A stretch of DNA of 64,000 nucleotides from an uncultured Pseudomonadota bacterium (lineage in GTDB: Bacteria; Pseudomonadota; Gammaproteobacteria; Steroidobacterales; Steroidobacteraceae), in contig CAISDJ010000024.1 in assembly GCA_903884105.1 (NCBI GenBank), positions 1 to 64,000 of the forward strand, in the 5' to 3' direction. Positions 1-64,000 of this stretch are shown here, one piece after another (the first letter of the stretch is position 1; the number at the start of each line of letters is the position of its first letter). The notes under the pieces were generated by a model. That model was given only the letters and a program-made list of their open reading frames with translations, did not search any database and was not told where the DNA came from. A program made the translations under genes and the position numbers.

Positions 1-134
1 ACATACAGCGCGCCATCGAGCGGGGCACGTTGCATCGCGTGGCGCGCCAGCGCCTGCAGCCCGTCATAGCTCTTGCGCATGTCTGTCGGCTCGCCGTAAA
101 GATGGACCCGGATCTGGCCCTCGGCGAAAAACAT
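1..134 (-). CDS. tnpB: IS66 family accessory protein TnpB (partial, runs off window)
   Basis: The first 44 codons of a minus-strand gene are visible. They begin MFFAEGQIRVHLYGEPTDMR and continue KSYDGLQALARHAM, which is the conserved start of the IS66 second ORF (TnpB/Orf2, PF05717), including the PTDMRKSYDGL signature. The gene runs out of the window at base 1, so about 70 residues of the usual ~115 are not seen. Its ATG overlaps the TGA of the upstream tnpA remnant (TGATG), the normal IS66 arrangement. TnpB is required with TnpA and TnpC for IS66 transposition, though its biochemical role is not well defined. Whether the element is active cannot be judged because tnpC lies outside the window. 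Confidence 0.85.
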   Translation of the reverse strand, partial: MFFAEGQIRVHLYGEPTDMRKSYDGLQALARHAMQRAPLDGALY

Positions 135-421
135 CAGCCGCAGGTCAGATGCGGAACCACCCCGCGCCCGAGGTCCAGGCGTAGATCAAAACGCGACCTG
201 CCATCGGACAGTGTTCCGAGATCGACGAATGTCGGCGCCACGTCGTGCGCGCTCACCGAAGACAATGCCGCGCGATCAACTGTCGGCGCGTCCACCAGCT
301 GACGCCGCCAGCGACGAAAACTCGAAACCTTGATCGCCTCTCGCGCGCAATACGCCTCGACGCTCAGGTCGCTTCCCGCGTGACCGTCGACTAACGACCG
401 CCGTGCCTCGATGCTGCGATG
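134..421 (-). pseudogene. tnpA: IS66 family TnpA remnant lacking its 5' end
   Basis: The minus-strand reading ending with TGA at 136-134 contains LSVEAYCAREAIKVSSFRRW, followed by a C-terminal block RFDLRLDLGRGVVPHL. This is the typical layout of IS66 TnpA (helix-turn-helix, PF01527-like, then a short beta tail). The frame stays open upstream to a TAA near 510 but contains no ATG, GTG or TTG, and homology fades beyond about 421. The start has therefore been lost, which suggests a truncated element. Neither a terminal inverted repeat nor a target duplication was found upstream. The 5' limit is approximate. Confidence 0.65.
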
Positions 422-611
422 CTGCGACAGCAGACTGCTCCAGTGAAATACTGGAGCAGCATTGTCCGGCTCGATCAGCGCTCGACAAGTACGCCGCGTT
501 GTTACCGGTTACACTGGCGACGCGAGGGCTGACACGGGATTTGGCGAGCGGCGGTTACGGCCGCCACACGCTTCAGATTATTATCGCCAACAATTCAGCT
601 AAGCTGCTGCC

Positions 612-1127
612 ATGCAGCTCATTACCCGCCACATCCGCGACATCCCGGACTTTCCAAAACCAGGCATCTTGTTCAAGGACCTGACGCCACTACTGGGCAA
701 TCACGAAGCCTTATCGTTCGCCTGCCGCGAACTCGTCAGACCATTCCGTGATGCGGGCATTACCGCAGTACTCGGTATGGAAGCACGCGGTTTCGTGTTT
801 GGCGCGCTGGCCGCTCATGAACTGAAAGTCGGCTTCGTACCGCTGCGCAAGCCCGGCAAGCTGCCGGCCGCGACGGATTCCGTGCGCTACGACCTCGAAT
901 ACGGCAGTGCCGAACTGCACATGCATGTTGATGCCATCGGTCCAGACGATACGGTGTTGCTGGTTGATGATCTGATCGCGACCGGCGGCACGGCCGCCGC
1001 TAGCCTTGAACTTGCGCGCCGTGCCGGTGCTCGCATCGCCGGTTGCGCCTTCGTGGTGGAACTGGACTTCCTTGCCGGCCGCGACGCGCTCGGCGAAACC
1101 CGCATTCATTCCCTGGTGCATTACTGA
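612..1127 (+). CDS. apt: Adenine phosphoribosyltransferase
   Basis: This enzyme salvages adenine by joining it to PRPP to give AMP in the cytosol. The 171-residue product is normal length for Apt. It starts MQLITRHIRDIPDFPKPGI and shows the family's FKDLTPLL block (residues 21-28), GMEARGFVFG (55-64) and the PRPP-binding loop VLLVDDLIATGG (115-126). The C-terminus is also family-like. The ATG at 612 is the only sensible start because the conserved N-terminus begins there. It lies between an IS66 remnant and a stretch of broken genes, so it appears to be transcribed alone. No promoter stands out clearly. Confidence 0.95.
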   Translation: MQLITRHIRDIPDFPKPGILFKDLTPLLGNHEALSFACRELVRPFRDAGITAVLGMEARGFVFGALAAHELKVGFVPLRKPGKLPAATDSVRYDLEYGSAELHMHVDAIGPDDTVLLVDDLIATGGTAAASLELARRAGARIAGCAFVVELDFLAGRDALGETRIHSLVHY

Positions 1128-1181
1128 TTCCACAGCCGCGCCGACAGCTCGGAAGCGGTGCTCGAATTCTGGTTCGCCGGA

Positions 1182-1223
1182 CCACGCTCCCACTCCACCC
1201 TTCCTGACGCGTGAGTTGGACCC
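1182..1223. repeat. 42-bp dispersed repeat, copy 1
   Basis: This 42-base stretch recurs at 3846-3887 with two mismatches. Both copies lie next to IS91-like transposase remnants and contain a short outer inverted repeat (AACTC/GAGTT, imperfect in this copy). It is probably part of a mobile element or an independent short repeat. Confidence 0.7.
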
Positions 1224-1287
1224 GGGCACGCACCGACCCAGGCCCGCCGCGTCAACGGCCAGCCGAATCGCACTTCTTTCTTCTGGT

Positions 1288-1470
1288 TCACAGCAGAGGC
1301 GACTGCGCCGGCGGTGCCCGTGCCCCGAGCGGCAGCTCGGAGCTGTACTGATCCGGTGCCGTGCTTTGCAGGTGCGCGAGGATCTTCGCGATCACCTCCG
1401 GCTCCTCGATGCCGGCAAGGATCGCAAGCTTGCCTCGGCGCTGGTGTTGCCGTGGGCCGCAGAAGATCTG
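1288..1470 (-). pseudogene. IS91-like transposase, C-terminal remnant
   Basis: On the minus strand the last ~55 codons read RGKLAILAGIEEPEVIAKIL and then AHLQSTAPDQ, ending LPLGARAPPAQSPLL and a stop at 1288-1290. From family knowledge this is the characteristic tail of IS91-type transposases of the zinc-binding/Y2 group: a glutamate-rich helix followed by a Pro/Arg-rich end. The N-terminal catalytic part is absent. The sequence upstream is interrupted by the palindrome at 1497-1525 and then by unrelated sequence. This is a dead fragment. The upstream boundary is approximate. Confidence 0.6.
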
Positions 1471-1496
1471 CGCGTGGCAATGGAACCCTTCCATGG

Positions 1497-1525
1497 ATTT
1501 AAATGGGGCCTGACCCCATTTAAAT
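1497..1525. repeat. Perfect 12-bp-arm palindrome with GGGG(N5)CCCC core
   Basis: ATTTAAATGGGG, a five-base spacer CCTGA, and the exact complement CCCCATTTAAAT. Half of the motif (CTGACCCCATT) is repeated directly just downstream. Similar GGGGTCAG/CCCC palindromes are widespread short repeats in proteobacteria, often associated with single-stranded transposition. Here it lies inside the broken transposase remnant. Confidence 0.75.
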
Positions 1526-1783
1526 CTGACCCCATTCAAGTCCAGACAACATCACCCCGGTCGGGTATCCACGGCCTTCGATGCCGCCGCACCGCCGCGT
1601 TTCTGCACCGACACGATCATCGGTCGCGAGTGTTTGTCCTGCGTGGCGCGCGGGGTCGAAATTCGCGAGACGCTCCTTGAGGCTCGGCATCCGGTCACGG
1701 ATGGTGGTGGTGATCACGCAACCGCCTACCACCGTGAGACGCGCCTTTTCATCCGCACACAATTCGGCCGCACGCACCACCAA
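1520..1783 (-). pseudogene. Possible AbrB/MazE-type antitoxin remnant
   Basis: An 87-codon minus-strand reading contains MPSLKERLANFDPARHAGQT, then a VGAE-like stretch. This resembles the C-terminal, toxin-wrapping part of MazE/PemI antitoxins (typical pattern LxELLxxFDPxRHxGE...VGxE). After VGAE the frame continues through RGYPTGVML, which faintly recalls the GYP segment of MazF/PemK toxins, as if most of the toxin were deleted. The N-terminal DNA-binding part is not convincing. I regard this as a probable decayed toxin-antitoxin fragment in a gene graveyard. It could be a chance reading. Confidence 0.3.
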
Positions 1784-1797
1784 TGCCGCAGCTCGCG

Positions 1798-1875
1798 ATG
1801 CTCCTCGCCTTCGACGACAGCGCCTGCATCACCGGTTCGGACCATGTGATCGACGGTGGGCGGGGGATCTGGTAG
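1798..1875 (+). pseudogene. Short-chain dehydrogenase C-terminal remnant
   Basis: A 25-codon piece reading LAFDDSACITGSDHVIDGG and ending in TAG at 1873-1875 matches the C-terminal signature of classical SDR enzymes (LASDxSxxxTGxxxxVDGG). The bases just upstream encode NAA in another frame, consistent with the IANAAxxLAS segment interrupted by a frameshift. No Rossmann fold or YxxxK catalytic segment is present nearby. It is a fossil of a lost oxidoreductase gene. Confidence 0.6.
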
Positions 1876-1990
1876 CCTCAACGCAACCCTACTGTAACGA
1901 GACAGAAATAACCGAACGCTAGCCTTCTGACAAGGGTCCAGAATGGACTTGCCGTACCGGCAAGCCTGAGCTCTCGAGACCCGCGTCACT

Positions 1991-3655
1991 TTGCAAGATC
2001 CCGCTTCCCTGCTGCAGGAAATCCTCGGACCGTTTATCGGTGGTCTGGGTTTGTTCTTCGTCGGCGTGAAGATGATCGGTTCCAACCTGCGACTCCTGTC
2101 GGGCCCGCGCCTGCGGCAACTCGTGGCTTCGAGCGTCGCCTCAGCCTGGCGCGGTGGCGCAATCGGCACCCTCTCAGGCGGCATCACCCAAAGCTCCAGT
2201 GCAATCACACTGATCCTGAGCAACATGATTGCGGCCAACCTCATGAGCGTGGCGCAGGCCATGCCGGTCGTGGCGTGGGCCAACGTGGGCACATCGGCGC
2301 TCGTGCTGGCCTCCACCGTGGACATCCGGATTCCCGTTTTCTATCTGCTTGGCCTGATCGGCATCTCGTATTTTTTCGAAATCGACAACTCGACGCGGTA
2401 CCGGCACATCGCCGGCGCCATGCTGGGCATCGGGCTGGTGTTTATGGGGCTGCAACTGCTCCACGCCGGCGCGATACCGTTGCGGGAATCCGAAGACTTC
2501 CGCCAAGTGCTGGTCCTGACCGCCCGCTTCGGCAGCCTGCTGGTGATCGTGGCGCTCGTCGTTGCGATGCTGCTGCAGTCTTCGTCCACCGTATCCGCAA
2601 TTGCCGTGTCCATGACCGTGGCCGGACTGCTCACGCTGGAGCAGACCACCCTGATCATTTACGGCGCCTCGGCGGGATCCGGGCTCGGCGCCTTGCTTCT
2701 GTCGGCCTCGAGCAAGGGTACAGCCCGGCAGCTGGCCGTGATCCAGGCGATAACCAAGGTGCTCGGATCGCTGCTCATGCTGGCGCTGCTGGTGCTGGAG
2801 AAAACGGCCTCCGTGCCACTTGTCCTCGCGCTGCTGTCGGTGCTCACGCCGGTGATTGCGCTGCAAGCCGCATGGGCCTTCCTGCTCACGCAGCTCGCCG
2901 GTGTGCTGCTCGGCAACATCCTTGCCCCGTTCCTGCTTCGCGCTGCGGCCCGGATGTCGCCGCCCACCCCGCGAGAGACGCTGTCAAAGCCGCGCTACCT
3001 GAGCGAGGAGTCCTTAGGCGATGCGGAGACTGCGATGGATCTGGTGGAGCTGGAACAGACCGGTCTGCTGGAACACCTGGGCGCATACCTCTCCGAGGTG
3101 GATTCCGCCCCGCAAGAGAGTGCTGCCACCACCACGGCCTACGGCTTACCCGCTCGGGAACTCGCGGCAGCGGATGCTGCAGTATCGGAGGAGATCAGCC
3201 GTTCCCTCGGCACACTCGCCAGTCAACCGCATGAGGGTTCAACCGTCAAGCGCCTGCTGGCGCTGCAGAACCGGCAGCGGCTGGTGGCCGATCTCTCGGG
3301 AGCAGTGCTGCACCTCGAGGTCGCCCTGCAGAGAATTCCTGCACTCGATGATGCCAACCGCGAGTTCTGCCTCGGGATCAGTGCGGGCATCCGCGAGTCC
3401 GCCCACTTCCTGCTGTCGACGCTGCATGAGTGCGCCGCCACGGGCGATACTAATGATCTCTTCATGCTGCAGCAGTTCACCGGAGATCATAGCGACACCA
3501 TGGACTCCCTGCGCAAGCGCTGGCTCGACGAGGCCTCGCACATGGGACAACAGATGCTCGATGCCCTTTTCAGTGCCACCGCATTGTTCGAAAGGACAGT
3601 CTGGATCATCGGACGCTACGTGAGCACGCTTCCCCCCTCCGACGGGACGCGCTGA
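1991..3655 (+). CDS. Na/Pi cotransporter family protein (PNaS) with PhoU-like tail
   Basis: A 554-residue inner-membrane protein of the NptA/YjbB type, predicted to couple phosphate and sodium movement. The N-terminal ~310 residues are strongly hydrophobic and contain the two family repeats with QSSS motifs: GGITQSSSAITLILSNM near residue 60 and MLLQSSSTVSAIAVSM near 195. The C-terminal ~220 residues are helical and charged, as in the PhoU-like domain of YjbB relatives. The start is TTG at 1991. An internal ATG at 2072 would remove the start of the first membrane segment, so TTG is preferred. Flanking genes are unrelated, so it is probably monocistronic. Transport direction cannot be read from the sequence. 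Confidence 0.9.
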   Translation: MQDPASLLQEILGPFIGGLGLFFVGVKMIGSNLRLLSGPRLRQLVASSVASAWRGGAIGTLSGGITQSSSAITLILSNMIAANLMSVAQAMPVVAWANVGTSALVLASTVDIRIPVFYLLGLIGISYFFEIDNSTRYRHIAGAMLGIGLVFMGLQLLHAGAIPLRESEDFRQVLVLTARFGSLLVIVALVVAMLLQSSSTVSAIAVSMTVAGLLTLEQTTLIIYGASAGSGLGALLLSASSKGTARQLAVIQAITKVLGSLLMLALLVLEKTASVPLVLALLSVLTPVIALQAAWAFLLTQLAGVLLGNILAPFLLRAAARMSPPTPRETLSKPRYLSEESLGDAETAMDLVELEQTGLLEHLGAYLSEVDSAPQESAATTTAYGLPARELAAADAAVSEEISRSLGTLASQPHEGSTVKRLLALQNRQRLVADLSGAVLHLEVALQRIPALDDANREFCLGISAGIRESAHFLLSTLHECAATGDTNDLFMLQQFTGDHSDTMDSLRKRWLDEASHMGQQMLDALFSATALFERTVWIIGRYVSTLPPSDGTR

Positions 3656-3845
3656 TCAACGCGTGTCATCCGGCCGCCGCGCGGAGTGTGTTGTCCAGGG
3701 GTTGATCTGGGCCTGGTGCGCCGCAAGACCGCCAAGGGTCTTGGTCACCTACAGGTAGTAAGGCCACTTGAACGTGTCGATGGTATCGCCAGTGGTATGC
3801 GCGGATAGGAAGTTCAAAGCGCCACCGGACCGCCGATAGACCAGG

Positions 3846-3887
3846 CCACGCTCCAACTCCACCCTTCCTGACGCGTGAGTTGAACCC
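3846..3887. repeat. 42-bp dispersed repeat, copy 2
   Basis: Second copy of the repeat at 1182-1223, same orientation, differing at two positions. It immediately follows (in minus-strand sense) the frameshifted end of an IS91-like transposase fragment. Confidence 0.7.
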
Positions 3888-3899
3888 GCCTGCGCGGGC

Positions 3900-4236
3900 C
3901 GCCCCGTTCGGGTCGCCTTCGGGCCCCTGCAGCCGCGGCTGAACGGTCTGCAGCGTGAACAGCTTCTGCCAACGGCAATGCGGTAAGTGATGGAGTGCCC
4001 GATCAGGTCATCCAGCGGGCCGGGCTCTGCCGCGCCGCTCAGCAAGGCGTTCTCGATGTCACGCTCGATCAGGCCACTGCGTTCCAGCGCCTCGCCCACC
4101 CGTGCGGCGATCTGCTCGACCAGCGCCCAAAGATTGTTCGGGTCGGGGGCGGATACCTGGCGGAACAGGGGAGGATCCGCACGGAGGCACGGGATGAAGA
4201 TTACTCCGTCATGGAGCGTATTTGACGGGGCTGAAG
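3900..4236 (-). pseudogene. IS91-like transposase, internal remnant
   Basis: The minus strand encodes LHDGVIFIP, then LWALVEQIAARVGEALERSG with LIERDIENALL, then DDLIGHSITYRIAVG. This is the order found in IS91-type transposases: the (L)DGVY segment, a helix ending LERxGLLERDxEN, and GHSITYRIAVG. A frameshift then follows, after which QKLFTLQTV, the normal continuation, is readable in another frame. Neither the upstream catalytic tyrosines nor the C-terminus is present here. This is a degraded insertion next to the CDF transporter gene. Ends are approximate. Confidence 0.65.
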
Positions 4237-4303
4237 GCGCTTGCGTTGCTCTGGGGAAGCAATGATAGTGCTCCGTTTGCCAACATGACATGCGGGAGAG
4301 GTT

Positions 4304-5209
4304 TTGATGTCGGTAAACGCCAAGGCCGACCAAGCCCATGATGCGACCGTGGCTCGCATGCTGGGCATCTGTGTGTTGCTGGAAACGCTGCTGGTGGGCA
4401 GCAACCTGATCGCCGCGTACGTTGCCAATTCCCTGACCCTCTACGCGGATGCGACCAAGGAAGCCGTGGAGATGCTGGCGTCGCTGGGTATCTGGCTGAC
4501 CTTGCACCGGATGCAAGCGCGTGAAGGTGAGTTTGATTTTGGGCTGGGCAAGATTGAGAGTCTGCTGACGGTCGCCTTGGAATTGGTGCTGTTGTTGACG
4601 GCCACCAGCATCATCATCGAAGCGGTGGAACGCTTCGAGTCGCCGCACCCGCTGGGAAACATTGGTGTGGCCGTTGGTGTCACGTTGGTGGGTTTTGTGG
4701 CACAGCTGACGGTGCTGCTGGTGTTGACCAAAACCCATGCGAAGCGTGCGTCGTCGATGATCCTGTCAAAAATCCGCACCTATCGAATTTCCTTGTGCGC
4801 CGACTTTGGCATTCTGGCCGTGCTGCTGTTGGGCAAGGTGATGCCCGGACATTTCTTGTCGCTGTATCTCGACCCGTTGGTGTCGAGCGGCATTGGGGTG
4901 GCAGTTCTGATTAAGGTCTATTACGGCATTTCGGCGGCGGTGGCGGATCTCAGTGACAAGACCCTGGAAGAAACTTCGCAGTTCTTAGTGCTGCGCGAGT
5001 TGGTGCGGTTTTTTGACGAGTATGAACAGCTCCATCGCATCCACTCGCGACGTTCAGGCAACCGGGTGTTTATTCATCTGTTTCTGGAGTTCCGTCAGGA
5101 CTTGACCATGGCGGAGGTGTATGGGGTGATGGAACGAATCTCTGGCAGTCTGGAGAGCGTCATTGGCCATAGCAACGTTATCGTGGTGCCCACCCGCGCC
5201 AAGCGTTGA
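4304..5209 (+). CDS. Cation diffusion facilitator family transporter
   Basis: A 301-residue inner-membrane protein of the CDF family, which exports divalent metals in exchange for protons. It shows about six hydrophobic segments. The second contains [17 protein letters not shown], matching the CDF pattern SxALxADAxxxxxD, and FGLGKIESL follows the second segment as in the family. The fifth segment keeps an aspartate (CADF) but lacks the usual HxxxD histidine, so metal choice is uncertain. The C-terminal ~85 residues fit the cytoplasmic metallochaperone-like domain. Base use looks more T-rich than neighbours, and the gene abuts an IS91-like remnant, suggesting transfer. Its 3' end overlaps guaA on the opposite strand by 115 bases. 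ATG at 4307 is an equally good start. Confidence 0.85.
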
Positions 5210-6855
5210 TCGATCACGACCCGGTTTCCAAGGACCCCCCTCTCCTCCCACTCAATAGTCGCCGGCGGCTTCCCCGAAATATCGTAAGTCACCCTCGATA
5301 TCCCCGACACCTCATTAATGATCCTCCTCGCCACCAGGTCGAGGAAGTCGTAAGGCAGCCGCGACCACCGCGCCGTCATGAAATCAACAGTCTCAACCGC
5401 GCGCAGCGCGATAACGTAGTCGTACCTGCGCCCATCACCCATCACGGCAACAGACCTCACGGGCAGAAAGACGGCAAACGCCTGGCTCGTCCGATCGTAA
5501 AGATCGTGCTTGCGGAGCTCATCGATGTAGATGGCATCCGCCTTGCGGAGGATGTCCGCGTACTGGCGCGTCACTTCGCCCAGGATGCGGACGGAGAGGC
5601 CCGGACCGGGGAACGGATGACGGTGGACCATCTCCTTCGGCAGGCCGAGCTCTAGCCCCATGCGGCGAACTTCGTCCTTGAACAGTTCACGCAACGGCTC
5701 GAGCAGCTTGAACTTCATGTGCTCAGGCAGGCCGCCCACATTGTGGTGGCTCTTGATCACATGCGCCTTGCCCGATTTGCCGCCGGCAGACTCGATGACG
5801 TCTGGGTAGATCGTGCCTTGTGCGAGCCACGCGATGTAGTCGAGCTTGGCGGCTTCTTCCTCGAACACTTCGATGAAGAGGCGGCCGATGATCTTGCGCT
5901 TGCGCTCCGGGTCCGCCTCGCCGGCCAGGGCATTGAAGAACCGGGCTTCGGCATTCACGCGGATGACGCGCACGCCCATGTGCTGCGCGAACGTCGCCAT
6001 CACCTGGTCGCCCTCGCCCTGCCGCAGCAGGCCATGGTCGACGAATACGCACACCAGCTGCTTGCCGATGGCCTTGTGCAATAGCGCGGCGACGACTGAC
6101 GAGTCCACGCCGCCCGACAGTCCGAGCAGTACGTTGCCCGCGCCCACCTGCTCGCGTACGCGAGCCATCGAATCCGCAATGATGTTGCCGGTGTCCCAGC
6201 GCGCTTCGCAGCCGCAGATCTCGCGCACGAAGCGCTCCAGCATCCGCGTGCCCTGCATCGTGTGCGTGACTTCCGGATGGAACTGCACGCCATAGAAGCG
6301 GCGCTTCTCGTCCGCCATCGCGGCGAGCGGTGCATTGCCGCTGTATGCCACGCCGATGAAGCCAGGCGGCAGCGATTCCACGCGATCGCCGTGGCTCATC
6401 CACACATCGAGCAGCGGCCGGCCCTGGATATCGAGGTGATCCTGCAAGCCGTCGAGCAACCGGCACGGCGCCGACGTCGTGACCTGCGCGTAGCCGAACT
6501 CGCGATGATCGGAAGGCTGCACGCGGCCACCGAGCTGCTGCGCCATCGTCTGCATGCCGTAGCAGATGCCGAGGACCGGCACGCCCATGTCGAACACGTT
6601 CTTGGGTGCGCGCGGCGGCTCTGCGTCGGTGACCGACTCCGGCCCGCCGGACAGGATGATGCCCTTCGCGCCGAACGCGGCGACGTCTTCAGGCGAGATG
6701 TCCCACGGATGGATCTCGCAATAGACGCCGGCCTCGCGGACCCGCCGCGCAATCAGCTGGGTGTATTGCGCACCGAAGTCGAGGATGAGGATGCGATGGG
6801 CGTGGATGTCGGGCGACTGGATGGCCGCTCCCTGCGAAACGCGATCAACTGACAC
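5095..6855 (-). CDS. guaA: GMP synthase (glutamine-hydrolysing) with aberrant C-terminal extension
   Basis: Converts XMP to GMP using glutamine and ATP. The class I amidotransferase domain has the nucleophile in GICYGM (Cys98) and QFHPE (His193, Glu195). The ATP-pyrophosphatase domain carries SGGVDSS (247-253). The C-terminal dimerisation domain ends in KPPATIEWE, where GuaA proteins normally stop (residue 537 here, base 5245). Instead of a stop, the frame runs on for 49 codons, most of them antisense to the CDF gene, so the stop appears to have been lost by a rearrangement. The GTG at 6855 overlaps the end of guaB by 11 bases. No ATG lies near the conserved N-terminus [12 protein letters not shown]. 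The gene is co-transcribed with guaB. Confidence 0.93.
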
Positions 6856-8311
6856 GGTAATTCGGTGCTTCCTTGGTGATGGTAACGTCGTGCACGTGGC
6901 TCTCACGCACGCCGGCATTGGTGATGCGCACGAAACTCGGCCGCGTGCGCATTTCCTCGATGTTCTGGCTGCCGGTGTAGCCCATCGCGGCGCGCAGGCC
7001 GCCGGCGAGTTGGTGCAGGATGCCGATGACCGAGCCCTTGTACGGCACGCGGCCTTCGATGCCCTCAGGAACCAGCTTCTCGAGTTCTTCGGTGGTGTCC
7101 TGGAAGTACCGGTCCTTGGAGCCGTTCTTCTCCGCCATGGCGCCCACCGAGCCCATGCCGCGATACGACTTGTACGAAGCGCCCTGGTACAGCTCGACTT
7201 CGCCGGGGGATTCCTCGGTGCCGGCGAACAGGCCGCCCATCATCACGCAGTTCGCGCCGGCTGCAATCGCCTTGGCGATGTCGCCGGAGAAGCGGATGCC
7301 ACCGTCCGCGATCAACGGCACGCCGGTGCCTTTCAATGCTTCGGCCACATTCGACACCGCACTGATCTGCGGCACTCCGACGCCGGCCACGATGCGGGTG
7401 GTGCAGATGGAACCGGGACCGATACCGACCTTCACGCCGTCCGCACCGGCTTCCACGAGCGCGAGCGCCGCTTCCGGAGTGACGATGTTGCCGGCGATCA
7501 CCTGCTGCTCGGGCCACTTCTGCTTGATGCGCTTGACCATCTCGAGCACGCCGCGCGAGTGGCCGTGCGAGGTGTCGACGACGATCACGTCCACACCCGC
7601 TTCACGCAGGGCCGCGACCCGGTCCAGCGTATCGGGGCTCGTGCCGACGGCCGCGCCGACTCGCAGTGCGCCGCGCTCGTCCTTGCAGGCGCGCGGGAAC
7701 TCGGTGGCCTTCTGGAAATCCTTCACCGTAATCATGCCCTTCAGGTTGAAGTCGGCATCGACCACCAGCATCTTCTCGATGCGGTGCTTGTGCAGCAGCG
7801 CGAGCACTTGTTCCTTCGGCGCGTTCTCGCGGACCGTGATCAGCTGATCCTGCGGCGTCATGACGGCCGAGACGGGCTTGTCGAGCTCGGTAACGAAGCG
7901 CAGGTCGCGGTGCGTGACGATGCCGACCGCCTTGCCGCCGACCACCACCGGCACGCCGGAGATGCCCTTGGCGCGCGTGAGGTCCAGCACTTCGCGGATG
8001 GTGCGATCCGGCGTGATCGTGATGGGATCGGAGATGACGCCGCTCTCGAACTTCTTGACCCGGCGCACTTCGCGCGCCTGGGCCTCGATGGTCATGTTCT
8101 TGTGGACGATGCCGATGCCGCCTTCCTGCGCGATGGTGATCGCGAGGCGCGCCTCAGTGACGGTGTCCATGGCGGCGGACACGAAGGGCAGATTCACCCG
8201 GATGCCGCGGGAAAGCTGCGAGCTCAGGTCCACTTCGCGAGGCAGGACCTCGGAATACGCGGGGACCAGGAGGACGTCGTCGAAGGTCAGGGCTTGCTCA
8301 AGGATACGCAT
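6845..8311 (-). CDS. guaB: Inosine-5'-monophosphate dehydrogenase
   Basis: Oxidises IMP to XMP with NAD+, the committed step to guanine nucleotides, followed by GuaA. The 488-residue length is typical. Visible features are [13 protein letters not shown] at the N-terminus, a CBS pair at about residues 93-205, the catalytic loop [11 protein letters not shown] (Cys303), the phosphate-binding GGIRFSGD, and GMGSVGAM with the mobile flap before YFQ. An in-frame extension upstream would add 39 residues of no homology, so the ATG at 8311 is chosen. It is divergent from xseA, with a repeat element between them. It overlaps guaA by 11 bases, forming a guaBA operon. Confidence 0.97.
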
Positions 8312-8390
8312 GGCCAAGTATAAGCGGGGGGACGGGGGGCGGCCAAGGCCGGAGGCGGGGAGCGGAGCGGATAGACCGGCCAACTTCGTT

Positions 8391-8479
8391 GGCAAGGGGG
8401 CCTGTCGGCAGGGTAAGGCTGCCGCCAAGTACAGATCCAGACTCGGAAAACACTCTGCCCTGCCGGCAGCCCCCCCTTG
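8391..8479. repeat. Inverted-repeat element, family member 1
   Basis: Arms 8391-8413 and 8458-8479 are imperfect reverse complements around cores CTGTCGGCAGGG / CCCTGCCGGCAG, with a 44-base loop. The left flank (ACCGGCCAACTTCGTT, from 8376) recurs near the elements at 49.1 and 60.8 kb. It occupies the divergent guaB/xseA intergenic region. Confidence 0.6.
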
Positions 8480-8565
8480 TCGCGTCGGCGACCCCCTTGC
8501 CGTCTGACTACCTGCCGACAGAGTCGGCCGGTCGCCTCCCTCTCCGCCTCCCCTATACTTCCCTC

Positions 8566-9963
8566 ATGGAACCCCGCTCCCCCTACTCCTCCCTCGGCGT
8601 GCCTGAGGTCCCTGCCCGTGAGGTCTGGACCCCCACCCGCCTGAACAAGGAGGCCCGGCTGCTTCTCGAGCGGGGGCTGCCGGCGCTGTGGGTGGAGGGG
8701 GAGATCTCGAACCTGTCGCGGCCGTCGTCGGGGCACTGGTACTTCTCGCTCAAGGATGCGAACGCCCAGCTGCGGTGCGCGATGTTCCGGCAGCGGAACC
8801 TGACTACCCGGTTTGTCCCGAAGGACGGAATGCACGTGGTGGCCCGGGGGCGGGTGAGCCTGTACGAGCCGCGGGGCGACTACCAGTTCATCGTCGAGGG
8901 GCTGGAGGATGCCGGCGAAGGCGCTCTCAAGCGGCAGTTCGAGCTGCTGAAGGCGAAGCTGGCGGCGGCCGGGCTGTTCTCTCCCGAGCACAAGAAGCCG
9001 CTGCCGCGCCTGCCCCGACGGATCGGTGTGATCACGTCCCCTACCGGCGCGGCCATCCGCGACATCCTGAACATCCTGCGACGGCGGTTCCCGGCGATCC
9101 CGGTGCTGATCTACCCGGTGCCCGTGCAGGGCAAGGGCGCGGGGGACGAGATTGCCGAAGCCATCCGGCTGGCCGATGCGCGGGCGGAGTGTGACGTTCT
9201 GATCCTGGCGCGGGGTGGCGGGTCGCTCGAAGATTTGTGGGCGTTCAACGAGGAAGTCGTGGCGCGCGCGATCTTCGAGTGCACATTGCCGATCATCTCG
9301 GGCGTGGGCCATGAGGTCGACTTCACGATTGCGGACTTCGTGGCGGACATGCGTGCGCCGACGCCTTCGGGTGCGGCCGAGCTCGTCGTGCCGGATCGCG
9401 AGGAGTGGCTGCGCAACTTCGTCGTGTTCGAGCGGCGGCTGATCACGCAGCTCGGGCGGACGCTCACCGAACGCAACGAGACTTTCACGTGGTTGTTCAA
9501 GCGACTGGAACGCGTGCATCCCGGCTTCCGGTTGCGCCAGCATGCGCAGCGGCTCGACGACCTGGAACAACGGCTGGTCCGCGCGCTCAAACAGGTGGCC
9601 ACCGACCGTCGCGCAGTGGCGCAGGATCTCGCCGGCCGGTTGCGGCAGGCCTCGCCCGCGCTGAAACTGGCGGCGTTGCGCGGTCGGCTCGCGAGCATCG
9701 AGGTGCAGATGCAGGGCCAGGTCCGGGCGCAACTGCAACGGTTGTCGGCGGCGCTGGCAGCGGCGGGTCGGACGCTGCATGCCGTGAGTCCACTCGCGAC
9801 ACTGGACCGGGGTTACGCGATCGTGATGACTGACGCCGGACGTGTGATCATGGACGCAAGCATGCTCTCCCCTGGAGACCGCATCACCGCGCGAGTGGCG
9901 CAAGGACACGCCATTGCCGTCGTCGAAAGCGTTGCGCCGGCCTCTGCAAAGGACAAGAAATGA
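8566..9963 (+). CDS. xseA: Exodeoxyribonuclease VII large subunit
   Basis: Catalytic large subunit of exonuclease VII, which degrades single-stranded DNA in both directions together with several XseB subunits. The 465-residue protein has the N-terminal OB-fold (LWVEGEISNLSRPSSGHWYF), then the catalytic domain with GVITSPTGAAIRDIL, ARGGGSLEDLWAFN and SGVGHEVDFTIADFV, then a long helical region, and the C-terminal SPLATLDRGYAIV. The ATG at 8566 gives the normal length and N-terminus; the frame is open further upstream but that part has no homology. Its stop overlaps the next gene's ATG by four bases (ATGA), so both are translated from one message. xseB is not in the window. Confidence 0.96.
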   Translation: MEPRSPYSSLGVPEVPAREVWTPTRLNKEARLLLERGLPALWVEGEISNLSRPSSGHWYFSLKDANAQLRCAMFRQRNLTTRFVPKDGMHVVARGRVSLYEPRGDYQFIVEGLEDAGEGALKRQFELLKAKLAAAGLFSPEHKKPLPRLPRRIGVITSPTGAAIRDILNILRRRFPAIPVLIYPVPVQGKGAGDEIAEAIRLADARAECDVLILARGGGSLEDLWAFNEEVVARAIFECTLPIISGVGHEVDFTIADFVADMRAPTPSGAAELVVPDREEWLRNFVVFERRLITQLGRTLTERNETFTWLFKRLERVHPGFRLRQHAQRLDDLEQRLVRALKQVATDRRAVAQDLAGRLRQASPALKLAALRGRLASIEVQMQGQVRAQLQRLSAALAAAGRTLHAVSPLATLDRGYAIVMTDAGRVIMDASMLSPGDRITARVAQGHAIAVVESVAPASAKDKK

Positions 9964-10793
9964 TTCGATCGCTGCGTTCACTCACGCTTGCTACTTCCGT
10001 GCTCATGCTGCTTGCGGGACAGGCCCATGCGCTGGCCTTGCCAAAGGAAAGCCGCGTGCCCGGCGGCCTCGCGATTCTGTCGCTCGATGTGCCAGCCGCG
10101 CCGGTGCCGCGCGTGATGTACAACGGCCACCGCGCCCCGGTCCTTCGCGATGGAGATCGCTGGGTTGCGCTCGTCGGCCTGCCGCTCGCCACGAAGGTCG
10201 GCAAGCATGCGGCGGAGGCGTACCTCGGCGGGTCAAAGCAGGTGCTCGACTTTGAAGTGAAGTCGAAGCGCTACGAGGAGCAGCGGCTGACGGTGACGAA
10301 CGACCGGCAGGTGAACCCGAACCCGGATGACCTGAAGCGCATCGACGCCGACAGCAAGCGCACCGAGGCCGCCCTCACCCGCTACACCACGGACCTGGAA
10401 CCGTCGCTCGCGTTCCTGACGCCGGTGCCGGGCAAGCGCTCGAACTCGTTTGGCTTCCGCCGCTTTTTCAACGAGCAGCCGCGCAACCCGCATTCGGGCA
10501 TGGACATCTCGGGCAACCTGGGCGAGCCGGTCAAGGTCGTGGCGAGTGGCGTCGTCGTCGACGTGGGTGACTTCTTCTTCAACGGCAACACGGTGTTCGT
10601 CGACCACGGCCGCGGCGTGCTGACGATGTATTTGCACCTGAGCCGCATCGACGTGAAGCCGGGTGACCGCGTTGCCGCCGGCAACGTGGTCGGGCTGCTC
10701 GGCGCCACCGGCCGCGTGACAGGCCCGCACCTGCACTTCGGCGTGGCCGTCAATCGCGCGATGGTGGATCCGGCACTCTTTCTGCCGCAGTGA
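9960..10793 (+). CDS. Secreted M23 family metallopeptidase
   Basis: Predicted periplasmic peptidoglycan endopeptidase or amidase activator. The 277-residue product has a signal peptide (about 1-25, cleaving near AHA-LALP) and a middle region without catalytic motifs. A C-terminal LytM domain carries HSGMD (His178, Asp182) and GPHLHFG (His257, His259), so all zinc and catalytic positions are present. It overlaps the end of xseA by four bases. This xseA-M23 pairing is known in related gammaproteobacteria. It lacks the coiled coil of EnvC or MepM, so its exact substrate is open. Downstream lies a GGAAG-type inverted array separating it from the convergent tas-like gene. Confidence 0.92.
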
Positions 10794-11055
10794 AGCGAAG
10801 GAAGCAATGGAAGCTAGGAAGCCGGGGAAGCTAGGAAGCCAGACTGGTCTGGCATGCATTGCGAGTTGGTTCGGCTTCCGCCGCTTTCTAGCTTCCTTGG
10901 CTTCCTTGGCTTCCTTGGCTTCCTCATCTTCCCGACTTCCCGACTTCCTTGGCTTCCCTGGCTTCCCTGGCTTCCCTGGCTTCCCTGGCTTCCCTGGCTT
11001 CCCTGGCTTCCCTGGCTTCCCGGCTTCCCCGGCTTCCCCGGCTTCCTGATACTTC
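10794..11055. repeat. GGAAG-type inverted low-complexity array
   Basis: A purine-rich arm of GGAAGC-like units (about 10794-10842) faces a long complementary arm (about 10886-11055) of GCTTCC-type units. The second arm includes eight or nine consecutive copies of a ten-base GGCTTCCCTG unit. It fills the whole gap between two convergent genes and could form a very long hairpin. Confidence 0.85.
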
Positions 11056-11059
11056 CTCT

Positions 11060-12124
11060 CTAGGGCGCGGGATTGGGATAGCGCGTGTGGATGGCGTCGA
11101 TCCCGGCCAGCACTTCCGGTGACAGCACGAGATCCAGACTGTCGATCGAGCGCTTGAGCTGCGCGACGGATGTACCGCCGATGATTGAACTCGTCACGAC
11201 ACGACGCTGCGCGGCCCACGCATTCGCCATCTGCGCGGGATCGAGGCCGTTGGCCTTCGCGAGCGCCACGTACTCCACCAACGCCTTCTGCGCCTGCTCA
11301 TTGTTGTAACGCGCGAAGCGCTCCGACAACGTCAGCCGCGCACCCGACGGCTTGGCGCCACCCAAGTACTTGCCTGTCAGCACGCCGAACGCGAGCGGCG
11401 AATAGCCGAGCAAGCTCACGTTCTCGCGCAGCGCGATTTCGCCCAGGCCGATCTCGAAGCTGCGGTTCAGGAAGTTGTACGGGTTCTGGATGCTGGCGAT
11501 GCGCGCGAGGCCCCGCGTCGCAGCGAGCAGCAGATAGCGCGACACGCCCCACGCGGTTTCATTCGACACACCGATGTGGCGGACCTTGCCGGCCTTCACG
11601 AAGCCGTCGAGAACGGCGAGCGTCTCCTCGAGCGGCACCGTGTCCTCCTGCTCCTGGTGCTCGTAGGAGAGGTGCCCGAAGAAGTTCGTCCGGCGGTCCG
11701 GCCAGTGCAGCTGGTACAGGTCGATGACGTCGGCCTGCAGCCGCGTGAGGCTGGTGTGCAGCGCCGACTCGAGATTGGCGCGCGTGAAGTGGTTGTTGCC
11801 TTCGCGAATGTGCGCCGAACTGATGCGCGACGCGTGCGAGGGGCCCACGGCCTTGGTGGCGATCAGCACCTTGCGGCGATTGCCCGGAACTTTAAGCCAC
11901 GTACCGATAATGGCTTCTGTCGAGCCCTGCGTCTCCGCGATGGGCGGAACCGGATAGTGCTCGGAGGTATCGACAAGGTTGATGCCGCGCTCGACGGCGT
12001 AGTCGAGCTGCTCGTGGCCTTCACGTTCGCTGTTCTGCGAACCGAACGTCATCGTGCCGAGGGTGAGCTGGCTGATTCTGAGGTCAGTTGCCCCGAGTGT
12101 CCGGTACTCCATCGTCACGCCCAC
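11060..12124 (-). CDS. tas: NADP(H)-dependent aldo-keto reductase (Tas-like)
   Basis: Cytosolic aldo-keto reductase closest to E. coli Tas. The 354-residue TIM-barrel protein starts YRTLGATDLRISQLTLGTMT and then has FGSQNSE. Next come INLVDTSEHYPVPP with the catalytic Asp and Tyr, a lysine in IATKAVGP, and the histidine in LYQLHWPDR. The PVPP and TFGSQNSE segments are typical of Tas. The physiological substrate is unknown. Two starts are possible, ATG at 12124 or ATG at 12112 (MEYRTLG). The stop lies within the edge of the GGAAG-type array, and the gene is followed upstream by a 30-codon membrane-peptide gene in the same direction. Confidence 0.9.
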   Translation of the reverse strand: MGVTMEYRTLGATDLRISQLTLGTMTFGSQNSEREGHEQLDYAVERGINLVDTSEHYPVPPIAETQGSTEAIIGTWLKVPGNRRKVLIATKAVGPSHASRISSAHIREGNNHFTRANLESALHTSLTRLQADVIDLYQLHWPDRRTNFFGHLSYEHQEQEDTVPLEETLAVLDGFVKAGKVRHIGVSNETAWGVSRYLLLAATRGLARIASIQNPYNFLNRSFEIGLGEIALRENVSLLGYSPLAFGVLTGKYLGGAKPSGARLTLSERFARYNNEQAQKALVEYVALAKANGLDPAQMANAWAAQRRVVTSSIIGGTSVAQLKRSIDSLDLVLSPEVLAGIDAIHTRYPNPAP

Positions 12125-12133
12125 CCGCGCCGG

Positions 12134-12226
12134 TCAGTCGTCGGAGCGCTTGCGGCTGGACAGGAGGCGCCGCAGTGCCCACAGGATGAGCACCACCAGG
12201 ATCAGGATTCCAATGACTCGCAGCAT
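12134..12226 (-). CDS. Small single-span membrane protein, 30 residues
   Basis: A 30-codon minus-strand gene with a start ATG at 12226 and TGA at 12136-12134. The product is MLRVIGILILVVLILWALRR plus a basic, serine-rich tail ending SDD. It has one clear membrane helix (about residues 3-20) followed by positive charges, so an N-out/C-in topology is expected. No family is recognised. It lies directly upstream of the tas-like gene on the same strand, ten bases from its first ATG, so they may be co-transcribed. Its small size makes expression uncertain, but the composition is typical of genuine small membrane proteins. Confidence 0.5.
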   Translation of the reverse strand: MLRVIGILILVVLILWALRRLLSSRKRSDD

Positions 12227-12268
12227 GGGAACAGTGTACTGGTGGCGAGGCCGGAGGCGCCAGTAGCC

Positions 12269-12460
12269 GCGTGGGAAGGCGGGAAGTCGGGAAGCGAGGA
12301 AGGATGGGAAGCCAGAGAAGAATCGTGGCTATGAACAACGCCCGTCAACGCCCGGTTCTCTCTCGCTCCTAACTCTTGCTCTTGCCCTTTCCGGCTTCCT
12401 GCACTTCCTTGGCTTCCTGCGCTTCCTTAGGCTTCCTGCGCTGCCTTAGGCTTCCCCCTC
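12269..12460. repeat. GGAAG-type inverted low-complexity array
   Basis: Purine arm about 12269-12313 (GGAAGTCGGGAAGCGAGGAAG and similar) and pyrimidine arm about 12389-12460 (repeated GCTTCCTGC / CACTTCCTTG). It lies between two minus-strand genes, immediately 3' of the HIT-VOC gene. Confidence 0.8.
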
Positions 12461-12465
12461 CTCCC

Positions 12466-13335
12466 TCAGCCAGGCGTATAGACGTATTCGAGCTTGATGC
12501 CGTCCGGGTCCGCAAAGAACACGGCGTAGTAGCCGGGCGCGTACTGGTCGTAGTGCGCCGGGGGATTGAGGATGACGGCGCCCAATTCGATGAGACTTGA
12601 GTGCAAGCGATCCACCGCAGCCTCGCTGGGCGCATCGAAGGCAAGGTGATGCAGGCCGGGCGTGTAACGGTCGTGGCGCTGAGCCGCGCCGCTCGCGGAG
12701 GCGGCCTGCAGGCCTAGGTCGAAACGCTCGCCCCGCCATAAAGGCCCCTCGGCGCAATCCTCAATCCGCTGGAAGCCCGCATAGGGCAGCCACGAATCAT
12801 AGAACTTCGTAGCGCGATCGAGATCGCTCACGGTGAGGTCGAGATGATGCAGCGACCCCGCTGCCACGGCGCGGACGATGGCCGGCGGGCCCTGGCCACC
12901 GCTCGACAGCAGCAGCGCGCGGATCTTCTCCAGCAGCCGCCCCGACTGGGCTACATCAAAGCGCGGCGCCGCACCCCAGTCATAGCCCCACGGATGCGCA
13001 GCGCGCAGCGCGCCATCTTCAGTGTCGAACCGGGGAAACACGTGGGCGTGCAGGGCCGGCTCGACGTTGCCGAACATTGCATAGTTGATGCGCAGTGCAC
13101 CGGTGGCTTCGAACACGGCATCACCGAGCCGCGCCATGTCGGACAGGAACTGGTCGCGCTCCGGCCCGTTCATCGCATTGAGATGCGGCACGACCGGGTC
13201 CGGCAGCAGCAGGCAGTAGCCCGGCAGCACCTGCGGATCGCCCATCACGGCCCAGCCCGACGGCAGCCGCGCGACCACGGTGGGATCGGTGCCCGCGCGG
13301 CAGGCATTGACGCGGCGATGGATGGCAGTGGTCAT
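12466..13335 (-). CDS. HIT-like domain fused to a VOC (glyoxalase-fold) domain
   Basis: A 289-residue two-domain protein. Residues 1-140 match the HIT fold: PGYCLLLPDPVVPHLNAM, then NVEPALHAHVFPRF. The histidine triad is incomplete: His96 and His98 are present but the nucleophile position is Phe100, so classical nucleotidyl hydrolase activity is doubtful. Residues ~162-289 form a VOC domain (LHHLDLTVSDLDRATKFYDS, HHLAFDAPS, FADPDGIKLEYVY) with His and Glu positions typical of metal sites. I know of no characterised protein with this architecture. The leader before ATG 13335 is a pyrimidine-rich TATCCCC array with no Shine-Dalgarno. The stop lies next to a GGAAG-type array. Confidence 0.8.
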   Translation of the reverse strand: MTTAIHRRVNACRAGTDPTVVARLPSGWAVMGDPQVLPGYCLLLPDPVVPHLNAMNGPERDQFLSDMARLGDAVFEATGALRINYAMFGNVEPALHAHVFPRFDTEDGALRAAHPWGYDWGAAPRFDVAQSGRLLEKIRALLLSSGGQGPPAIVRAVAAGSLHHLDLTVSDLDRATKFYDSWLPYAGFQRIEDCAEGPLWRGERFDLGLQAASASGAAQRHDRYTPGLHHLAFDAPSEAAVDRLHSSLIELGAVILNPPAHYDQYAPGYYAVFFADPDGIKLEYVYTPG

Positions 13336-13342
13336 GGCTGAA

Positions 13343-13384
13343 GGGGATAGGGGATAGGGGATAGGGGATAGGGGATAGGGGATA
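13343..13384. repeat. (GGGGATA)6 heptamer array
   Basis: Six exact tandem GGGGATA units. On the minus (coding) strand of the HIT-VOC gene they read TATCCCC and end seven bases before its ATG. They face a complementary array at 13460-13508. Confidence 0.95.
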
Positions 13385-13459
13385 GTGTGAATCTGGAGAA
13401 CTCGAAAGACAAAGACTTGGCAAAAGTGCTCGGAAACAGAAGCGAACTCAGCTCTTCAC

Positions 13460-13508
13460 TATCCACTATCCCCTATCCCCTAGCCCCTATCCCCTATCCC
13501 CTATCCCC
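13460..13508. repeat. (TATCCCC)7 heptamer array, complementary to 13343-13384
   Basis: Seven units TATCCMC/TAGCCCC, five of them exact TATCCCC. The minus-strand TAG at 13501-13503 that ends the ion-transporter gene is part of a unit. With the opposite array it can form a ~40-bp stem around a 75-base loop. Confidence 0.95.
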
Positions 13509-14886
13509 TACCGCCTTCGTGCCAGGGGCGAGTTTGCACGGATTCCGCGGCCGATTCGAGCGCTGGCGCGCGATGGGGCGCGTGCGGATGCCAGCCGGTG
13601 ACGACGAGCATGACCGCGAACCCGACGACGTAACCCAGCACGACATGCCAGCCGCCCTTCAGCCATGCGACGACAGAGCGGCTCTGCGGAAACAGGTTGG
13701 TGATGGCGACGCCTGCCGACGACCCGAACCACACCATCGAGCCGCCGAAGCCCACGGCATAGGCGAGGAAACCCCAGTCATAGCCGCCCTGCTCCAGCGC
13801 GAGCTTGGTGAGCGGAATATTATCGAAGACTGACGACACGAACCCGAGCCCCAATGCGCTCTGCCACGAGGCCGGGGGCAGCGCTTCGACGGGCATCATC
13901 GATGCGCACAGCACCAGCGACAACAGGAACAGCGCGCCGGGTGCCGCTGCGGGAACGATTTTCCAATCGGGCGAACGAACGAGGCTGGACACCAGGATCG
14001 CGATCCAAACGGAAACGCCAATGAACGGAAAGCGGTCTGCCAGTTCGGCGAAGCGCAGGTTGACGACGACATTCGTTGCGATGGCAGCGACCAGGATGAA
14101 GGCCACGATGCCGAGCCGGCCCGTGTCGATGCGCAATCCCTTGCGCGCATCCCGGACGATGGGTGAATACGCCTGTTGCTGCAGGGCCGCCGGAATGCCG
14201 AAGACCGCCAGTGCGACGACGGCAGCGACATACGCGTGCAACACGTCGACCGGACTCACGCCGTCGATCCACATCATCGTGGTGGTGGTGTCACCCACGA
14301 CACTTCCCGACCCGCCTGCATTCGACGCCGCGACCAGCGCAGCCACATAGCCGATGTGCACCTTGCCGCGGAACACGGTCGCCGCGATCTGCCCGCCAAT
14401 GATGGCCGCAGCGATGTTGTCGAGGAAGGCCGACAGCACGAACACCAGCACCAGCAGCGCGAGCGGCCCCTTCCAGTCGTCCGGCAGGAAGCGCGGCAGC
14501 AGGTCGGGCACACGGCTCTTCTCGAAATGATTCGACAGGACCGCGAATCCCAGCAGCAGCGCGAACAGGTTCGCGAGCACCACCCACTCGCTCTGCAGGT
14601 GAGCCACGAGCCCGGCGAGTCCGGGACTCGCATGGAAACCCGTGAGCAGCAGCTTGTAGCCCGTGATGACCACGAGGCCGGTGAGCGCCACGCGCAACGT
14701 ATGGTGGTGGAACAGCGCAACGCCGAGCAGCGTCAGTGCAAAAAGCACAAAGTCGACCGGGATGCCGAAGAGCTCGGGCCCCGTCCCGACCGGATCTGCT
14801 GCCCATGCAGGGGAACTGCTCGTCGCCAGGAACAGTCCGAGTGAGGCGGACAATCTGCGCAAGCTGAAGCGACTACACTGTGACAT
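13501..14886 (-). CDS. NhaD/ArsB-superfamily ion transporter (putative Na+/H+ antiporter)
   Basis: A 461-residue polytopic membrane protein, about 11-12 hydrophobic segments after an N-terminal signal-like stretch ending PAWAADP. The duplicated half-motifs FVLSAFLDNIAAAIIGGQI and VSSVFDNIPLTKLAL are characteristic of the ion-transporter superfamily that includes NhaD and ArsB/citrate carriers. GSGSVVGDTTTTMMW lies in the re-entrant region. NhaD-type sodium/proton exchange is the best guess; substrate cannot be fixed from sequence. The start is ATG 14886, only 23 bases from the divergent ldtD start, so promoters must overlap. The C-terminal stop is supplied by a GGGGATA unit. Confidence 0.8.
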   Translation of the reverse strand: MSQCSRFSLRRLSASLGLFLATSSSPAWAADPVGTGPELFGIPVDFVLFALTLLGVALFHHHTLRVALTGLVVITGYKLLLTGFHASPGLAGLVAHLQSEWVVLANLFALLLGFAVLSNHFEKSRVPDLLPRFLPDDWKGPLALLVLVFVLSAFLDNIAAAIIGGQIAATVFRGKVHIGYVAALVAASNAGGSGSVVGDTTTTMMWIDGVSPVDVLHAYVAAVVALAVFGIPAALQQQAYSPIVRDARKGLRIDTGRLGIVAFILVAAIATNVVVNLRFAELADRFPFIGVSVWIAILVSSLVRSPDWKIVPAAAPGALFLLSLVLCASMMPVEALPPASWQSALGLGFVSSVFDNIPLTKLALEQGGYDWGFLAYAVGFGGSMVWFGSSAGVAITNLFPQSRSVVAWLKGGWHVVLGYVVGFAVMLVVTGWHPHAPHRAPALESAAESVQTRPWHEGGRG

Positions 14887-14909
14887 CGGATTTGAACAGG
14901 AGTGAACGG

Positions 14910-16586
14910 ATGCGGATTGGGGTGTCAGGACTGTGGGCCGGGTACTTGGGCGCGATCAGTCTCGCGCTGCTGGCGGCCACGGCAACTGCGCAGCCGGGTG
15001 ACGCCGAGCCGTTCCGGACGACCCTCGAACAGATGCTGCTCGCAGGCGAACACCCGTACGTCGCCGCGCCGGACCTCGGGGGCGAGCGGGAACCCTTGCG
15101 GCAGCTCTATGAAAAGCACGGCTGGCGGCCGCTGTGGTCCGAGAACGAGACGCCGACCCGATCGGCCCTCTCCGTCCTGACCGTGCTGCGCGGAGCCGAA
15201 AAGTACGGTCTGCACAGCAGCGACTATGAAGCGAATCAGATTCTCTACCACCTGGTCGACCTCGTCACGACACCGGGCGCCCACCCGGACCAGTGGGCGC
15301 AATTCGATCTGGCCCTGTCTACCGCCGTGCTGCGATTCACGACGCATCTGCACTACGGCAGGATCGATCCGCAGGCGGCCGGCTTCGACATCACCGTCGC
15401 GCCTGATCGCATCGACCGGCTGAGCATACTGGAAGAGGCCACGACGGCCACGGATTCCGAAGCCGTCTTTGCGCGGATCGAACCTCCATACGAACACTAC
15501 CAGTTGCTGAAGGCCGCGTTGCCGAAATTCAGGCTGCTTGCGCTTGAAACCGGCCTGACCGACTTGCCGTCGTTCAGCGGCCGCTCCATCAAACCCGGCG
15601 AGACCTACTTGGGTGCGCCACAGTTGCGCCGCCTGCTTGTGGCACTCGGCGATTTTCCCGCAGACAGTGCAGTGACCGCCACGGACCTCACGCTCGACCC
15701 GGAGACGGTCAACGCGCTCAAGCAGTTCCAGGAACTGCACGGTCTCGCTCAGGACGGCGCGCTCGGCAAGGAGACCTTCCGCCACCTCACGACGCCGCTC
15801 CTGCATCGGGTTGAACAGATTGAACTGACCCTGGAGCGCTGGCGGTGGCTGCCCAGGCTCGAGACGCCGCCGATCTTCGTGAACATCCCGCAGTACCGGC
15901 TGTTCGCCTTCACGACGGCGCAGGATCGCGAAGCGGACATGCTGAAGCTCGACGTCATTGTCGGCAGGGCCTTTCCCAATACGCGCACGCCCGTCTTCAG
16001 CGAGGAGATGCGCTACCTGGTGTTCCGCCCCTACTGGGATGTGCCTTACAGCATTGCGACGCGCGAATTGCTGCCGGAGATCCGCAAGAACCCTGCGTAC
16101 CTCGACAAGCAGAACCTCGAGATCGTGCGGGGCGGTGGCGACGATGCCAAGCCGGTACCGCCGACGCCGGAGAATCTGGCAGCGCTGGTGGCAGGCACGG
16201 TGCGACTACGGCAGCGCCCGGGCGACGACAATGCACTTGGCCTGATCAAGTTCATGCTGCCGAACGAGTACAACGTGTACCTGCACTCGACGCCCGCGAA
16301 GGGCCTGTTCCGCGAAGCCCGCCGCGCCTTCAGTCACGGCTGCATCCGCGTGAGCGATCCGGTGGCACTCGCCGAACAGGTGCTGAAGAACGAGCCGGGC
16401 GACTGGACGCGGGAGAAGATCGAAGCAGCCATGAATGGCACCGCGACTGTTCGCGTACCGCTGACGCGACCCATCCCCGTCTACATCCTGTACGGGACCG
16501 CGATCGCGAGCGAGGCAGGGAATGTGTTCTTCTTCGACGACGTGTACGGGCACGACGCGAGGCTGGCAGCGCTGCTGGGACGCTGA
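14910..16586 (+). CDS. ldtD: L,D-transpeptidase of the YcbB/LdtD family
   Basis: Forms 3-3 cross-links in peptidoglycan in the periplasm. The 558-residue protein has a signal peptide (about 1-28, ending ATATAQ) and an N-terminal scaffold region. A peptidoglycan-binding-like segment (VNALKQFQELHGLAQDGALG) follows near residue 275, then a YkuD catalytic domain with YLHSTP and AFSHGCIRVSDP, the nucleophile being Cys478. Length and order match E. coli LdtD. ATG 14910 is preferred because AGGAG lies at 14898-14902, seven bases away. A convergent mepK-like gene follows, echoing the ycbB-ycbK neighbourhood of E. coli. Confidence 0.93.
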   Translation: MRIGVSGLWAGYLGAISLALLAATATAQPGDAEPFRTTLEQMLLAGEHPYVAAPDLGGEREPLRQLYEKHGWRPLWSENETPTRSALSVLTVLRGAEKYGLHSSDYEANQILYHLVDLVTTPGAHPDQWAQFDLALSTAVLRFTTHLHYGRIDPQAAGFDITVAPDRIDRLSILEEATTATDSEAVFARIEPPYEHYQLLKAALPKFRLLALETGLTDLPSFSGRSIKPGETYLGAPQLRRLLVALGDFPADSAVTATDLTLDPETVNALKQFQELHGLAQDGALGKETFRHLTTPLLHRVEQIELTLERWRWLPRLETPPIFVNIPQYRLFAFTTAQDREADMLKLDVIVGRAFPNTRTPVFSEEMRYLVFRPYWDVPYSIATRELLPEIRKNPAYLDKQNLEIVRGGGDDAKPVPPTPENLAALVAGTVRLRQRPGDDNALGLIKFMLPNEYNVYLHSTPAKGLFREARRAFSHGCIRVSDPVALAEQVLKNEPGDWTREKIEAAMNGTATVRVPLTRPIPVYILYGTAIASEAGNVFFFDDVYGHDARLAALLGR

Positions 16587-16758
16587 GGAAGGACGGAAGC
16601 CGAGGAAGTAGGGAAGCAAGGAAGTCGAGGCAGCCAGACAGACAGGCCACTTCGGAAGCTGAGGAAGCGGGGAAGTGAGGAAGTACGGGAAGCCGGAAGG
16701 GAGGTTGGATCCGGCTTCCGGACCTGCCTCAGCTTCCTTATGCTTGCTAGCTTCCGCA
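16587..16758. repeat. GGAAG-type inverted low-complexity array
   Basis: Purine arm of GGAAGC/GGAAGT units from about 16587 to 16704, pyrimidine arm about 16707-16758 (GCTTCCGG, CAGCTTCC, TAGCTTCCG). It fills the entire gap between the convergent ldtD and mepK genes, starting at the ldtD stop codon. Confidence 0.85.
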
Positions 16759-16760
16759 CG

Positions 16761-17309
16761 CTACCAGTAGCGGACTCGACCGGTATCGACGTGGACGAAG
16801 TTCGACGAGCTGTAAAAGCCCACGCCACCCCGCTGCAGTGACATCGCGAGCTGCTGCAGTTTCTTCGTCGAGAAACCCGTCAGGCGGATATCGATCGCCT
16901 TGCCTTCCATGTGCAGGCTCTTCTCGGCCACGCCGCCCGACTTCGACCGCAGCCGGGCATTGGTGGCCGGGGAACGGAACCCCGAGATGACCTCGAACGT
17001 GCTGTCGCGATCAGCCAGGACTTTAAGGTCATACAGGATATCGAGCAGGCCCACATCCATCGTCGCGACCTCGCCGCAGCGGAAATCGCGCAGCAGGTAA
17101 TTCACGCGGGCAATGCTGGACGTGTCGTACTGGCCAGCGCGGAAATAGGTGGTGGTGAGTTGCTCGCCCGTATGCGTGTGGACGAACGACACGCTGCGTT
17201 GCTCCAGACTGCCGGCGAGCGCTGCCACCGGAGTTGCAAGCAGCGGGACGGCCATGACCGCGGTGGTCATGAACGCGCGCCGGCTGAAGGCAGGGGGTCG
17301 AAGCAACAT
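16761..17309 (-). CDS. mepK: MepK/YcbK-like DUF882 murein endopeptidase, probable Tat substrate
   Basis: A 182-residue secreted protein of the M15A/DUF882 family; E. coli MepK, also 182 residues, cleaves 3-3 cross-links. The signal region contains SRRAFM, a twin-arginine-type motif, before a hydrophobic stretch ending ALAG. The catalytic region shows SGFRSPATN, then SLHMEGKAIDIRL with the zinc His and Asp, and NFVHVDTG with the third ligand. ATG 17309 is chosen over ATG 17345 because it leaves a normal Tat leader. It converges with ldtD, whose 3-3 cross-links it would be expected to trim. Confidence 0.88.
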   Translation of the reverse strand: MLLRPPAFSRRAFMTTAVMAVPLLATPVAALAGSLEQRSVSFVHTHTGEQLTTTYFRAGQYDTSSIARVNYLLRDFRCGEVATMDVGLLDILYDLKVLADRDSTFEVISGFRSPATNARLRSKSGGVAEKSLHMEGKAIDIRLTGFSTKKLQQLAMSLQRGGVGFYSSSNFVHVDTGRVRYW

Positions 17310-17401
17310 GAAGGGGTTATAAACGCGGTCGCGGGCTGGAGGCAAGCGTTAAATCCTGAATCCGGCGATTGTCGTCGCAGGCCGACACTGCTGAAGCCGC
17401 C

Positions 17402-18166
17402 TTAAGGTTTCTTCGCCGCGACGGCCGTCTTGAGTTCAAGCAGCTTGGCCTTGATGATCGCCGCATTCTGGGGGCCCATGCGCAGCAACGTCTTCTGCCC
17501 GGCAGACAGCGATTCAAGCGCGGGATCGGTATACACGTACATCACGCTGGGCCGGGCGAGCTCGATCGGCCCGTTCAGGTCGGGCGTGACGAGCAGGTGG
17601 TCGATGACTTCCACCAGCCGGTCATTGAAATATTGCGACGGATAGCCGAGCCCCTCGTAGGCCTGCTGGAACAAAGGATAGAAGCGCAGGTAAACGGCGG
17701 CGACGGCCTGCGTGTCGGTGGCCTGGACGACCTTCATGAAGGGCGTATACCGGGCCGCGTTTGCCGGGCTCAACGCATAGGTCTCCCCCGTCACGGTCAC
17801 CGCGAGTTCGCCGGGCGTCGGCGCAAGGGGCCGCAACTGTGCCGCGAGCTTCTTGCGCGGCAGGTTGTCGAGGGTCACGACGATGTGCCGGATCAAGTCC
17901 TTTGGAATCAAGAACTGCAGGGCCGCCTGGGGGCCGATGAGATTCGCCAGGGCGTCCGCAAGCGGCTGGTCGCTGGCATCCAGGGACGGCAGCGTCGAGT
18001 CGGCAGCGGCCGGAACGGGATTCTTGACGGCAGGCGCTTCGGCAGCGGGAGGCGCGACCGCGGGAGCTGGCTCGGGTTCGACAGCGGGTTCCCGACCGAA
18101 GTACCACCAGCCACCGAGGCCGAGCAGAACGACAGCCGCGGCGCCGGCAATGACAGGCTTGTTCAT
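17402..18166 (-). CDS. DUF3014 domain membrane-anchored protein
   Basis: A 254-residue protein starting MNKPVIAGAAAVVLLGLGGW, a single N-terminal membrane helix. An Ala/Pro-rich linker follows (about residues 28-65), then a soluble domain with LIGPQAALQFLIP, YTPFMKVVQATD and a C-terminal MGPQNAAIIKAKLLELK. The order matches the DUF3014 family of gammaproteobacteria, whose function is unknown. The ATG at 18166 has an AGGA-type ribosome site nearby; upstream in-frame sequence lacks homology. It is divergent from the PPIase gene. The anchored domain is expected in the periplasm. Confidence 0.85.
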   Translation of the reverse strand: MNKPVIAGAAAVVLLGLGGWWYFGREPAVEPEPAPAVAPPAAEAPAVKNPVPAAADSTLPSLDASDQPLADALANLIGPQAALQFLIPKDLIRHIVVTLDNLPRKKLAAQLRPLAPTPGELAVTVTGETYALSPANAARYTPFMKVVQATDTQAVAAVYLRFYPLFQQAYEGLGYPSQYFNDRLVEVIDHLLVTPDLNGPIELARPSVMYVYTDPALESLSAGQKTLLRMGPQNAAIIKAKLLELKTAVAAKKP

Positions 18167-18300
18167 GGCGAGGTCCTGAGATTCGAACTGGGTCGATCGG
18201 GTCCTGACGAGGGAGCAGGGTAAGCCGATCCCCTCCCGCAGGCAAACCGGGCCAGATCGGAGGGGCTGACCGTCCGGTCCACGCGACAAACAATCGGCCA

Positions 18301-19251
18301 ATGAATTATCGTGCCGGACCTGACGTGCGCTCCCCGGGAATCGACCTCGTGCTGACCAGACTGATCAAAGACCCGCTCGTCCATTTCCTCGTCGTCGGGG
18401 CCGTCATCTTTGCCGTGTCCTACTGGATCCATCCGCCTGCAGCGGACAGCGCCGGGCAGATCACGATCACGGCCGAGGACGTGGAGAAGATGCGCACCAC
18501 GATCGCACTGGTGCAGGGCCGCCCCGCAACCGACGCGGAGATCAGCAGCCTGATCGAGGCGCGCGTCCGCGAAGAAGTGATGTACCGCGAAGCGCTGGCG
18601 GCCGGGCTCGACCGCGACGACACCGTGGTCCGCAACCGGCTGATCGAAAAGATGCGCTTCCTGACGGAGAACGTGGCGGAACCGCCCGCCCCCTCGGACG
18701 CGGAACTGGAAGCGTACTTTGCCGCCCCAGCCGAGCGCTTCCGGATTCCGGCACGGGTGACGTTCGAGCAGGTGTTCTTCGGCACGGAACGCCGCGGCGA
18801 ACGTGCGAGAGCCGATGCCGCCGCTGCGCTCCCGGGATTGCAAAAGCGACGCGACACCCTGCCCCCGACCGAACTCGCCAAGCTCGGCGATCCGCTGCCG
18901 CTATGGAATCGCTACGACGTGATGCCGAGCGACGATGTCGCCCTCGCCTTCGGGGACGAGTTTGCAGCGGGCCTCGCACCGATTGAGGTGGGAGCCTGGC
19001 AAGGACCGATCCAGTCGCGCTACGGCTGGCATGCAGTGCGCGTGATCGAACGCTCGGCAGAACGGCAACCTGCACTCGCCGAAGTGCACGACGCCGTGCA
19101 GACGGCTTACATCAACGAGCGCCGAGACGCGGACAATGAAGCGCGCTATCAAGCAATGCGCGAACGGTACGAAGTCGTCGTCGACCCCGCTCCTGCTGCA
19201 AGCCCGACTGCAACGGTGCCCACCCCCGCTGCGGCAGAGCCGGGCCGGTAA
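18301..19251 (+). CDS. Membrane-anchored peptidyl-prolyl isomerase (PpiC/SurA-like)
   Basis: A 316-residue protein with one membrane helix (LVHFLVVGAVIFAVSYWI, about residues 26-43) and a SurA-N-like helical region (LIEARVREEVMYREALAAGL). The PPIase_2 domain has ARVTFEQVFF, LPLW, IEVGAWQGPIQSRYGWHAVRV and a final helix, followed by a Pro/Ala-rich tail. It probably assists folding in the periplasm. Start choice is uncertain: ATG 18301 gives a 16-residue polar extension, whereas GTG 18349 begins just before TRLIKDPL, the usual start of relatives. It is followed three bases later by a HupE/UreJ-like gene, a common pairing. Confidence 0.85.
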   Translation: MNYRAGPDVRSPGIDLVLTRLIKDPLVHFLVVGAVIFAVSYWIHPPAADSAGQITITAEDVEKMRTTIALVQGRPATDAEISSLIEARVREEVMYREALAAGLDRDDTVVRNRLIEKMRFLTENVAEPPAPSDAELEAYFAAPAERFRIPARVTFEQVFFGTERRGERARADAAAALPGLQKRRDTLPPTELAKLGDPLPLWNRYDVMPSDDVALAFGDEFAAGLAPIEVGAWQGPIQSRYGWHAVRVIERSAERQPALAEVHDAVQTAYINERRDADNEARYQAMRERYEVVVDPAPAASPTATVPTPAAAEPGR

Positions 19252-19253
19252 CG

Positions 19254-20267
19254 ATGACGCAGCGTTGTGGCAAGCACTGGGTCCGCGCAGTCGGCGCGCT
19301 GCTGCTCGGCGTCGGGAGCCTCGCGTCCGCACATGAATTCACGCCGGGCTATCTCGGCCTCACCGAATCGGCGACGAACACCTTCGAAGTGCAGTGGAAG
19401 CTTTCGACCACCGGAGGCCTGCAGAAGGTGCTGAGTCCGCAGCTGCCGGAAAGCTGTGCAGCGGGCGAAGTGCACAGTTACGTCGTGGGCGACGGCGAAA
19501 TCCGTCGTTGGCGTCTCACCTGCCCGCAAGGCCTGGCCGGGACGCGGATCGCCATTGCCGGCATCGGTTCCACGGCGACCGATGTCCTGCTGAGGATCGA
19601 CTACCTGGATGGCAGCTCGCTGACCCGCCGCCTCGATGCCAACAAGGATGCCATCGTCGTGCCCACCCAGGCGGGATGGATCGATGTCAGCACCAGTTAC
19701 CTCGTGCTCGGGGTCGAGCACATCCTGGGCGGCGTCGATCACCTGCTGTTCGTGCTGGCATTGCTGCTCATCGTCAATGGCGTGAAGCGGCTGGTGTTCA
19801 CCATTACCGCCTTTACGCTAGCCCACAGCATCACGCTCGGTGCGGCTACGCTCGGGTTCGTCAGGGTGCAGGGGCCGCCGGTGGAGGCCGTGATCGCGCT
19901 CAGCATCCTGTTTCTCGCGTCGGAACTGGCGCGACGTCCGGTCAATGGCAGCACGGGCGATGACGACCTGCTGAACCGCTATCCGTGGCTCGTCTCGTTC
20001 TCGTTCGGGCTGCTGCACGGGTTCGGCTTCGCGGGTGCGCTCGCCGGCGTCGGTCTGCCGGAGAAGGCGATTCCGTTGGCATTGTTGTTCTTCAATGTCG
20101 GCGTCGAGGTTGGCCAGTTGCTGTTCATTACCGCGGTGCTGCTGCTAGGCCGTCTCGTGGTCCGGCTTGCGCTACCGGTTCCCGCCGCCTGGCCGCGCAT
20201 CGCCGCCTACGGCATCGGCTCGCTCGCTGCCTTCTGGGTGATCGAACGGACGCTCACCGCGTTCTAG
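19254..20267 (+). CDS. HupE/UreJ family membrane protein
   Basis: A 337-residue secreted/membrane protein. Residues 1-26 form a signal peptide ending LASAHE. Residues ~27-140 make a soluble beta-rich domain. The C-terminal ~185 residues hold six or seven membrane segments with conserved histidines: GVEHILGGVDHLLFVLAL, TLAHSITLG and LLHGFGFAGAL. These are hallmarks of the HupE/UreJ_2 family linked with nickel or other metal transport. Actual substrate is not known, and no urease or hydrogenase genes are in the window. It begins three bases after the PPIase stop, so the two form an operon. Confidence 0.88.
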   Translation: MTQRCGKHWVRAVGALLLGVGSLASAHEFTPGYLGLTESATNTFEVQWKLSTTGGLQKVLSPQLPESCAAGEVHSYVVGDGEIRRWRLTCPQGLAGTRIAIAGIGSTATDVLLRIDYLDGSSLTRRLDANKDAIVVPTQAGWIDVSTSYLVLGVEHILGGVDHLLFVLALLLIVNGVKRLVFTITAFTLAHSITLGAATLGFVRVQGPPVEAVIALSILFLASELARRPVNGSTGDDDLLNRYPWLVSFSFGLLHGFGFAGALAGVGLPEKAIPLALLFFNVGVEVGQLLFITAVLLLGRLVVRLALPVPAAWPRIAAYGIGSLAAFWVIERTLTAF

Positions 20268-20421
20268 GCACTCTCTGCACCGGTCTCTAGGGGTTTTCCA
20301 CTCGCGGGGGAACGTGAGGCCGGTCACAGCAGCAGGGTTCAAGCTCCGGCCGACCTCAATTTGGGTCGGTCCGCGCCGATGCCAGTGCCACGCAGCAACT
20401 TAACAGCCGAAGGTCGATACG

Positions 20422-20787
20422 ATGCGCCGCAGCGTTCTCATGGTTGATGATTCCCCCTCGATGCGGGCCCTCGTGCGCTCGACGCTGGAGCTGGCCGGCT
20501 TTGACGTCATCGAGAAGATCGACGGCGTGGATGCCTTAGGGTATGCCAAGGGCGGCAGCGCCGACCTGGTACTGACCGACGTGAACATGCCGAACATGGA
20601 CGGCATCCAGCTGGTCGGCGAACTGCGCTCCCTGCCGCAGTACAAGTTTGTTCCCATCCTGGTCCTGACGACGGAATCGGGTGGCGACATGAAGATGCGC
20701 GGCCGCCAGGCCGGCGCGACGGGATGGATCGTCAAACCCTTCGATCCGGCGCAACTCATTGCGACAATCAATCGGGTCCTGCAGTAA
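20422..20787 (+). CDS. CheY-like single-domain response regulator
   Basis: A 121-residue receiver domain with no output domain. The acidic pocket is at Asp9/Asp10 (LMVDDSPSMR), the phospho-acceptor is Asp53 (LTDVNMPNMDG), the switch threonine is Thr83/Thr84 (LVLTTES), and the conserved Lys is Lys105 (WIVKPF). All catalytic residues are therefore present and it should be phosphorylated by a CheA-type kinase. GAAGG lies a suitable distance upstream of ATG 20422. It is followed 20 bases later by a CheZ-like gene. No flagellar or other chemotaxis genes are near, so the output is unknown. Confidence 0.93.
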   Translation: MRRSVLMVDDSPSMRALVRSTLELAGFDVIEKIDGVDALGYAKGGSADLVLTDVNMPNMDGIQLVGELRSLPQYKFVPILVLTTESGGDMKMRGRQAGATGWIVKPFDPAQLIATINRVLQ

Positions 20788-20807
20788 GTCCCGCGGGTCG
20801 CAAGGCG

Positions 20808-21338
20808 ATGCTTTCCGAGCGTGATCCGACCACCAGCAGCCCCGAGGCCCTGATGGCGGCAGAAACCTCCCACATGCTGAAGCTGTGTACCGCGCAGATC
20901 GATGGCGCGCTCAGCGATTGCGATGCGGCGATCGAACGCGTGCTTGAAGCGTTCACGACGATTGTCGAAGATTCCCAATGGATGCGCCGCAAGGCACAGG
21001 CATTGACCGGCGAGGATGCGCAGGTGGCGGCCGAGCTCGACATGCGCAGCACCCGGCTCGTCACCAAGGCAAACGCCGCGATCCAGGCCCTGCAGTTCCA
21101 CGACCGCCTGACACAGCGCCTCGGCCACGTGCGTCACAGCCTGAGCTCGCTGGGCGAGTTCGTCACGGACCCCGAACACAGCTCGCGCCTGGAAGACTGG
21201 CAGGAGCTGCATACGCGGCTCGGCCGGATGTATCGCACCCGCGAGGAAGTCGCGATCTTCGAGGCGGTCACCGGCATGCCGCACATGTCAGCGAACGCCG
21301 CCCCTGCCCCGGCTGCGGGCGATATCGAACTCTTCTAG
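20808..21338 (+). CDS. CheZ-like helical protein, putative phospho-CheY phosphatase
   Basis: A 176-residue all-helical protein downstream of the cheY-like gene. Its central helix reads AAIQALQFHDRLTQRLGHVR. It contains Asp99-x-x-x-Gln103, the same spacing as the catalytic Asp/Gln pair of CheZ (DLTGQ, E. coli 143-147), and a preceding Q-F that parallels CheZ. The C-terminus ends with a short Ala/Pro linker and DIELF, resembling the tethered CheY-binding tail of CheZ. Overall similarity to CheZ is low, so this is an inference from motif spacing, tail and gene order. ATG 20808 has AAGG upstream. Alternative: an unrelated helical partner of the regulator. Confidence 0.6.
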   Translation: MLSERDPTTSSPEALMAAETSHMLKLCTAQIDGALSDCDAAIERVLEAFTTIVEDSQWMRRKAQALTGEDAQVAAELDMRSTRLVTKANAAIQALQFHDRLTQRLGHVRHSLSSLGEFVTDPEHSSRLEDWQELHTRLGRMYRTREEVAIFEAVTGMPHMSANAAPAPAAGDIELF

Positions 21339-21342
21339 TCGA

Positions 21343-21795
21343 TCAGTTCGCGCTGATCGTGAACTTGGAAAAGGCAATCCCCAGATCCCAGCCGCGGCCC
21401 TTGCCGCTCAATGCGAGCGACACCTCGCCCTTCGTCAGCACCTCTCCCTTTGCCGACTTCACCGCGCCGGCGTGAGCCTCTGCGGCGGCGTAGGACCCCA
21501 TGATCTCGTCGATACCCTTGACCGCGGAGAACTTGCCGACGCCGTCTTCGATACTCGACTTGCCGACTGTCAAACCGCCGCCCTCCGATTTCAGCGTCAC
21601 GCCCCGGCTTTCGCCGTTTGAGCAGGTGACCGTTCCGGTGCCCGAATAGGTCTTGTAGAACACGGACCACCCGGACATGTTGAACTTCATGCTGCAACTC
21701 ACCGTCGCTTCGGCTGCCATCGATGCGGCGGGTGCGCACAGCAGGGCTGCCGCAATGACACCCAGGAACCAGGGGGTTGTTGTTCGTTGTTGCAT
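21343..21795 (-). CDS. Small secreted protein of unknown function
   Basis: A 150-residue product with a signal peptide (about 1-28, ending SMAAEA). The mature region begins VSCSMKFNMSGWSVFYKTYS and is rich in Gly, Ser and Thr, with a repeated TVTCSNGES / LKSEGGG beta-like pattern. It has two cysteines (CSM, CSNG) in the mature part that may form a disulphide. It ends GRGWDLGIAFSKFTISAN. It resembles conserved hypothetical outer-envelope proteins in gammaproteobacteria but I cannot assign a family. It is divergent from dcp, and its stop lies five bases from the stop of the CheZ-like gene on the opposite strand. Confidence 0.75.
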   Translation of the reverse strand: MQQRTTTPWFLGVIAAALLCAPAASMAAEATVSCSMKFNMSGWSVFYKTYSGTGTVTCSNGESRGVTLKSEGGGLTVGKSSIEDGVGKFSAVKGIDEIMGSYAAAEAHAGAVKSAKGEVLTKGEVSLALSGKGRGWDLGIAFSKFTISAN

Positions 21796-21973
21796 GTTGT
21801 GCTCCAGGTGAAGTGGGCGTGGATCCAAGAGTCGCCAGTGTACCGCCCCGAGTTGATTCCAACGAGCAGAGGCCACGGAATCGCACCCGGACTGCATGGA
21901 ATAGTGGCTGCGCTGTCGCCATACGGATACGCTTACAGGCCTTGTCAGCTCCGCAACGCGCGCCGATTCCACG

Positions 21974-24058
21974 ATGACGCATTCGACCCGCATTCCAGGC
22001 CGGAATTCCCTGCTCGACAATCCGATGCTGGATCCCTGGGCAGGCCCGTACGGCGGCGTGCCACCCTTCGACCGCATTGCGGTCGGCCACCTGCAGCCTG
22101 CACTCGAGGCCGGCATGGCCGAGCAGCTTGAGGAAATCGCCGCCATCGCGTCGAACCCGGCGCCCGCGACCTTCGCCAACACCATCGCAGCCATGGAGCG
22201 TACGGGCCGGCTGCTCGATCGCGTCAATGCCGTCTACGGCGTCTACACGTCGACGCTCAATGACACTACGGTGCAAGCGATCGAGCGCGAGATGGCCCCG
22301 CGGCTCGCGGCCTTCAGTGACCAGATTACGCAGAACGCCGCGTTGTTTGCGCGGATCGCCAGCGTGTATGCAACGCGCGAGCAGGCAGGCCTGACATCCG
22401 AGCAGCAGCGGCTGACCTGGCTCTACTACACCGACTTCGTCCGCGCCGGCGCCCAGCTCGATGCGTTCACCAAGCAGCGGCTCTCTGCAATCAACCAGCG
22501 GCTCGCGACACTGTTCACGCAGTTCAGCCAGAACATCCTTGGCGATGAGGACGGACAGGCGCTCATCCTCAAGGACATCGGGGACCTCGACGGCCTGCCG
22601 GAATCGGTGCGAACCGGCGCCGCCGTGGAGGCGGAACATCGCGGCCATCCGGGCTGCTGGGCCATCAGCAACACCCGCTCGAGCGTCGAGCCGTTCCTCA
22701 CTTTCTCAAGCCGTCGCGACCTGCGCGATCAGGTGTGGCGCTCCTTCGTCCATCGCGGCGACAACAACGATGCCCGGGACAACAAGGCACTCGTGACCGA
22801 GATCCTGTCCCTGCGCGCAGAGCGGGCGCGACTGCTGGGCTTTGCCACGCATGCCCATTGGCGGCTCGACAACCAGATGGCAAAGACGCCGGAGCGCGCG
22901 CTCGAACTGATGCTGGCGCTGTGGAGCCCGGCCACCGCACGCGTACGGGAGGAGGTCGCCGACATGCAGGCCCTCGCGGACCTGGCAGGGCACGCCCTCG
23001 AAATTGAGCCGTGGGATTACCGCTTCTATGCCGAGCACGTCAGGAAGCAGAAGTTCGATCTCGATGCCGCAGAAGTGAAGCCCTACCTGCAACTGGAAAA
23101 GCTGCGCGAGTCGCTGTTCTTCGTCGCGCACGACCTGTTTGGTCTGCGCTTCTCTCCGGTGGACCCGGGCCAGGTTCCCGTCTGTCATCCGGATGTCCGA
23201 GTCTGGGAAGTACAGGATGGCACCGGCAAGCATGTGGGCTTGTGGTACTTCGACCCGTACGCGCGCGCCGGCAAGGTGTCGGGCGCGTGGATGAGCGAGT
23301 ACCGCCGCCAGCATCGCTTCGACGGCGACAGCACGCCAATTGTCTCCAACAATGCCAACTTTGTTCCGGGCCGCCCCGGCGAACCCGCGCTAGTCAGCTG
23401 GGAGGACGCCACCACGCTGTTCCATGAGTTCGGCCACGCACTGCACGGACTGCTGTCCAACGTGAATTACCCGTCGTTGTCGGGCACCTCCGTGCCGCGC
23501 GACTTCGTGGAGTTTCCCTCACAACTGCTGGAACACTGGCTGGCCACGCCGGAAGTCCTCGCTCGCTACGCGCTGCACTTCGAGACAGGCGAGCCGATTC
23601 CGTCTGCGCTCGTCGCCAAGATCGAACGCGCCCGCAACTTCAACCAGGGATTCGGCACGGTCGAGTACCTCGCGAGTGCGCTCATCGACATGAAGCTGCA
23701 TCTCGAAGGATCGAACTCCATTGATCCGGGCATCTTTGAGCGCGAAACACTGGCGTCGCTTGCGATGCCACGCGAGATCGTCATGCGGCACCGGACACCG
23801 CAGTTCAACCATGTGTTTTCGGGCGATGGCTACTCCGCCGGGTACTACAGCTACCTGTGGGCGGACACGCTGACAGCGGACGCGTGGGAGGCCTTCACGG
23901 AAGGTCGCGGGCCGTGGGATCGCGATGTGGCGGCCCGCCTCAAGGAGCAGGTGTTCACCCGCGGGAATACGCAGGATCCACTGACCGCCTATCGCGCCTT
24001 CCGCGGCAAGGACCCCGGCGTCGCCGCCCTGATGCGCAAGCGCGGTTTTCCGGCCTGA
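21974..24058 (+). CDS. dcp: Peptidyl-dipeptidase Dcp (M3 family)
   Basis: Zinc metallopeptidase that removes C-terminal dipeptides from peptides. The 694-residue protein follows E. coli Dcp throughout: FDRIAVGHLQPALEAGM near the start, FYAEHVRKQKFDLDAAEVKP, VCHPDVRVWEV, the zinc motif TTLFHEFGHALHGL (His484, Glu485, His488), the downstream DFVEFPSQLLEHW supplying the third ligand, and GYSAGYYSYLW. These blocks place it with Dcp rather than oligopeptidase A. The N-terminal dozen residues are variable, so ATG 21974 is a reasonable but unproven start. No signal peptide is present, so a cytosolic role in peptide recycling is expected. Confidence 0.93.
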   Translation: MTHSTRIPGRNSLLDNPMLDPWAGPYGGVPPFDRIAVGHLQPALEAGMAEQLEEIAAIASNPAPATFANTIAAMERTGRLLDRVNAVYGVYTSTLNDTTVQAIEREMAPRLAAFSDQITQNAALFARIASVYATREQAGLTSEQQRLTWLYYTDFVRAGAQLDAFTKQRLSAINQRLATLFTQFSQNILGDEDGQALILKDIGDLDGLPESVRTGAAVEAEHRGHPGCWAISNTRSSVEPFLTFSSRRDLRDQVWRSFVHRGDNNDARDNKALVTEILSLRAERARLLGFATHAHWRLDNQMAKTPERALELMLALWSPATARVREEVADMQALADLAGHALEIEPWDYRFYAEHVRKQKFDLDAAEVKPYLQLEKLRESLFFVAHDLFGLRFSPVDPGQVPVCHPDVRVWEVQDGTGKHVGLWYFDPYARAGKVSGAWMSEYRRQHRFDGDSTPIVSNNANFVPGRPGEPALVSWEDATTLFHEFGHALHGLLSNVNYPSLSGTSVPRDFVEFPSQLLEHWLATPEVLARYALHFETGEPIPSALVAKIERARNFNQGFGTVEYLASALIDMKLHLEGSNSIDPGIFERETLASLAMPREIVMRHRTPQFNHVFSGDGYSAGYYSYLWADTLTADAWEAFTEGRGPWDRDVAARLKEQVFTRGNTQDPLTAYRAFRGKDPGVAALMRKRGFPA

Positions 24059-24065
24059 CTTGAAG

Positions 24066-24932
24066 TTACGTCGCTGGCTGCAGGGACTTCACGTCCTGCG
24101 CGAGGTTGGCCAGCTTCTCCGCCAGCGTGGCCCGCTGCTTCGGCGTCAATGAAGTATCCAGCTCGTTGGCGAGGACCAGGAAGCGACGACGCTGGTCGGC
24201 TTCCGCGGCCCGGTGCGCTGCCGTATAGGTCTTTTGCGGATCGCGCAGTAGCGACTCGACTTCATCGCGTCCCGCCGCTCCCTTTGCCAGAGCCTGGCGC
24301 AGAGCATCGCGCCACGCAGTCTGGCTGGCGAGCCACTCGTCGGTCTCACCGAGCAGCCCTGCAGCGCCCATCTCGCTCGCCGTGCGGTCGAGGAGGGCCT
24401 TCTGTTCGGCGGTGGCCGAGCCGGTCCATTTCTCAAGCGTCTTTGTCATGGAACGGATGCGGCGCTTCTGCTGCTCGGCAGGTGTGCGCTCGGCTTCTTC
24501 CTCCAGTTCCTCGCGATTGCGCTTCTCGAGATTGCCGAGGAATTCATCCACCTGCTGCGGCCGGAGCGTCACCAGGAGTTGGGCCGCCTCGGGCGTCACT
24601 CGCGCGGCCAGCTCGCCGACGAAGGTTTCCGCCTGCCGCATCGCCTGCGGGAAGAGCGCCGGATCAGGGCCGGCTGACACCTTGCCGGACAGAGCCCGGA
24701 GGAACTGTTCGTAGCGCTTGAGTTCGGTGTCGCGGTGCCAGGCGAGTGAACGGGCCAGCCAGTCACGCAAGTGGGACTGTTGTGCGTCGTCGAGGGAGAC
24801 GAGGCTGCCGATGTACCAGCGGGCAAGCGTATCCAGGCGGTTGTAGATCAGGCTGCTGGTGCAGCCCGCGACCAGCATCGCGATCGCGATGAGGGCCACT
24901 CGGCGCAGGCTCGACAGTGGAGAAGCAATCAT
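24066..24932 (-). CDS. DUF6279-type lipoprotein
   Basis: A 288-residue protein with a lipoprotein signal: a hydrophobic stretch then LVAGC, giving lipidation at Cys24, followed by TSSLIYNRLDTLARWYIGSL. The rest is almost entirely helical and charged (SLDDAQQSHLRDWL, KRNREELEEEAE), with three-helix repeats. This pattern, a lipobox then YNRLDTLxxWY, matches the DUF6279 lipoprotein family; function is unknown. It converges with dcp, leaving only seven bases between stop codons. No operon partner is evident; the next gene on the strand, a VOC protein, is 78 bases upstream. Confidence 0.85.
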   Translation of the reverse strand: MIASPLSSLRRVALIAIAMLVAGCTSSLIYNRLDTLARWYIGSLVSLDDAQQSHLRDWLARSLAWHRDTELKRYEQFLRALSGKVSAGPDPALFPQAMRQAETFVGELAARVTPEAAQLLVTLRPQQVDEFLGNLEKRNREELEEEAERTPAEQQKRRIRSMTKTLEKWTGSATAEQKALLDRTASEMGAAGLLGETDEWLASQTAWRDALRQALAKGAAGRDEVESLLRDPQKTYTAAHRAAEADQRRRFLVLANELDTSLTPKQRATLAEKLANLAQDVKSLQPAT

Positions 24933-25010
24933 GGCGCTCCTTCTACGACTGCAGACCGAGCAAGGGCAGTGGAGGCCGGAGTCATTCCGGCCTCCCCTCC
25001 ATCTACTGAC

Positions 25011-25379
25011 TCAGGTCATGCAGAAAAAGCTCAACTTGTTGCCATCGAGGTCGCGGAAATAGCCGGCATAGAAATGCGGACCGCGGGGACCCGCCGGACC
25101 TTCGTCCTTCGCGCCGAGCTCCATGGCCTTCTTGTAAAGGGCATCAACCTTGGCCGGGCTGTCGACATGCAACGCGACCATCGTGCCGTTGCCGACGGTT
25201 GCTGCCATGCCATCAAGGGGCTTGATCAAGCCAAGGCCAGGGGTGCCGGGGCCGGTGGACCAATTGATGAAGCGCTCGGATTCCATGGCGCGCTTCGCAC
25301 CGATCTCCCCGAGCAGCGTGTCGTAGAACTTGGCGGCCCGCGCCAGATCATTGGTTCCAATGGTTACGTAACCGATCAT
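25011..25379 (-). CDS. VOC family (glyoxalase-fold) protein
   Basis: A 122-residue single-chain VOC protein. It starts MIGYVTIGTNDLARAAKFYD, the classic first beta-alpha-beta unit. It contains HVDSPAKVDALYKKAMELGA in the second unit and ends YAGYFRDLDGNKLSFFC, where GYFRDLDGNKL is the family's conserved turn. Members bind a divalent metal and act as lyases, isomerases, dioxygenases or resistance proteins. The specific reaction cannot be inferred. It lies between a lipoprotein gene and the tannase-family genes, all on the minus strand. Confidence 0.88.
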   Translation of the reverse strand: MIGYVTIGTNDLARAAKFYDTLLGEIGAKRAMESERFINWSTGPGTPGLGLIKPLDGMAATVGNGTMVALHVDSPAKVDALYKKAMELGAKDEGPAGPRGPHFYAGYFRDLDGNKLSFFCMT

Positions 25380-25488
25380 CGTGAAATCCCCTGTTGTGGT
25401 TCGGAATCAAGCGCGGATTCTGTCCTCACGCGGCAGAACTCGCAATGAGCGCCGGCGGCCGCACCAGGCAACCGCCGGGATCGAGGGG

Positions 25489-27141
25489 CTAGCGGCATTC
25501 GAAGCTGGCAGCCAGCTTCTCATCGCCTCCCTGGTAGCGGGCCACCTTCGGGTACGAGCACAATGGCCGCGAAATCCCGGGCATCTCCGCGGTACCGCTG
25601 GCCTCGATGCGGGTTGGCGCGTCACCCTTCTCGACCCAGCGCTCGATGGCGCCCAGCCCATCGAAGGCATCTGTCGCCGGCCCGCCCCCGCAATGGTTCA
25701 TGCCGGGCACCAGGAACAGCCGTGCAAAGTCATCCGCCTTCGCGCCGTGCTTCGCCTTGACACGCTGGATGTAGTCCATCGACTCGGCGGCCGAGAAGAT
25801 CGGATCCGCGAGGCCGTGGATCATCAGCAGCTTGCCACCATGCTTGCGATAGGCGGCGAGGTCGACATCGTCCGCGGCATTGTAGATGGCAGCAAACGCC
25901 TTGAGGCGCGCGGGATCGCGATCGAAGTTGAAGTTCAGCATGTTGAGCGACGGATCGGCCGGCGTCGCGAACTCATAGCCGACTGCGCCCGAGATCAGCG
26001 CGGCGTGAATGGAATTGGGCGTCCCGGTCGTCGACGTGCCCAGTGTCCATGCGCGCCAGCCTGCGCCCGTGATGCCGGGATCCCACGGCCAGCGGTAGTA
26101 CAACGCTTCACCCGCGCTGGTCCGCGGGCCCGCCATCATGGCGGCCAGCGCGTCCGCCTGTTCCGGCTTGAGGCACGCACCCGTATTGCTGGCGTTGCAC
26201 TTGAGCTCGTCCGTGTTGATGCGGCAATTCGAGTCCTGCACCAGCCCGTCCTTGAGGCCATCCAGTGCGTCGCACTTCGCGAGCACATGGTTCGCCACGA
26301 CCTTGAGGTCGGCTGGCGTGAACGACTGCGACAGGACGCGCTGGCCGTCGGCACCCGCAGGCGCGACACTCTGGAAGCGCTGCGTCGTCCATGCCGCCGC
26401 GATGCTCGCACCGGACGCGACGCGCATGGCAGGCGCGATCGCGATGATGCCGTCGAAATAGTCGGGGAAGCGCTGCGAGAACATCATGCCCTGGCGACCG
26501 CCACCGGAGCAGCCGATGAAGTAACTCTTGTCGGGCCGGTTGCCGTAGTAGTCGGCGATGATCGCCTTCGCGGTGACAGCGGTTCGATCGTGAGCATGGT
26601 AGGCATGGTCGATGCGCGCCTGGTTCTCGAGGCCGAACAGCGGCTCGCCTCCCTGGTGCCCCGCATCCGTCGTGACAGCGGCATAGCCGCGCTGCAGGGC
26701 GTTGTCCTGCGCACCCAGCGCGCCGGAGTTGTTGCCATATGCTGGTCTGGCGAAGCCGTCGTTGCCGCCGCCGCCCTGGTACAGGAAGCGATGGGTCCAC
26801 GCGCTCGGCAAGCGCAGCTCGAAGCCGGTGTAATACGGCTTGCCATCCGTACCGACGCGCTCGTCGATGCGTCCGTGCACGATGCAGTGCTCGGGCAACG
26901 GAGTGCCGACTGCAGTGTTGCCGTTGCGCGGCCGTTCGGTGCCGGCGGGGACCCACTTCGCGTCGGTGATGCGTACGCCCGGCAAGCTGGTACTGGCCAG
27001 TGCCGCACAGCGCTCCGCGCTGACAACAGCAATGGAAGCCTTCGCCGGTTCATCGACGGCGCCCGCGCAGCCCGCGAGCAGCGCGACGCCAATGGCAACG
27101 GGAAGGGCCTTGCGATTCCAGCGCGATGGAGTGGTGCTCAT
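25489..27141 (-). CDS. Tannase/feruloyl esterase family hydrolase, lipoprotein
   Basis: A 550-residue secreted alpha/beta hydrolase. The leader ends in a lipobox LLAGC (Cys25). The mature part shows FRYLYQGGGG-like RFLYQGGGGNDGF, the nucleophile elbow GCSGGGRQG (near residue 211), the lid region with paired cysteines typical of tannases, GKLLMIHGLADPIFS with the acid, and the catalytic His in PGMNHCGGGP. This order matches the tannase/feruloyl esterase family (PF07519), which cleaves aromatic acids from esters outside the cytosol. A paralogue lies directly upstream. With the fcs, MFS and beta-oxidation genes it should feed hydroxycinnamate or gallate-type acids to the cell. Confidence 0.9.
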   Translation of the reverse strand: MSTTPSRWNRKALPVAIGVALLAGCAGAVDEPAKASIAVVSAERCAALASTSLPGVRITDAKWVPAGTERPRNGNTAVGTPLPEHCIVHGRIDERVGTDGKPYYTGFELRLPSAWTHRFLYQGGGGNDGFARPAYGNNSGALGAQDNALQRGYAAVTTDAGHQGGEPLFGLENQARIDHAYHAHDRTAVTAKAIIADYYGNRPDKSYFIGCSGGGRQGMMFSQRFPDYFDGIIAIAPAMRVASGASIAAAWTTQRFQSVAPAGADGQRVLSQSFTPADLKVVANHVLAKCDALDGLKDGLVQDSNCRINTDELKCNASNTGACLKPEQADALAAMMAGPRTSAGEALYYRWPWDPGITGAGWRAWTLGTSTTGTPNSIHAALISGAVGYEFATPADPSLNMLNFNFDRDPARLKAFAAIYNAADDVDLAAYRKHGGKLLMIHGLADPIFSAAESMDYIQRVKAKHGAKADDFARLFLVPGMNHCGGGPATDAFDGLGAIERWVEKGDAPTRIEASGTAEMPGISRPLCSYPKVARYQGGDEKLAASFECR

Positions 27142-27163
27142 GGTTCTGTCCTTGGCTGATTCG

Positions 27164-28867
27164 TTACGGGCGCTTGCAGCTGAAGCTCGACGCCTTTTCC
27201 ATGTCGCCCTTGCCGTCGTAGCGAGCGACTTGCGGATACGGACACAGCGGGCGCGACCGGTCTGCGGCCCAGCCGGCGGGCAGCTCGGGATTTACGCCGG
27301 CCGGATTGCCGGCACCGCGCGCTGTCGCGACGATGGCCTCGGGGGCCTGACCCTTCTCGACCCAGTCCACCAGCGACGTGAGCATGTCGAACTGGTCGGC
27401 TGCGATGCCGCCACGGCAGTGGTTCATGCCGGGAACTTCGTAGAATCGCGCGAAGGCACTGGCGTCACCACGGCTCGACTTGCGCAGGCCGTCGTACCAC
27501 GCCGCCGTATCGTTCGACGAGAAGATCGGATCACTGGTGCCGTGATAGACGAGCAGCTTGCCGCCCGTGCGTTTCAGGTCCGCCATCTGCGTGGCATTGG
27601 GCGGTGTCATGAACGACATCGACGCTTCGTTGTAAGGCGCAGCCGTTGCGAAGATCTTCGGGCCGTCGCGATTGACGTCGAAGCCCAGCGCGAAACCCCG
27701 CATGTCCCGCAGCGTCGATGCCGGTGCCGGCGGTGACTGGAAGATAAACGCCATCGCGGGCGGATCGCGGTTCGTCACCGACGCCACGAACTTCCAATCG
27801 GCCCAGTTGGCTCCAGGAATGCCGGCATCGAACGGGAACGAAGGAGACAGCGGTTTGCCCTTCGCATCGCGGACGCCGGCAAACAGCTTGCCGATGACGT
27901 CCTTCTGGTCCTTGGTCAGGCACGTCCCGTCGCGTCCCGCAGCACAGGTGGGCACGTCGCGGCCAAGGCTGAAGGTCTTCTGGCATTGGGCCGTCGACTG
28001 GATGAGGCCGTCCTTCGCGCCGTCCAGCGCGTCGCACTTGGCCAGCACGGCATTGGCCACCAGTTGACGCTCGGGCAACGTGAAGCCGCTCTCCAGGTCC
28101 TGCGATGTCGCCACTCGTGAGTATTGCTGCACGGCATAGAGCTGCGCGAGCGCGGCCTGCGGCAGGTTGAAGCCGGGATCGCCTGCGAGGAAGCCGTCGT
28201 ACTGGTCGGCATAGCGCGCTGCCGCGACCAGCACATGCCGGCCGCCGTTGCTGCACCCGCCGATGTACGAGAAATCGGGATCCTTGTCGTAGGCCGAGCG
28301 GATCAGTGCCTTCGCCATCGGCGTGAGCGAGCCCACCGCCTGGTAGCCGTAATCGAGCCGCGCCTGCGGATCGAGGCCGAACAGCGGATTCTGCTGCCCC
28401 GAGTGTCCTGCATCGGAGCTGATCACCGCGAAGCCCTGGGCGAGTGCATTGGTGTCTGCAGCCCCGCCGTTGACTGCACCGAAGGCCGGAATGACGGCAC
28501 CGTCGATGCCACCGTTACCCTGGTACAGGAAGCGGCCATTCCAGTCGACCGGCAGCCGCATCTCGAAGCCGATTGCGTAGGTCTGCCCGTCCACCGGACT
28601 CACGCGCTCATTCATCTTGCCGGTCACCAGGCAGTGTGCCCCGATGGGCCGGCCGGATACCGATGCAGTGCCGCCGGGAACCACGGTGGCCCCCTGCAGG
28701 GAGGTCTGCGGAAAGCTGAAGCGCGTCGGGAGTTCCGCGCAGCTGCGGATGACGGCAGGCAGCGCCGGACTGCGCTGAACAGGAGGCGTCGCGGCCTCGG
28801 TGGTTGCCCATCCCGCCAGCGACGTTGCAATCGCCGCACCCAGTAGCAATGCCGGTTGTCTGGTCAT
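27164..28867 (-). CDS. Tannase/feruloyl esterase family hydrolase, second copy
   Basis: A 567-residue paralogue of the preceding gene, 22 bases upstream of it and in the same direction. It has a conventional signal peptide (ending near TEAATPP) rather than a lipobox. It keeps RFLYQGNGGIDG, the nucleophile elbow GGCSNGGRHV, KLLVYHGTSDPIFS and the catalytic GMNHCRGG. Elbow and lid differ from the neighbour, suggesting different ester substrates and a soluble periplasmic or released location versus a membrane-tethered one. The two probably arose by tandem duplication followed by divergence. Exact substrate is not determinable. Confidence 0.9.
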   Translation of the reverse strand: MTRQPALLLGAAIATSLAGWATTEAATPPVQRSPALPAVIRSCAELPTRFSFPQTSLQGATVVPGGTASVSGRPIGAHCLVTGKMNERVSPVDGQTYAIGFEMRLPVDWNGRFLYQGNGGIDGAVIPAFGAVNGGAADTNALAQGFAVISSDAGHSGQQNPLFGLDPQARLDYGYQAVGSLTPMAKALIRSAYDKDPDFSYIGGCSNGGRHVLVAAARYADQYDGFLAGDPGFNLPQAALAQLYAVQQYSRVATSQDLESGFTLPERQLVANAVLAKCDALDGAKDGLIQSTAQCQKTFSLGRDVPTCAAGRDGTCLTKDQKDVIGKLFAGVRDAKGKPLSPSFPFDAGIPGANWADWKFVASVTNRDPPAMAFIFQSPPAPASTLRDMRGFALGFDVNRDGPKIFATAAPYNEASMSFMTPPNATQMADLKRTGGKLLVYHGTSDPIFSSNDTAAWYDGLRKSSRGDASAFARFYEVPGMNHCRGGIAADQFDMLTSLVDWVEKGQAPEAIVATARGAGNPAGVNPELPAGWAADRSRPLCPYPQVARYDGKGDMEKASSFSCKRP

Positions 28868-28900
28868 CCGTCCTCCCCCTCGTATCCCACTCGTTCTTGA

Positions 28901-29776
28901 TTACTTGCGCGGCTGTCCCAGCCCGAGCGCACGGATCGCGTTTTCTTTCAGGATCAGGTCGTGGACTTCGGGCTTGAAGCCCGCATCCTTGAAGTCGCTG
29001 ATCCAGCGGTCCGGCGTGATCAGCGGGAAATCGGACCCGAACAGCATCTTGGTCTTGAGCTGCTTGTTCGCATATTGCACCAGCTGCGGCGGAAAGTATT
29101 TCGGCGACCAGCCCGACAGATCGATGAAGACATTCGGCTTGTGCAGGCAGACCGACAATGCCTCGTCCTGCCACGGCCACGACGGATGCGCGATGATGAT
29201 CGTGAGGCCGGGGAAATCGGCCGCCACGTCGTCGAGGTGCATCGGGTTCGAATATTTGAGCCGCAGGCCGCCACCGCCCGGCATACCGGTGCCCATGCCG
29301 GAATGCCCGCTGTGAAACAGCGCCGGCAGCCCTGCCTCGGCAATCGCCTCGTACATCGGATAGGCCATGCGGTCGTTCGGAAAGAAGCCCTGCATCGTCG
29401 GATGGAACTTGAAGCCGCGGATACCGTGGTCCTTGATCAGCGTGCGGATCTCGCGCACGCCCATCTTGCCCTTGTGCGGATCGACGCTGCCGAACGCGAG
29501 CATGATGTCCTGGTTGGCCATGGCCGCCTCGGCGACCTCGTCGTTCGGAATACGGCGCACGCCGGTCTGGAACTCCGAGTCCACCGGGAACATGACGAGG
29601 CCGATCTTGCGCTCACGGTAATAGGCAATCGTCTCCGCGATGGTCGGCCGCTTGCCGGCCTTGAAGTACTGGCTGGCGGCGTCCTCGAACGGCTTGCCGT
29701 ATTCGTCCGGCTCGTGACGGCAAGACACTTCGGCATGGGTGTGCACGTCGATGGCGACGAGGTCTTCGATCTTCAT
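28901..29776 (-). CDS. Amidohydrolase family 2 protein
   Basis: A 291-residue cytosolic TIM-barrel metalloenzyme of the ACMSD-like amidohydrolase_2 group (PF04909), which holds decarboxylases and hydrolases of aromatic breakdown. Visible metal motifs are IDVHTHAEVS near the N-terminus, GFKFHPTMQGFFPND, ALFHSGHSG, IIIAHPSWPW and LFGSDFPLITPD at the C-terminal end. The start is ATG 29776, whose ATG overlaps the TGA of the upstream bifunctional enzyme by four bases, so they are translationally coupled. In context it likely acts on a product of side-chain shortening of a phenolic acid, for example as a decarboxylase. That is inference. Confidence 0.85.
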   Translation of the reverse strand: MKIEDLVAIDVHTHAEVSCRHEPDEYGKPFEDAASQYFKAGKRPTIAETIAYYRERKIGLVMFPVDSEFQTGVRRIPNDEVAEAAMANQDIMLAFGSVDPHKGKMGVREIRTLIKDHGIRGFKFHPTMQGFFPNDRMAYPMYEAIAEAGLPALFHSGHSGMGTGMPGGGGLRLKYSNPMHLDDVAADFPGLTIIIAHPSWPWQDEALSVCLHKPNVFIDLSGWSPKYFPPQLVQYANKQLKTKMLFGSDFPLITPDRWISDFKDAGFKPEVHDLILKENAIRALGLGQPRK

Positions 29777-31911
29777 GACTTGGTCCCGTTGCTCTGTTGT
29801 TCCGCATCCCACTGCGCCAGTGTCTTGCCTTCGCGCACCAGCTTCTCGAGCAGCGGCGCGGGCTGCCAGTGCATCGGGCCGAACCGGGCCTGGTACTTCA
29901 GGATGCCTTCGTACAGGATCTTGAGGCCGATCGTGTCGGCATGGAACATCGGGCCGCCACGGTAACGCGGAAATCCGTAACCCGAGGTCCACACCACATC
30001 GACGTCGCTGGCCCGCATCGCCACCCCTTCCTCCAGGATGCGCAATCCTTCGTTGAGCAGCGGATACAGGCATCGCTCGATGATCTCCTCCGGCGTGTGG
30101 CCACACGGCTTGATGCCGAGCTTCTCGGCCCGCGCGCGCAGGATGGCGATGGCCTCGGGGTCGTCGAGCCGGGCGCGATTGCCCGGCTCGTAGCGGTAAT
30201 AGCCCTTGCCATTCTTCTGGCCCAGCCGGCCCGCCTCATGCAATGCGAAGTCTGCCTGGTAGTAAGCAGGATCAGGCGGAAAGCGATCGGCATTCGCCTT
30301 GTGGACGTTCACGCCCACCTCGATGCCGGCCATGTCGAATACCGCCAGGATGCCCATCGCCATGCCCCACCCTTCAAGCGCGCCGTCCACTTCGCGGGGG
30401 TTTGCGCCTTCCAGCACCATGGCCTCCGCTTCGCGGGCATAGCCTTCCATCATGCGATTGCCGATGAACCCGTAGCAGACCCGCGCCAGCACCGGCGTCT
30501 TGCGCAGCGGCTTGGCCATCTCGAGCACGGTGCGGATCACCTGCGGCGAGGTGCGTCGCGTGCGCACGACTTCAAGCAGTGGCATCACGTTGGCGGGCGA
30601 GAAGAAGTGCATGCCGATCACGCTCTCCGGGCGGCTGACGGCATCGGCAATCAGCTCGATGTCGAGCGTCGACGTGTTGGTGGCCAGCACCGCGCCCGGC
30701 TTCACGACCTTGTCGAGCTGCTCGAAGATGCTCTTCTTCAGGTCCATGCTCTCGAACACCGCCTCGATGACGACGTCGGCATTCGCGAGCGAAGCATAGT
30801 CGAGCGAGCCGGTGATCAGGCCCATCCGCTGCGCCTTGTCGGCTTCGGTGATGCGGCCGCGCTTGACCATCGAATCGTAGGTCTGTCCAATGACACCGAG
30901 GCCCCGCGCCAGCCCTTCGTCGCTGGCGTCGACGATCACGACGGGAATGCCGGCATTCGCAAAACAGATCGCGATGCCGCCGCCCATCGTGCCGGCACCG
31001 ATCACGCCTGCTTGCTTGACCGTGGCAGCCCGGACGTCGGCCGGAATGCCCGGCACTTTGCGCGTTGCCCGCTCGGCGAAGAAGACATGGACGGCCCCGC
31101 GCGACTCCACCGTCAGTTTGGCCTGGTTGACGAGTTCGGTTTCGTACTCGAGGCCTTGGGCAAACGGCAGCCGCACGGACGCGGTGATGGCTTCGATGGC
31201 CGTATGGGGTGCCTTCCGGTTCGGATACTGCTTGGCCGCCAGCTGCTTGCAGCGTTCGACGATCGCAGGCGTCGCCGTGGACGGATCGACCGGCCGCTCG
31301 GAGGTCCGTCGCGGTCCATTGCCCGCCGCGACCAGCGCCTTCAGGTGGTCGAGCGCGGCGGCAGCGAGATCGCCCTCCAACACGGCATCGAGGAACCCGG
31401 CCTGCATCGCGGCCGCCGTATCGACCGGCTTCGCTCCCAGCACGAGGTCAAGGGTCTTTTCGACGCCAATCAGGCGAGGCATGCGCTGCGTGCCGCCTGC
31501 ACCGGGGATGATGCCCAACGTCACTTCAGGCAGACCGAAGCGGGTGCCGGGCGCAGCCACGCGGTAGTGGCAGGCGAGCGCGATTTCGAGCCCACCTCCC
31601 ATGACCGTGCCGTGCATGGCGACGACGACGGGCACGGTCAGCGCCTCGAAGCGTCCGAACAGCAGGCGATATTCAACTTCCTTCGGGGGGCCAGCGAACT
31701 CGCCGATGTCCGCGCCCGAAAAGAAAGTGCTGCCTTCACAACGCAGCAGGACGCCCTTGAGGCCGGAGCGCCGGTCCACCGCATCGAGCGCTGCAGCGAG
31801 CCCCACACGCACGCCGGCGTCGATGGTGTTCACTGGCGGGTTGTTCACCGTGATGACCGCAAACTCACCCGCAGCGCCTGCGGTGCTGACGGTCACGATT
31901 TCCTTATTCAT
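29773..31911 (-). CDS. Bifunctional enoyl-CoA hydratase / 3-hydroxyacyl-CoA dehydrogenase
   Basis: A 712-residue FadB/FadJ-like protein catalysing hydration and then NAD-dependent oxidation of acyl-CoA. The N-terminal crotonase domain (1-190) has the oxyanion-hole FFSGADIGEF and both catalytic glutamates, Glu109 (GGGLEIAL) and Glu129 (LPEVTLGIIPGAGG). The dehydrogenase starts with the Rossmann loop GAGTMGGG (305-312), with GMHFFSPANVMPLLEVV carrying the catalytic His. Two C-terminal helical domains follow. No thiolase gene is adjacent. Next to fcs and an aromatic-acid carrier, it probably shortens the propenoyl side chain of CoA-activated hydroxycinnamates rather than fatty acids. It overlaps the amidohydrolase gene by four bases. 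Confidence 0.92.
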   Translation of the reverse strand: MNKEIVTVSTAGAAGEFAVITVNNPPVNTIDAGVRVGLAAALDAVDRRSGLKGVLLRCEGSTFFSGADIGEFAGPPKEVEYRLLFGRFEALTVPVVVAMHGTVMGGGLEIALACHYRVAAPGTRFGLPEVTLGIIPGAGGTQRMPRLIGVEKTLDLVLGAKPVDTAAAMQAGFLDAVLEGDLAAAALDHLKALVAAGNGPRRTSERPVDPSTATPAIVERCKQLAAKQYPNRKAPHTAIEAITASVRLPFAQGLEYETELVNQAKLTVESRGAVHVFFAERATRKVPGIPADVRAATVKQAGVIGAGTMGGGIAICFANAGIPVVIVDASDEGLARGLGVIGQTYDSMVKRGRITEADKAQRMGLITGSLDYASLANADVVIEAVFESMDLKKSIFEQLDKVVKPGAVLATNTSTLDIELIADAVSRPESVIGMHFFSPANVMPLLEVVRTRRTSPQVIRTVLEMAKPLRKTPVLARVCYGFIGNRMMEGYAREAEAMVLEGANPREVDGALEGWGMAMGILAVFDMAGIEVGVNVHKANADRFPPDPAYYQADFALHEAGRLGQKNGKGYYRYEPGNRARLDDPEAIAILRARAEKLGIKPCGHTPEEIIERCLYPLLNEGLRILEEGVAMRASDVDVVWTSGYGFPRYRGGPMFHADTIGLKILYEGILKYQARFGPMHWQPAPLLEKLVREGKTLAQWDAEQQSNGTKS

Positions 31912-31924
31912 TCCATTTCCCTCT

Positions 31925-32410
31925 TCATTCAGTCAGCAGGTCAAGCAAGTGCAGCAACTGGTCGCGTCCGGCGGCGCCCAGGCGTCTCGCAATGGCAGTC
32001 TCGGCACTGCGCAGCGCGTCCGCTGCCTTGCGCAACAGGCGGCGACCGTCCACCGTCAGCACCAGGGCATTCGATCGGCGATCCGCAGCGACTGCCTGAC
32101 GCTCGACGATACCCCGCTCTTCGAGCACGTTGATCAGCGTGACCAGGTTGGCGCGCTGGATACCGAGCGCGGTGCAGACCTCACCCTGCGTGATCCCGGG
32201 AGTGCGTTCGATGAGCGTCAATACGCCCACCTGTCCCGGCCGCAATTCAAGATCACTGAGTTCATGGGTCACCTTCGCGAAGATGGCGAGCTGGGCCCGG
32301 CGCAGCCGATAACCCACCGACTGCTCGAGCAGTCCCATGTCGAACAGTTCAGCTTCAGCATCCGAGGACCGCTTCCGCACTGCAGCCCCGTCCCGGCGAA
32401 TCGCCATCAA
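31925..32410 (-). CDS. MarR family transcriptional regulator
   Basis: A 161-residue winged-helix regulator. It shows LLEQSVGYRLRRAQLAIFAK in the dimerisation helix, LRPGQVGVLTLIERTPGITQ, the recognition helix QRANLVTLINVLEERGIVER and the wing AADRRSNALVLTVDG, then a C-terminal dimer helix. The gene sits inside the catabolic cluster, 13 bases from the bifunctional enzyme and 43 from fcs, all on the minus strand. MarR proteins in such clusters (for example FerC and CouR types) typically repress until a hydroxycinnamoyl-CoA binds. That mode is likely but inferred. A candidate operator lies at 36215-36229 upstream of the cluster. Confidence 0.92.
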   Translation of the reverse strand: MMAIRRDGAAVRKRSSDAEAELFDMGLLEQSVGYRLRRAQLAIFAKVTHELSDLELRPGQVGVLTLIERTPGITQGEVCTALGIQRANLVTLINVLEERGIVERQAVAADRRSNALVLTVDGRRLLRKAADALRSAETAIARRLGAAGRDQLLHLLDLLTE

Positions 32411-32453
32411 TCCCTCTCCTCAAGAATCAGTACGCCGCAGCGATCCGCTGGAT

Positions 32454-34319
32454 TCAGGGCGTCGCGACACAGATCACGGCGGGCCCCGGTTCGCGCGCAT
32501 ACAGCGCTTCGACGAGGTTCGCGCGATTGTCGAGCACGGCACGCTGGTTGATCGTGCCCTTGTCGGTCAGTTCGCCGTTGCCGAGTGCGGGCGGGCTATC
32601 GAGCACGAGCGCACGCGCAATGCTGGTTGAGCCTCCCGGGTGGTCCACCGCGAAGCGATCGAGGCGACGCTGCAGTTCTGCGCGCAGTTCCGGCAATTGC
32701 GCCAGCTGCGCCGCGCCGAGATCGGCAGGGAGATGCGGCAAGTACGCCGCACAGCCGCGTGCGTCGGGAATCAGGAGCGCGCCGAGCCCATCGCGATTCA
32801 GGCCCGCAATCACGACGTCAAGGCACAGCGGAGACAAGGCTGTCAGCAGTGCGGCACGCAACGGCCCGACGCTGACCCACGTTCCCGACGACAGTTTGAA
32901 GTCCTCGGCGATGCGTCCATCGAACATCAGGCCGGCCGCAGGATCGTCCGTGTTGGCAAAGCGCACGGCATCGCCCATGCGGTACCAGCCTTCCCCGTCA
33001 TACGCGGCTGCTGTTCGCTCGGCATCGCGCCAGTAGCCCGGCGTGACCATCGGTCCACGCACGCGGAGCTCGAGCTTGCCGTTCACTGGAACGAGCTTGA
33101 CCAGGCAACCGGCGGCCGGCAGCCCGATGAAACCCGCGCGACTCGTGTTCGTGGCGAACGTGACGCTGGGCGCCGTCTCCGTCGCACCGATGCCGTTGAT
33201 CATCGGGACAGTTTCGCCCCGCTCCCGGCGAGACACCTCGAGGTACCCATTCCACACTTCCTGCGACAGCCCGGCCGCTGCGACGAAGGTCGTCCTCAGC
33301 CGCTTGAAGAAGCTTTCGCGGAGCGCGGAGTCCTGCTGCAGGAAGGGCAGCAGGACTTCGTAGCCGCGCGGCACGTTGAGATAGACAGTGGGAGAGACTT
33401 CGCAGAGGTTGCGGACCGTCTCCTTGATGCCGGCCGGGGTCGGCTTGCCGTAGTCGATGTAGTACGTGCCGCCGTTCATCAGGACGATGCCGATGTTGTG
33501 ACTGCCGCCGAACACGTGGTTCCAGGGCAGCCAGTCCACGAGCACAGGCGGCTCCTTCTCCAGGAACGGCATCGCCTGCAGCAGCGTCGCCTGATTGCTC
33601 ATCAGCATGCGATGCGTGGTGACCACCGCCTTGGGATTGCCCGTGGATCCCGACGTCAGCAGGAACTTGACGATCGAGTCCGGACCCACACGCGCGTGAG
33701 CGGCATCCGCGGCCGCGACGTCGTCCGACGACAGGTCTGCCAGCGCAGTACTGGTTCGACCGAACTCCCGCCCGGTGAGGGTGACCCACTCCCTGTCGCT
33801 GTCCGCGTCGCCGGCGTGCACGGCTTCTACCGCACGCTGGTACTCGGGGCCGCCGAACACGGCAATCAGACCGGGCGTCAACAGCGACAGCACGTACTGC
33901 AGCCGCCCGAGGGCGCCTTCGGTCAGCGAATAGGCAGGCGAGACGGGGACGTATGGAATGCCGACATACATGGCGGCAAGCGCGAGCAGCTGGTGCTCGA
34001 TACTGCTGCCGGAAAGAATGGCGATGGGCCGATCCGGCGAAAGCCGTCTGGCCAGCAGACCGGCGCCCATCCTCCGGACCATCGCGAGCGCCTCGGCATA
34101 ACTGACCCGCACCCACTCGCCTTGTGGTCCGCGCTGCGCAATGAAGGTGCGATCCGGCGCCGCGCTTGCCCAATGTACGAGCCGATCCGTCACGCGCGCC
34201 GGGCAGTCGCGCATCTTTCCCTTGGGCTCCATCAGCCACGCGCCATCCGCCTGCAGCGTGACCGTGCAGTCGTAGGGCGGATCAGCCGTCATTGGCAGGT
34301 CAGTCAGCGGCTTGGGCAT
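32454..34319 (-). CDS. fcs: Feruloyl-CoA synthase (AMP-forming)
   Basis: Activates ferulate and related hydroxycinnamates to CoA thioesters with ATP. The 621-residue protein carries RVTDRLVHWASAAPDRTFIA at the N-terminus and PYVPVSPAYSL. The AMP-binding P-loop is LLTSGSTGNPKAVV (near residue 230), followed by DWLPWNHVFGGSHN, and NGIGATETAPSVTF. The C-terminal MFDGRIAEDFKLSSGTWV replaces the more common GRxKD pattern, as in feruloyl-CoA synthases. These blocks match the Fcs subgroup better than general acyl-CoA synthetases. ATG 34319 overlaps the MFS gene by 20 bases; ATG 34292 is an alternative. It is part of the MFS-fcs-marR-bifunctional enzyme operon. Confidence 0.88.
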   Translation of the reverse strand: MPKPLTDLPMTADPPYDCTVTLQADGAWLMEPKGKMRDCPARVTDRLVHWASAAPDRTFIAQRGPQGEWVRVSYAEALAMVRRMGAGLLARRLSPDRPIAILSGSSIEHQLLALAAMYVGIPYVPVSPAYSLTEGALGRLQYVLSLLTPGLIAVFGGPEYQRAVEAVHAGDADSDREWVTLTGREFGRTSTALADLSSDDVAAADAAHARVGPDSIVKFLLTSGSTGNPKAVVTTHRMLMSNQATLLQAMPFLEKEPPVLVDWLPWNHVFGGSHNIGIVLMNGGTYYIDYGKPTPAGIKETVRNLCEVSPTVYLNVPRGYEVLLPFLQQDSALRESFFKRLRTTFVAAAGLSQEVWNGYLEVSRRERGETVPMINGIGATETAPSVTFATNTSRAGFIGLPAAGCLVKLVPVNGKLELRVRGPMVTPGYWRDAERTAAAYDGEGWYRMGDAVRFANTDDPAAGLMFDGRIAEDFKLSSGTWVSVGPLRAALLTALSPLCLDVVIAGLNRDGLGALLIPDARGCAAYLPHLPADLGAAQLAQLPELRAELQRRLDRFAVDHPGGSTSIARALVLDSPPALGNGELTDKGTINQRAVLDNRANLVEALYAREPGPAVICVATP

Positions 34320-35487
34320 TGATCGGCAACCTGCTGGCAAGGAAGACGGACGCAACGCCTGCGACCACGACGATGGGCAGCATGCCCATCAGCACCTGGG
34401 CGCTCGACTGTCCCGCGCCCAGCAGCGAAGCGGCGAACAAGGGACCGGCGATCGAGCCCAGGCGGCCGACGCCCACTGCGGCCCCGACCGCCACACCGCG
34501 AACGGCGCGCGGATAGCACTTTGGCGCGAAGGCATAAACGATCGCCTGCGCCGCCAGCACGGCAGCACCGAGCACGAAAGCCAGCACCGTGATCGCGCCG
34601 ATACCCGCCTTGGCCAGCAGCAACAACATCACACCGAGTAGCGCGAAGACGAGTCCGGTCGTCAGCATCCGGTTGCCGCGGTCGAGCATGAAGCCGATTG
34701 ACGCAGCCCCCACCGTACCCCCGATATTGAAGATGATCTGCGTGAAGGCCGCGTCGGCGCGCGTCAGACCGATGCCCACCAGCAGCAACGGCAGCCAGTT
34801 CAGCAGGAGGTACAAGAGCAGCAGCGAGAAGAAGAAGCTGCCCCACAGCAGCGCGGTCTTCAGGCCGCGACCATCACCCATGAGTGCCACTGCGAAGCCG
34901 GGCCGCGCGGTCGACCCGCCGGCCGACTGGCTCTGCCACTCGGGTTCCTTGACGAAGTAGAGGAAGGCCAGTGCGATGATGAGCGGCGCCACGCCACCGG
35001 TAACGAATATGACGCGCCAGCTCGCGGGCGTACTGAGCACCGCAACGACGCTCGCAAGCGCCCCGCCGAGCGATACGCCCGAGTACATCAGCGTGACATT
35101 GCGGCTGCGCTTCTCGGGGGCGCTGCTCTCAGCGGTGAGGGCGATCATGTTCGGCATGGCACCGCCGAGACCCAAGCCGGTGAGGAAACGGGTCAGTGTC
35201 AGTGTGTCGATCGTCGTGCAGAAAGCCGTCAGCAGCGAGAACAGGCCGAACAGCGCGAGCGACAGGATGAGCGCGAACTTGCGCCCCTTGCGATCGCCGA
35301 CCCAGCCACCGAACGGGGCGCCGAAGAACAGGCCCACGGTGCTTGCCGCAAAGAAATAACCGAAGACCTGTGGCGAGGGATGCAGCTCTCCCGCGATGCC
35401 GGCTGCAGCCACGCCCGCAGACTGCAGGTCGATGCCCTCGCAGAGCATCGCCAGAAAGCAGAAAAAGACGTTGTGACGACCCTTCAT
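34300..35487 (-). CDS. MFS transporter, aromatic acid:H+ symporter family
   Basis: A 395-residue inner-membrane carrier with 12 predicted helices. Near the N-terminus it has CEGIDLQSAGVAAAGI, the AAHS-family signature position where an aspartate in helix 1 contacts the aromatic acid. GGWVGDRKGRKFAL is the loop 2-3 MFS motif, and GLGLGGAMPNMIALTAE follows in helix 4. These features match PcaK/MhpT-type importers. It is most likely the uptake system for the acids released by the two esterases. Its stop overlaps the fcs start. The upstream neighbour, 84 bases away, is the DUF3237 gene, so transcription may start at either. Confidence 0.9.
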   Translation of the reverse strand: MKGRHNVFFCFLAMLCEGIDLQSAGVAAAGIAGELHPSPQVFGYFFAASTVGLFFGAPFGGWVGDRKGRKFALILSLALFGLFSLLTAFCTTIDTLTLTRFLTGLGLGGAMPNMIALTAESSAPEKRSRNVTLMYSGVSLGGALASVVAVLSTPASWRVIFVTGGVAPLIIALAFLYFVKEPEWQSQSAGGSTARPGFAVALMGDGRGLKTALLWGSFFFSLLLLYLLLNWLPLLLVGIGLTRADAAFTQIIFNIGGTVGAASIGFMLDRGNRMLTTGLVFALLGVMLLLLAKAGIGAITVLAFVLGAAVLAAQAIVYAFAPKCYPRAVRGVAVGAAVGVGRLGSIAGPLFAASLLGAGQSSAQVLMGMLPIVVVAGVASVFLASRLPINAQAAD

Positions 35488-35571
35488 AGCGCTCCCCTGT
35501 GGCCCCGTCGGGGTGCCGCTTGTTGTTCTGCCGATGCGACCTGCCCCACTTGCCCGGGGCTGCCTCGATCC

Positions 35572-36147
35572 TTACAGCACCCGATAGAAGTGCACGATCA
35601 CGAGATCTGCCTGGCGTTCGGCCGTTGATATGAACAGGGTCCTGTTGACCCACTCATACTTCGAACCGCGCGGCGCATCGAGCCGCGCGGAGGTGCGGAA
35701 GTAGTATTCGGTCGGCGCTACCGCCTCACCCCGGCCCATCCGGGCGATGACTTCAGCAGGGCCGTGGCGATAGCCACTGTTCACGACCGAGATCTTCACG
35801 CCGTCGTCGCTCTCGAGGATGTACGTTGCCTCGAGAGCGAGGACATCGTCGCTGGTACGGAATACCTGCAGGTCACCGCCTGCAGCAAGCACGGTGCCCT
35901 TCAGCATCGGACCCTGCACTTCGCCGCCCGTGATGGGGACATAGCGACGCAATCCGTCCGCGCCCTTCCCGATGACGATCGGCGCAGCGACTTGGACGTA
36001 GGCAGTGAACACAAACTCGGTCTTGAGAGGCTGCGGCGCCACCGGCTTCAACGCGGTGGCAGGCGCAGCCGCAGAAGCAACGAGAGGCAGAGCGGGCAAG
36101 GCAAGCCCGAGCAGGACAGCGACCAGCGTTCCGTGGATGCGGCTCAT
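35572..36147 (-). CDS. Secreted DUF3237 family protein
   Basis: A 191-residue protein with a signal peptide (about 1-26, ending VASAAAP). The mature domain contains TEFVFTAYVQVAAPIVIG, RYVPITGGEVQGPMLKGTVL, YRHGPAEVIARMGRGE, TEYYFRTSARLDAP and WVNRTLFISTAERQAD. All of these are conserved landmarks of DUF3237, a beta-barrel domain often found in aromatic and lignin-derived compound clusters. Its biochemical role is unknown; most relatives are cytosolic, so the export signal is notable. It is the first gene of the minus-strand cluster and follows a palindromic AT-rich site at 36215-36229. Confidence 0.88.
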   Translation of the reverse strand: MSRIHGTLVAVLLGLALPALPLVASAAAPATALKPVAPQPLKTEFVFTAYVQVAAPIVIGKGADGLRRYVPITGGEVQGPMLKGTVLAAGGDLQVFRTSDDVLALEATYILESDDGVKISVVNSGYRHGPAEVIARMGRGEAVAPTEYYFRTSARLDAPRGSKYEWVNRTLFISTAERQADLVIVHFYRVL

Positions 36148-36214
36148 GATTCTTCAGACCCCCTGTCTTGTATCAATGCCGGCGCGGCGACGAGCGATGC
36201 TCAAACCGGTCGAT

Positions 36215-36229
36215 TGTTATTGAGTATAA
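36215..36229. promoter_or_regulatory. Candidate operator palindrome upstream of the catabolic cluster
   Basis: GTTAT-(5)-ATAAC, a perfect 5-bp dyad in an AT-rich patch otherwise rare here, 67 bases upstream of the DUF3237 start. Its position and size suit a MarR-type regulator such as the one encoded at 31925-32410. This is inference. Confidence 0.35.
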
Positions 36230-36310
36230 CTACTTTCGTTTTCAGGGCAAATACGGAGCGCCGCGCAGGTTTGCTGCGGCGTGTCAGGGCGGAGCGCCGT
36301 CCGGCCGCCC

Positions 36311-36775
36311 CTACTTCCCGACCTGCCTCAACTCCGGCTTCCTGACTTCAGACACCCTGTCGCCCTGCAGCTTGATCGTGCCGGTCAGGAACCCGGTGTC
36401 GCCGATGGGCAGCGTATATAAGAGGGTCTGGGTGCCGGGCGAGTCACCCGGACGCAGGGAGACCGGGGTGCCGAGGACGATGATGACTTCCTGGGCTGTC
36501 ATGCCTGTGCTCACCTTGTCCCACTTGTCTGGATTGAGCCAGGCGCCAGGAAAAGGATCGGGGGCGGTTGAACGACGCGTCACGCCCGATCCCGGCGCTG
36601 CCGCGCGCGGTGGCTGCTGCAGCTGGTCGAGGCGCCGGGACAGCTCGCGTACTTCGCGCTCCAGCGTCCGGACGTCGGTGCGCAGCTGGTCGACGACGGC
36701 GTCGTCGGCAGCCATTGCGGTACCCGCCGACAGCAGGGCTCCCAGCACCAGACTTGCGACCGTGATGGCTTTCAT
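36311..36775 (-). CDS. Secreted coiled-coil protein of unknown function
   Basis: A 154-residue product with a clear signal peptide (MKAITVASLVLGALLSAGTA, ending AMAAD). A coiled-coil heptad region follows at about residues 25-53 (VDQLRTDVRTLEREVRELSRRLDQLQ), then a Pro/Ala linker, then a small domain WLNPDKWDKVSTGMTAQEVIIVL followed by GTPVSLRPGD. The last segment resembles the SmpA/OmlA-type motif (GMTxxQVxxxLGxP), suggesting an outer-membrane-biogenesis-like fold. A good AGGAG site precedes ATG 36775. Function is not established. It lies downstream of the ornithine-decarboxylase-like gene, separated by a terminator. Confidence 0.8.
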   Translation of the reverse strand: MKAITVASLVLGALLSAGTAMAADDAVVDQLRTDVRTLEREVRELSRRLDQLQQPPRAAAPGSGVTRRSTAPDPFPGAWLNPDKWDKVSTGMTAQEVIIVLGTPVSLRPGDSPGTQTLLYTLPIGDTGFLTGTIKLQGDRVSEVRKPELRQVGK

Positions 36776-36788
36776 CGGGGGCTCCTGA

Positions 36789-36827
36789 AAAAGAAAAAGG
36801 CCCGCGACCGGGTCAGTCGCAGGCCTT
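36789..36827 (-). terminator. Rho-independent terminator after the decarboxylase gene
   Basis: On the minus strand a GC-rich stem (AAGGCCTGCGAC / GTCGCGGGCCTT, 12 bp with one mismatch, 7-base loop) is followed by a T-rich run TTTTTCTTTTT. It lies 51 bases beyond the decarboxylase stop codon. Confidence 0.85.
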
Positions 36828-36877
36828 GATGCTAACGCTCGCGGGACCTCCGGGAAAGGCGGCCCTGCCATTCAGAC

Positions 36878-38110
36878 TCAGGTGCGCTTGCCCGACTTGC
36901 GATCGAGACGCACGACGCGCCCTTCGACAGCCGGTCCTTCGTTCATCACGACCACCTTCGCGCGGCGGAAGAAGTTGAAGTCCGTGGCGCTCGCCCAGGT
37001 GTAGGCGCCCATCACCCGACCGACGACCAGGTCACCGACCTCGAGCTCGGGCAGCATGATGTTGTCGTCGATGACATCGATGGAATCGCACGTCGGTCCG
37101 GCGAGCACGCTCGGGAAGCGCTCGCCTTCCGTGCGCAACGAGTCGACCGGGTACTTGGCGTGGTCGAACATCTGGCCGCTGTACGAACCGTAGACACCGT
37201 CGTCGAGGTAGTACCACCAGCGGCCGTCCCGCTTGGCCTTGCCCATGACCGTCGCCACCGCCGTGCCGGCAGGAGCCGAAATGAACCGACCCGGCTCGGC
37301 GATGATGCGCACGTGGGCCGGCACATGGGCCAGCGCGGCCCGGATCGGCGCGCAGAAAGCATCGATGGGCGTCATCTGTTCCTGGTAGGTGACCGGGAAA
37401 CCGCCGCCGATGTCGAGGATGTCGAGTCCCGGCAGGCCGGCCAGCAGCGCCTCGCCAATCACGTTCGTGCAGGCACCGATGGCCTCGACGTACTTGGACG
37501 AGTCGCCGGCCTGCGAGCCGACATGGAACGACAGGCCGCGAACGCGCACACCGAGGCTGCGGGCTAGGCGAATGAGATCGAGGACCGCGCCCGGCTCACA
37601 GCCGAACTTGCGCGACAGGTCGACGACAGCCGACGGGCTGCGGAACGACACGCGGATCAGGAGCTCGGCGCGCTTCTTGAACTTGGCAAACTTGCGGACT
37701 TCTTCCGGATTGTCGGCCACGAACGTCGTCACGCCGAAGCGCAGCGCGTCGCGAATGTCGCTCTCGCGCTTGATCGGGTGGGTGTGGATGCAGCGCTCTG
37801 GAGCAATACCCTGCGCCTTCACCAGCTCGACTTCGCCGGTGGTGGCGAGGTCGAAGAACGCGCCTTCGCGGTTCAGGCACTGGACCACGGCGGCATGCGG
37901 CAGCGGCTTCAGCGCGTAATGCAGGTCGACGCCCGGCAGGGCGGCCTTCAGCGCGTGATACTGGCGGCGCACCTGCTCGCAGTCGACGACCAGCAGCGGC
38001 GAGCCGAATCGGGCGGTGAGCGCACGGATCTCGGTCGCGGCGAGCGAAGTGGAGTCGAAGGAATCGGAAGGAGAGACACTCGATGCCTGAATAGCGGCTC
38101 GGGGTAACAC
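36878..38110 (-). CDS. Ornithine decarboxylase-like fold-III PLP enzyme
   Basis: Predicted to decarboxylate a basic amino acid, most likely ornithine to putrescine. The 410-residue protein has the PLP-lysine segment DLHYALKPLPHAAVV, GVSFHVGS-like LSFHVGSQAG, the glycine loop LDIGGGFPVTY, IAEPGRFISAP, and the active-site Cys-Asp pair in AGPTCDSIDVI. The last motif is typical of eukaryotic-type ornithine decarboxylases and separates them from diaminopimelate decarboxylase. The reading frame is open far upstream, but homology begins after VLPRAAI; GTG 38110 with GAGGT nearby is the best start. A plausible promoter lies 150 bases upstream, giving a long leader. The gene ends in a rho-independent terminator. 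Confidence 0.88.
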   Translation of the reverse strand: MLPRAAIQASSVSPSDSFDSTSLAATEIRALTARFGSPLLVVDCEQVRRQYHALKAALPGVDLHYALKPLPHAAVVQCLNREGAFFDLATTGEVELVKAQGIAPERCIHTHPIKRESDIRDALRFGVTTFVADNPEEVRKFAKFKKRAELLIRVSFRSPSAVVDLSRKFGCEPGAVLDLIRLARSLGVRVRGLSFHVGSQAGDSSKYVEAIGACTNVIGEALLAGLPGLDILDIGGGFPVTYQEQMTPIDAFCAPIRAALAHVPAHVRIIAEPGRFISAPAGTAVATVMGKAKRDGRWWYYLDDGVYGSYSGQMFDHAKYPVDSLRTEGERFPSVLAGPTCDSIDVIDDNIMLPELEVGDLVVGRVMGAYTWASATDFNFFRRAKVVVMNEGPAVEGRVVRLDRKSGKRT

Positions 38111-38261
38111 CTGTAGGTACCTCTTGCGAAAAAAGCTGCTGACACTAAACCAACCCAGTGATGAGTCTGGTCGAGCGGCACCTGCAGCTTGCGCAATACC
38201 TCTGAGTGCTCTCTTACACAGCCGTGGCAGTTCGGGGAACCCGTAGCTGCCGCGCGGGCGC

Positions 38262-38289
38262 AATGTAGCAAAAATGGCCAGCGATGCAA
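38262..38289 (-). promoter_or_regulatory. Putative sigma70 promoter for the decarboxylase gene
   Basis: Minus-strand TTGCAT, 16 bases, TACATT, followed by a GC-rich start region. It gives a leader of about 145 bases before GTG 38110. The stretch 38111-38476 otherwise holds no gene apart from a palindrome at 38447-38466. Confidence 0.45.
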
Positions 38290-38446
38290 GGACTGAGTCA
38301 CACTTTTTTCGGACTCGGCGCGAGGAGGTCCCTCGGCGACGGAGCGAGCGACGGGCGCCTGGACCCGAGCGACCGGTTTGCAGCGATTGCTGCGCGCACC
38401 TTTGATGAAGCAGGGAACGCAATCGTCCCGGGGAGAGAGCGGCCAA

Positions 38447-38466
38447 ATGCCGGAAATTTCCGGCAT
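38447..38466. repeat. Perfect 20-bp palindrome ATGCCGGAAATTTCCGGCAT
   Basis: Fully self-complementary 20-mer lying ten bases beyond the sua5 stop. It could act as a transcription stop hairpin or a protein-binding dyad; no T-run follows on either strand. Confidence 0.6.
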
Positions 38467-38476
38467 CAGCGGTGCG

Positions 38477-39520
38477 TCAGGTGAAGTCCTCGTCCATGTC
38501 TGCGCGAAGCGCAGCGACGTCATGGTCGTAAGTGACGACGTTCTCGGCAGTGGCAGCCCGCTTGAGCCGGTCGCGCACCGCATCCCACCGCTCGCCCTCG
38601 GGGACGTCCTCGACGAGGATCATCCGCGCTCCCGACTTGTCGAGCGTGCGCAAATTCGAATACAGGTTGCGCGCATAGAGGTCCGGCCGGTTGCCGGCAT
38701 TGATCCAGGTCATGAACGGGCTGGCGATCGACGGCGGCTTCATGCCAAGCACGGCCACCTTGGCCTCAGTGGAGGCGAATTCCTGGATGACCTTCGCCAA
38801 CTCGCGGCCGGGAACGATGTTGAGAGGCGTGGACGGAGAGTAGTGGCGAACCGCACTGCCGGGGACGCGAGGCCCCGAGGGATCAGCGCCTACGATCAGG
38901 CCGGGAACGACAGCGCGCAGCTGGCTGGCGGTGATGAAGCCGGGCCGGAGCAACCGCGTTTCGGCTCCTAAGCACGAGACAATCGTGGACTCGAGGCCGA
39001 TCTTGGAATCACCCCCCTCCAGCACGACCGGCACGTCGTCGCCGAATTCCTCCCGGACATGCTCGGTCCGGGTGGGGCTGACATGGCCGTAGCGATTGGC
39101 GGAGGGGGCTGCAATGCCGCCTCCGAACGCCGTCAGGAGCTGGCGGGCAATCGGATGGTTCGGGATGCGCACGGCAATCGTGTCCTGGCCGCCGGTGATG
39201 ACGTCGTGGACGGCGGGTCCGCGCTTCAGGACCAGCGTGAGGGGGCCCGGCCAGAACGCGTCAGCCAGCGCCTGCGCGGCCGGCGGCATTTCCTGCACCC
39301 AGCGCTGCAGGTACTTGGCGTCGTCGACGTGCACGATCACGGGGTGGCTGGACGGACGCCCCTTCAGGGCGAAGATCTTGCGAACCGCTTCGGGATTGTT
39401 CGCGTTGGCACCCAGGCCGTAGACCGTCTCCGTGGGAAACGCCACGAGCTCCCCCGCACGGAGCGCCTCAACAGCCGCTTCGATTTGCTTCTGGGTAACG
39501 CGTGCAATTGCCATAATCAA
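38477..39520 (-). CDS. sua5: L-threonylcarbamoyladenylate synthase, Sua5 type
   Basis: Makes threonylcarbamoyl-AMP from threonine, bicarbonate and ATP for the t6A37 modification of tRNA. The N-terminal YrdC domain (about 1-210) has VAFPTETVYGLGANANN, KGRPSSHPVIVHV, the substrate pocket WPGPLTLVL and APSANRYGHVSPT. The C-terminal Sua5 domain (about 230-347) follows the linker PGSAVRHYSPSTPL. The 347-residue length marks it as the long form rather than TsaC. ATG 39520 and ATG 39514 (MAIARVTQ) are both possible. It appears to be transcribed alone. Confidence 0.94.
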   Translation of the reverse strand: MIMAIARVTQKQIEAAVEALRAGELVAFPTETVYGLGANANNPEAVRKIFALKGRPSSHPVIVHVDDAKYLQRWVQEMPPAAQALADAFWPGPLTLVLKRGPAVHDVITGGQDTIAVRIPNHPIARQLLTAFGGGIAAPSANRYGHVSPTRTEHVREEFGDDVPVVLEGGDSKIGLESTIVSCLGAETRLLRPGFITASQLRAVVPGLIVGADPSGPRVPGSAVRHYSPSTPLNIVPGRELAKVIQEFASTEAKVAVLGMKPPSIASPFMTWINAGNRPDLYARNLYSNLRTLDKSGARMILVEDVPEGERWDAVRDRLKRAATAENVVTYDHDVAALRADMDEDFT

Positions 39521-39660
39521 ATCATACCAAGCAGGAACGGGGCGAAGTGTGGTCCGCGGCGCAGTGCTGCGGATTGATCGCCCCCAATGGGCTCACCGGC
39601 GTAACGCTAGCCGATTACGTCGTGACGAGTCGCGTGTCGCTCGCCAGCGCCACCCCTTCC

Positions 39661-42498
39661 TTATTCGAGCGCGGTGCGCTGCCAGCCGCCGGCGGTCCGG
39701 CGCAGTTCGTAGGCAGGCCAGTATCGCTTGTCGAGCTTGAGCGTGATGACCTCGACTGCGCCGTTCCAGGAAACGGTGCGCAACCGGACAGACGCGCGCT
39801 CCTCGCGCCCGGACACGGTCTTCAGGAACGCGTCGAGATCCGGTGTCGGTTGGCCATCCACTTCGACAATGCGTCGCCCTGCCCACAGCTGGTTGCGGGT
39901 TGACGGGGAACCGTAGGAGAAGTAGGCGACGAAGACACCGAGCGGCGGAATGCCCCGCTGCGCGGCCATCGGCCGGTGCGGCATGTGCAACACGGCGCCC
40001 GCCCACACGACGATGCGGTTCAGGTCCTCGCCGACCAGCGGCATCGTATCGATGTCGAGCTTCATCTCCTTGCCGTCGCGGAGAATCGCGAGCTGCACCT
40101 TCTGCTTCTGCGTGGCGCGCTCGACCTCGCGGAAGCGATTGACGACGACGTCGTCGACCGCGAGCACGAGATCGCCGGGGCGCAGCAGCTTGGCGGCAGG
40201 CGATCCCGCCACGGTCCGCGTGATCCCGAGGATCTGGCGACGCGCCGGGTTGTGCTGCTGGATCCGGTTGACCCACTCATCCGACAGCCCGAGCGAACGC
40301 GCGGCTGCCAGCGACACCGCGCTGAACTCGGCCTCCAGCGAATAGAGCGGCAGACCCTGCTGCACCAACGGGAGCATTTCGAGCGCGAGATCGATCGGGA
40401 TGCCACTATTGTCCTGGCGGAGATCGCGGCCGGCCTCGTAGGAGAAGCTCGACCACGTAGACAGCACTTCACCCTGCTTGTTCGTGAGCACGCCGTCGTA
40501 CTCGGCCGGGCCGTTGATCAGCCGGACCGTCTCGAGGTTGGAATCCCGGAACCTCAAGGTCCGCGACAGCGGGAAGTCCACGGCGTCGACGGCGGCAACG
40601 GTGGCGGCCTGCGACTGCACCATGGAATCGGCGTTGAGGCCGACGGCCCAGACCTGCTCACCGGCCTTCAATTCACGCGACTTCAGCACTGCCGACTGCA
40701 CCGGCGTGTCGCCAATCAGCTTCGGGTCGTAGGCGACGATGGCCAGGTTGTGCACGGGATGCACATACAGCACGCGTCCCGGCACTTCGAGCGTGCCGGC
40801 GAACGTCAGACGCACGTCGCCAAGCGTCACGGGTACGGTATTGCGATCGATCAGGATCAGGCCCCGAGCCGCGTCTATGACGAGGCCCGTGCCGTGGTAG
40901 TTGCGATCGGTAATGCCGGTGACCGAGTACGGCATGTCGAAATCGACCAGCACGAGTGACGGCGTAAGTTTGTCGATCAGCGGATCGCCCGACTTCGCGA
41001 AGCGGGTGCCCGCCGGCACGGTCGGCTTGGACGTGCCGTCGCTGATCCACTCCGTGCACGGCCAGACGCCGAGCGCGTCATCCCGCTTGCAGTGGCGGAT
41101 CGGGAACCAGCGGCGGTCCATGCGCACCACTTTGAGCTTCGACGCACGCGGATCTTCGATGGAAACGAAGCGGGCCGAGACCTGCTCACCGTCCTGGACA
41201 GTGCGCAGGATGGCCTCGAAGTCAGCCAGCGACTTGGTGGGCTTGCCATTGAAGTCGGTAATCACGGCGCCGCGCGGAATGCCGGCGGAACCGAGTACAT
41301 AGCCCGGATTGGCGACATAGACGCCGCTTACCGGCGAGTTGAGGTGGCGCGCCTGCTGCCACGACAGCGTGTGCACGATGCCGTCGCCGAGTTCCAGGTA
41401 TTCATCGGGCGTAATCTGGTCGAGGTTCTGGACGGGCAGCTCGTGCGTCTGGGTCGTGCCGCCGCGCTGCACTTCGACCTTCACCACCTGCCCCACCTTG
41501 TCATCGAGTACCTGCGACAGCGGGTCGAACGTATCGGCCAGCTTGCCGTCGAGGCGGACCAGGATATCGCCCGGCTCGAGGACGCCTTCTGCGGTCGATC
41601 CCGGCTGCACTTCGCGGACCACGAGCATGCCGGTCCGGCCAGGCTCGGTCTTGCGGACTTCAGCTTCGGTTTCGGGCTTCAAGCCCAGACGCGCCAGCTC
41701 GTCGAAAGGCGTGTACTTGAAGACGGTCTGCAGGGTGCCCCGCTGCACGGGCTTGCCCTGCTGGATCAGGCGGAGCGCGCGAGCCACGCGATCGAGAGGC
41801 AGGTAGAAGCTGGAGGCCGCATTGCTGCTGCCACCGGCGTTCAGGGCCAGCACACGTCCGTCGATATCGAGGACGGGAGAACCCGACGAACCGCCGGAGG
41901 TGCCCGAGGCCGCCTGGTAGTAGAAGGTGTTGAAATCATTGTACTTGCCGACGCCGTACGCCGGCGCCTCGCGATCCAGGCGGGCCAGCGTGCCGGCCAG
42001 GATGGACAGCTGTTCACCGGCATCGTTACCGACCACGCGGATTTCGCGGCCCACCTGCGCGCCTTCCGGATGCAGCTGCAGTTCCGCAGGCTTGATGAAG
42101 CGCAGCTTCGACGGGTCGTAACGATAGAAGCCGAAGTCATGGATGGGATCGCGGTAGACCGGATACAGCGTCACTTCCTCGCGATTGAGGAAGACCGCCT
42201 GGGCGGTGACCGGACCGGGCGTGACCACATGGCGGTTGGTCAGGATGAGGCCGCGCGCGGCGTCGACGACAAATCCGGTGGCCTGGCTCGAGCTGTTCCA
42301 CTCGGTATCGAACGCACGGACCTGGTCGATCTGGATGGTGACGATGCCGGAGGCCACCCGCTCGATGGTGCGCGTCCAGCGCGAATCCTCGGGACCGGCA
42401 GGCTGGATCGCGGGGGGTGCAGCGTCCCGCTGGGGCGGCGCCTGACCCAAGGCGGCTGACGCGGCGAGCAATCCGGCAAGCAGGGCGGCTTTGTTCAT
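39661..42498 (-). CDS. Nma111-type double HtrA-like serine protease with PDZ domains
   Basis: A 945-residue secreted protein (signal peptide about 1-19). Its layout is that of yeast Nma111: a trypsin-like domain, PDZ domains, a second protease-like domain and a further PDZ region. The first protease domain has the full triad: His90 (LTNRHVV), Asp121 (DPIHDFGFY) and Ser205 (SGTSGGSSGSPV). The second (around LVIDAARGLILIDRNTVPVT) has asparagine where His is expected and lacks a GxSGxP serine, so it is degenerate, as in Nma111. It probably degrades or binds misfolded envelope proteins, unlike the single-domain DegP group. It is followed on the same strand by nothing obvious; the PfkB gene lies upstream. 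Confidence 0.88.
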   Translation of the reverse strand: MNKAALLAGLLAASAALGQAPPQRDAAPPAIQPAGPEDSRWTRTIERVASGIVTIQIDQVRAFDTEWNSSSQATGFVVDAARGLILTNRHVVTPGPVTAQAVFLNREEVTLYPVYRDPIHDFGFYRYDPSKLRFIKPAELQLHPEGAQVGREIRVVGNDAGEQLSILAGTLARLDREAPAYGVGKYNDFNTFYYQAASGTSGGSSGSPVLDIDGRVLALNAGGSSNAASSFYLPLDRVARALRLIQQGKPVQRGTLQTVFKYTPFDELARLGLKPETEAEVRKTEPGRTGMLVVREVQPGSTAEGVLEPGDILVRLDGKLADTFDPLSQVLDDKVGQVVKVEVQRGGTTQTHELPVQNLDQITPDEYLELGDGIVHTLSWQQARHLNSPVSGVYVANPGYVLGSAGIPRGAVITDFNGKPTKSLADFEAILRTVQDGEQVSARFVSIEDPRASKLKVVRMDRRWFPIRHCKRDDALGVWPCTEWISDGTSKPTVPAGTRFAKSGDPLIDKLTPSLVLVDFDMPYSVTGITDRNYHGTGLVIDAARGLILIDRNTVPVTLGDVRLTFAGTLEVPGRVLYVHPVHNLAIVAYDPKLIGDTPVQSAVLKSRELKAGEQVWAVGLNADSMVQSQAATVAAVDAVDFPLSRTLRFRDSNLETVRLINGPAEYDGVLTNKQGEVLSTWSSFSYEAGRDLRQDNSGIPIDLALEMLPLVQQGLPLYSLEAEFSAVSLAAARSLGLSDEWVNRIQQHNPARRQILGITRTVAGSPAAKLLRPGDLVLAVDDVVVNRFREVERATQKQKVQLAILRDGKEMKLDIDTMPLVGEDLNRIVVWAGAVLHMPHRPMAAQRGIPPLGVFVAYFSYGSPSTRNQLWAGRRIVEVDGQPTPDLDAFLKTVSGREERASVRLRTVSWNGAVEVITLKLDKRYWPAYELRRTAGGWQRTALE

Positions 42499-42601
42499 AG
42501 GGAAACCGAGGGCTCGATAAGGGGGCGTCCGACTGTCTGTCAATCCGTTCTCTAGCTGACCGCCTGCGGTTGCATCCGGTTCCCGCTGGCCTGCCGTCAA
42601 G

Positions 42602-43534
42602 TCACAGGGCGTATCCGAACGCGGCCTTGAAGCGATCGCCAAACTCGGCCACGGTGAACACGTGGTTCTGGGGCCCGTCCGATTCGATCTTGTAGGTGCC
42701 GAGCAGCGAGGCTACACGCCCCGTCGTCTCCCAGTCGAGGCCCTTGTCAATTCCATAGATCAGTCCTGCCCGGTAAGCGTCGCCGCACCCGGTGGGGTCC
42801 TTGAGGGCCAGTGGCTTGGCGACGGGGATCTCGATGCACTTCCCCTGGGTATAGATCTGCGAGCCGGACCCGCCGCGAGTGACGATCAGCGCCTTGACCC
42901 GTGCCGCCAGCTCCGCGTGGGAGAGCCCGGTACGCTCCGCCAGCACCTGGCTTTCGTAGTCGTTCACCGCAACCCAGGTGGCTTGGCTCAAGAACTTGAG
43001 CAGATCCTCGCCATTGAACATGGGCAGGCCCTGGCCCGGGTCGAACACGAACGGAATGCCTGCCGCGACGAACTGCTCGGCGTGCTGGATCATCCCGTCC
43101 CGGCCGTCCGGGGACACGAAACCGATCGTGATGCCGGCATCCGTCGGCACTCTCTGGATATGTGCATGGTTCATCGCGCCCGGGTGGAACGCGGTGATCT
43201 GGTTGTCGTCGAGATCGGTCGTGATGAAGGCTTGCGCAGTGAACTCGGACGACACATCCGCCACGTACTTGAGGCTCACACCCTTCTCGATCATCCACTT
43301 CCGGTAAGCCCCGAAGTCATGCCCCACCGTGCCCATCGCATGGCCCGAACCGCCCAGCAGCTTGAGGTTGTAGGCGATGTTGCCGGCGGTACCGCCGAAA
43401 TTCCGGCGCATCGTCGGCACGAGGAACGACACATTCAGCATGTGGATGCGCTCGGGCAGGATGTGGTCCTTGAACCGGCCCGAGAAGACCATGATCGAGT
43501 CGTACGCGAACGAACCGCAGATGAGTGCTGTCAT
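42602..43534 (-). CDS. PfkB family carbohydrate/adenosine kinase
   Basis: A 310-residue sugar kinase of the ribokinase/PfkB family. It begins MTALICGSFAYDSIMVF, contains FGGTAGNIAYNLKLLGG (first PfkB signature region), VAVNDYESQVLAERTGL, TRGGSGSQIY and the ATP/anion-hole motif LKDPTGCGDAYRAGL with catalytic Asp. Similar bacterial proteins are annotated as adenosine kinase, which fits the short N-terminus and FKDHILPERIHMLNVSFLVP. Sugar specificity is not proven. The leader before ATG 43534 holds three GGGGATA-complement units and no Shine-Dalgarno. dgkA lies 60 bases upstream on the same strand. Confidence 0.88.
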   Translation of the reverse strand: MTALICGSFAYDSIMVFSGRFKDHILPERIHMLNVSFLVPTMRRNFGGTAGNIAYNLKLLGGSGHAMGTVGHDFGAYRKWMIEKGVSLKYVADVSSEFTAQAFITTDLDDNQITAFHPGAMNHAHIQRVPTDAGITIGFVSPDGRDGMIQHAEQFVAAGIPFVFDPGQGLPMFNGEDLLKFLSQATWVAVNDYESQVLAERTGLSHAELAARVKALIVTRGGSGSQIYTQGKCIEIPVAKPLALKDPTGCGDAYRAGLIYGIDKGLDWETTGRVASLLGTYKIESDGPQNHVFTVAEFGDRFKAAFGYAL

Positions 43535-43556
43535 GGAGGCAGTGTTTAGTGTTTAG

Positions 43557-43577
43557 GGGATAGGGGATAGGGGATAG
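43557..43577. repeat. (GGGGATA)3 heptamer array
   Basis: Three exact GGGGATA units between dgkA and the PfkB kinase gene, ending 16 bases before the dgkA stop. Unlike the arrays at 13.4 and 47.5 kb, no complementary arm is present. Confidence 0.9.
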
Positions 43578-43593
43578 TCGCAAAGAAGCCGGA

Positions 43594-43959
43594 CTAGCCG
43601 AGCAACACGCCGGCCCAGATCACGGCAAGGAACAGGAGGGCAAGCAGCACGGCGGTGGAGCCCACGTCCTTGGCCAGTCCCGAAAGCTCATGGCGTTCAA
43701 GGCCAATGCGGTCGACCACGGTCTCGATCCCGGTGTTGAGCAGCTCGACGATGAGGACGAACAACACCGAGCCGACGAGCAGCGCCTTTTCAATCCCGGT
43801 CTTGCCGAGCCAGGCCCCCAGGGGAACGAGCACGATGGCGAGCAGGACCTCCTGCCGGAAGGCCGCCTCGAACCGGAAGGCGCCCTTGAAGCCCTTCCAG
43901 GAATTCACGAACGCGAGCAGCAGCCGGTTCACACCGGTCAGTTTCGGGCGGTCCTGCAT
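43594..43959 (-). CDS. dgkA: Diacylglycerol kinase
   Basis: Small integral membrane kinase that phosphorylates diacylglycerol to phosphatidic acid, recycling lipid from membrane-derived oligosaccharide synthesis. The 121-residue product is normal length and has an amphipathic N-terminus (NSWKGFKGAFRFEAAFRQEV, with the conserved Glu), three membrane helices and the active-site block VELLNTGIETVVDRIGLE. ATG 43959 gives MQDRPKLTGVNRLLLAF; the frame extends upstream by 11 codons without homology. It precedes the PfkB kinase gene on the same strand with a GGGGATA array between. Confidence 0.95.
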   Translation of the reverse strand: MQDRPKLTGVNRLLLAFVNSWKGFKGAFRFEAAFRQEVLLAIVLVPLGAWLGKTGIEKALLVGSVLFVLIVELLNTGIETVVDRIGLERHELSGLAKDVGSTAVLLALLFLAVIWAGVLLG

Positions 43960-44093
43960 TGCGGGTTCACAACCTCTGGCTACACGTCCCAAAGACGCAA
44001 TCCGCCGAAGTATAGAGGGAATCGGGCAGCCGCGTCGGGGCCGCCGCCCACTGGGGACGGCGGCTGCCGAGTCGTCGTGCCGACCGGGTGGCT

Positions 44094-45551
44094 TCAGGCC
44101 TGCGCGGGCTTCCAGGTCAGGTCGAGCTGCTTCGCGGCACGTACATCATCCAGACGACGGACCGGCAGCGTGTGGGGCGCACTGTGGAGCTTGTCCGGAT
44201 CGCTGCTGGCCTCGGCAAGGATGGCGATCATCGCGTCCACGAACCCATCCAGCTCTTCCTTGGCCTCGGTTTCAGTCGGCTCGATCAGCAGGCACTCGGG
44301 GACAAGCAACGGGAAGTACGTCGTCGGCGCATGGAAGCCGTAGTCGAGCAGCCGCTTCGCAAAGTCCATCGCCGAGACGCCCAACTCCCTGGACTGCCGC
44401 TTCAGTGTGATGATGAACTCGTGGCTCGCACGCCGATCGGTGTACGCGGCATCGAAACCCGCCGCCTTCAGCCGCGCCAACAGGTAGTTGGCATTTAGTG
44501 TCGCGTACTCGGACACCCGCTGCATGCCGGGCCGCCCAAGCATGCGCATGTATATGTACGCGCGCAGCAGCACGCCTGCGTTGCCCATGAAGCCGGAGAG
44601 CCGGCCGATCGATTGGGGCAGGTCCTTCTCGGTCAGCCAGCGGTACTGATTGCCTTGCGTGCCGACGACGGGAATGGGCATGAACGGCAACAGCCGCTTG
44701 CCGACACCGACCGCACCTGAACCCGGCCCGCCGCCGCCGTGCGGCGTCGAGAACGTCTTGTGGAGGTTCATGTGAATGACATCGAAGCCCATGTCGCCCG
44801 GGCGCACCTTGCCCAGGATCGCGTTCAGGTTCGCGCCGTCGTAGTACAAGAGGCCACCGGCGTCGTGAACAATGCCGGCCACTTCGGCGATGCGCCGCTC
44901 GAACACACCGAGCGTGGAAGGATTCGTCAGCATGATGCCGGCCGTCGCCGGGCCGACGACGCGCTTCAGTGCGTCGATGTCGATGTCGCCGTTCGGTAGC
45001 GAAGGAATCTCGACGACCTTGCAGCCGCACATCGTTGCCGTCGCCGGATTCGTCCCGTGCGCGGCATCGGGCACGATGATCTCGACACGGGCCAGGTCGC
45101 CGCGGGACTGGTGATAAGCGCGCATCATCGCCACGCCGGCAAACTCGCCCTGCGCGCCCGCCATCGGTGTCAGCGACACACCCTGCATGCCGGTGACTTC
45201 GAGCAGCATCTCCTGCAGTTCGTACAGGCAGCCGAGCAAGCCCTGCCCCGTCGCCTCGGGCGCATACGGGTGCCGCGACAGAAACTCGGGCAGCATCGCG
45301 AGCGCGTTGCAGGCGCGCGGGTTGTACTTCATCGTGCACGACCCGAGCGGATAGAAGTGCGTGTCGATGGAGAAGTTGAGTTGTGACAGGCGCGTGAAGT
45401 GGCGCACCACCTGCAACTCGGACACTTCCGGCAGCAGCGGCCGCTGCTTGCGACGCAAACCGGCAGGAATGTCGGCCGCTTCCGCCGCCGGGAACTGCGC
45501 CGTCGCCGTCCGACCGGTACGGGAATGCTCAAAAATCAGTTTTTCGTGCAT
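44094..45551 (-). CDS. gcvPB: Glycine dehydrogenase (decarboxylating) subunit 2
   Basis: PLP-binding subunit of the P-protein of the glycine cleavage system. The 485-residue protein shows [52 protein letters not shown] and the PLP-lysine motif [18 protein letters not shown] (Lys265). It pairs with GcvPA (subunit 1), which starts 15 bases upstream of its ATG. This split form replaces the single GcvP of E. coli. It is last in gcvT-gcvH-gcvPA-gcvPB, all under the glycine riboswitch upstream of gcvT. Confidence 0.96.
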
Positions 45552-45566
45552 GTGACTGGCTCTGCT

Positions 45567-46925
45567 TCAGGACAACAACGATGCAAGCGCCGCGGCGTAC
45601 CGCGCGATGTCGTTGCTGTTGCGGGTTTCGGTGGCGCAGACGAGTAGCGCGTTCCCCAACTCCGGGTAGTGCTCGGCGAGCGAGTAACCGCCGACGATGC
45701 CTTGTACAGCCAGCGCTTCGAGCACCGGGCCCACCGGTCGATCGAGCGTCAGCACTGCCTCGTGGAAGCGCGGACCATTGAACACGGCACGCACACCGCG
45801 GACCTTCGTCAATGCGGCCACCAACTCGCGCGTGCGTGCCTGACTCGCGGCTGCGACACGCTCCAACCCTTCGGGGCCGACCAGCGACAGATAGATGGTC
45901 GCCGCCGTGACCAGCAATCCCTGATTCGTGCAGATGTTCGAAGTCGCCTTGCTACGGCGGATGTGCTGCTCGCGGGCCTGCAGCGTCAGCGTGAAGCCCG
46001 GCTTGCCATCGAGGTCGAGCGTCCGGCCGACGATGCGACCCGGCATCTGCCGCACGTGTTCCATGCGTGTCGTCATGAAGCCGATATACGGACCGCCGCC
46101 CGCCAGCGGCACGCCAAGCGGCTGGCCTTCGCCTACAACGATGTCGACACCCTTCTGGCCCCACTCGCCCGGCGGCTTGAGCAGCGCGAGCGACGTGGGA
46201 TTGACGACCGCAATCACGAGTGCGCCGTTGGCGTGCGCCCAGTCCGTCAGCGCATCGACGTCTTCCAGCTGGCCAAAGAAGTTCGGCTGCTGGATGACGA
46301 GCGCCGTCACGTCCTGTCCCTTCCACTTGTCGAGCGCAGTTGCGTCGATAGTCCCGCTGCCGGGCACATAGGGCAGCATCTCGAAATTGAGCGACTGGTT
46401 GCCGGCGATGGCCCGGGTCACCTGGCGGTAGACCGGGTTCAGCGTCGTCGGCATCAGGATGCGCGCCGACGTTGAACGGCGGTGGGCGCGCACTGCCATC
46501 AGCGCGGCTTCCGCTACGGCTGACGCGCCGTCGTACAGGGATGCGTTCGCTACCTGCATGCCCGTGAGGCTCGCGATCATCGTCTGGTACTCGTACAACA
46601 GCTGCAACGTGCCCTGGCTCGCCTCGGCCTGGTACGGCGTATAGGCACTGTAGAACTCGCCGCGACTGACGATGGACCAGACCGCTGCCGGAATGTGGTG
46701 CTCATAGGCGCCCGCACCGATGAAGTTCAGTGGCCTGCCGTCCTGCGCGGCGCGCTCCTGCATCAGTCGACCGACATCCATCTCCGTGAGGGCTTCCGGA
46801 ATGCAGGCCAGCACACCGCAACGCAGCGAGGAAGGGATTTCATCGAACAGCGCGTCGATGTTCGGCACACCGATGGTCGCGAGCATGTCGCGGACATCGG
46901 CGTCGGTATGGGGGATGAAGGGCAT
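45567..46925 (-). CDS. gcvPA: Glycine dehydrogenase (decarboxylating) subunit 1
   Basis: N-terminal half-type subunit of the split P-protein. The 452-residue product begins [19 protein letters not shown], then has [33 protein letters not shown], a conserved [18 protein letters not shown] and [19 protein letters not shown]. It forms a heterotetramer with GcvPB; the PLP lysine is in GcvPB, not here. The ATG at 46925 is preceded by a CACCGACC-rich leader from the GGTCGGTG array with no visible ribosome-binding site. gcvPB follows after 15 bases. Confidence 0.96.
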
Positions 46926-46926
46926 G

Positions 46927-47074
46927 GTGGTCAGGAGTGGTCGGTGGGCGGTGGTCGGTGGTCGGTGGGCGGTGACTTGTGGTCGGTGGTCAGTGGCTGG
47001 CGGTCGGTGGACGGTAGGTGGGGGTCGGCGACTGGCTTCGATTCACCGGTCACCGGCCACTGATCACCGCTCAG
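46927..47074. repeat. GGTCGGTG inverted low-complexity array between gcvH and gcvPA
   Basis: Left part 46927-47028 is built of GGTCGGTGG and variants (more than eight units); right part 47044-47074 is roughly complementary (CACCGGTCACCGGCCACTGA). It overlaps the gcvH stop and ends at the gcvPA start, filling the whole cistron gap. Confidence 0.85.
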
Positions 47075-47463
47075 TGCCCTTCGGCAGCGGCAATCTGGTC
47101 GTAGGCAGCCGCATCGAGCAGCTTCGCGAGTTCCGCCGCGTTGCTCGGGCGGATGCGCGCGATCCAGCCGGCGCCGTAAGGATCCGTATTGATCAGCTCA
47201 GGCGTCGCCCCGAGTGCGTCATTGTTTGCAATGACTTCACCGGACACCGGACTGTAGACGTCCGAGGCGGCCTTCACCGACTCGACCACTGCACAGGCAT
47301 CGCCCGCAGCCAGCGTCTTGCCGACTTCCGGGACATCGACGAACACGAGATCGCCGAGCGCGTTCTGCGCGTGATCCGAAATGCCAATGGTCACCGTGCC
47401 ATCGCTCTCGGTGCGGGCCCACTCGTGGGACTTCAGGAATTTGAGGTCAGCAGGGGTGGTCAT
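47071..47463 (-). CDS. gcvH: Glycine cleavage system H protein
   Basis: Lipoyl carrier that shuttles the aminomethyl group between P and T proteins. The 130-residue product starts [20 protein letters not shown], has ITDHAQ-like [21 protein letters not shown], and the lipoylation site [14 protein letters not shown] with Lys64. It is full length. It lies second in the riboswitch-controlled operon. The leader between gcvT and gcvH is a GGGGATA/TATCCCC array; no Shine-Dalgarno is seen before ATG 47463. Confidence 0.97.
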
Positions 47464-47488
47464 GGGTTAGGACTCGTGGTGAAAGTTA

Positions 47489-47530
47489 GGGGATAGGGGA
47501 TAGGGGATAGGGGATAGGGGATAGGGGATA
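47489..47530. repeat. (GGGGATA)6 heptamer array upstream of gcvH
   Basis: Six exact GGGGATA units, reading TATCCCC on the gcv coding strand and ending 25 bases before the gcvH ATG. Two complementary units at 47579-47592 overlap the gcvT stop codon. Confidence 0.95.
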
Positions 47531-47578
47531 GTCAGATATGGAATTCCGAAAGGATGCTGGGCGCTGGCCTTGCCTCAC

Positions 47579-47592
47579 TATCCATTATCCCC
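47579..47592. repeat. Two TATCCMN units complementary to 47489-47530
   Basis: TATCCAT followed by TATCCCC. The gcvT stop (TAA, minus strand 47587-47585) is formed by the second unit. Together with the upstream array it could make a 14-bp stem in the gcvT-gcvH transcript. Confidence 0.8.
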
Positions 47593-48694
47593 TGCTCACT
47601 GCGGTAGCGACATCGCCGCTCGGCTTGCCGTTGCGAACGAAGGACAGCTTGACGACGCGGGCATTGAGCAGCTTGCCGCGGATGTCGACCTGCACGGTCT
47701 CTCCCGTTGCAGCCGGCACGCGCGCGAAGCCAATCGACCGCTCGAGCGTGGGCGAGAACGTACCGCTTGTCAGTTCGCCTTCACCGGCAGCACCCGCCAT
47801 CACCTTCTGGTGACCGCGCAACACGCCGCGCTCCTCGAGAACGAGACCGACGAACTTGCGCAGGTTGCCGCGGGCGCGCTGCGCATCGAGTGCGGCACGG
47901 CCAATGAACGATCGGTCGGCCGGTTCGAACGCGACGGTCCATGCAAGACCGGACTCGAGCGGCGACACGGCCTCGTCCATGTCGTTGCCGTACAGGTTCA
48001 TGCCGGCTTCGAGCCGCAGCGTGTCGCGTGCACCCAGGCCACATGGCGCCACGCCTGCTTGAATCAGCTTCTGCCAGAACGCGGGGGCTTCGGTCGCGGC
48101 CAGCATGACTTCCCAGCCGTCTTCTCCTGTGTAGCCCGTTCGGGCAACAAAGCAAGAGCCGCAGGCGGCGCCCGAGAACGGCGGCACCTGCAAAGCGGCG
48201 GCAGCGTATTCACCCAGCAGCGTCGCGGCCTTCGCACGGGCGTTCGGTCCCTGCACGGCGATCATTGCTAGATCGGCTCGCGGCGTGACGGTCACGCCAT
48301 AGGCCATCGCTTGTGCAGTGATCCACGCAATGTCCTTGTCCCGGGTGCCTGCATTGACGACCAGACGGAATGCCGACTCTGACAGGAAGTAGACAATGAG
48401 GTCGTCGATGACGCCCCCGGCCTCGTTCAGCATGCAGCTGTAGAGCGCCTTGCCAGGCACCTTGAGCTTCGCTACGTCGTTGGCGAGCAGATGGCGCAGG
48501 CACTCGCGCGTACGCGCGCCTGCAAGATCGACCACGCACATGTGCGACACATCGAACATGCCGGCATCGCGCCGCACGATGTGATGTTCCTCGATCTGTG
48601 AGCCGTAGTTGACAGGCATGTCCCAGCCGCCGAAGTCGACCATGCGGGCGTTGGCGGCAACGTGCGAATCGTAGAGCGGTGTGCGCAAACCCAT
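47585..48694 (-). CDS. gcvT: Aminomethyltransferase (glycine cleavage T protein)
   Basis: Transfers the methylene group from aminomethyl-lipoyl GcvH to tetrahydrofolate, releasing ammonia. The 369-residue product begins [20 protein letters not shown] and has [15 protein letters not shown] with folate-site residues. It continues [30 protein letters not shown] and a C-terminal barrel with [17 protein letters not shown] and [10 protein letters not shown] 48694 is the conserved start, just after the riboswitch terminator; upstream in-frame codons run through the riboswitch. It is the first gene of the gcv operon. Its stop is part of a heptamer unit. Confidence 0.97.
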
Positions 48695-48767
48695 CGTGGG
48701 CGGATTCCTCAAGTCTGAAGCGGCTTCAAGACCCCGAACTTGGAGTGCATCCCCAAACTCCGGGCAT

Positions 48768-48808
48768 AAAAAAAGGCGGCACGCCTCCTGCGAAGAAGAC
48801 TTGCCGCC
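48768..48808 (-). terminator. Riboswitch-linked intrinsic terminator
   Basis: GGCGGCA/TGCCGCC stem closed over a 20-base region and followed by seven T residues on the minus strand, 73 bases before gcvT. It is placed as the expression platform of the glycine riboswitch, which should prevent this hairpin when glycine is bound. Confidence 0.85.
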
Positions 48809-48810
48809 CC

Positions 48811-49025
48811 TCTGTCCTTGCAACCTGAGAGATCGGGCGCCCGGCCGGAGTCCTGCAAGCAGTCCTCTCTAACAGCCTCGCCTCTCCCCTTCGGTGGGTC
48901 GCTATTACGCCTGCGCGCTTGCAACCACTCTCCAGAGCCCACCATGTGACGCCGCCGTCCTTTTGCCTGAGCGTTTCCGGGCGGGTTGCGCCTTCGGCGG
49001 TCTTGCGACTCTCTCCGGACGGGTC
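48811..49025 (-). promoter_or_regulatory. Tandem glycine riboswitch
   Basis: Two aptamers are readable on the minus strand. The first (about 49023-48955) runs GGAGAGAGTCGC, CCGCCGAAGGCGCAA, then CGCTCAGGCAAAAGGACGG. The second (about 48937-48811) runs CTGGAGAGTGG, CCACCGAAGGGG, then CTCTCAGGTTGCAAGGACAGA. The pairs GGAGAG...CCGAAGG and CUCAGG...AAAGGAC are the conserved glycine aptamer core. A short linker joins them, as in cooperative tandem riboswitches. It lies directly upstream of gcvT and a terminator, and is expected to turn on the glycine cleavage operon when glycine is abundant. Confidence 0.95.
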
Positions 49026-49117
49026 TTGCGATGGGTGGCGGAATGGTAGCGGAAGATGAAGGGGGGAGATAGAGCGGAAAGGCGGAACGACCGGCGGACT
49101 TCGTTCGAAAAGGAGAT

Positions 49118-49248
49118 CCGGGACGGCCTACCGGCAAGTCAGAGGGGAACAAGGCCCGGTCAGTTTAAGTAGATCCCTCTCTGATCCCATTCAGACTTGC
49201 CGGCAGCCGCCCCTGCCGATAGGCCCACTGGCCGGTAGGCCGTCCCGG
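49118..49248. repeat. Inverted-repeat element, family member 2
   Basis: Perfect 18-bp arms (49118-49135 and 49231-49248) around an inner 10-bp inverted repeat (CCGGCAAGTC 49131-49140, GACTTGCCGG 49194-49203). Flank GACCGGCGGACTTCGTT parallels the flank of the 8.4 kb element. It lies in the divergent gcvT/ispG region, 86 bases before the ispG start. Confidence 0.75.
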
Positions 49249-49333
49249 AATGGGTGTCTACACAACGTCGGCCGTTTGGATCTCGTCCCGTTGGGCTACA
49301 ATCGCACCTCATTCCCATTTGGCCCCGCTCGTT

Positions 49334-50560
49334 ATGCCTTTGATCCAGCGCCGCAAATCGATTCCGGTCCGCATCGGGGACGTCACCGTTGGCGGGACGG
49401 CGCCGGTGGTCGTGCAGTCGATGACGAACACGGATACGGTGGACATCGAGGGGACGGTCCAGCAGGTGAAATCGCTGGCGCGGGCGGGATCGGAGCTGGT
49501 TCGGATTACTGTCAATTCGGATGAAGCGGCCGCGTCCGTCGCGCCGATCCATGAGCGGCTGCTGAAGCTCGGTGTCGCTGTCCCGCTCGTAGGTGATTTC
49601 CACTTCAATGGACATAAACTGCTGAAGGCGCATCCCGAGTGCGCCCGCGCGCTCGCGAAGTACCGGATCAACCCCGGCAATGTCGGCCGCGGCAGCAAAC
49701 GCGACACGCAGTTCGCCGAGATGATTGAAGTCGCCTGTGAATTCGACAAGCCCGTCCGCATCGGCGTGAACTGGGGCAGTCTCGACCAGGATCTGCTCAC
49801 TCGGCTGATGGACGAGAACTCGGCGAAGGCCGAACCGCTCGAGGCCAACGCGATCATGCACGAGGCCCTGGTGCAGTCCGCCATCGGCAGCGCCACTCGC
49901 GCCGAGGAACTGGGGCTCGCACGCGACCGCATCGTCATCTCCTGCAAAGTCAGCGGCGTGCAGGACCTGATCAGCGTCTATCGCGAACTTGCACGACGCT
50001 GCGACTACGCATTGCACCTCGGACTCACCGAAGCCGGCATGGGTTCGAAAGGCATCGTCGCATCGACGGCCGCCATGGCCGTGCTGCTGCAGGAAGGCAT
50101 CGGCGATACGATCCGCGTGTCGCTGACCCCCGATCCCGGTGGCGACCGCACGCAGGAAGTACTCGTCGCGCAGGAGATGCTGCAGACCATGGGACTCCGC
50201 TCGTTCATGCCGATGGTCGTCGCGTGCCCGGGCTGTGGGCGGACGACGTCCACCTTCTTCCAGGAACTCGCTCAGAAGATCCAGTCCCACCTGCGGCAGC
50301 AGATGCCCGAGTGGCGCAAGCACTATGTCGGGGTCGAGGACATGACCGTCGCCGTCATGGGTTGCGTCGTCAACGGCCCCGGCGAGAGCAAACACGCGAA
50401 CATCGGCATCAGCCTGCCTGGCACCGGCGAGCGGCCGGTGGCCCCCGTGTACATCGACGGCGAGAAAGGCCCGACGCTGAAAGGCGATCGCATCGCCGAG
50501 GAATTCCAGGCGCTCGTCGAGGACTATGTGTCCCGCAGCTACCCGCCGGTGCAGCCTTAA
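49334..50560 (+). CDS. ispG: 4-hydroxy-3-methylbut-2-enyl diphosphate synthase
   Basis: Iron-sulphur enzyme of the MEP isoprenoid pathway. The 408-residue product starts [20 protein letters not shown] and has [41 protein letters not shown] and [11 protein letters not shown]. The C-terminal 4Fe-4S domain has [13 protein letters not shown] (Cys298, Cys301) and [19 protein letters not shown] (Cys344). ATG 49334 is the conserved start; an in-frame upstream extension is unlikely. phhB follows after nine bases, so they may share a transcript. It is divergent from the gcv operon, with a repeat element between. Confidence 0.97.
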
Positions 50561-50569
50561 GGAACCCGC

Positions 50570-50908
50570 ATGACTGCGTTGAGCGAGAAGAAGTGCAAGC
50601 CCTGCGAAGGCGGGGTAGCGCCGCTAACCAAGGACGAAGCAACGACGATGCTCGTCAGCCTGCGGCCGGAATGGAGTCTGACACCGGACGGCAAGGCGCT
50701 GCGCCGCGCCGATGCGTTCAAGAACTTCTACCACACGATGGCGTTCGTTAACGCGGTGGCCTACATCGCGAACACCGAAGACCATCATCCCGACATCGAG
50801 TGCGGCTACAACTACTGCCGCCTCGAATTCACGACCCACGCGATCGGCGGGCTGTCGGAGAACGACTTCATCTGTGCGGCCAAGATCGATGTGCTGACGG
50901 GCAAGTAG
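50570..50908 (+). CDS. phhB: 4a-hydroxytetrahydrobiopterin dehydratase
   Basis: Regenerates the pterin cofactor used by phenylalanine hydroxylase. The 112-residue protein is normal length and contains the catalytic histidine block IANTEDHHPDIECGYNYCRL, followed by LEFTTHAIGGLSENDFICAA. These match the PCD/DCoH family throughout. No phenylalanine hydroxylase gene is in the window. It begins nine bases after ispG, a spacing that suggests co-transcription. Confidence 0.93.
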   Translation: MTALSEKKCKPCEGGVAPLTKDEATTMLVSLRPEWSLTPDGKALRRADAFKNFYHTMAFVNAVAYIANTEDHHPDIECGYNYCRLEFTTHAIGGLSENDFICAAKIDVLTGK

Positions 50909-50932
50909 CGCCTCCTGAGGCCGCCGGGCGCG

Positions 50933-51784
50933 CTAATGCGTCAGGTCGTAGATCGCGAAGTTGACTGCGAGGCGGATGCCGAGGTTGGAGTCTTCCTGCG
51001 GGTACTGTGGATCGTCGGCGTACTGCCAGGAGTCGCCCAGGTCGTTGTTGAACGTGATCATCACCATCACGCGGCCGTCGTCGTCGAGGATGGCGCGCCA
51101 GTGTGGCACCGCGCCATCCGCGCGGTAGCCCCGCGTGAGGCCGCCCCGACGGATCGAGCGCATGTTGCGCACCTGCTTGCGCTGCGCCAGATCGTAGAAT
51201 GTGGTGAAGACCGGATCCGTGGCGGCCAGCTCCACGATGGTGCGGTCCGGAAATACCTTCCGCAGCGCCGCTTCGAACGTCTGCCATTCCTGCGTCCCGA
51301 AGAAGCTGTCGCAGAGCAGGAAGCCGCCACGATCAAGATAATCGCGCAACTTGGCAGCCTGCTCCGTCGTGAGGTCAAAGCTGCCGACATTGCTGGCGAC
51401 GAGGAACGGCCAATCGAAAACGTCGTCGCCGTCGTCGAGGTCGACAGGCTGCTCCACCGAGCGAACATCGATCGTGGTCAGGCGGCGCAGCAGTCGCGAG
51501 AACTTGCGGTCACCGAGCGGGTAGTCGATGGTCCACGAGGAATTGCCGGCCTTCCAGTCGCCGCCTCCCCGACCGCGGGCGGGGGGATACATGAGGCGAC
51601 CCAGCACGAAATCAGCGGGAACCTGGTAGTCGAGCGGCAAGCCGGATTCCGATTCGCCCCCTTCAAGCGGTGGGTACTCCCGAAACGCGCGCTGCGCGTA
51701 CAACGCGCCGCTGAACACCAGCAGCAGCACGCCACAGCCCAGTAAGAGGCGTCCCCTCGCAATTCGGCTGCTTTTACGTTCCAA
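50933..51784 (-). CDS. Secreted DUF4159 domain protein
   Basis: A 283-residue protein with an N-terminal membrane/signal segment (about 10-30, LLLGCGVLLLVFSGALYA). The mature domain has FVLGRLMYPPARGRGGGDWK, WTIDYPLGDRKFSRLLRRLT, DDVFDWPFLVASNVGSFDLT, LRDYLDRGGFLLCDSFFG and FNNDLGDSWQYADDPQYPQE. These are hallmarks of DUF4159, a Rossmann-like domain of unknown role. It is on the minus strand and converges with phhB, with no clear operon partner. Relatives usually lie near MoxR/VWA systems, which are absent here. Confidence 0.87.
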   Translation of the reverse strand: MERKSSRIARGRLLLGCGVLLLVFSGALYAQRAFREYPPLEGGESESGLPLDYQVPADFVLGRLMYPPARGRGGGDWKAGNSSWTIDYPLGDRKFSRLLRRLTTIDVRSVEQPVDLDDGDDVFDWPFLVASNVGSFDLTTEQAAKLRDYLDRGGFLLCDSFFGTQEWQTFEAALRKVFPDRTIVELAATDPVFTTFYDLAQRKQVRNMRSIRRGGLTRGYRADGAVPHWRAILDDDGRVMVMITFNNDLGDSWQYADDPQYPQEDSNLGIRLAVNFAIYDLTH

Positions 51785-51908
51785 GGTACGTCCCCGGGCC
51801 TCAAGTTCCCTCCCAGTATGCGCAACTGGGTGGGAAAAGCCGAGGACCCCCTGGACGACGGTACGGCTGCGACCCGCTACCGACGGGCCCGCAACGGTCG
51901 CCGTTGCA

Positions 51909-52400
51909 TCAGAGCGTGAATCCCGCCCACCTTCCGAATACGATCACGAGGCCCCAGAAGGCAAGGGAGAGTCCGCCGGCCAACCGCGCAGACCCGGGAA
52001 TGGCATCGCTCGTATCCCAAGTGTGCACGTTCTTGTAGGTGACGAAGTGGAACACCATCATGTTCACGCCAGCCAGCAACATGAAAAAGAATTTCAGTCT
52101 CAGCTCCGTATTGTCGAAGTAGCGAACGGGTGTCGAGGAGAAGAGCAGCAGGCCGGAGATCGCTGCCACGACGAATGCGCCCCAGGTCCACGGCAGCAGG
52201 TCGTTCGTCAGCCGCATCACCGACTGGTCGCGGGAAGCCAGCCCGAGCAGCCGCAGATCCACCGCAACGATGGAGCCGACCACCGACACCAGCGCGATGA
52301 CATGCAGTGATTCCAGCATGGGGAACCAGGACGCGCCCTCGCGGATCGCCGTCCCGAGCGCAGAATGCTCGATGCCAAGCAGAAGGTCAGACAGTGCCAT
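51909..52400 (-). CDS. DUF6644-like four-helix membrane protein (type A, copy 1)
   Basis: A 163-residue integral membrane protein with four hydrophobic segments. It starts MALSDLLLGIEHSALGTAIR, then SLHVIALVSVVGSIVAVDLRLLG, GAFVVAAISGLLLFSS, LKFFFMLLAGVNMMVF and FWGLVIVFGRWAGFTL. The conserved histidine in SLHVIAL and the FGRW end match proteins annotated as DUF6644, of unknown function. It pairs with the type B protein encoded directly upstream, and a second A-B pair follows. The helix histidines suggest heme or metal binding, but that is speculation. Confidence 0.8.
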   Translation of the reverse strand: MALSDLLLGIEHSALGTAIREGASWFPMLESLHVIALVSVVGSIVAVDLRLLGLASRDQSVMRLTNDLLPWTWGAFVVAAISGLLLFSSTPVRYFDNTELRLKFFFMLLAGVNMMVFHFVTYKNVHTWDTSDAIPGSARLAGGLSLAFWGLVIVFGRWAGFTL

Positions 52401-52439
52401 GATTGGGAGTCTCCGAAGGCAGGCGTAAGGCGGGAACCA

Positions 52440-52943
52440 TCAAGCGTGATACGCAATCCAGCGGCCGGCGACGATGATCAACAGCCACAGCGTCAGGGAT
52501 GCCACCGCGAACAGTCGTGCCGACACGGGCACGTCCGCCGAGCTTCCCCAGCCGCCTGACTGCGCGGCCACGCGCCGCTGCATGAACAGGGTGAGCACGA
52601 CCACGCAGAGCAGCATCGCCATCTTCGACTGGAACTCCCAGGTCGTCAGCGACCTGGCCGGTTCCGCGATCAGCAGCAGCAGGCCGGTCAGCGTCATCAC
52701 CACCAGCGCGATCCAGATCCCCGGGACGAACCGCTGCACGGTTCTGGACAGCGCCTGGTGCACGCGGACCAGCCCCAGGATGTGCAGGTCAATGATCGCG
52801 GCCGACGAAAACAGGATGGCCAGTGCCATGTAGTGGACCGACTGCGACGCGGGGATGAGCCACAGGTGGGAGGTGAAGAAGTTGCTCAAGGGCGTGGTGG
52901 CGATCCACGCAGCGAAATCACTGATGGCGGCGCTCGGCATCAC
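52440..52943 (-). CDS. DUF6644-like four-helix membrane protein (type B, copy 1)
   Basis: A 167-residue membrane protein. It starts MMPSAAISDFAAWIATTPLS, has SQSVHYMALAILFSSAAIIDLHILG in helix 1-2, the segment PARSLTTWEFQSKMAMLLCVVVLTL, and ends LLIIVAGRWIAYHA. It shares a fold with the type A protein (helix-1 histidine, DLRxLG motif, GRW end), but also has TTWEFQSKM, seen only in the B type. It lies 39 bases upstream of the type A gene, on the same strand. Confidence 0.8.
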   Translation of the reverse strand: MMPSAAISDFAAWIATTPLSNFFTSHLWLIPASQSVHYMALAILFSSAAIIDLHILGLVRVHQALSRTVQRFVPGIWIALVVMTLTGLLLLIAEPARSLTTWEFQSKMAMLLCVVVLTLFMQRRVAAQSGGWGSSADVPVSARLFAVASLTLWLLIIVAGRWIAYHA

Positions 52944-53123
52944 GTTACTCCCTGATTTTGGCGGACCTGTCCGCCTAGTTCATATATTAAATGGATGATC
53001 CGGCAGGGACCGGCTGCTGCGGAATCCGCAGAACCACGTATGCACTCCGCAGTGCCCGCCTCCGCCGGGCACCGCGAGAGGACTCGACCAGGCAAGCCGC
53101 CAGGGAACCTCTGCACAGGGTCC

Positions 53124-53618
53124 CTAGAGCGTGAATCCCACCCACCGGCCGAAGAAGATCACGATGCACCACAACAGGATCGAGAACGCGCCGGCGACCC
53201 GCGCGGAGGTGGGGATGCCGTCCTGGCCCAGATCCCACTTGTCGACATTCCTGTACGTGATGAACTGGAACACGAGCATGTTGATGCCCGCGAGCAGCAT
53301 GAAGAAGAACTTGATGCGGATATAGGTGTTATCGAAGTACCGCTGCGGCGTCGCCGAGAACATCAGCAGGCCCGTGGCGAGCGCGAGGCCAAAGGCGCCC
53401 CACGTCCATGGCAGCAGGTCCTTGTGCAGCGTGGTGATCCTGAGGTCACGGAACGCCATGCCGAGCAGCCTGAGGTCGATGAACACGATCGTGCCGACGA
53501 CGAGCGTCAATGCGATCACGTGGATCGACTCAAGGAACGGGAAGTACGGCCCGCCTTCACGAATCAGCGTGCCGATGGCGGAATTCTCGATGGTCAGGAA
53601 GAAGTCGCTCAAGGCCAT
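53124..53618 (-). CDS. DUF6644-like four-helix membrane protein (type A, copy 2)
   Basis: A 164-residue paralogue of the 51909-52400 gene: MALSDFFLTIENSAIGTLIR, ESIHVIALTLVVGTIVFIDLRLLG, LKDLLPWTWGAFGLA-type HKDLLPWTWGAFGLALATGL, FFFMLLAGINMLVFQF and IVIFFGRWVGFTL. Identity to copy 1 is clearly high over the full length, so this is a duplication. A 180-base gap separates it from the first A-B pair; its own B partner is 46 bases upstream. Confidence 0.8.
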   Translation of the reverse strand: MALSDFFLTIENSAIGTLIREGGPYFPFLESIHVIALTLVVGTIVFIDLRLLGMAFRDLRITTLHKDLLPWTWGAFGLALATGLLMFSATPQRYFDNTYIRIKFFFMLLAGINMLVFQFITYRNVDKWDLGQDGIPTSARVAGAFSILLWCIVIFFGRWVGFTL

Positions 53619-53664
53619 TTCTTGTTCTCCTGGATCTGCAGCGATGTCTGGCGTCGGCCACGGT

Positions 53665-54168
53665 TCAGGCGTGGTACGCGATCCAGCGGCCAGCGAGGAT
53701 GATCAGCATCCACAGCGCCATTGAGCTGACGGCGGCGACCCGCGCGCCACCGGGGGCCGCAGGCGCCGCATCCCACTGGGCCGCGTTGGCTACCACCGTT
53801 CTCTTCAAGGACACGGTGAGGATGACGACAATCACCAGCATCACCATCTTCGACTGGAACTCCCACGTGGTGATCGAGCGCACCGGCTCCGCGATCATCA
53901 ACAGGAGGCCGGTTAGCGCGGCACCGGTGAGCCCGATCCAGATGCCGGGCGTCAGGCGCGTGGTCAGACTGGAGAGAGTCTGGTGCCGGGCTATCAATCC
54001 GAGGATGCGCAGGTCGACGACGACCGCCGTGGAGAACAGGATCGCGAGCGACATGTAGTGGAACGACTGGATAGTAGGAATCGCCCACATGTGCCCGCCG
54101 ATGAGGTGGGCGAGCCAGGTCGTTGCAATCCATTCGGCAAAGGCATTCAGCGGTCCGGCATCTGGCAT
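53665..54168 (-). CDS. DUF6644-like four-helix membrane protein (type B, copy 2)
   Basis: A 167-residue paralogue of the 52440-52943 gene: ASFHYMSLAILFSTAVVVDLRILG-like QSFHYMSLAILFSTAVVVDL, PVRSITTWEFQSKMVMLVIV and a final LIILAGRWIAYHA identical to copy 1 at its end. The start is ATG 54168 (MPDAGPLNAFAEWIATTWLA); further upstream in-frame sequence lacks homology. It is the first gene of the four-gene array, and the promoter should lie in the 250-base region shared divergently with the aspartic protease gene. Confidence 0.8.
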   Translation of the reverse strand: MPDAGPLNAFAEWIATTWLAHLIGGHMWAIPTIQSFHYMSLAILFSTAVVVDLRILGLIARHQTLSSLTTRLTPGIWIGLTGAALTGLLLMIAEPVRSITTWEFQSKMVMLVIVVILTVSLKRTVVANAAQWDAAPAAPGGARVAAVSSMALWMLIILAGRWIAYHA

Positions 54169-54421
54169 GGCGCTCCCCTTCTTGCGATCTCCGCATGCGG
54201 AACGGCGGGAACGATCGTCGGAGTCCCACCGCCAATCGTGTGTACGCCTCATGCACACGAATCCTCAGCCGTCTGCGAACAGTCCTTAGCTGCCTCGCGA
54301 TGTTCCTTAGCCGTGGTGCGTCGCGACTAACGCCGCCTTGCTTCCCATCCGTAAATACCGAAGACTTGAGGCCTGTCGTACCCGGGCGCTGAGCTTGAAC
54401 CAAGAGCCAAGTACACCCGCA

Positions 54422-55414
54422 ATGAAGCCCCCCTGTCTCGGCCACAACCCATTGACCCGAAAGGACATTTCGCTCCTTGGGGCGCTGGTTTCCGGCGCTT
54501 TCCTGGCCGCTTTTCCGACGGTTTCCGGAGCCGCTTCGGCCCCCTCGTCCCGGAGCTACGGCGAGGTCGAACTCGAGGAAATCATCATCAGCGCGCCCGA
54601 GCCCCGCTATGTGGCGCCGACCAAGCGCGACAAGATCGGACGGATCTGGGCACCGGTTTATATCAATGAGAAGGGGCCGTTTCGCCTCGTGCTGGACACC
54701 GGCGCGAGCCACACCGGCATCCGGGCCAGCGTGGCAGAAGCGCTGCAGCTCAAACCCAACAAGGCGGAGCAGGTCCGGGTGCGCGGCGTCACGGGGACGA
54801 ACGTGGTCTCGACTATCCGCGTCGACTCACTGGTGATGGGCGACATGGAACTGCGCGGCAAGAAGCTGCCCATCATCACCGACCCACTCGGCGGCGCCGA
54901 AGGCATCCTTGGCTCCGAGGGCATGGAAGGGAAGCGGATCTACATCGACTTCATCAATGACTTCATCCGCATCAACCGCTCGCGCGGCGAACCCGCACCC
55001 GAAAAATTCATCACGATCCCGATCAAGTTCCTGCACGGCAACCTGCTCACGATCGACGCCATGATCGGCCGGGTAGCGGTCAAGGCCATCATCGACACGG
55101 GAGGCGAGGTCACCATTGCCAACCTGGCCGCCCGCGACGCGCTGGTCCGCAATCCAACGAATCCGATCATCGACATGATTGCCGGAGCCACGACGGACGT
55201 CGAGCCCGCCGAGCGCTACGGTACCCCGCCGATCGTCATCGGCAACATCGTGATCCGCACGACGCGGACCAGCTTTGCCGACCTGCACATCTTCAAGCAC
55301 TGGGAACTGACCGAGGAACCGGCGATCCTGATCGGCATGGATGCGCTCGGACTTCTCGATACGCTGATCATCGACTACGAGCGCGCGGAACTGCAGCTGA
55401 AAATGCGGACTTAG
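54422..55414 (+). CDS. Secreted retropepsin-like aspartic protease with two DTG motifs
   Basis: A 330-residue protein with a signal region (hydrophobic core LLGALVSGAFLAAF) and an acidic linker. Two retropepsin-like repeats follow: FRLVLDTGASHTGI with Asp92, and VKAIIDTGGEVTIANL with Asp225. Each is followed by the family's ILG/IG-type turn (GAEGILGSEGM; EEPAILIGMDAL). A single chain with two active-site triplets resembles a fused pepsin-like dimer rather than an HIV-type homodimer. The target is unknown. ATG 54422 is preferred; the frame is open 84 bases upstream but that part is not protein-like. It is divergent from the DUF6644 array. Confidence 0.85.
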   Translation: MKPPCLGHNPLTRKDISLLGALVSGAFLAAFPTVSGAASAPSSRSYGEVELEEIIISAPEPRYVAPTKRDKIGRIWAPVYINEKGPFRLVLDTGASHTGIRASVAEALQLKPNKAEQVRVRGVTGTNVVSTIRVDSLVMGDMELRGKKLPIITDPLGGAEGILGSEGMEGKRIYIDFINDFIRINRSRGEPAPEKFITIPIKFLHGNLLTIDAMIGRVAVKAIIDTGGEVTIANLAARDALVRNPTNPIIDMIAGATTDVEPAERYGTPPIVIGNIVIRTTRTSFADLHIFKHWELTEEPAILIGMDALGLLDTLIIDYERAELQLKMRT

Positions 55415-55436
55415 GCCCTCCGCTCTGCCCGCTTGT

Positions 55437-56516
55437 CTACGAGCCCGCCTTCCGCGGCGCACTTTCCAGCAGCTTCGCGAGTTCCGTCTTCCAGAACTTC
55501 GCCTGGGCAGTCGTGCCATGGCCTGCCGTCTGCTCGCTCGCGGGAATCAGCACCACGCGACCGCCTTTCACGCGTTTGATCTCGCGGTCGAGCAACCCCA
55601 GCGACGGGGGATTGCGTTCATCGTCTGCCGAATTGATGGCGAGCAGCGTCGACTCGATGCGCTCGAGACCGGCTGCCGGGTTGTAGTCGCGCGAAGCAGC
55701 CCACTGATACAGCAGGTCATTGGCATCGGCCCGGAAGGGCGCGGAGAGCCGCTGGTTCAACAGCTGATCCGCCTGGGCCTGCGTCGGCGCGGCCTTGTAC
55801 AGTGCCTGCTCGCCGCCGGCGGTCGCGATGCCGTAGAAAACGGACGCCAACTGGGCGCTGCGCGGCTGCTGCGTGTATTCACCATTCATCCATTCGGGAT
55901 CGCTGCGAATCGAGTCGATGATCAGCCGGCGCATCATCCAGTTGCGGCCGGACATCTCCGACGGAGTCGAGGCCATCGGCACCGCAACGTCCATGGCTTT
56001 GGGATACTTCGTGGCCCAGAGCCATGTCTGCATGCCACCCATTGAATTGCCGATCACGACCCGCAGGTGCCTCACCTTGAGATGTTCAGTGACGAGGCGG
56101 TACTGCGCCTCCACCATGTCGTCGTAGTTGTACTGCGGGAACTTCATCCGCAACCCGTCGGAAGGCTTGGCCGAATCCCCCGCACCGATCGCATCCGGAA
56201 GGATGAGGTAATAGCGGCTGGCATCGAGCGGCTGGCCGGGCCCGAACAGCTCGCCGGCGAACCCCGCATTCAGGAACGCAGCGCCCGATCCCGCGGTGCC
56301 ATGGAGGATCAGCACCGGCTCACCCGTCGATGCACCGACGGTCGTGTAGTGCAGGCGCAGATCGGGCAGCACTTCGCCCGTATGAAAGCGGAAGTCCTTC
56401 ACCACCCAATCGCCCTGGACCGGCGCGGGATAGTCTGCAGCACGAGTTGGCGGCGCGATCATGGCAACGGGCAGACCCAGCATCGTAACAGCGACGAGGT
56501 CGGTCAGCTTCATCAC
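55437..56516 (-). CDS. Secreted alpha/beta hydrolase of the homoserine O-acetyltransferase (MetX) family
   Basis: A 359-residue protein with a signal peptide (about 1-27, ending PTRAADYP). The catalytic elbow is VVIGNSMGGMQTW (Ser158) in the MetX style, with LPDAIGAGDSAKPS preceding it, the acid in LLAINSADDERNPP and the His in EQTAGHGT. MetX enzymes are cytosolic; export and loss of methionine-pathway neighbours argue for a different substrate. It is the last gene of a six-gene operon of secreted enzymes; the cupin gene ends 11 bases upstream. Confidence 0.85.
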   Translation of the reverse strand: MMKLTDLVAVTMLGLPVAMIAPPTRAADYPAPVQGDWVVKDFRFHTGEVLPDLRLHYTTVGASTGEPVLILHGTAGSGAAFLNAGFAGELFGPGQPLDASRYYLILPDAIGAGDSAKPSDGLRMKFPQYNYDDMVEAQYRLVTEHLKVRHLRVVIGNSMGGMQTWLWATKYPKAMDVAVPMASTPSEMSGRNWMMRRLIIDSIRSDPEWMNGEYTQQPRSAQLASVFYGIATAGGEQALYKAAPTQAQADQLLNQRLSAPFRADANDLLYQWAASRDYNPAAGLERIESTLLAINSADDERNPPSLGLLDREIKRVKGGRVVLIPASEQTAGHGTTAQAKFWKTELAKLLESAPRKAGS

Positions 56517-56527
56517 AGGCTACCGCC

Positions 56528-56986
56528 TCACTTGGCGCCGACTCGCGTGGAGGTCACTGGGCCAATACCGTAGATGATGACTTCGCACGCCTCATCCTTG
56601 GCGCCGTCGTAATGCACCTTGCCTGCGAAATGCACGGCGGTGCTGCCGGTCGGCGCAGCCTTGGTGCTCGCCGGGTCGAATTTCTCGCCAGTACCCATCC
56701 ACCACGTGCCGGAAACCACGACGACGAAGCGGTCCGTGTTGTGGGTGTGCGGTCGCGACATCGTGCCCGCGGAAAAGCGGTTGCGGATGGCATAAGGACC
56801 GGGCTTGTTGGGGTCGCCATACAGCACGACGCTCTTGAGGCCCGGATACTCGGTGCTGTCCGTCCACTTGAGCTCGCCCGGGAGCTTGTGGCTCATCACC
56901 GCCGGATCCGGCTCCGCAGCCGATACGGCCGTGAGCACCAGCGCGAGCAATGTCATCAGGCCCAGTCGAACAGACAGCGTGTGCAT
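56528..56986 (-). CDS. Secreted cupin-domain protein
   Basis: A 152-residue protein with a signal peptide (about 1-23, ending AVSAAEP). The cupin core shows NRFSAGTMSRPHTHNTDRFVV (metal-site histidines His-x-His), VSGTWWMGTGEKFD and VHFAGKVHYDGAKDEACEV. This matches the small single-cupin family often annotated as DUF4437-like or cupin; the reaction is not known. The ATG at 56986 begins MHTLSVRLGLMTLLALVL. It lies in the six-gene operon, 60 bases downstream of the MBL gene. It could be a metal-dependent isomerase, decarboxylase or dioxygenase. Confidence 0.85.
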   Translation of the reverse strand: MHTLSVRLGLMTLLALVLTAVSAAEPDPAVMSHKLPGELKWTDSTEYPGLKSVVLYGDPNKPGPYAIRNRFSAGTMSRPHTHNTDRFVVVVSGTWWMGTGEKFDPASTKAAPTGSTAVHFAGKVHYDGAKDEACEVIIYGIGPVTSTRVGAK

Positions 56987-57046
56987 AGTCCTTCCCCCGC
57001 TCAAGAATGTGAATCGTGATCCGTGGACAAGCCGGTCAAGCCCTGC

Positions 57047-57967
57047 TCAAGGCTTCAGGCTGCGATAAACGATACGAACGAAGACATCAGGCTTGATGTA
57101 CCCGGTGCCCCACGTTGCGTCGAACTCGCGCGTGGGCTGGGCCGCCACGGCCTGGTCCTCGGTGAGCCCCTGGTCGATGAGCTTCTGCACGCTGTCGCGG
57201 GACTTCTTCAGCACGTCGAGATAAACCTTGAGCGCGGCGGGACCGGGCGCCGGCAGCGGTCCATGACCCGGAATGAATCGCGACGTCGCATTGGACATCG
57301 CAAGCACGCGCTCGACGGCTGCGATCGTGCCCTGGAGCGACCCGCCCGAGCCATCCTTGCCCGCATCGATGCGTGGATACACGCCGTTCCAGAAGACGTC
57401 CGCCAAGTGGAAGACGTTGGCGTTCTGGTAGTGGACGATGGCGTCGCCGTCCGTATGCGCGTTCGGCACATGGATCAGCCGGACGGTCTCGCCGTTGAGG
57501 TTCAGCGTGAGGCTGTCCGTGAACGTCACGATGGGCAGCGCAGCGGCTGGCGATGCCGGACCGTCGTACTTGAACAAGGGCAGCTTCTGCGGCGAGCTGA
57601 GGCGCGTCCGTACATTCACATGCGCAACGATGGGGAGACCCAACGCGCCGAGATTTTCGTTGCCGCCAGTATGGTCGCCGTGCCAGTGGGTATTGACGAC
57701 CATGCGCAGCGGCTTGTCGGTCAGCGTGCGGATGCTGGCGAGGATCTTGGTCGTGAGCGGCGCATATTGATCGTCAACGAGGAGCGCTCCTTCCGGGCCC
57801 GTGAGCAGCGACATGTTGCCGCCCGACCCCGCCAGCATGTACACGCCGGGCGCGACCTGTTCAGGCTTGATCTGCACGGCGGAGAAGTCCTGCTGCGCAA
57901 GTGCCGGCATGAGGCCGGAGGTGAAGAGCAAGGCAGCGGCAGCGATGCGGCGGGGATACAACGTCAT
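57047..57967 (-). CDS. Secreted MBL-fold metallo-hydrolase
   Basis: A 306-residue protein with a signal peptide (about 1-24, ending PALAQQ). The metallo-beta-lactamase fold has THWHGDHTGGNE (His94, His96, Asp98, His99), LIHVPNAHTDGDAIVHY and FIPGHGPLP for the remaining zinc ligands. Many members hydrolyse lactones, esters or glutathione adducts. It belongs to the cupin/MBL/NTF2 operon; start ATG 57967, and the NTF2-like gene ends 25 bases upstream. Substrate is unknown. Confidence 0.88.
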   Translation of the reverse strand: MTLYPRRIAAAALLFTSGLMPALAQQDFSAVQIKPEQVAPGVYMLAGSGGNMSLLTGPEGALLVDDQYAPLTTKILASIRTLTDKPLRMVVNTHWHGDHTGGNENLGALGLPIVAHVNVRTRLSSPQKLPLFKYDGPASPAAALPIVTFTDSLTLNLNGETVRLIHVPNAHTDGDAIVHYQNANVFHLADVFWNGVYPRIDAGKDGSGGSLQGTIAAVERVLAMSNATSRFIPGHGPLPAPGPAALKVYLDVLKKSRDSVQKLIDQGLTEDQAVAAQPTREFDATWGTGYIKPDVFVRIVYRSLKP

Positions 57968-57992
57968 GGGTCAGTCTCCGGGGCAGATCGAA

Positions 57993-58514
57993 TCAGCGTC
58001 CCGTCACGGGCGGGGCTGCAGGTTGCGGGGGTGCGTTGAGTCCGTCCTTCCAGCCCTTCTCGAGCTTCAGCGCGTCCCAATGCTCGGCCAGCTTACCGTC
58101 GCGGATCCGCAGCGTCTCGAAATTGAAGGCTTCGTAGGTCTTGGCCTGATCGTCGGGATCCGGCAGCACCGCCTTGAAGATGAGCGTCACCAGGTCGCCC
58201 TCCGCCATCATGATCACCGGCGTGCCGCTCAGCCTGAAATCGGGATCCGTCACGCGGATCTTGCCGCGCGCCATGTTGGCCGCATCGAGCCACGCCTGCG
58301 GGCCATGCATGCCCGTGAGCGCAACGAAGCGTGGGTTGTGCTGGATGTAGTCGTCCGTGAGCATCTTCTTGCGCTCCTCGCCAACGGACGTGGCAAAGAA
58401 CTTGAGGACCAGCTGCTTGTTGGCCTCCAGTCGTGCCGCCTCGGCAGCCGACTGCTGCGCCAACGCAGGCATGGCGAAGCCCAATGCAAGGATCAGTGTG
58501 AACACGTAACGCAT
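57993..58514 (-). CDS. Secreted NTF2-like (SnoaL-type) protein
   Basis: A 173-residue protein with signal peptide MRYVFTLILALGFAMPALAQ. The NTF2-fold has EANKQLVLKFFATSVGEERK, DDYIQHNPRFVALTGMHGPQ, FRLSGTPVIMMAEGDLVTLIFKAVL and KTYEAFNFETLRIRDGKLAEHWDAL. The QHNP and HWDA blocks are typical of the SnoaL-like family. Some SnoaL relatives are cyclases or isomerases of polyketide-like aromatics. The proline-rich C-terminus (PPQPAAPP) is unusual. It lies in the operon, 17 bases downstream of the uncharacterised gene. Confidence 0.87.
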   Translation of the reverse strand: MRYVFTLILALGFAMPALAQQSAAEAARLEANKQLVLKFFATSVGEERKKMLTDDYIQHNPRFVALTGMHGPQAWLDAANMARGKIRVTDPDFRLSGTPVIMMAEGDLVTLIFKAVLPDPDDQAKTYEAFNFETLRIRDGKLAEHWDALKLEKGWKDGLNAPPQPAAPPVTGR

Positions 58515-58531
58515 ATCGCCTCCAGGTGCTG

Positions 58532-59491
58532 TCAGCGGACCGCCCACCCCGGGTTATCCGGGGCGGATGGATCCAGATAGAACATCGCCGCGTAGATCGA
58601 CTCGATCTTCTCGTTCCTGCCCACGAAGAACTCGGTCAGCAGGTTGCGCTTGATCGTGGCGCCCGGGGGACGATGGAAGATCGTGGTGCCCATGGCAACA
58701 CCGACCTCCTCGTCGACGACCGGGAAGCGACGATGGGCGGCCTGCGTGATATTTGCAGCGACAGTTTCCATGTCCGCCGCGCAGTCACCCGACATGCCGG
58801 TCGGTGCGGGCGCTGCAGCTGGTGCGGCGGCCGGCGCAGCCCCGGGCAATGCGCCGAGCGGAGCAGTACGCGGACGGTGCGTGACCTTCACTCCGTTCTC
58901 GACCCGCTCGCAGCCATCGATGTGCGGGATCTTCGAGCCATTCTTTGCTTCCAGCCCATCGAAGTAGGCATTGCCCATGGCGATCAGCTGGGCGCGAGTG
59001 GGGCGGTCCTGGGCTGGAACAGGCGTGTCGGGCCGGGGCGGCAACGCCGTCAGTCCTTCAATCGAGAAGAGACCGCCGTATTCCTTGCGGGCGACGGTCC
59101 ACTCCGCTTCTGCGACTTTGCGACCTTCGATCTTCAGCCGCACGGACACGATGACAGGGTCCGCGCCTTCATTGAGGATCCCGAAGAACACGGCTTGGCG
59201 TTCGCGAACATCGAAATAGCGGCGTTCGACTGCGCCGTATCCCGTCACGGACTTCCAGACGCCGCTGCCCTGCTCCAGATCCACCGCGTTGACGGTGGCT
59301 CGCGTCTTCGCTGCCAGAGGCGCGGCCTGCGGATCATGGCGGAAGACGGCGGCGAAGTACTGGTCCATGACACCGCGCATGCAGGCGCGATCGCACTTGT
59401 CATCCGCAGCACCTGCCGTGGTGCTCACACTGCCAAGGGCAAGCGCGATGCCGGCGAGTCCCCACACCCTGCCCGTGACCCGTGCCTTCAT
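58532..59491 (-). CDS. Secreted protein of unknown function in the periplasmic operon
   Basis: A 319-residue protein with a signal peptide (about 1-28, ending TTAGAADD). The mature part begins CDRACMRGVMDQYFAAVFRH, then LEQGSGVWKSVTGYGAVERRYFDV, IEGRKVAEAEWTVARKEYGG, an Ala/Pro-rich linker (GAAPAAAPAAAPAP), a cysteine-bearing segment (SGDCAADMETVAANI) and a C-terminal half-repeat with VDEEVGVAMGTTIFHRPPGA. It seems to hold two NTF2-like halves linked by the Ala/Pro stretch, which fits proteins annotated as DUF8021. Its activity is unknown. It is the second gene of the six-gene operon. Confidence 0.75.
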   Translation of the reverse strand: MKARVTGRVWGLAGIALALGSVSTTAGAADDKCDRACMRGVMDQYFAAVFRHDPQAAPLAAKTRATVNAVDLEQGSGVWKSVTGYGAVERRYFDVRERQAVFFGILNEGADPVIVSVRLKIEGRKVAEAEWTVARKEYGGLFSIEGLTALPPRPDTPVPAQDRPTRAQLIAMGNAYFDGLEAKNGSKIPHIDGCERVENGVKVTHRPRTAPLGALPGAAPAAAPAAAPAPTGMSGDCAADMETVAANITQAAHRRFPVVDEEVGVAMGTTIFHRPPGATIKRNLLTEFFVGRNEKIESIYAAMFYLDPSAPDNPGWAVR

Positions 59492-59575
59492 GACGGCTCC
59501 CCCGTGTTGTTCTGATTGGAATCGACCGGCCGATGCGCAGCCTACCTCAAGGCCTCGCGCAATGCCTCTGCCATC

Positions 59576-60211
59576 TCATCGCGGCATCGGTACGAGCGGC
59601 GGTTTGACGCCCTGCGGCACGGGCGTCCGCGCCGTGTTCAGCACCATGCCGAGCAGGCTGTAGTAGCCCACGAGCCCGACTGTATCCATGACGCCCTTTT
59701 CGCCGAACCGGGCCACCATGCGGGCGTACGTGGGATCGCTGATGCTGCGGTTGCGCTGCAGCTCCAGGCAGAAGTCATACAGCAGCGTTTCGTCGTCACT
59801 CATGCCCTCGGGACGTCGCCCGTCGGCGATCGCCTGCGCAATCTTCGGGTCGATGCCTGCCTTCATGGCGTCGGCATGGTGGACGTTCCATTCGTATTGC
59901 TGTGTCCATTCACGAGCCGTGAACAGGATGACGAACTCGCTCAAGCGAGGGGGCAGGCTGGTGCGATAGCGCAGGTACTCGCCCATCGCGCTGGCGCGGA
60001 CCATCAGGTCGGGGCTACGCATCAGCGGCACGAAGGGACCGAAGGGCTCCCGCCCTCGCACGGCCTGGAATTCCTTCACGAACTCCTTCTGTTCCGCGGT
60101 AACCTTGTCGGCCGGAATCGGCGGCAACCGGTCCTGCGCGACGGCGATCGATGCGATCAAGCCCATGGCAAGGACGGCAGACGTCATGATTGGCTTGCGG
60201 AACTGCAACAT
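59576..60211 (-). CDS. Secreted carboxymuconolactone decarboxylase-like protein
   Basis: A 211-residue protein. It starts MLQFRKPIMTSAVLAMGLIA, giving a signal peptide ending SIAVAQD. The helical CMD/AhpD-like core shows YLRYRTSLPPRLSEFVILFT, YEWNVHHADAMKAGIDPKIA, ADGRRPEGMSDDETLLYDFC and GLVGYYSLLGMVLN. The usual AhpD CxxC is absent (here EWNVHH), so it is closer to the lactone decarboxylase group than to peroxidase-coupled AhpD. AGGAG lies six bases before ATG 60211. It is the first gene of the six-gene operon of exported enzymes. Confidence 0.85.
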   Translation of the reverse strand: MLQFRKPIMTSAVLAMGLIASIAVAQDRLPPIPADKVTAEQKEFVKEFQAVRGREPFGPFVPLMRSPDLMVRASAMGEYLRYRTSLPPRLSEFVILFTAREWTQQYEWNVHHADAMKAGIDPKIAQAIADGRRPEGMSDDETLLYDFCLELQRNRSISDPTYARMVARFGEKGVMDTVGLVGYYSLLGMVLNTARTPVPQGVKPPLVPMPR

Positions 60212-60338
60212 CAAACTCTCCTGATCGTAAGACTGCGACGAATGGCTATCGTCGAACGGTAAGCGACTTCCTGGTGAATTTAAAGAGAGATCCAGCGTGC
60301 GCAACTGTAATCGCAGCCCCAGGCATGGCGACCGCTTG

Positions 60339-60655
60339 CTAGCCCGCCGCCTCGCCGCCCTCCGGCCCATAGAACGCCACCCAGACCGAGAAGTCCGGTG
60401 AGAAGTCTGCAAAGCGATGCACCTGGCCGGTTGCGGCGAACAGGAACGCGCCCGCCTCAACGGGATAGCGTCGCTCGCCATCGAAAAACAGCCCCTTGCC
60501 CCTGGCAATGACTGTAGATCTCGTCCCTCGTGTGCGGCGTCTGCCCGTCATGCCCGAGCGGCGAACACTGGCACCGCGGCGTTGCCGGGCGGCGGCGGGC
60601 CTAGCTTCAAGGCGTCGACGAGGGAGAGGTGGAAGGTGGGAGGGGATGGAGTCAT
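60339..60655 (-). pseudogene. Cupin gene broken by two frameshifts
   Basis: Starting from ATG at 60655 the frame reads MTPSPPTFHLSLVDALKLGP and onward to VFAARA, then stops. The continuation HDGQTPHTRDEIY lies in a second frame, and VIARGKGLFFDGERRYPVEA onward to GPEGGEAAG lies in a third. Read together they give a complete small cupin of about 105 residues (metal-site H...H in QTPHTRDEIY, later His in GQVHRF). Two indels are needed, so the gene is inactive unless sequencing errors caused them. The last residues FYGPEGGEAAG are intact. It lies directly upstream of the periplasmic operon. Confidence 0.7.
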
Positions 60656-60775
60656 GGGTGAGGGGTGATTGATGGGTAGGGGTGCAACCCACCCAATGAG
60701 CATCGACCGGCCAGCTCTGCTGGTTTAGGGCCTGGCCGCAGACTCCAAATGACATCCGCATATGGCCGACTCCGT

Positions 60776-60886
60776 CAGCAAATGACCTGTCGGCAGGCCA
60801 GCAAGCGAGAGCCCGAAAGACGACGAGACGAGGCTGTCGCTCCGCTTATCCACTTTCATTCTGGCCTGCCGGCAGGTCATTTGCTG
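60776..60886. repeat. Inverted-repeat element, family member 3
   Basis: Arms 60776-60801 and 60861-60886 (26 bp, one mismatch) around a 59-base loop. The core is CCTGTCGGCAGG / CCTGCCGGCAGG. A flank near 60937-60956, read on the minus strand, matches the ACCGGCCAACTTCGTT flank of the 8.4 kb element with few changes. It occupies the 60656-60962 gap, which holds no gene. Confidence 0.75.
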
Positions 60887-60962
60887 TCCGATGCCCTGGC
60901 CAGGGCGCAGGTCGGCCATTTGTCGTTAGACCATTTGCCAGTGAAGCTGGCCGGTGGGCTCT

Positions 60963-61274
60963 TCACTCCGAATGCAGATGCACCGCCAGCCACACCGCGC
61001 CCTCGGAGACTCGCTCGACCGTATGCGGCACTCGCGCCGGTAAGAACACGTAGTCGCCGCCGTTGAGTTCAACGGGCTCGCCACCGATGGTCATCGTGGC
61101 CTCGCCGTTGAGAAGCACGACCCATTCGTCCTGTGGCTGCAGATACTCGGCGCGTATCGTGGAAGCAGGACTGACGATCCGCTCGACCACAAGGTTCTTG
61201 TGCTCAAGTAGCGTCTCGAAGCGCTCGCCATCAGGCGAAGGCGCTGCGTTCTTGAACAGGTTGCCGATGCGCAT
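60963..61274 (-). CDS. Small cupin-domain protein
   Basis: A 103-residue single cupin with no signal peptide. It starts MRIGNLFKNAAPSPDGERFE, has YLQPQDEWVVLLNGEATMTIGGEPVELNGGDYVFLPARVPHTVERV, the standard cupin motif 1 and 2 (QPQDEWVVLLxG; LPAxVPHxV with His), and ends AVWLAVHLHSE. A metal-binding role is likely but the reaction is unknown. It lies 53 bases from bfr on the same strand and may be co-transcribed. Confidence 0.85.
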   Translation of the reverse strand: MRIGNLFKNAAPSPDGERFETLLEHKNLVVERIVSPASTIRAEYLQPQDEWVVLLNGEATMTIGGEPVELNGGDYVFLPARVPHTVERVSEGAVWLAVHLHSE

Positions 61275-61327
61275 GGCCAGAGACTGCGGCTACCAACCGG
61301 CCGGCATCGCAGCGCGCGCTCGCCGGC

Positions 61328-61804
61328 TCAGCTGCCTTCCTGCATGTGCGACTGGCAATAGTTCGGCAGTCCGACCCGTTCGATCAGTTGCAGCTGCGTT
61401 TCGAGCCAGTCGATGTGCTCCTCCTCAGACTCGAGGATTTCCTCGAACAACTCGCGCGAGACGTAGTCGCCTGCGGTTTCGCAGTCAGCGATGGCCGCCT
61501 TGAGGTCGGGATGCGCCATGCGCTCGATCTTGAGGTCGCACTCGATGACTTCCTTGACGTCCTCGCCGATCAGCAGCTTGCCGAGATCCTGCAGGTTGGG
61601 CAGGCCTTCCAGGAACAAGATGCGCGCGACGAGCTTGTCCGCGTGCTTCATCTCGTCGATGGATTCCTCGTACTCGTGCTTCTCAAGTCGCTTGAGACCC
61701 CAGTTGCCGTACATCCGCGAGTGCAGGAAGTACTGGTTGATGGCCGTCAGTTCGTTCTTCAGCACCACGTTCAAGTGGCGAATGACGGTGGGATTGCCTT
61801 TCAT
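61328..61804 (-). CDS. bfr: Bacterioferritin
   Basis: Heme-binding iron-storage protein forming a 24-subunit shell. The 158-residue product has every ferroxidase ligand at E. coli numbering: Glu18, Glu51, His54, Glu94, Glu127 and His130. It also has Met52 as heme ligand in [10 protein letters not shown]. Sequence blocks [20 protein letters not shown] and [17 protein letters not shown] match Bfr. bfd lies upstream on the same strand and mobilises the stored iron. A Fur-like site at 62182-62197 precedes bfd. Confidence 0.97.
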
Positions 61805-61943
61805 GCTGGACTCCAGAGTGTAAGCATCACGAAGGGCGATCTTGTGCCGAAGGCACTCCCCTGTGCAACTCAGGATTCGGATCAGGAAACGGGGTGAACG
61901 AGGGGCGGCGACAATTCCGCCGCGAGGAAGGCGGAGGCTGGTG

Positions 61944-62132
61944 TCAGGCTGCTGACTTGCGAGTCCGCGCGACGAGGTGTTCGTCGATCACTTCCCGAGC
62001 AGCCGTCTCACAGCGCCCGCAGCAGCTCGCCACGGGGAGCTGGCACTGAAGTTCCGGCAGCGTCGTTGCGCCCTGATCCACGGCTTTGCGGATCTGGGAG
62101 TCGGTGACGGCGTGGCAGACACAGATGTACAT
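61944..62132 (-). CDS. bfd: Bacterioferritin-associated ferredoxin
   Basis: Small 2Fe-2S protein that reduces Bfr to release iron. The 62-residue product starts [20 protein letters not shown], with cluster cysteines Cys4, Cys6, Cys38 and Cys41 exactly as in E. coli Bfd (CVC...CCGRC). ATG 62132 gives the normal length. bfr follows 139 bases downstream on the same strand. Expression is probably Fur-controlled from the site about 50 bases upstream. Confidence 0.94.
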
Positions 62133-62181
62133 GGCGACTGATGAAGGTCCTTGCAGGGAGCTTGGGCCAACAATAGCCACC

Positions 62182-62197
62182 AATAAGAATGATTGTC
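62182..62197 (-). promoter_or_regulatory. Fur-box-like site upstream of bfd
   Basis: AATAAGAATGATTGTC matches the common Fur-site half AATGAGAATGATTATC at 14 of 16 positions. It lies 50 bases upstream of the bfd ATG in an AT-rich patch, so iron-dependent repression of bfd (and possibly bfr) is likely. The downstream stretch 62206-62605 contains no recognisable gene. Confidence 0.65.
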
Positions 62198-62605
62198 AAT
62201 TGAGAGCTGTTCTTATCGGCCTACGGAGTACCCGCGAAACGCACCGGCGCGCCTCGACGGCACGGACCCAGAGGTAGCCGGCGATCGTCCTGACCAGGCC
62301 AGAATAAACGCAACCCACTGATTTAATGGGCCTCTACCTGCCAGTCGCCAGGGCACCCTGAACGCCCTCTCTATATATAAGGGTCTCGGGCTTCGCCGAA
62401 CACCTGACCGGCTTCAGACTGGCCATCGGACCTTGAGGCGCACCCCCCGACTCCGCTTATTCGGCTTCCTCGCCCGGCAAGGAATGACGCGCATTTCCTG
62501 CGATTCAGAGCAGATATGGCAGGTGCAACAGCCGCTTCTGCGGGGACACGCTGGCAGCCGACCACCGCCCACAGCCAGCCTATTTAGCGCAGCTACACTA
62601 ATTCC

Positions 62606-62905
62606 ATGGACTTGAGCTACGATCCCGCCAAGGACAGGCGGAATGTGGCCCTTCGGGGTCTGACATTCGAGCTCGCGCGTGTTTTTGACTGGGCAGGTGC
62701 AGCTTTGATCGAGGATGTCCGTCGACACTACGGTGAGCGGCGGTACCGGGCCACGGGAAACATCGGCACGCGGTTGCATGTTGTGGTGTTCACCATTCGT
62801 GCCGGCAAGACCCATGTCATCAGCCTACGCAAGGCCAACGAAAGAGAGATTCATCGCCATGAAACCTTCGCGAGCCAGACGCAAACCCGATCCGACGCTG
62901 ATTGA
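62606..62905 (+). CDS. brnT: BrnT family toxin
   Basis: RNase-type toxin of the BrnT/BrnA type II system (DUF497). The 99-residue product starts MDLSYDPAKDRRNVALRGLT, has FELARVFDWAGA and the conserved block ERRYRATGNIGTRLHVVVFT, then ISLRKANEREIHRHE. These match BrnT, where arginines and a histidine in the C-terminal region are catalytic. No Shine-Dalgarno is visible before ATG 62606; a TACACT element lies about ten bases upstream, so a near-leaderless transcript is possible. The antitoxin gene brnA overlaps the end by 47 bases. Confidence 0.9.
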   Translation: MDLSYDPAKDRRNVALRGLTFELARVFDWAGAALIEDVRRHYGERRYRATGNIGTRLHVVVFTIRAGKTHVISLRKANEREIHRHETFASQTQTRSDAD

Positions 62906-63155
62906 TCGAACCAATCCCGAGTGGACCAAGGCGGACTTTGCCCGCGCGCGTCCTGCCAGCGAAGTGCTGCCAAAGATCCTGCCGAAGGAAGTCGCGGAAC
63001 GGCTGCTGAAGCCACGCGGGCGCCCGAAGACGGCGAACCCCAAACGGCTTGTATCACTGCGGCTGTCGGCAGAAGTGCTCGATCATTTCAAAGCAAGTGG
63101 TGCCGGCTGGCAGACCCGGATCGACGAAACGCTGCGGAAGGCTGCGGGGCTTTAG
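62859..63155 (+). CDS. brnA: BrnA family antitoxin
   Basis: Neutralises BrnT and represses the operon by binding its promoter. The 98-residue product starts MKPSRARRKPDPTLIDRTNP, with EWTKADFARARPASEVLP, the BrnA hallmark. It ends with the ribbon-helix-helix segment KRLVSLRLSAEVLDHFKASGAGWQTRIDETLRK typical of BrnA C-termini. It starts within brnT (47-base overlap), giving translational coupling. This is the standard toxin-first order of brnTA modules. Confidence 0.92.
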   Translation: MKPSRARRKPDPTLIDRTNPEWTKADFARARPASEVLPKILPKEVAERLLKPRGRPKTANPKRLVSLRLSAEVLDHFKASGAGWQTRIDETLRKAAGL

Positions 63156-63183
63156 AAAGGCCGAGCGTTTGGGAGAGCCGGCG

Positions 63184-63573
63184 CTATTTCAGCCGGTACT
63201 TCTTCGGATCCCCGGCATTCATCTGCAGCGTCAGCATGTTCAGCGAGAAGCGGAAGCGGAGCGCCTCGTTCTCGAGGTCCGGGTTCTTGGTGGCCGCTCC
63301 CACCAGAGCCTTGAAGATGCCTTCCAGCTTCGCGATAGGGTCCCGGCAAGCGGCTTGTCTTTCCTTTCGCGACGGCAATTTCCACGACGCCCTGACGACC
63401 CGCCGCGGCTTTACAAATGCTTCCTGCAGCACCAAGGCCAGTGCCTTCGGATCCTCCGCCGACAGAAAGCAGAGGTCGTTCCTCAAGCTGGCCGGCAGCT
63501 TTTTCCCCGGGTCCGCTGCCATGTTCTTCATCAGGCTTCGATAGAGATTGTCCCTGGCATTGCCGAAGATCAT
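63184..63573 (-). CDS. Hypothetical protein of 129 residues
   Basis: Starts MIFGNARDNLYRSLMKNMAA at ATG 63573, preceded eight bases away by AGGAG; a longer in-frame ATG at 63594 lacks this. The product is helical, basic and without membrane segments: LRNDLCFLSAEDPKALALVL, VRASWKLPSRKERQAACRDP, IAKLEGIFKALVGAATKNPD and a tail NAGDPKKYRLK. No family is recognised. It is on the opposite strand to brnTA, converging with brnA over a 28-base gap. Confidence 0.6.
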   Translation of the reverse strand: MIFGNARDNLYRSLMKNMAADPGKKLPASLRNDLCFLSAEDPKALALVLQEAFVKPRRVVRASWKLPSRKERQAACRDPIAKLEGIFKALVGAATKNPDLENEALRFRFSLNMLTLQMNAGDPKKYRLK

Positions 63574-63653
63574 TGCGCCGTCTCCTCTTGCCATTCCCCA
63601 GGATTGGAAGTCGCCAAGACCAGCTCAGTGCCCATTTCTCTTGCGCACACCCG

Positions 63654-63902
63654 TCACGCCACTCGGCTGCAACCCGCCGGCTTGAGGACTCGCTCAGTAG
63701 AAGCCGGGTTGTTCACCAGCTTGCTGGCCGGCCGGCGTGGCCGAACCACCAACTCGCCGCCGCAATTCGGACACTTGCCGCCGAGAACCGATTCGGCACA
63801 CGACGCACAGAACGTGCATTCAAACGAACAGATGCGCGCCTCCGTCGACTCGGGTGGCAGATCCCTGTCGCAGCACTCGCAGTTCGGGCGTGGCTGAAGC
63901 AT
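63654..63902 (-). CDS. DUF1272 domain zinc-ribbon-like protein
   Basis: An 82-residue protein starting MLQPRPNCECCDRDLPPEST, with paired cysteine knuckles CECCDRD, CSFECTFCASCAE and GGKCPNCGGELVVRPRR. The pattern and length match DUF1272, a small zinc-ribbon family of unknown function; the last ~20 residues are variable. It is upstream of the 129-residue hypothetical gene on the same strand. The remaining bases to 64000 show no supportable gene. Confidence 0.9.
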   Translation of the reverse strand: MLQPRPNCECCDRDLPPESTEARICSFECTFCASCAESVLGGKCPNCGGELVVRPRRPASKLVNNPASTERVLKPAGCSRVA

Positions 63903-64000
63903 TGCGGGCTCCTTTGTCTGATCGAATTCTGGCGGGCGGCGACCCTAGAGCAGAAATCATAGATCCGGCTCCATTTTCTCCGGCGCTGCGCCACTAAAAA

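Follow-up and report, generated by a model that had tools for sequence, protein, structure and literature searches.

We identified an operon of six minus-strand genes, at 55437-60211 in the open reading frame list of a 64,000-nucleotide stretch of freshwater-bacterium DNA (hereafter, the window), whose products are all likely to be exported and which, from sequence comparisons, appears to be specific to its genus. We tentatively interpret it as an operon for the periplasmic processing of an ester or lactone of plant-phenolic type: the six proteins would serve one small-molecule route. This interpretation draws on what the sequences show of gene order and spacing, of selection, and of motifs and likely leaders, together with the predicted folds of two members. 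An earlier note on this DNA had described the exported six-gene row, which we confirm, and had proposed that it encodes a complete periplasmic pathway, an interpretation that is partly supported here.

All the open reading frames are present with the spacing of 11-84 bases given in that note, provided that gene 3 begins at an ATG. The gaps from gene 1 to gene 6 are 84, -16, 25, 42 and 11 bases, the second becoming 17 bases with the likelier ATG start at 58514 (revised from GTG 58547). The genes share a single strand, have short gaps and keep their order in a second species, as expected of an operon, and probably constitute one putative transcript. No sigma-70-like site was found by a consensus scan of 55300-61400, and the yield of a promoter and terminator scan of the operon region was not above that of shuffled sequence. 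No transporter or oxygenase family was identified among the six genes in Pfam and NCBIfam-type scans, so that the complete pathway previously suggested is a putative one. No paper title or abstract opening among those surveyed concerned this gene set.

Features of the operon region, with positions numbered from the first base of the window.
Feature	Position	Strand	Basis
Gene 1, CMD/AhpD-fold protein (predicted), exported by leader rule, 211 aa	59576..60211	-	ORF, fold match
Gene 2, probably tandem NTF2/ketosteroid-isomerase-like, exported by leader rule, 319 aa	58532..59491	-	Predicted structure
Gene 3, single-domain NTF2/SnoaL-like, exported by leader rule, 173 aa	57993..58514	-	SnoaL_2 below cut-off
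Gene 4, zinc MBL-fold hydrolase, exported by leader rule, 306 aa	57047..57967	-	Lactamase_B, zinc motif
Gene 5, cupin, exported by leader rule	56528..57004 (TTG 57004) or start ATG 56986	-	Cupin_7 below cut-off, HTH motif
Gene 6, MetX-like alpha/beta hydrolase, probably exported	55437..56516	-	PRK06489
Broken small-cupin gene, leaderless, directly upstream of gene 1	60339..60655	-	Outside operon count

The sole other member of the genus compared, a Lake Erken MAG (hereafter, the congener), has the same gene order, with 84-87% DNA identity and a gene 1 product that is 90% identical. Comparison of the two gave dN/dS values of 0.06-0.10 for five of the six genes (0.10 for gene 1, 0.08 for gene 2, 0.06 for gene 4, 0.07 for gene 5 and 0.09 for gene 6), and this selection, together with the retained order, suggests that the gene row is more than chance. 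Gene-specific constraint on the NTF2 gene (dS 0.058) was considered and dropped; a tract of 93-100% identity to the congener (57840-58560) spans gene 3 and parts of both neighbours, so that recombination is the likelier explanation. The congener genes are collinear on two contigs that both end at the MBL-cupin junction, with an inverted-repeat element at the contig ends. The congener MBL and cupin genes are parted by this element or by the contig break, which counts against our interpretation. The small cupin upstream of gene 1, broken here, is intact in the congener (L143:8692-9045).

Export was assessed with a home-made leader rule, comprising a hydrophobic core, a net positive n-region and small residues at -3/-1. 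Putative signal peptides, which the earlier note had assigned to each protein, were flagged by this rule in five of the six N-termini in the window and in all six of the congener. The exception is gene 6, in which Asp5 brings the net charge to 0, although the same protein passes the rule in the congener and in 5/5 PRK06489-type homologues. Of 35 other window stretches taken as controls (two of the 35 being mis-framed), eleven were flagged, all plausibly exported or membrane proteins by labels assigned by eye, and none of the cytosolic control enzymes (such as guaA, guaB, gcv and fadB, likewise labelled by eye) was flagged. We consider joint export of the six proteins likely from these N-terminal features. 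A looser form of the rule was passed by 17 of the 57 called window genes, indicating that six exported genes in a row are not rare in themselves.

The family assignments made previously were broadly upheld. Gene 4 (Lactamase_B, 54.4 bits against a cut-off of 22.7) and gene 6 (PRK06489, NF005071, 541.2 bits against 305) score above cut-offs; genes 1 (CMD, 19.2 bits against 23), 3 (SnoaL_2, 25.2 against 27) and 5 (Cupin_7, 17 against 27) match below the Pfam cut-offs, and for the gene 2 product Pfam yielded nothing at E<=0.1. PDB sequence searches with gene 1 (single sequence and profile), the cupin and the NTF2 protein returned no match at the limits used. Structural second looks at genes 1 and 2 covered the chains ranked by Foldseek.

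The gene 1 model, built from three sequences with a pLDDT of 63, matched 3lvy, 2ijc and 7xw1 with a Foldseek probability of 1.00, at a best E of only 1.9e-3, and gave VIA Z scores of 15.3 to 2gmy/3lvy (AhpD-like) and 10.1 to 4g9q (4-carboxymuconolactone decarboxylase), with unrelated chains following at about 5. The protein is thus predicted to have the AhpD/CMD helical fold. It resembles the 4-carboxymuconolactone decarboxylase/AhpD superfamily in this predicted fold and in an E-x-x-x-H type motif (EWNVHH), but differs in its sub-cut-off Pfam score, its export by the leader rule and the absence of a CxxC redox pair, the whole protein containing a single Cys. The redox pair that marks an AhpD peroxidase is thus missing, and the Pfam score lies below the curated cut-off for 4-carboxymuconolactone decarboxylase (PcaC).

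Gene 2 probably encodes a tandem NTF2/KSI-like double domain, a prediction at the level of fold only and not far above noise. Its two halves (31-138 and 163-308) each match KSI folds with Z of about 8.3-9.2, at rmsd of about 2.5-3.7 A over about 86-113 residues and a Foldseek E of 0.026 at best; the model has a pLDDT of 60, and these Z scores exceed only slightly the range of 7-8 described by the tool as common. The cystatin-like NTF2 fold of ketosteroid isomerase, SnoaL and the epoxide hydrolase 3rga apparently occurs twice in this protein, although identity to them is about 5-15% in the listed rows and model confidence is moderate. The two-domain 3rga itself gave Z 8.4, but with an rmsd of 15.7 over both domains.

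Catalytic motifs are intact in both the MBL and the MetX-like proteins. Gene 4, with the motifs HWHGDH, AHTD, ADVFW and PGHG and hence the HxHxDH zinc motif, is by its sequence an MBL-fold metallohydrolase. It resembles the SoxH-type quinoprotein-relay metallohydrolases and chlorothalonil dehalogenase in the zinc-site motif and in its best superfamily scores, but falls far below the SoxH-like cut-off (SoxH_rel_PQQ_2, 94.6 bits against 280), and its nearest solved chains, 8d2z and the chlorothalonil dehalogenase 6uxu, are only moderate matches (phmmer E 2e-11 and 7e-11). Class B beta-lactamase identity was rejected, with scores against cut-offs of 39/200, 36/240 and 31/240 bits for B1, B2 and B3. 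The cupin retains HxH within a metal-site-like HTH motif. Gene 6, which its sequence places in the PRK06489 family of hydrolases, carries the nucleophile elbow GNSMGG, and a GxSxGG elbow was present in 34/34 of its matches above 100 bits among the stretches compared. With the PRK06489/MetX-like hydrolases, which include E22-type esterases, it shares the family cut-off, this elbow and the leaders found in its homologues; it lies far below the MetX acetyltransferase and succinyltransferase cut-offs, and MetX homoserine acyltransferase was rejected (TIGR01392, 101.7 bits against 500). Matches to macrolide-esterase models were insignificant (E 0.05-0.08). A homologue 68% identical to gene 6 is encoded on a Variovorax plasmid.

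We investigated the distribution of the operon across 147 genomes of the order, using five of its genes (all but MBL) as queries, and read that of gene 4 from its own genome, a plasmid and the neighbourhood stretches. No genome of the 147 had three of the five searched members together. The homologues were scattered, and at the places compared, which for MetX were those of the matches listed, we found only two pairs within 6 kb, both of weak homologues: CMD with cupin in G055, and NTF2 with the tandem gene in G108. A pattern-based scan that took a single genome from each species and reached close relatives only recovered 13 loci of the tandem gene, and three further partners lay alongside it only in the sister species. 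We therefore dropped the idea that the whole set is widespread, its homologues being apart in the 147 genomes and accompanied by other partners on plasmids, as seen for the MetX-like and CMD genes. Conservation in relatives is supported for the sister species and not beyond the genus; of what the note had named as evidence against its reading, the half concerning co-conservation is what we found, since the set was not found together outside the genus. The MetX-like homologues outside the genus occur in unrelated gene contexts, which counts against a shared route.

We additionally identified homologues of the tandem gene in Acidobacteriota, in the pattern-based genome scan. In L164 the tandem and CMD-like genes are adjacent on one strand, followed 46 bases on by a tannase; in L233 they are adjacent on the same strand, and in L235 they are separated by one gene. 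These loci and the related L210, L212, L215 and L216 have in common with the operon a tandem gene with CMD-like and/or MBL-like genes, but differ in that some carry tannases or a xylose-isomerase-like exported protein, and nothing matching the cupin, the MetX-like gene or the single NTF2 gene was seen in them. The fused MBLs of L210, L215 and L216 lack HxHxDH, which makes their functional equivalence to gene 4 doubtful. Elsewhere, Variovorax SRS16 has CMD-like, amidohydrolase and tannase genes together.

Counting orthologous loci once, CMD genes show a modest proximity to the tandem gene (three independent loci, about 0.53 expected, P 0.017). Tannases lay near it in 5/64 loci, three of them independent, where about 1.3 were expected (P 0.14), and a strong tannase enrichment was accordingly dropped; both P values were 0.002 when orthologous loci were not collapsed. 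Tannase was present in 27/27 tandem-positive genomes examined, from 31 positives found, versus 0/14 named controls, and within the order in 10/10 tandem-positive versus 31/137 tandem-negative genomes. In family f6, 18/22 genomes had a tannase, and the tandem-positive ones were not special. Neighbours of the tandem gene passed the looser leader rule in 110/243 cases, versus 81/282 control genes.

We propose that the products of the operon are six soluble proteins that reach the periplasm and there serve a joint small-molecule route. A plant-phenolic-type ester or lactone would be taken up across the outer membrane and opened by the MetX-like serine hydrolase, the zinc MBL hydrolase, or both. 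The NTF2/KSI-like and CMD-fold proteins might hold the product or convert it by isomerisation, hydration or decarboxylation, and the cupin might act on or bind it; the resulting acid could then pass to the cytosol via an aromatic-acid symporter and be finished there. The set was seemingly assembled within this lineage from exported families able to sit near tannases or feruloyl esterases in unrelated bacteria. To our knowledge, quinate is the well-known example among the few compounds for which multi-step periplasmic catabolism has been established. The conversion of quinate to protocatechuate in Acinetobacter (PMC4213383) offers a precedent for an aromatic-forming periplasmic pathway: QuiA, QuiB and QuiC process this plant-type compound in turn, and an aromatic acid is passed on to the cytosol. 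In contrast, the scans made assigned none of the six proteins to a quinate dehydrogenase or dehydratase family. If the six do act together, they would provide a differently built example of periplasmic multi-step catabolism and a first role for exported CMD-like and tandem NTF2-like proteins, recurrent in Acidobacteriota and in some of the gammaproteobacterial genomes examined.

A more specific proposal, which we regard as unlikely, is that a recurring catalytic partnership links the exported non-redox CMD-fold protein with the tandem NTF2/KSI-like protein in a self-contained periplasmic route for phenolic esters or lactones, with cytosolic-type chemistry moved outside. The pair would recur in Acidobacteriota, once directly with a tannase, and would be joined here by the MBL, cupin and PRK06489 proteins. 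The pairing is a small, testable lead to the function of a protein without a Pfam match.

The six proteins may instead be co-expressed secreted proteins of unrelated roles that share no pathway, brought together because this lineage and its relatives are rich in dense clusters of exported paralogues. This is possible, if somewhat doubtful: the scattered homologues in relatives, the abundance of leader-bearing genes in the window, a control stretch (L277, one of 20) that also carries CMD and MBL genes among other exported-looking proteins, and about five further MBL genes in the same genome (35-36% identity to gene 4) all favour it, whereas the very tight spacing, the order kept in the congener, the purifying selection on five of the six genes and the repetition of the CMD-tandem adjacency in a distant phylum argue for a shared function.

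Two other roles would keep a common purpose for the exported proteins. Remodelling of an exported product, whether polyketide-like, a polyene or a lipid, as a modification of the cell envelope or of a secondary metabolite, seems quite improbable; no polyketide-type or lipid-export gene was recognised beside the operon from translations read by eye, although SnoaL/KSI folds do occur in polyketide cyclases and in 3rga, a structural match of gene 2. Detoxification or chemical defence, in which a xenobiotic, antibiotic-like lactone or haloaromatic would be inactivated in the periplasm rather than fed upon, is also rather unlikely. It is suggested by the place of chlorothalonil hydrolytic dehalogenase, a zinc enzyme whose substrate is a chlorinated aromatic nitrile (PMC12784990), among the nearest solved chains of the MBL, and by the CMD fold that the debrominase Bmp8 has in common with gene 1. 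However, these matches are at superfamily level, the beta-lactamase models and the macrolide-esterase comparison gave the weak scores reported above, and family scans found no regulator or efflux family among the six operon genes.

Finally, for the plant-phenolic route that we prefer, the earlier note had suggested a tie to the ferulate/tannase cluster of the window (tannase, acyl-CoA ligase and MFS genes at 25489-35487). Any such tie is indirect: homologues of two members lie beside tannases in Acidobacteriota, and of one in Variovorax, but here the cluster is about 20-30 kb from the operon with other genes between. There is no tannase gene within the operon itself, and the tannases of the window (25489-28867) lie about 27-30 kb from its end. 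By eye, the genes between the two include apparent glycine-cleavage, ispG and lysA-like genes.

We identified six minus-strand open reading frames exactly where the earlier note had placed an operon, on a contig of 126,817 bases that forms part of a 3.73-Mb draft genome and of which the window covers 64 kb. The gene row is real and kept at genus level, but it does not amount to proof of a new pathway. The likelier start of gene 3 (NTF2) is an ATG preceded by a GGAGG stretch; with this start, the overlap of 16 bases becomes a gap of 17, and two candidate starts each were found for genes 5 (cupin) and 6 (MetX-like).

Positions of features in the window and in compared stretches (L numbers)
Feature	Position	Strand	Remarks
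Six-gene operon	55437-60211	-	
Gene 3 likelier start	58514		ATG
Gene 5 candidate starts	57004 or 56986		TTG or ATG
Gene 6 candidate starts	56516 or 56513		GTG or ATG
Tract of high identity to congener	57840-58560		
Small cupin gene	60339-60655		
Same cupin in congener	L143:8692-9045		Cupin_2, 32 bits
Inverted-repeat unit	60771-60891		121 bases; 31-nt arms, 90% complementary, 59 nt between
Four membrane-protein-like ORFs	51909-54258	-	
Two tannase/feruloyl esterases	25489-28867		Ferulate cluster; 455 and 373 bits
Amidohydro_2 protein			Ferulate cluster
FadB-like protein			Ferulate cluster
PRK12582-type acyl-CoA synthetase			Ferulate cluster; 675 vs cut-off 777
MhpT-like symporter			Ferulate cluster; 398 vs cut-off 410
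Congener inverted-repeat contig ends	L143:12354-12479; L144:14790-14888		At MBL-cupin gap
Fused MBL protein	L210:4362-6068		
Gene-2-like fusion, G020	L120:7141-8916		

The congener (77% complete), the sole other genome of the genus compared, carries genes 1 to 4 at the end of contig CAIUGU010000049.1 (17,478 bases, isolate ErkenSummer_bin-6785; DNA identity 87%) and genes 5 and 6 at the end of a second contig (84%), both collinear with the window including the outer neighbours, and with protein identities of 87-94%. Five genes had dN/dS ratios of 0.06-0.10, and the NTF2 gene had 0.58. In the latter, the low values of dN and dS alike stem from a stretch of some 0.7 kb that shares 93-100% of its bases with the congener and extends into both neighbours of that gene, the flanking bins being mostly near 72-95%. 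This tract likely reflects recombination between the two species. The two congener contig ends share a 32-base inverted match, which includes GGGAACCTCTGATTAA and is placed at the stop of the MBL gene on one contig and in front of the cupin gene on the other; the window does not contain this motif. An inverted match at both ends makes it likely that the congener MBL-cupin gap, which no contig spans, holds an inserted element. This may be an insertion sequence that divides the operon there. Upstream of the operon, a small cupin gene that is intact in the congener is either broken in the window or affected by a draft-assembly error, and an inverted-repeat region aligns poorly to the congener.

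Across the order, we surveyed 147 genomes, own included, at E<=0.001; gene 2 had matches in 10 of them, gene 1 in 33, gene 3 in 15 and gene 5 in 29. Gene 6 was matched in 135, only five of these, own included, at at least 55% identity. Among the matches listed, weak homologues lie as pairs on one contig in a few genomes, NTF2-like and gene-2-like 4.2 kb apart (G108) and CMD-like and cupin-like 5.3 kb apart (G055), start to start, and others 11-16 kb apart (G136, G132, G120). Three members were never found near one another on one contig across the 147 genomes, among the MetX matches listed. In 20 stretches of relatives around the best matches, tblastn recovered besides the bait only MBL, in two (21% and 34% identity). 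A one-genome-per-species scan with a four-sequence gene 2 alignment and two short peptide patterns, which reach close relatives only, identified 13 loci, with genes 1-4 together only in the congener. Joint conservation in relatives, which the earlier note named as a check, is seen in the congener and was not found beyond the genus in the genomes and loci covered.

The proposed export of all six proteins looks likely under a home-made signal-peptide rule, not a trained predictor, which was passed by 5/6 in the window and 6/6 in the congener. The rule was also passed by all five PRK06489-type homologues, and by 11 of 35 other window stretches (two of the 35 mis-framed), the passers being plausible envelope proteins. 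A looser gene-level rule flagged 4/6 operon genes, missing gene 6 and also gene 1, whose start the ORF caller had extended; by the looser rule, neighbours of gene 2 homologues were flagged more often than control genes (110/243 vs 81/282, odds ratio 2.05).

Gene 6 passes NCBIfam PRK06489 (541 bits, cut-off 305), and scores far under the cut-offs of MetX acyltransferase models. The product of gene 4 is a hydrolase of the MBL fold in which the zinc motif set is complete; its nearest curated models are the quinoprotein-relay SoxH-like group, yet far under cut-off, and its nearest solved chains are 8d2z and chlorothalonil dehalogenase 6uxu. Pfam matches for genes 1 (CMD), 3 (SnoaL_2) and 5 (Cupin_7) were under cut-off only. 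The gene 1 model, built from only three sequences (pLDDT 63), reached Z 15.3 against AhpD-like chains and Z 10.1 against a 4-carboxymuconolactone decarboxylase (Foldseek best E 1.9e-3). The protein has no CxxC, which rules out an AhpD peroxidase; seven of seven aligned proteins, window and congener among them, share E107 and H111 and a leader ending in AQDR or AEDR.

Gene 2 had no Pfam match at E<=0.1. An AlphaFold2 model from 14 sequences (window plus the 13 scanned loci; mean pLDDT 59.6) contains two helix-plus-sheet units, and residues 31-138 and 163-308 each matched ketosteroid isomerases and other NTF2-like chains by VIA, at Z about 8.3-9.2, slightly over the level of 7-8 which is common by the tool's own description; Foldseek alone was weak (best E 0.026). 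As the VIA rows agree with each other, the modelled protein reads as a tandem NTF2/KSI-like protein, and the operon would then encode three such domains. Two relatives of about 50% identity lie in open reading frames that run to 578 residues in G034 and to 591 in G020; in the latter, as read from the translation, the gene-2-like domain follows an N-terminal half resembling SMP-30/gluconolactonase, a hint of lactone chemistry.

Gene 2 homologues were also identified in 19 of 150 genomes of the order to which the L164 genome belongs, itself titled Terriglobia, an Acidobacteriota class. We compared 64 hand-chosen stretches, with 73 gene-2-family genes, with 20 hand-picked control stretches from the same genomes. 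L164 has a CMD-like gene (protein only 26% identical to gene 1), a gene 2 homologue and a tannase in one row, and the orthologous L210, L215 and L216 combine tannase, a fused MBL lacking HxHxDH, an exported xylose-isomerase-like protein and a gene 2 homologue. In L210 this MBL domain lies behind an exported N-terminal domain with no Pfam match, and a similar sequence adjoins an MBL gene in control L277. Elsewhere, a tannase lies about 4 kb from the homologue (L212), a CMD-like gene adjoins it or sits one gene away (orthologous L233 and L235), and an MBL is convergent (L214, which is one locus with L156). At distances of up to 5 kb, 9 of the 73 genes had an MBL neighbour, 6 a tannase, 4 a CMD and 1 an NTF2; of the 286 control genes, one was a CMD and one an MBL, and L277 held both.

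The background, a hand estimate, is 237 matches for tannase and 96 for CMD in about 133 Mb, and it gives about 1.3 and 0.53 expected, so that the uncollapsed counts both have P 0.002. When each group of orthologous loci is taken as one, three tannase (P 0.14) and three CMD (P 0.017) are left. Tannase was present in 27/27 gene-2-positive genomes examined, of 31 found. Within the window's order it occurred in 10/10 positive and 31/137 negative genomes (hypergeometric 1e-6, inflated by relatedness), in the window's own family in 3/3 and 3/21 (P 0.01), and in family f6 in 7/7 and 11/15. We therefore treat the phenolic link as a lead rather than as an established result.

The most economical reading, whose steps and substrate we infer, is that the operon proteins would process a phenolic-type ester or lactone in the periplasm, with processing finishing in the cytosol; the quinate pathway, according to PMC4213383, is a precedent for periplasmic enzymes in series. 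Almost as likely, the six genes form a loose exported island. The ferulate cluster, to which the earlier note saw a possible link, lies about 20-30 kb from the operon and does not share a unit with it; the genes of the cluster are compatible with hydroxycinnamate catabolism. Elsewhere in the window, four small membrane-protein-like ORFs lie in a row; by eye, they seem to belong to one family and to form two tandem pairs.
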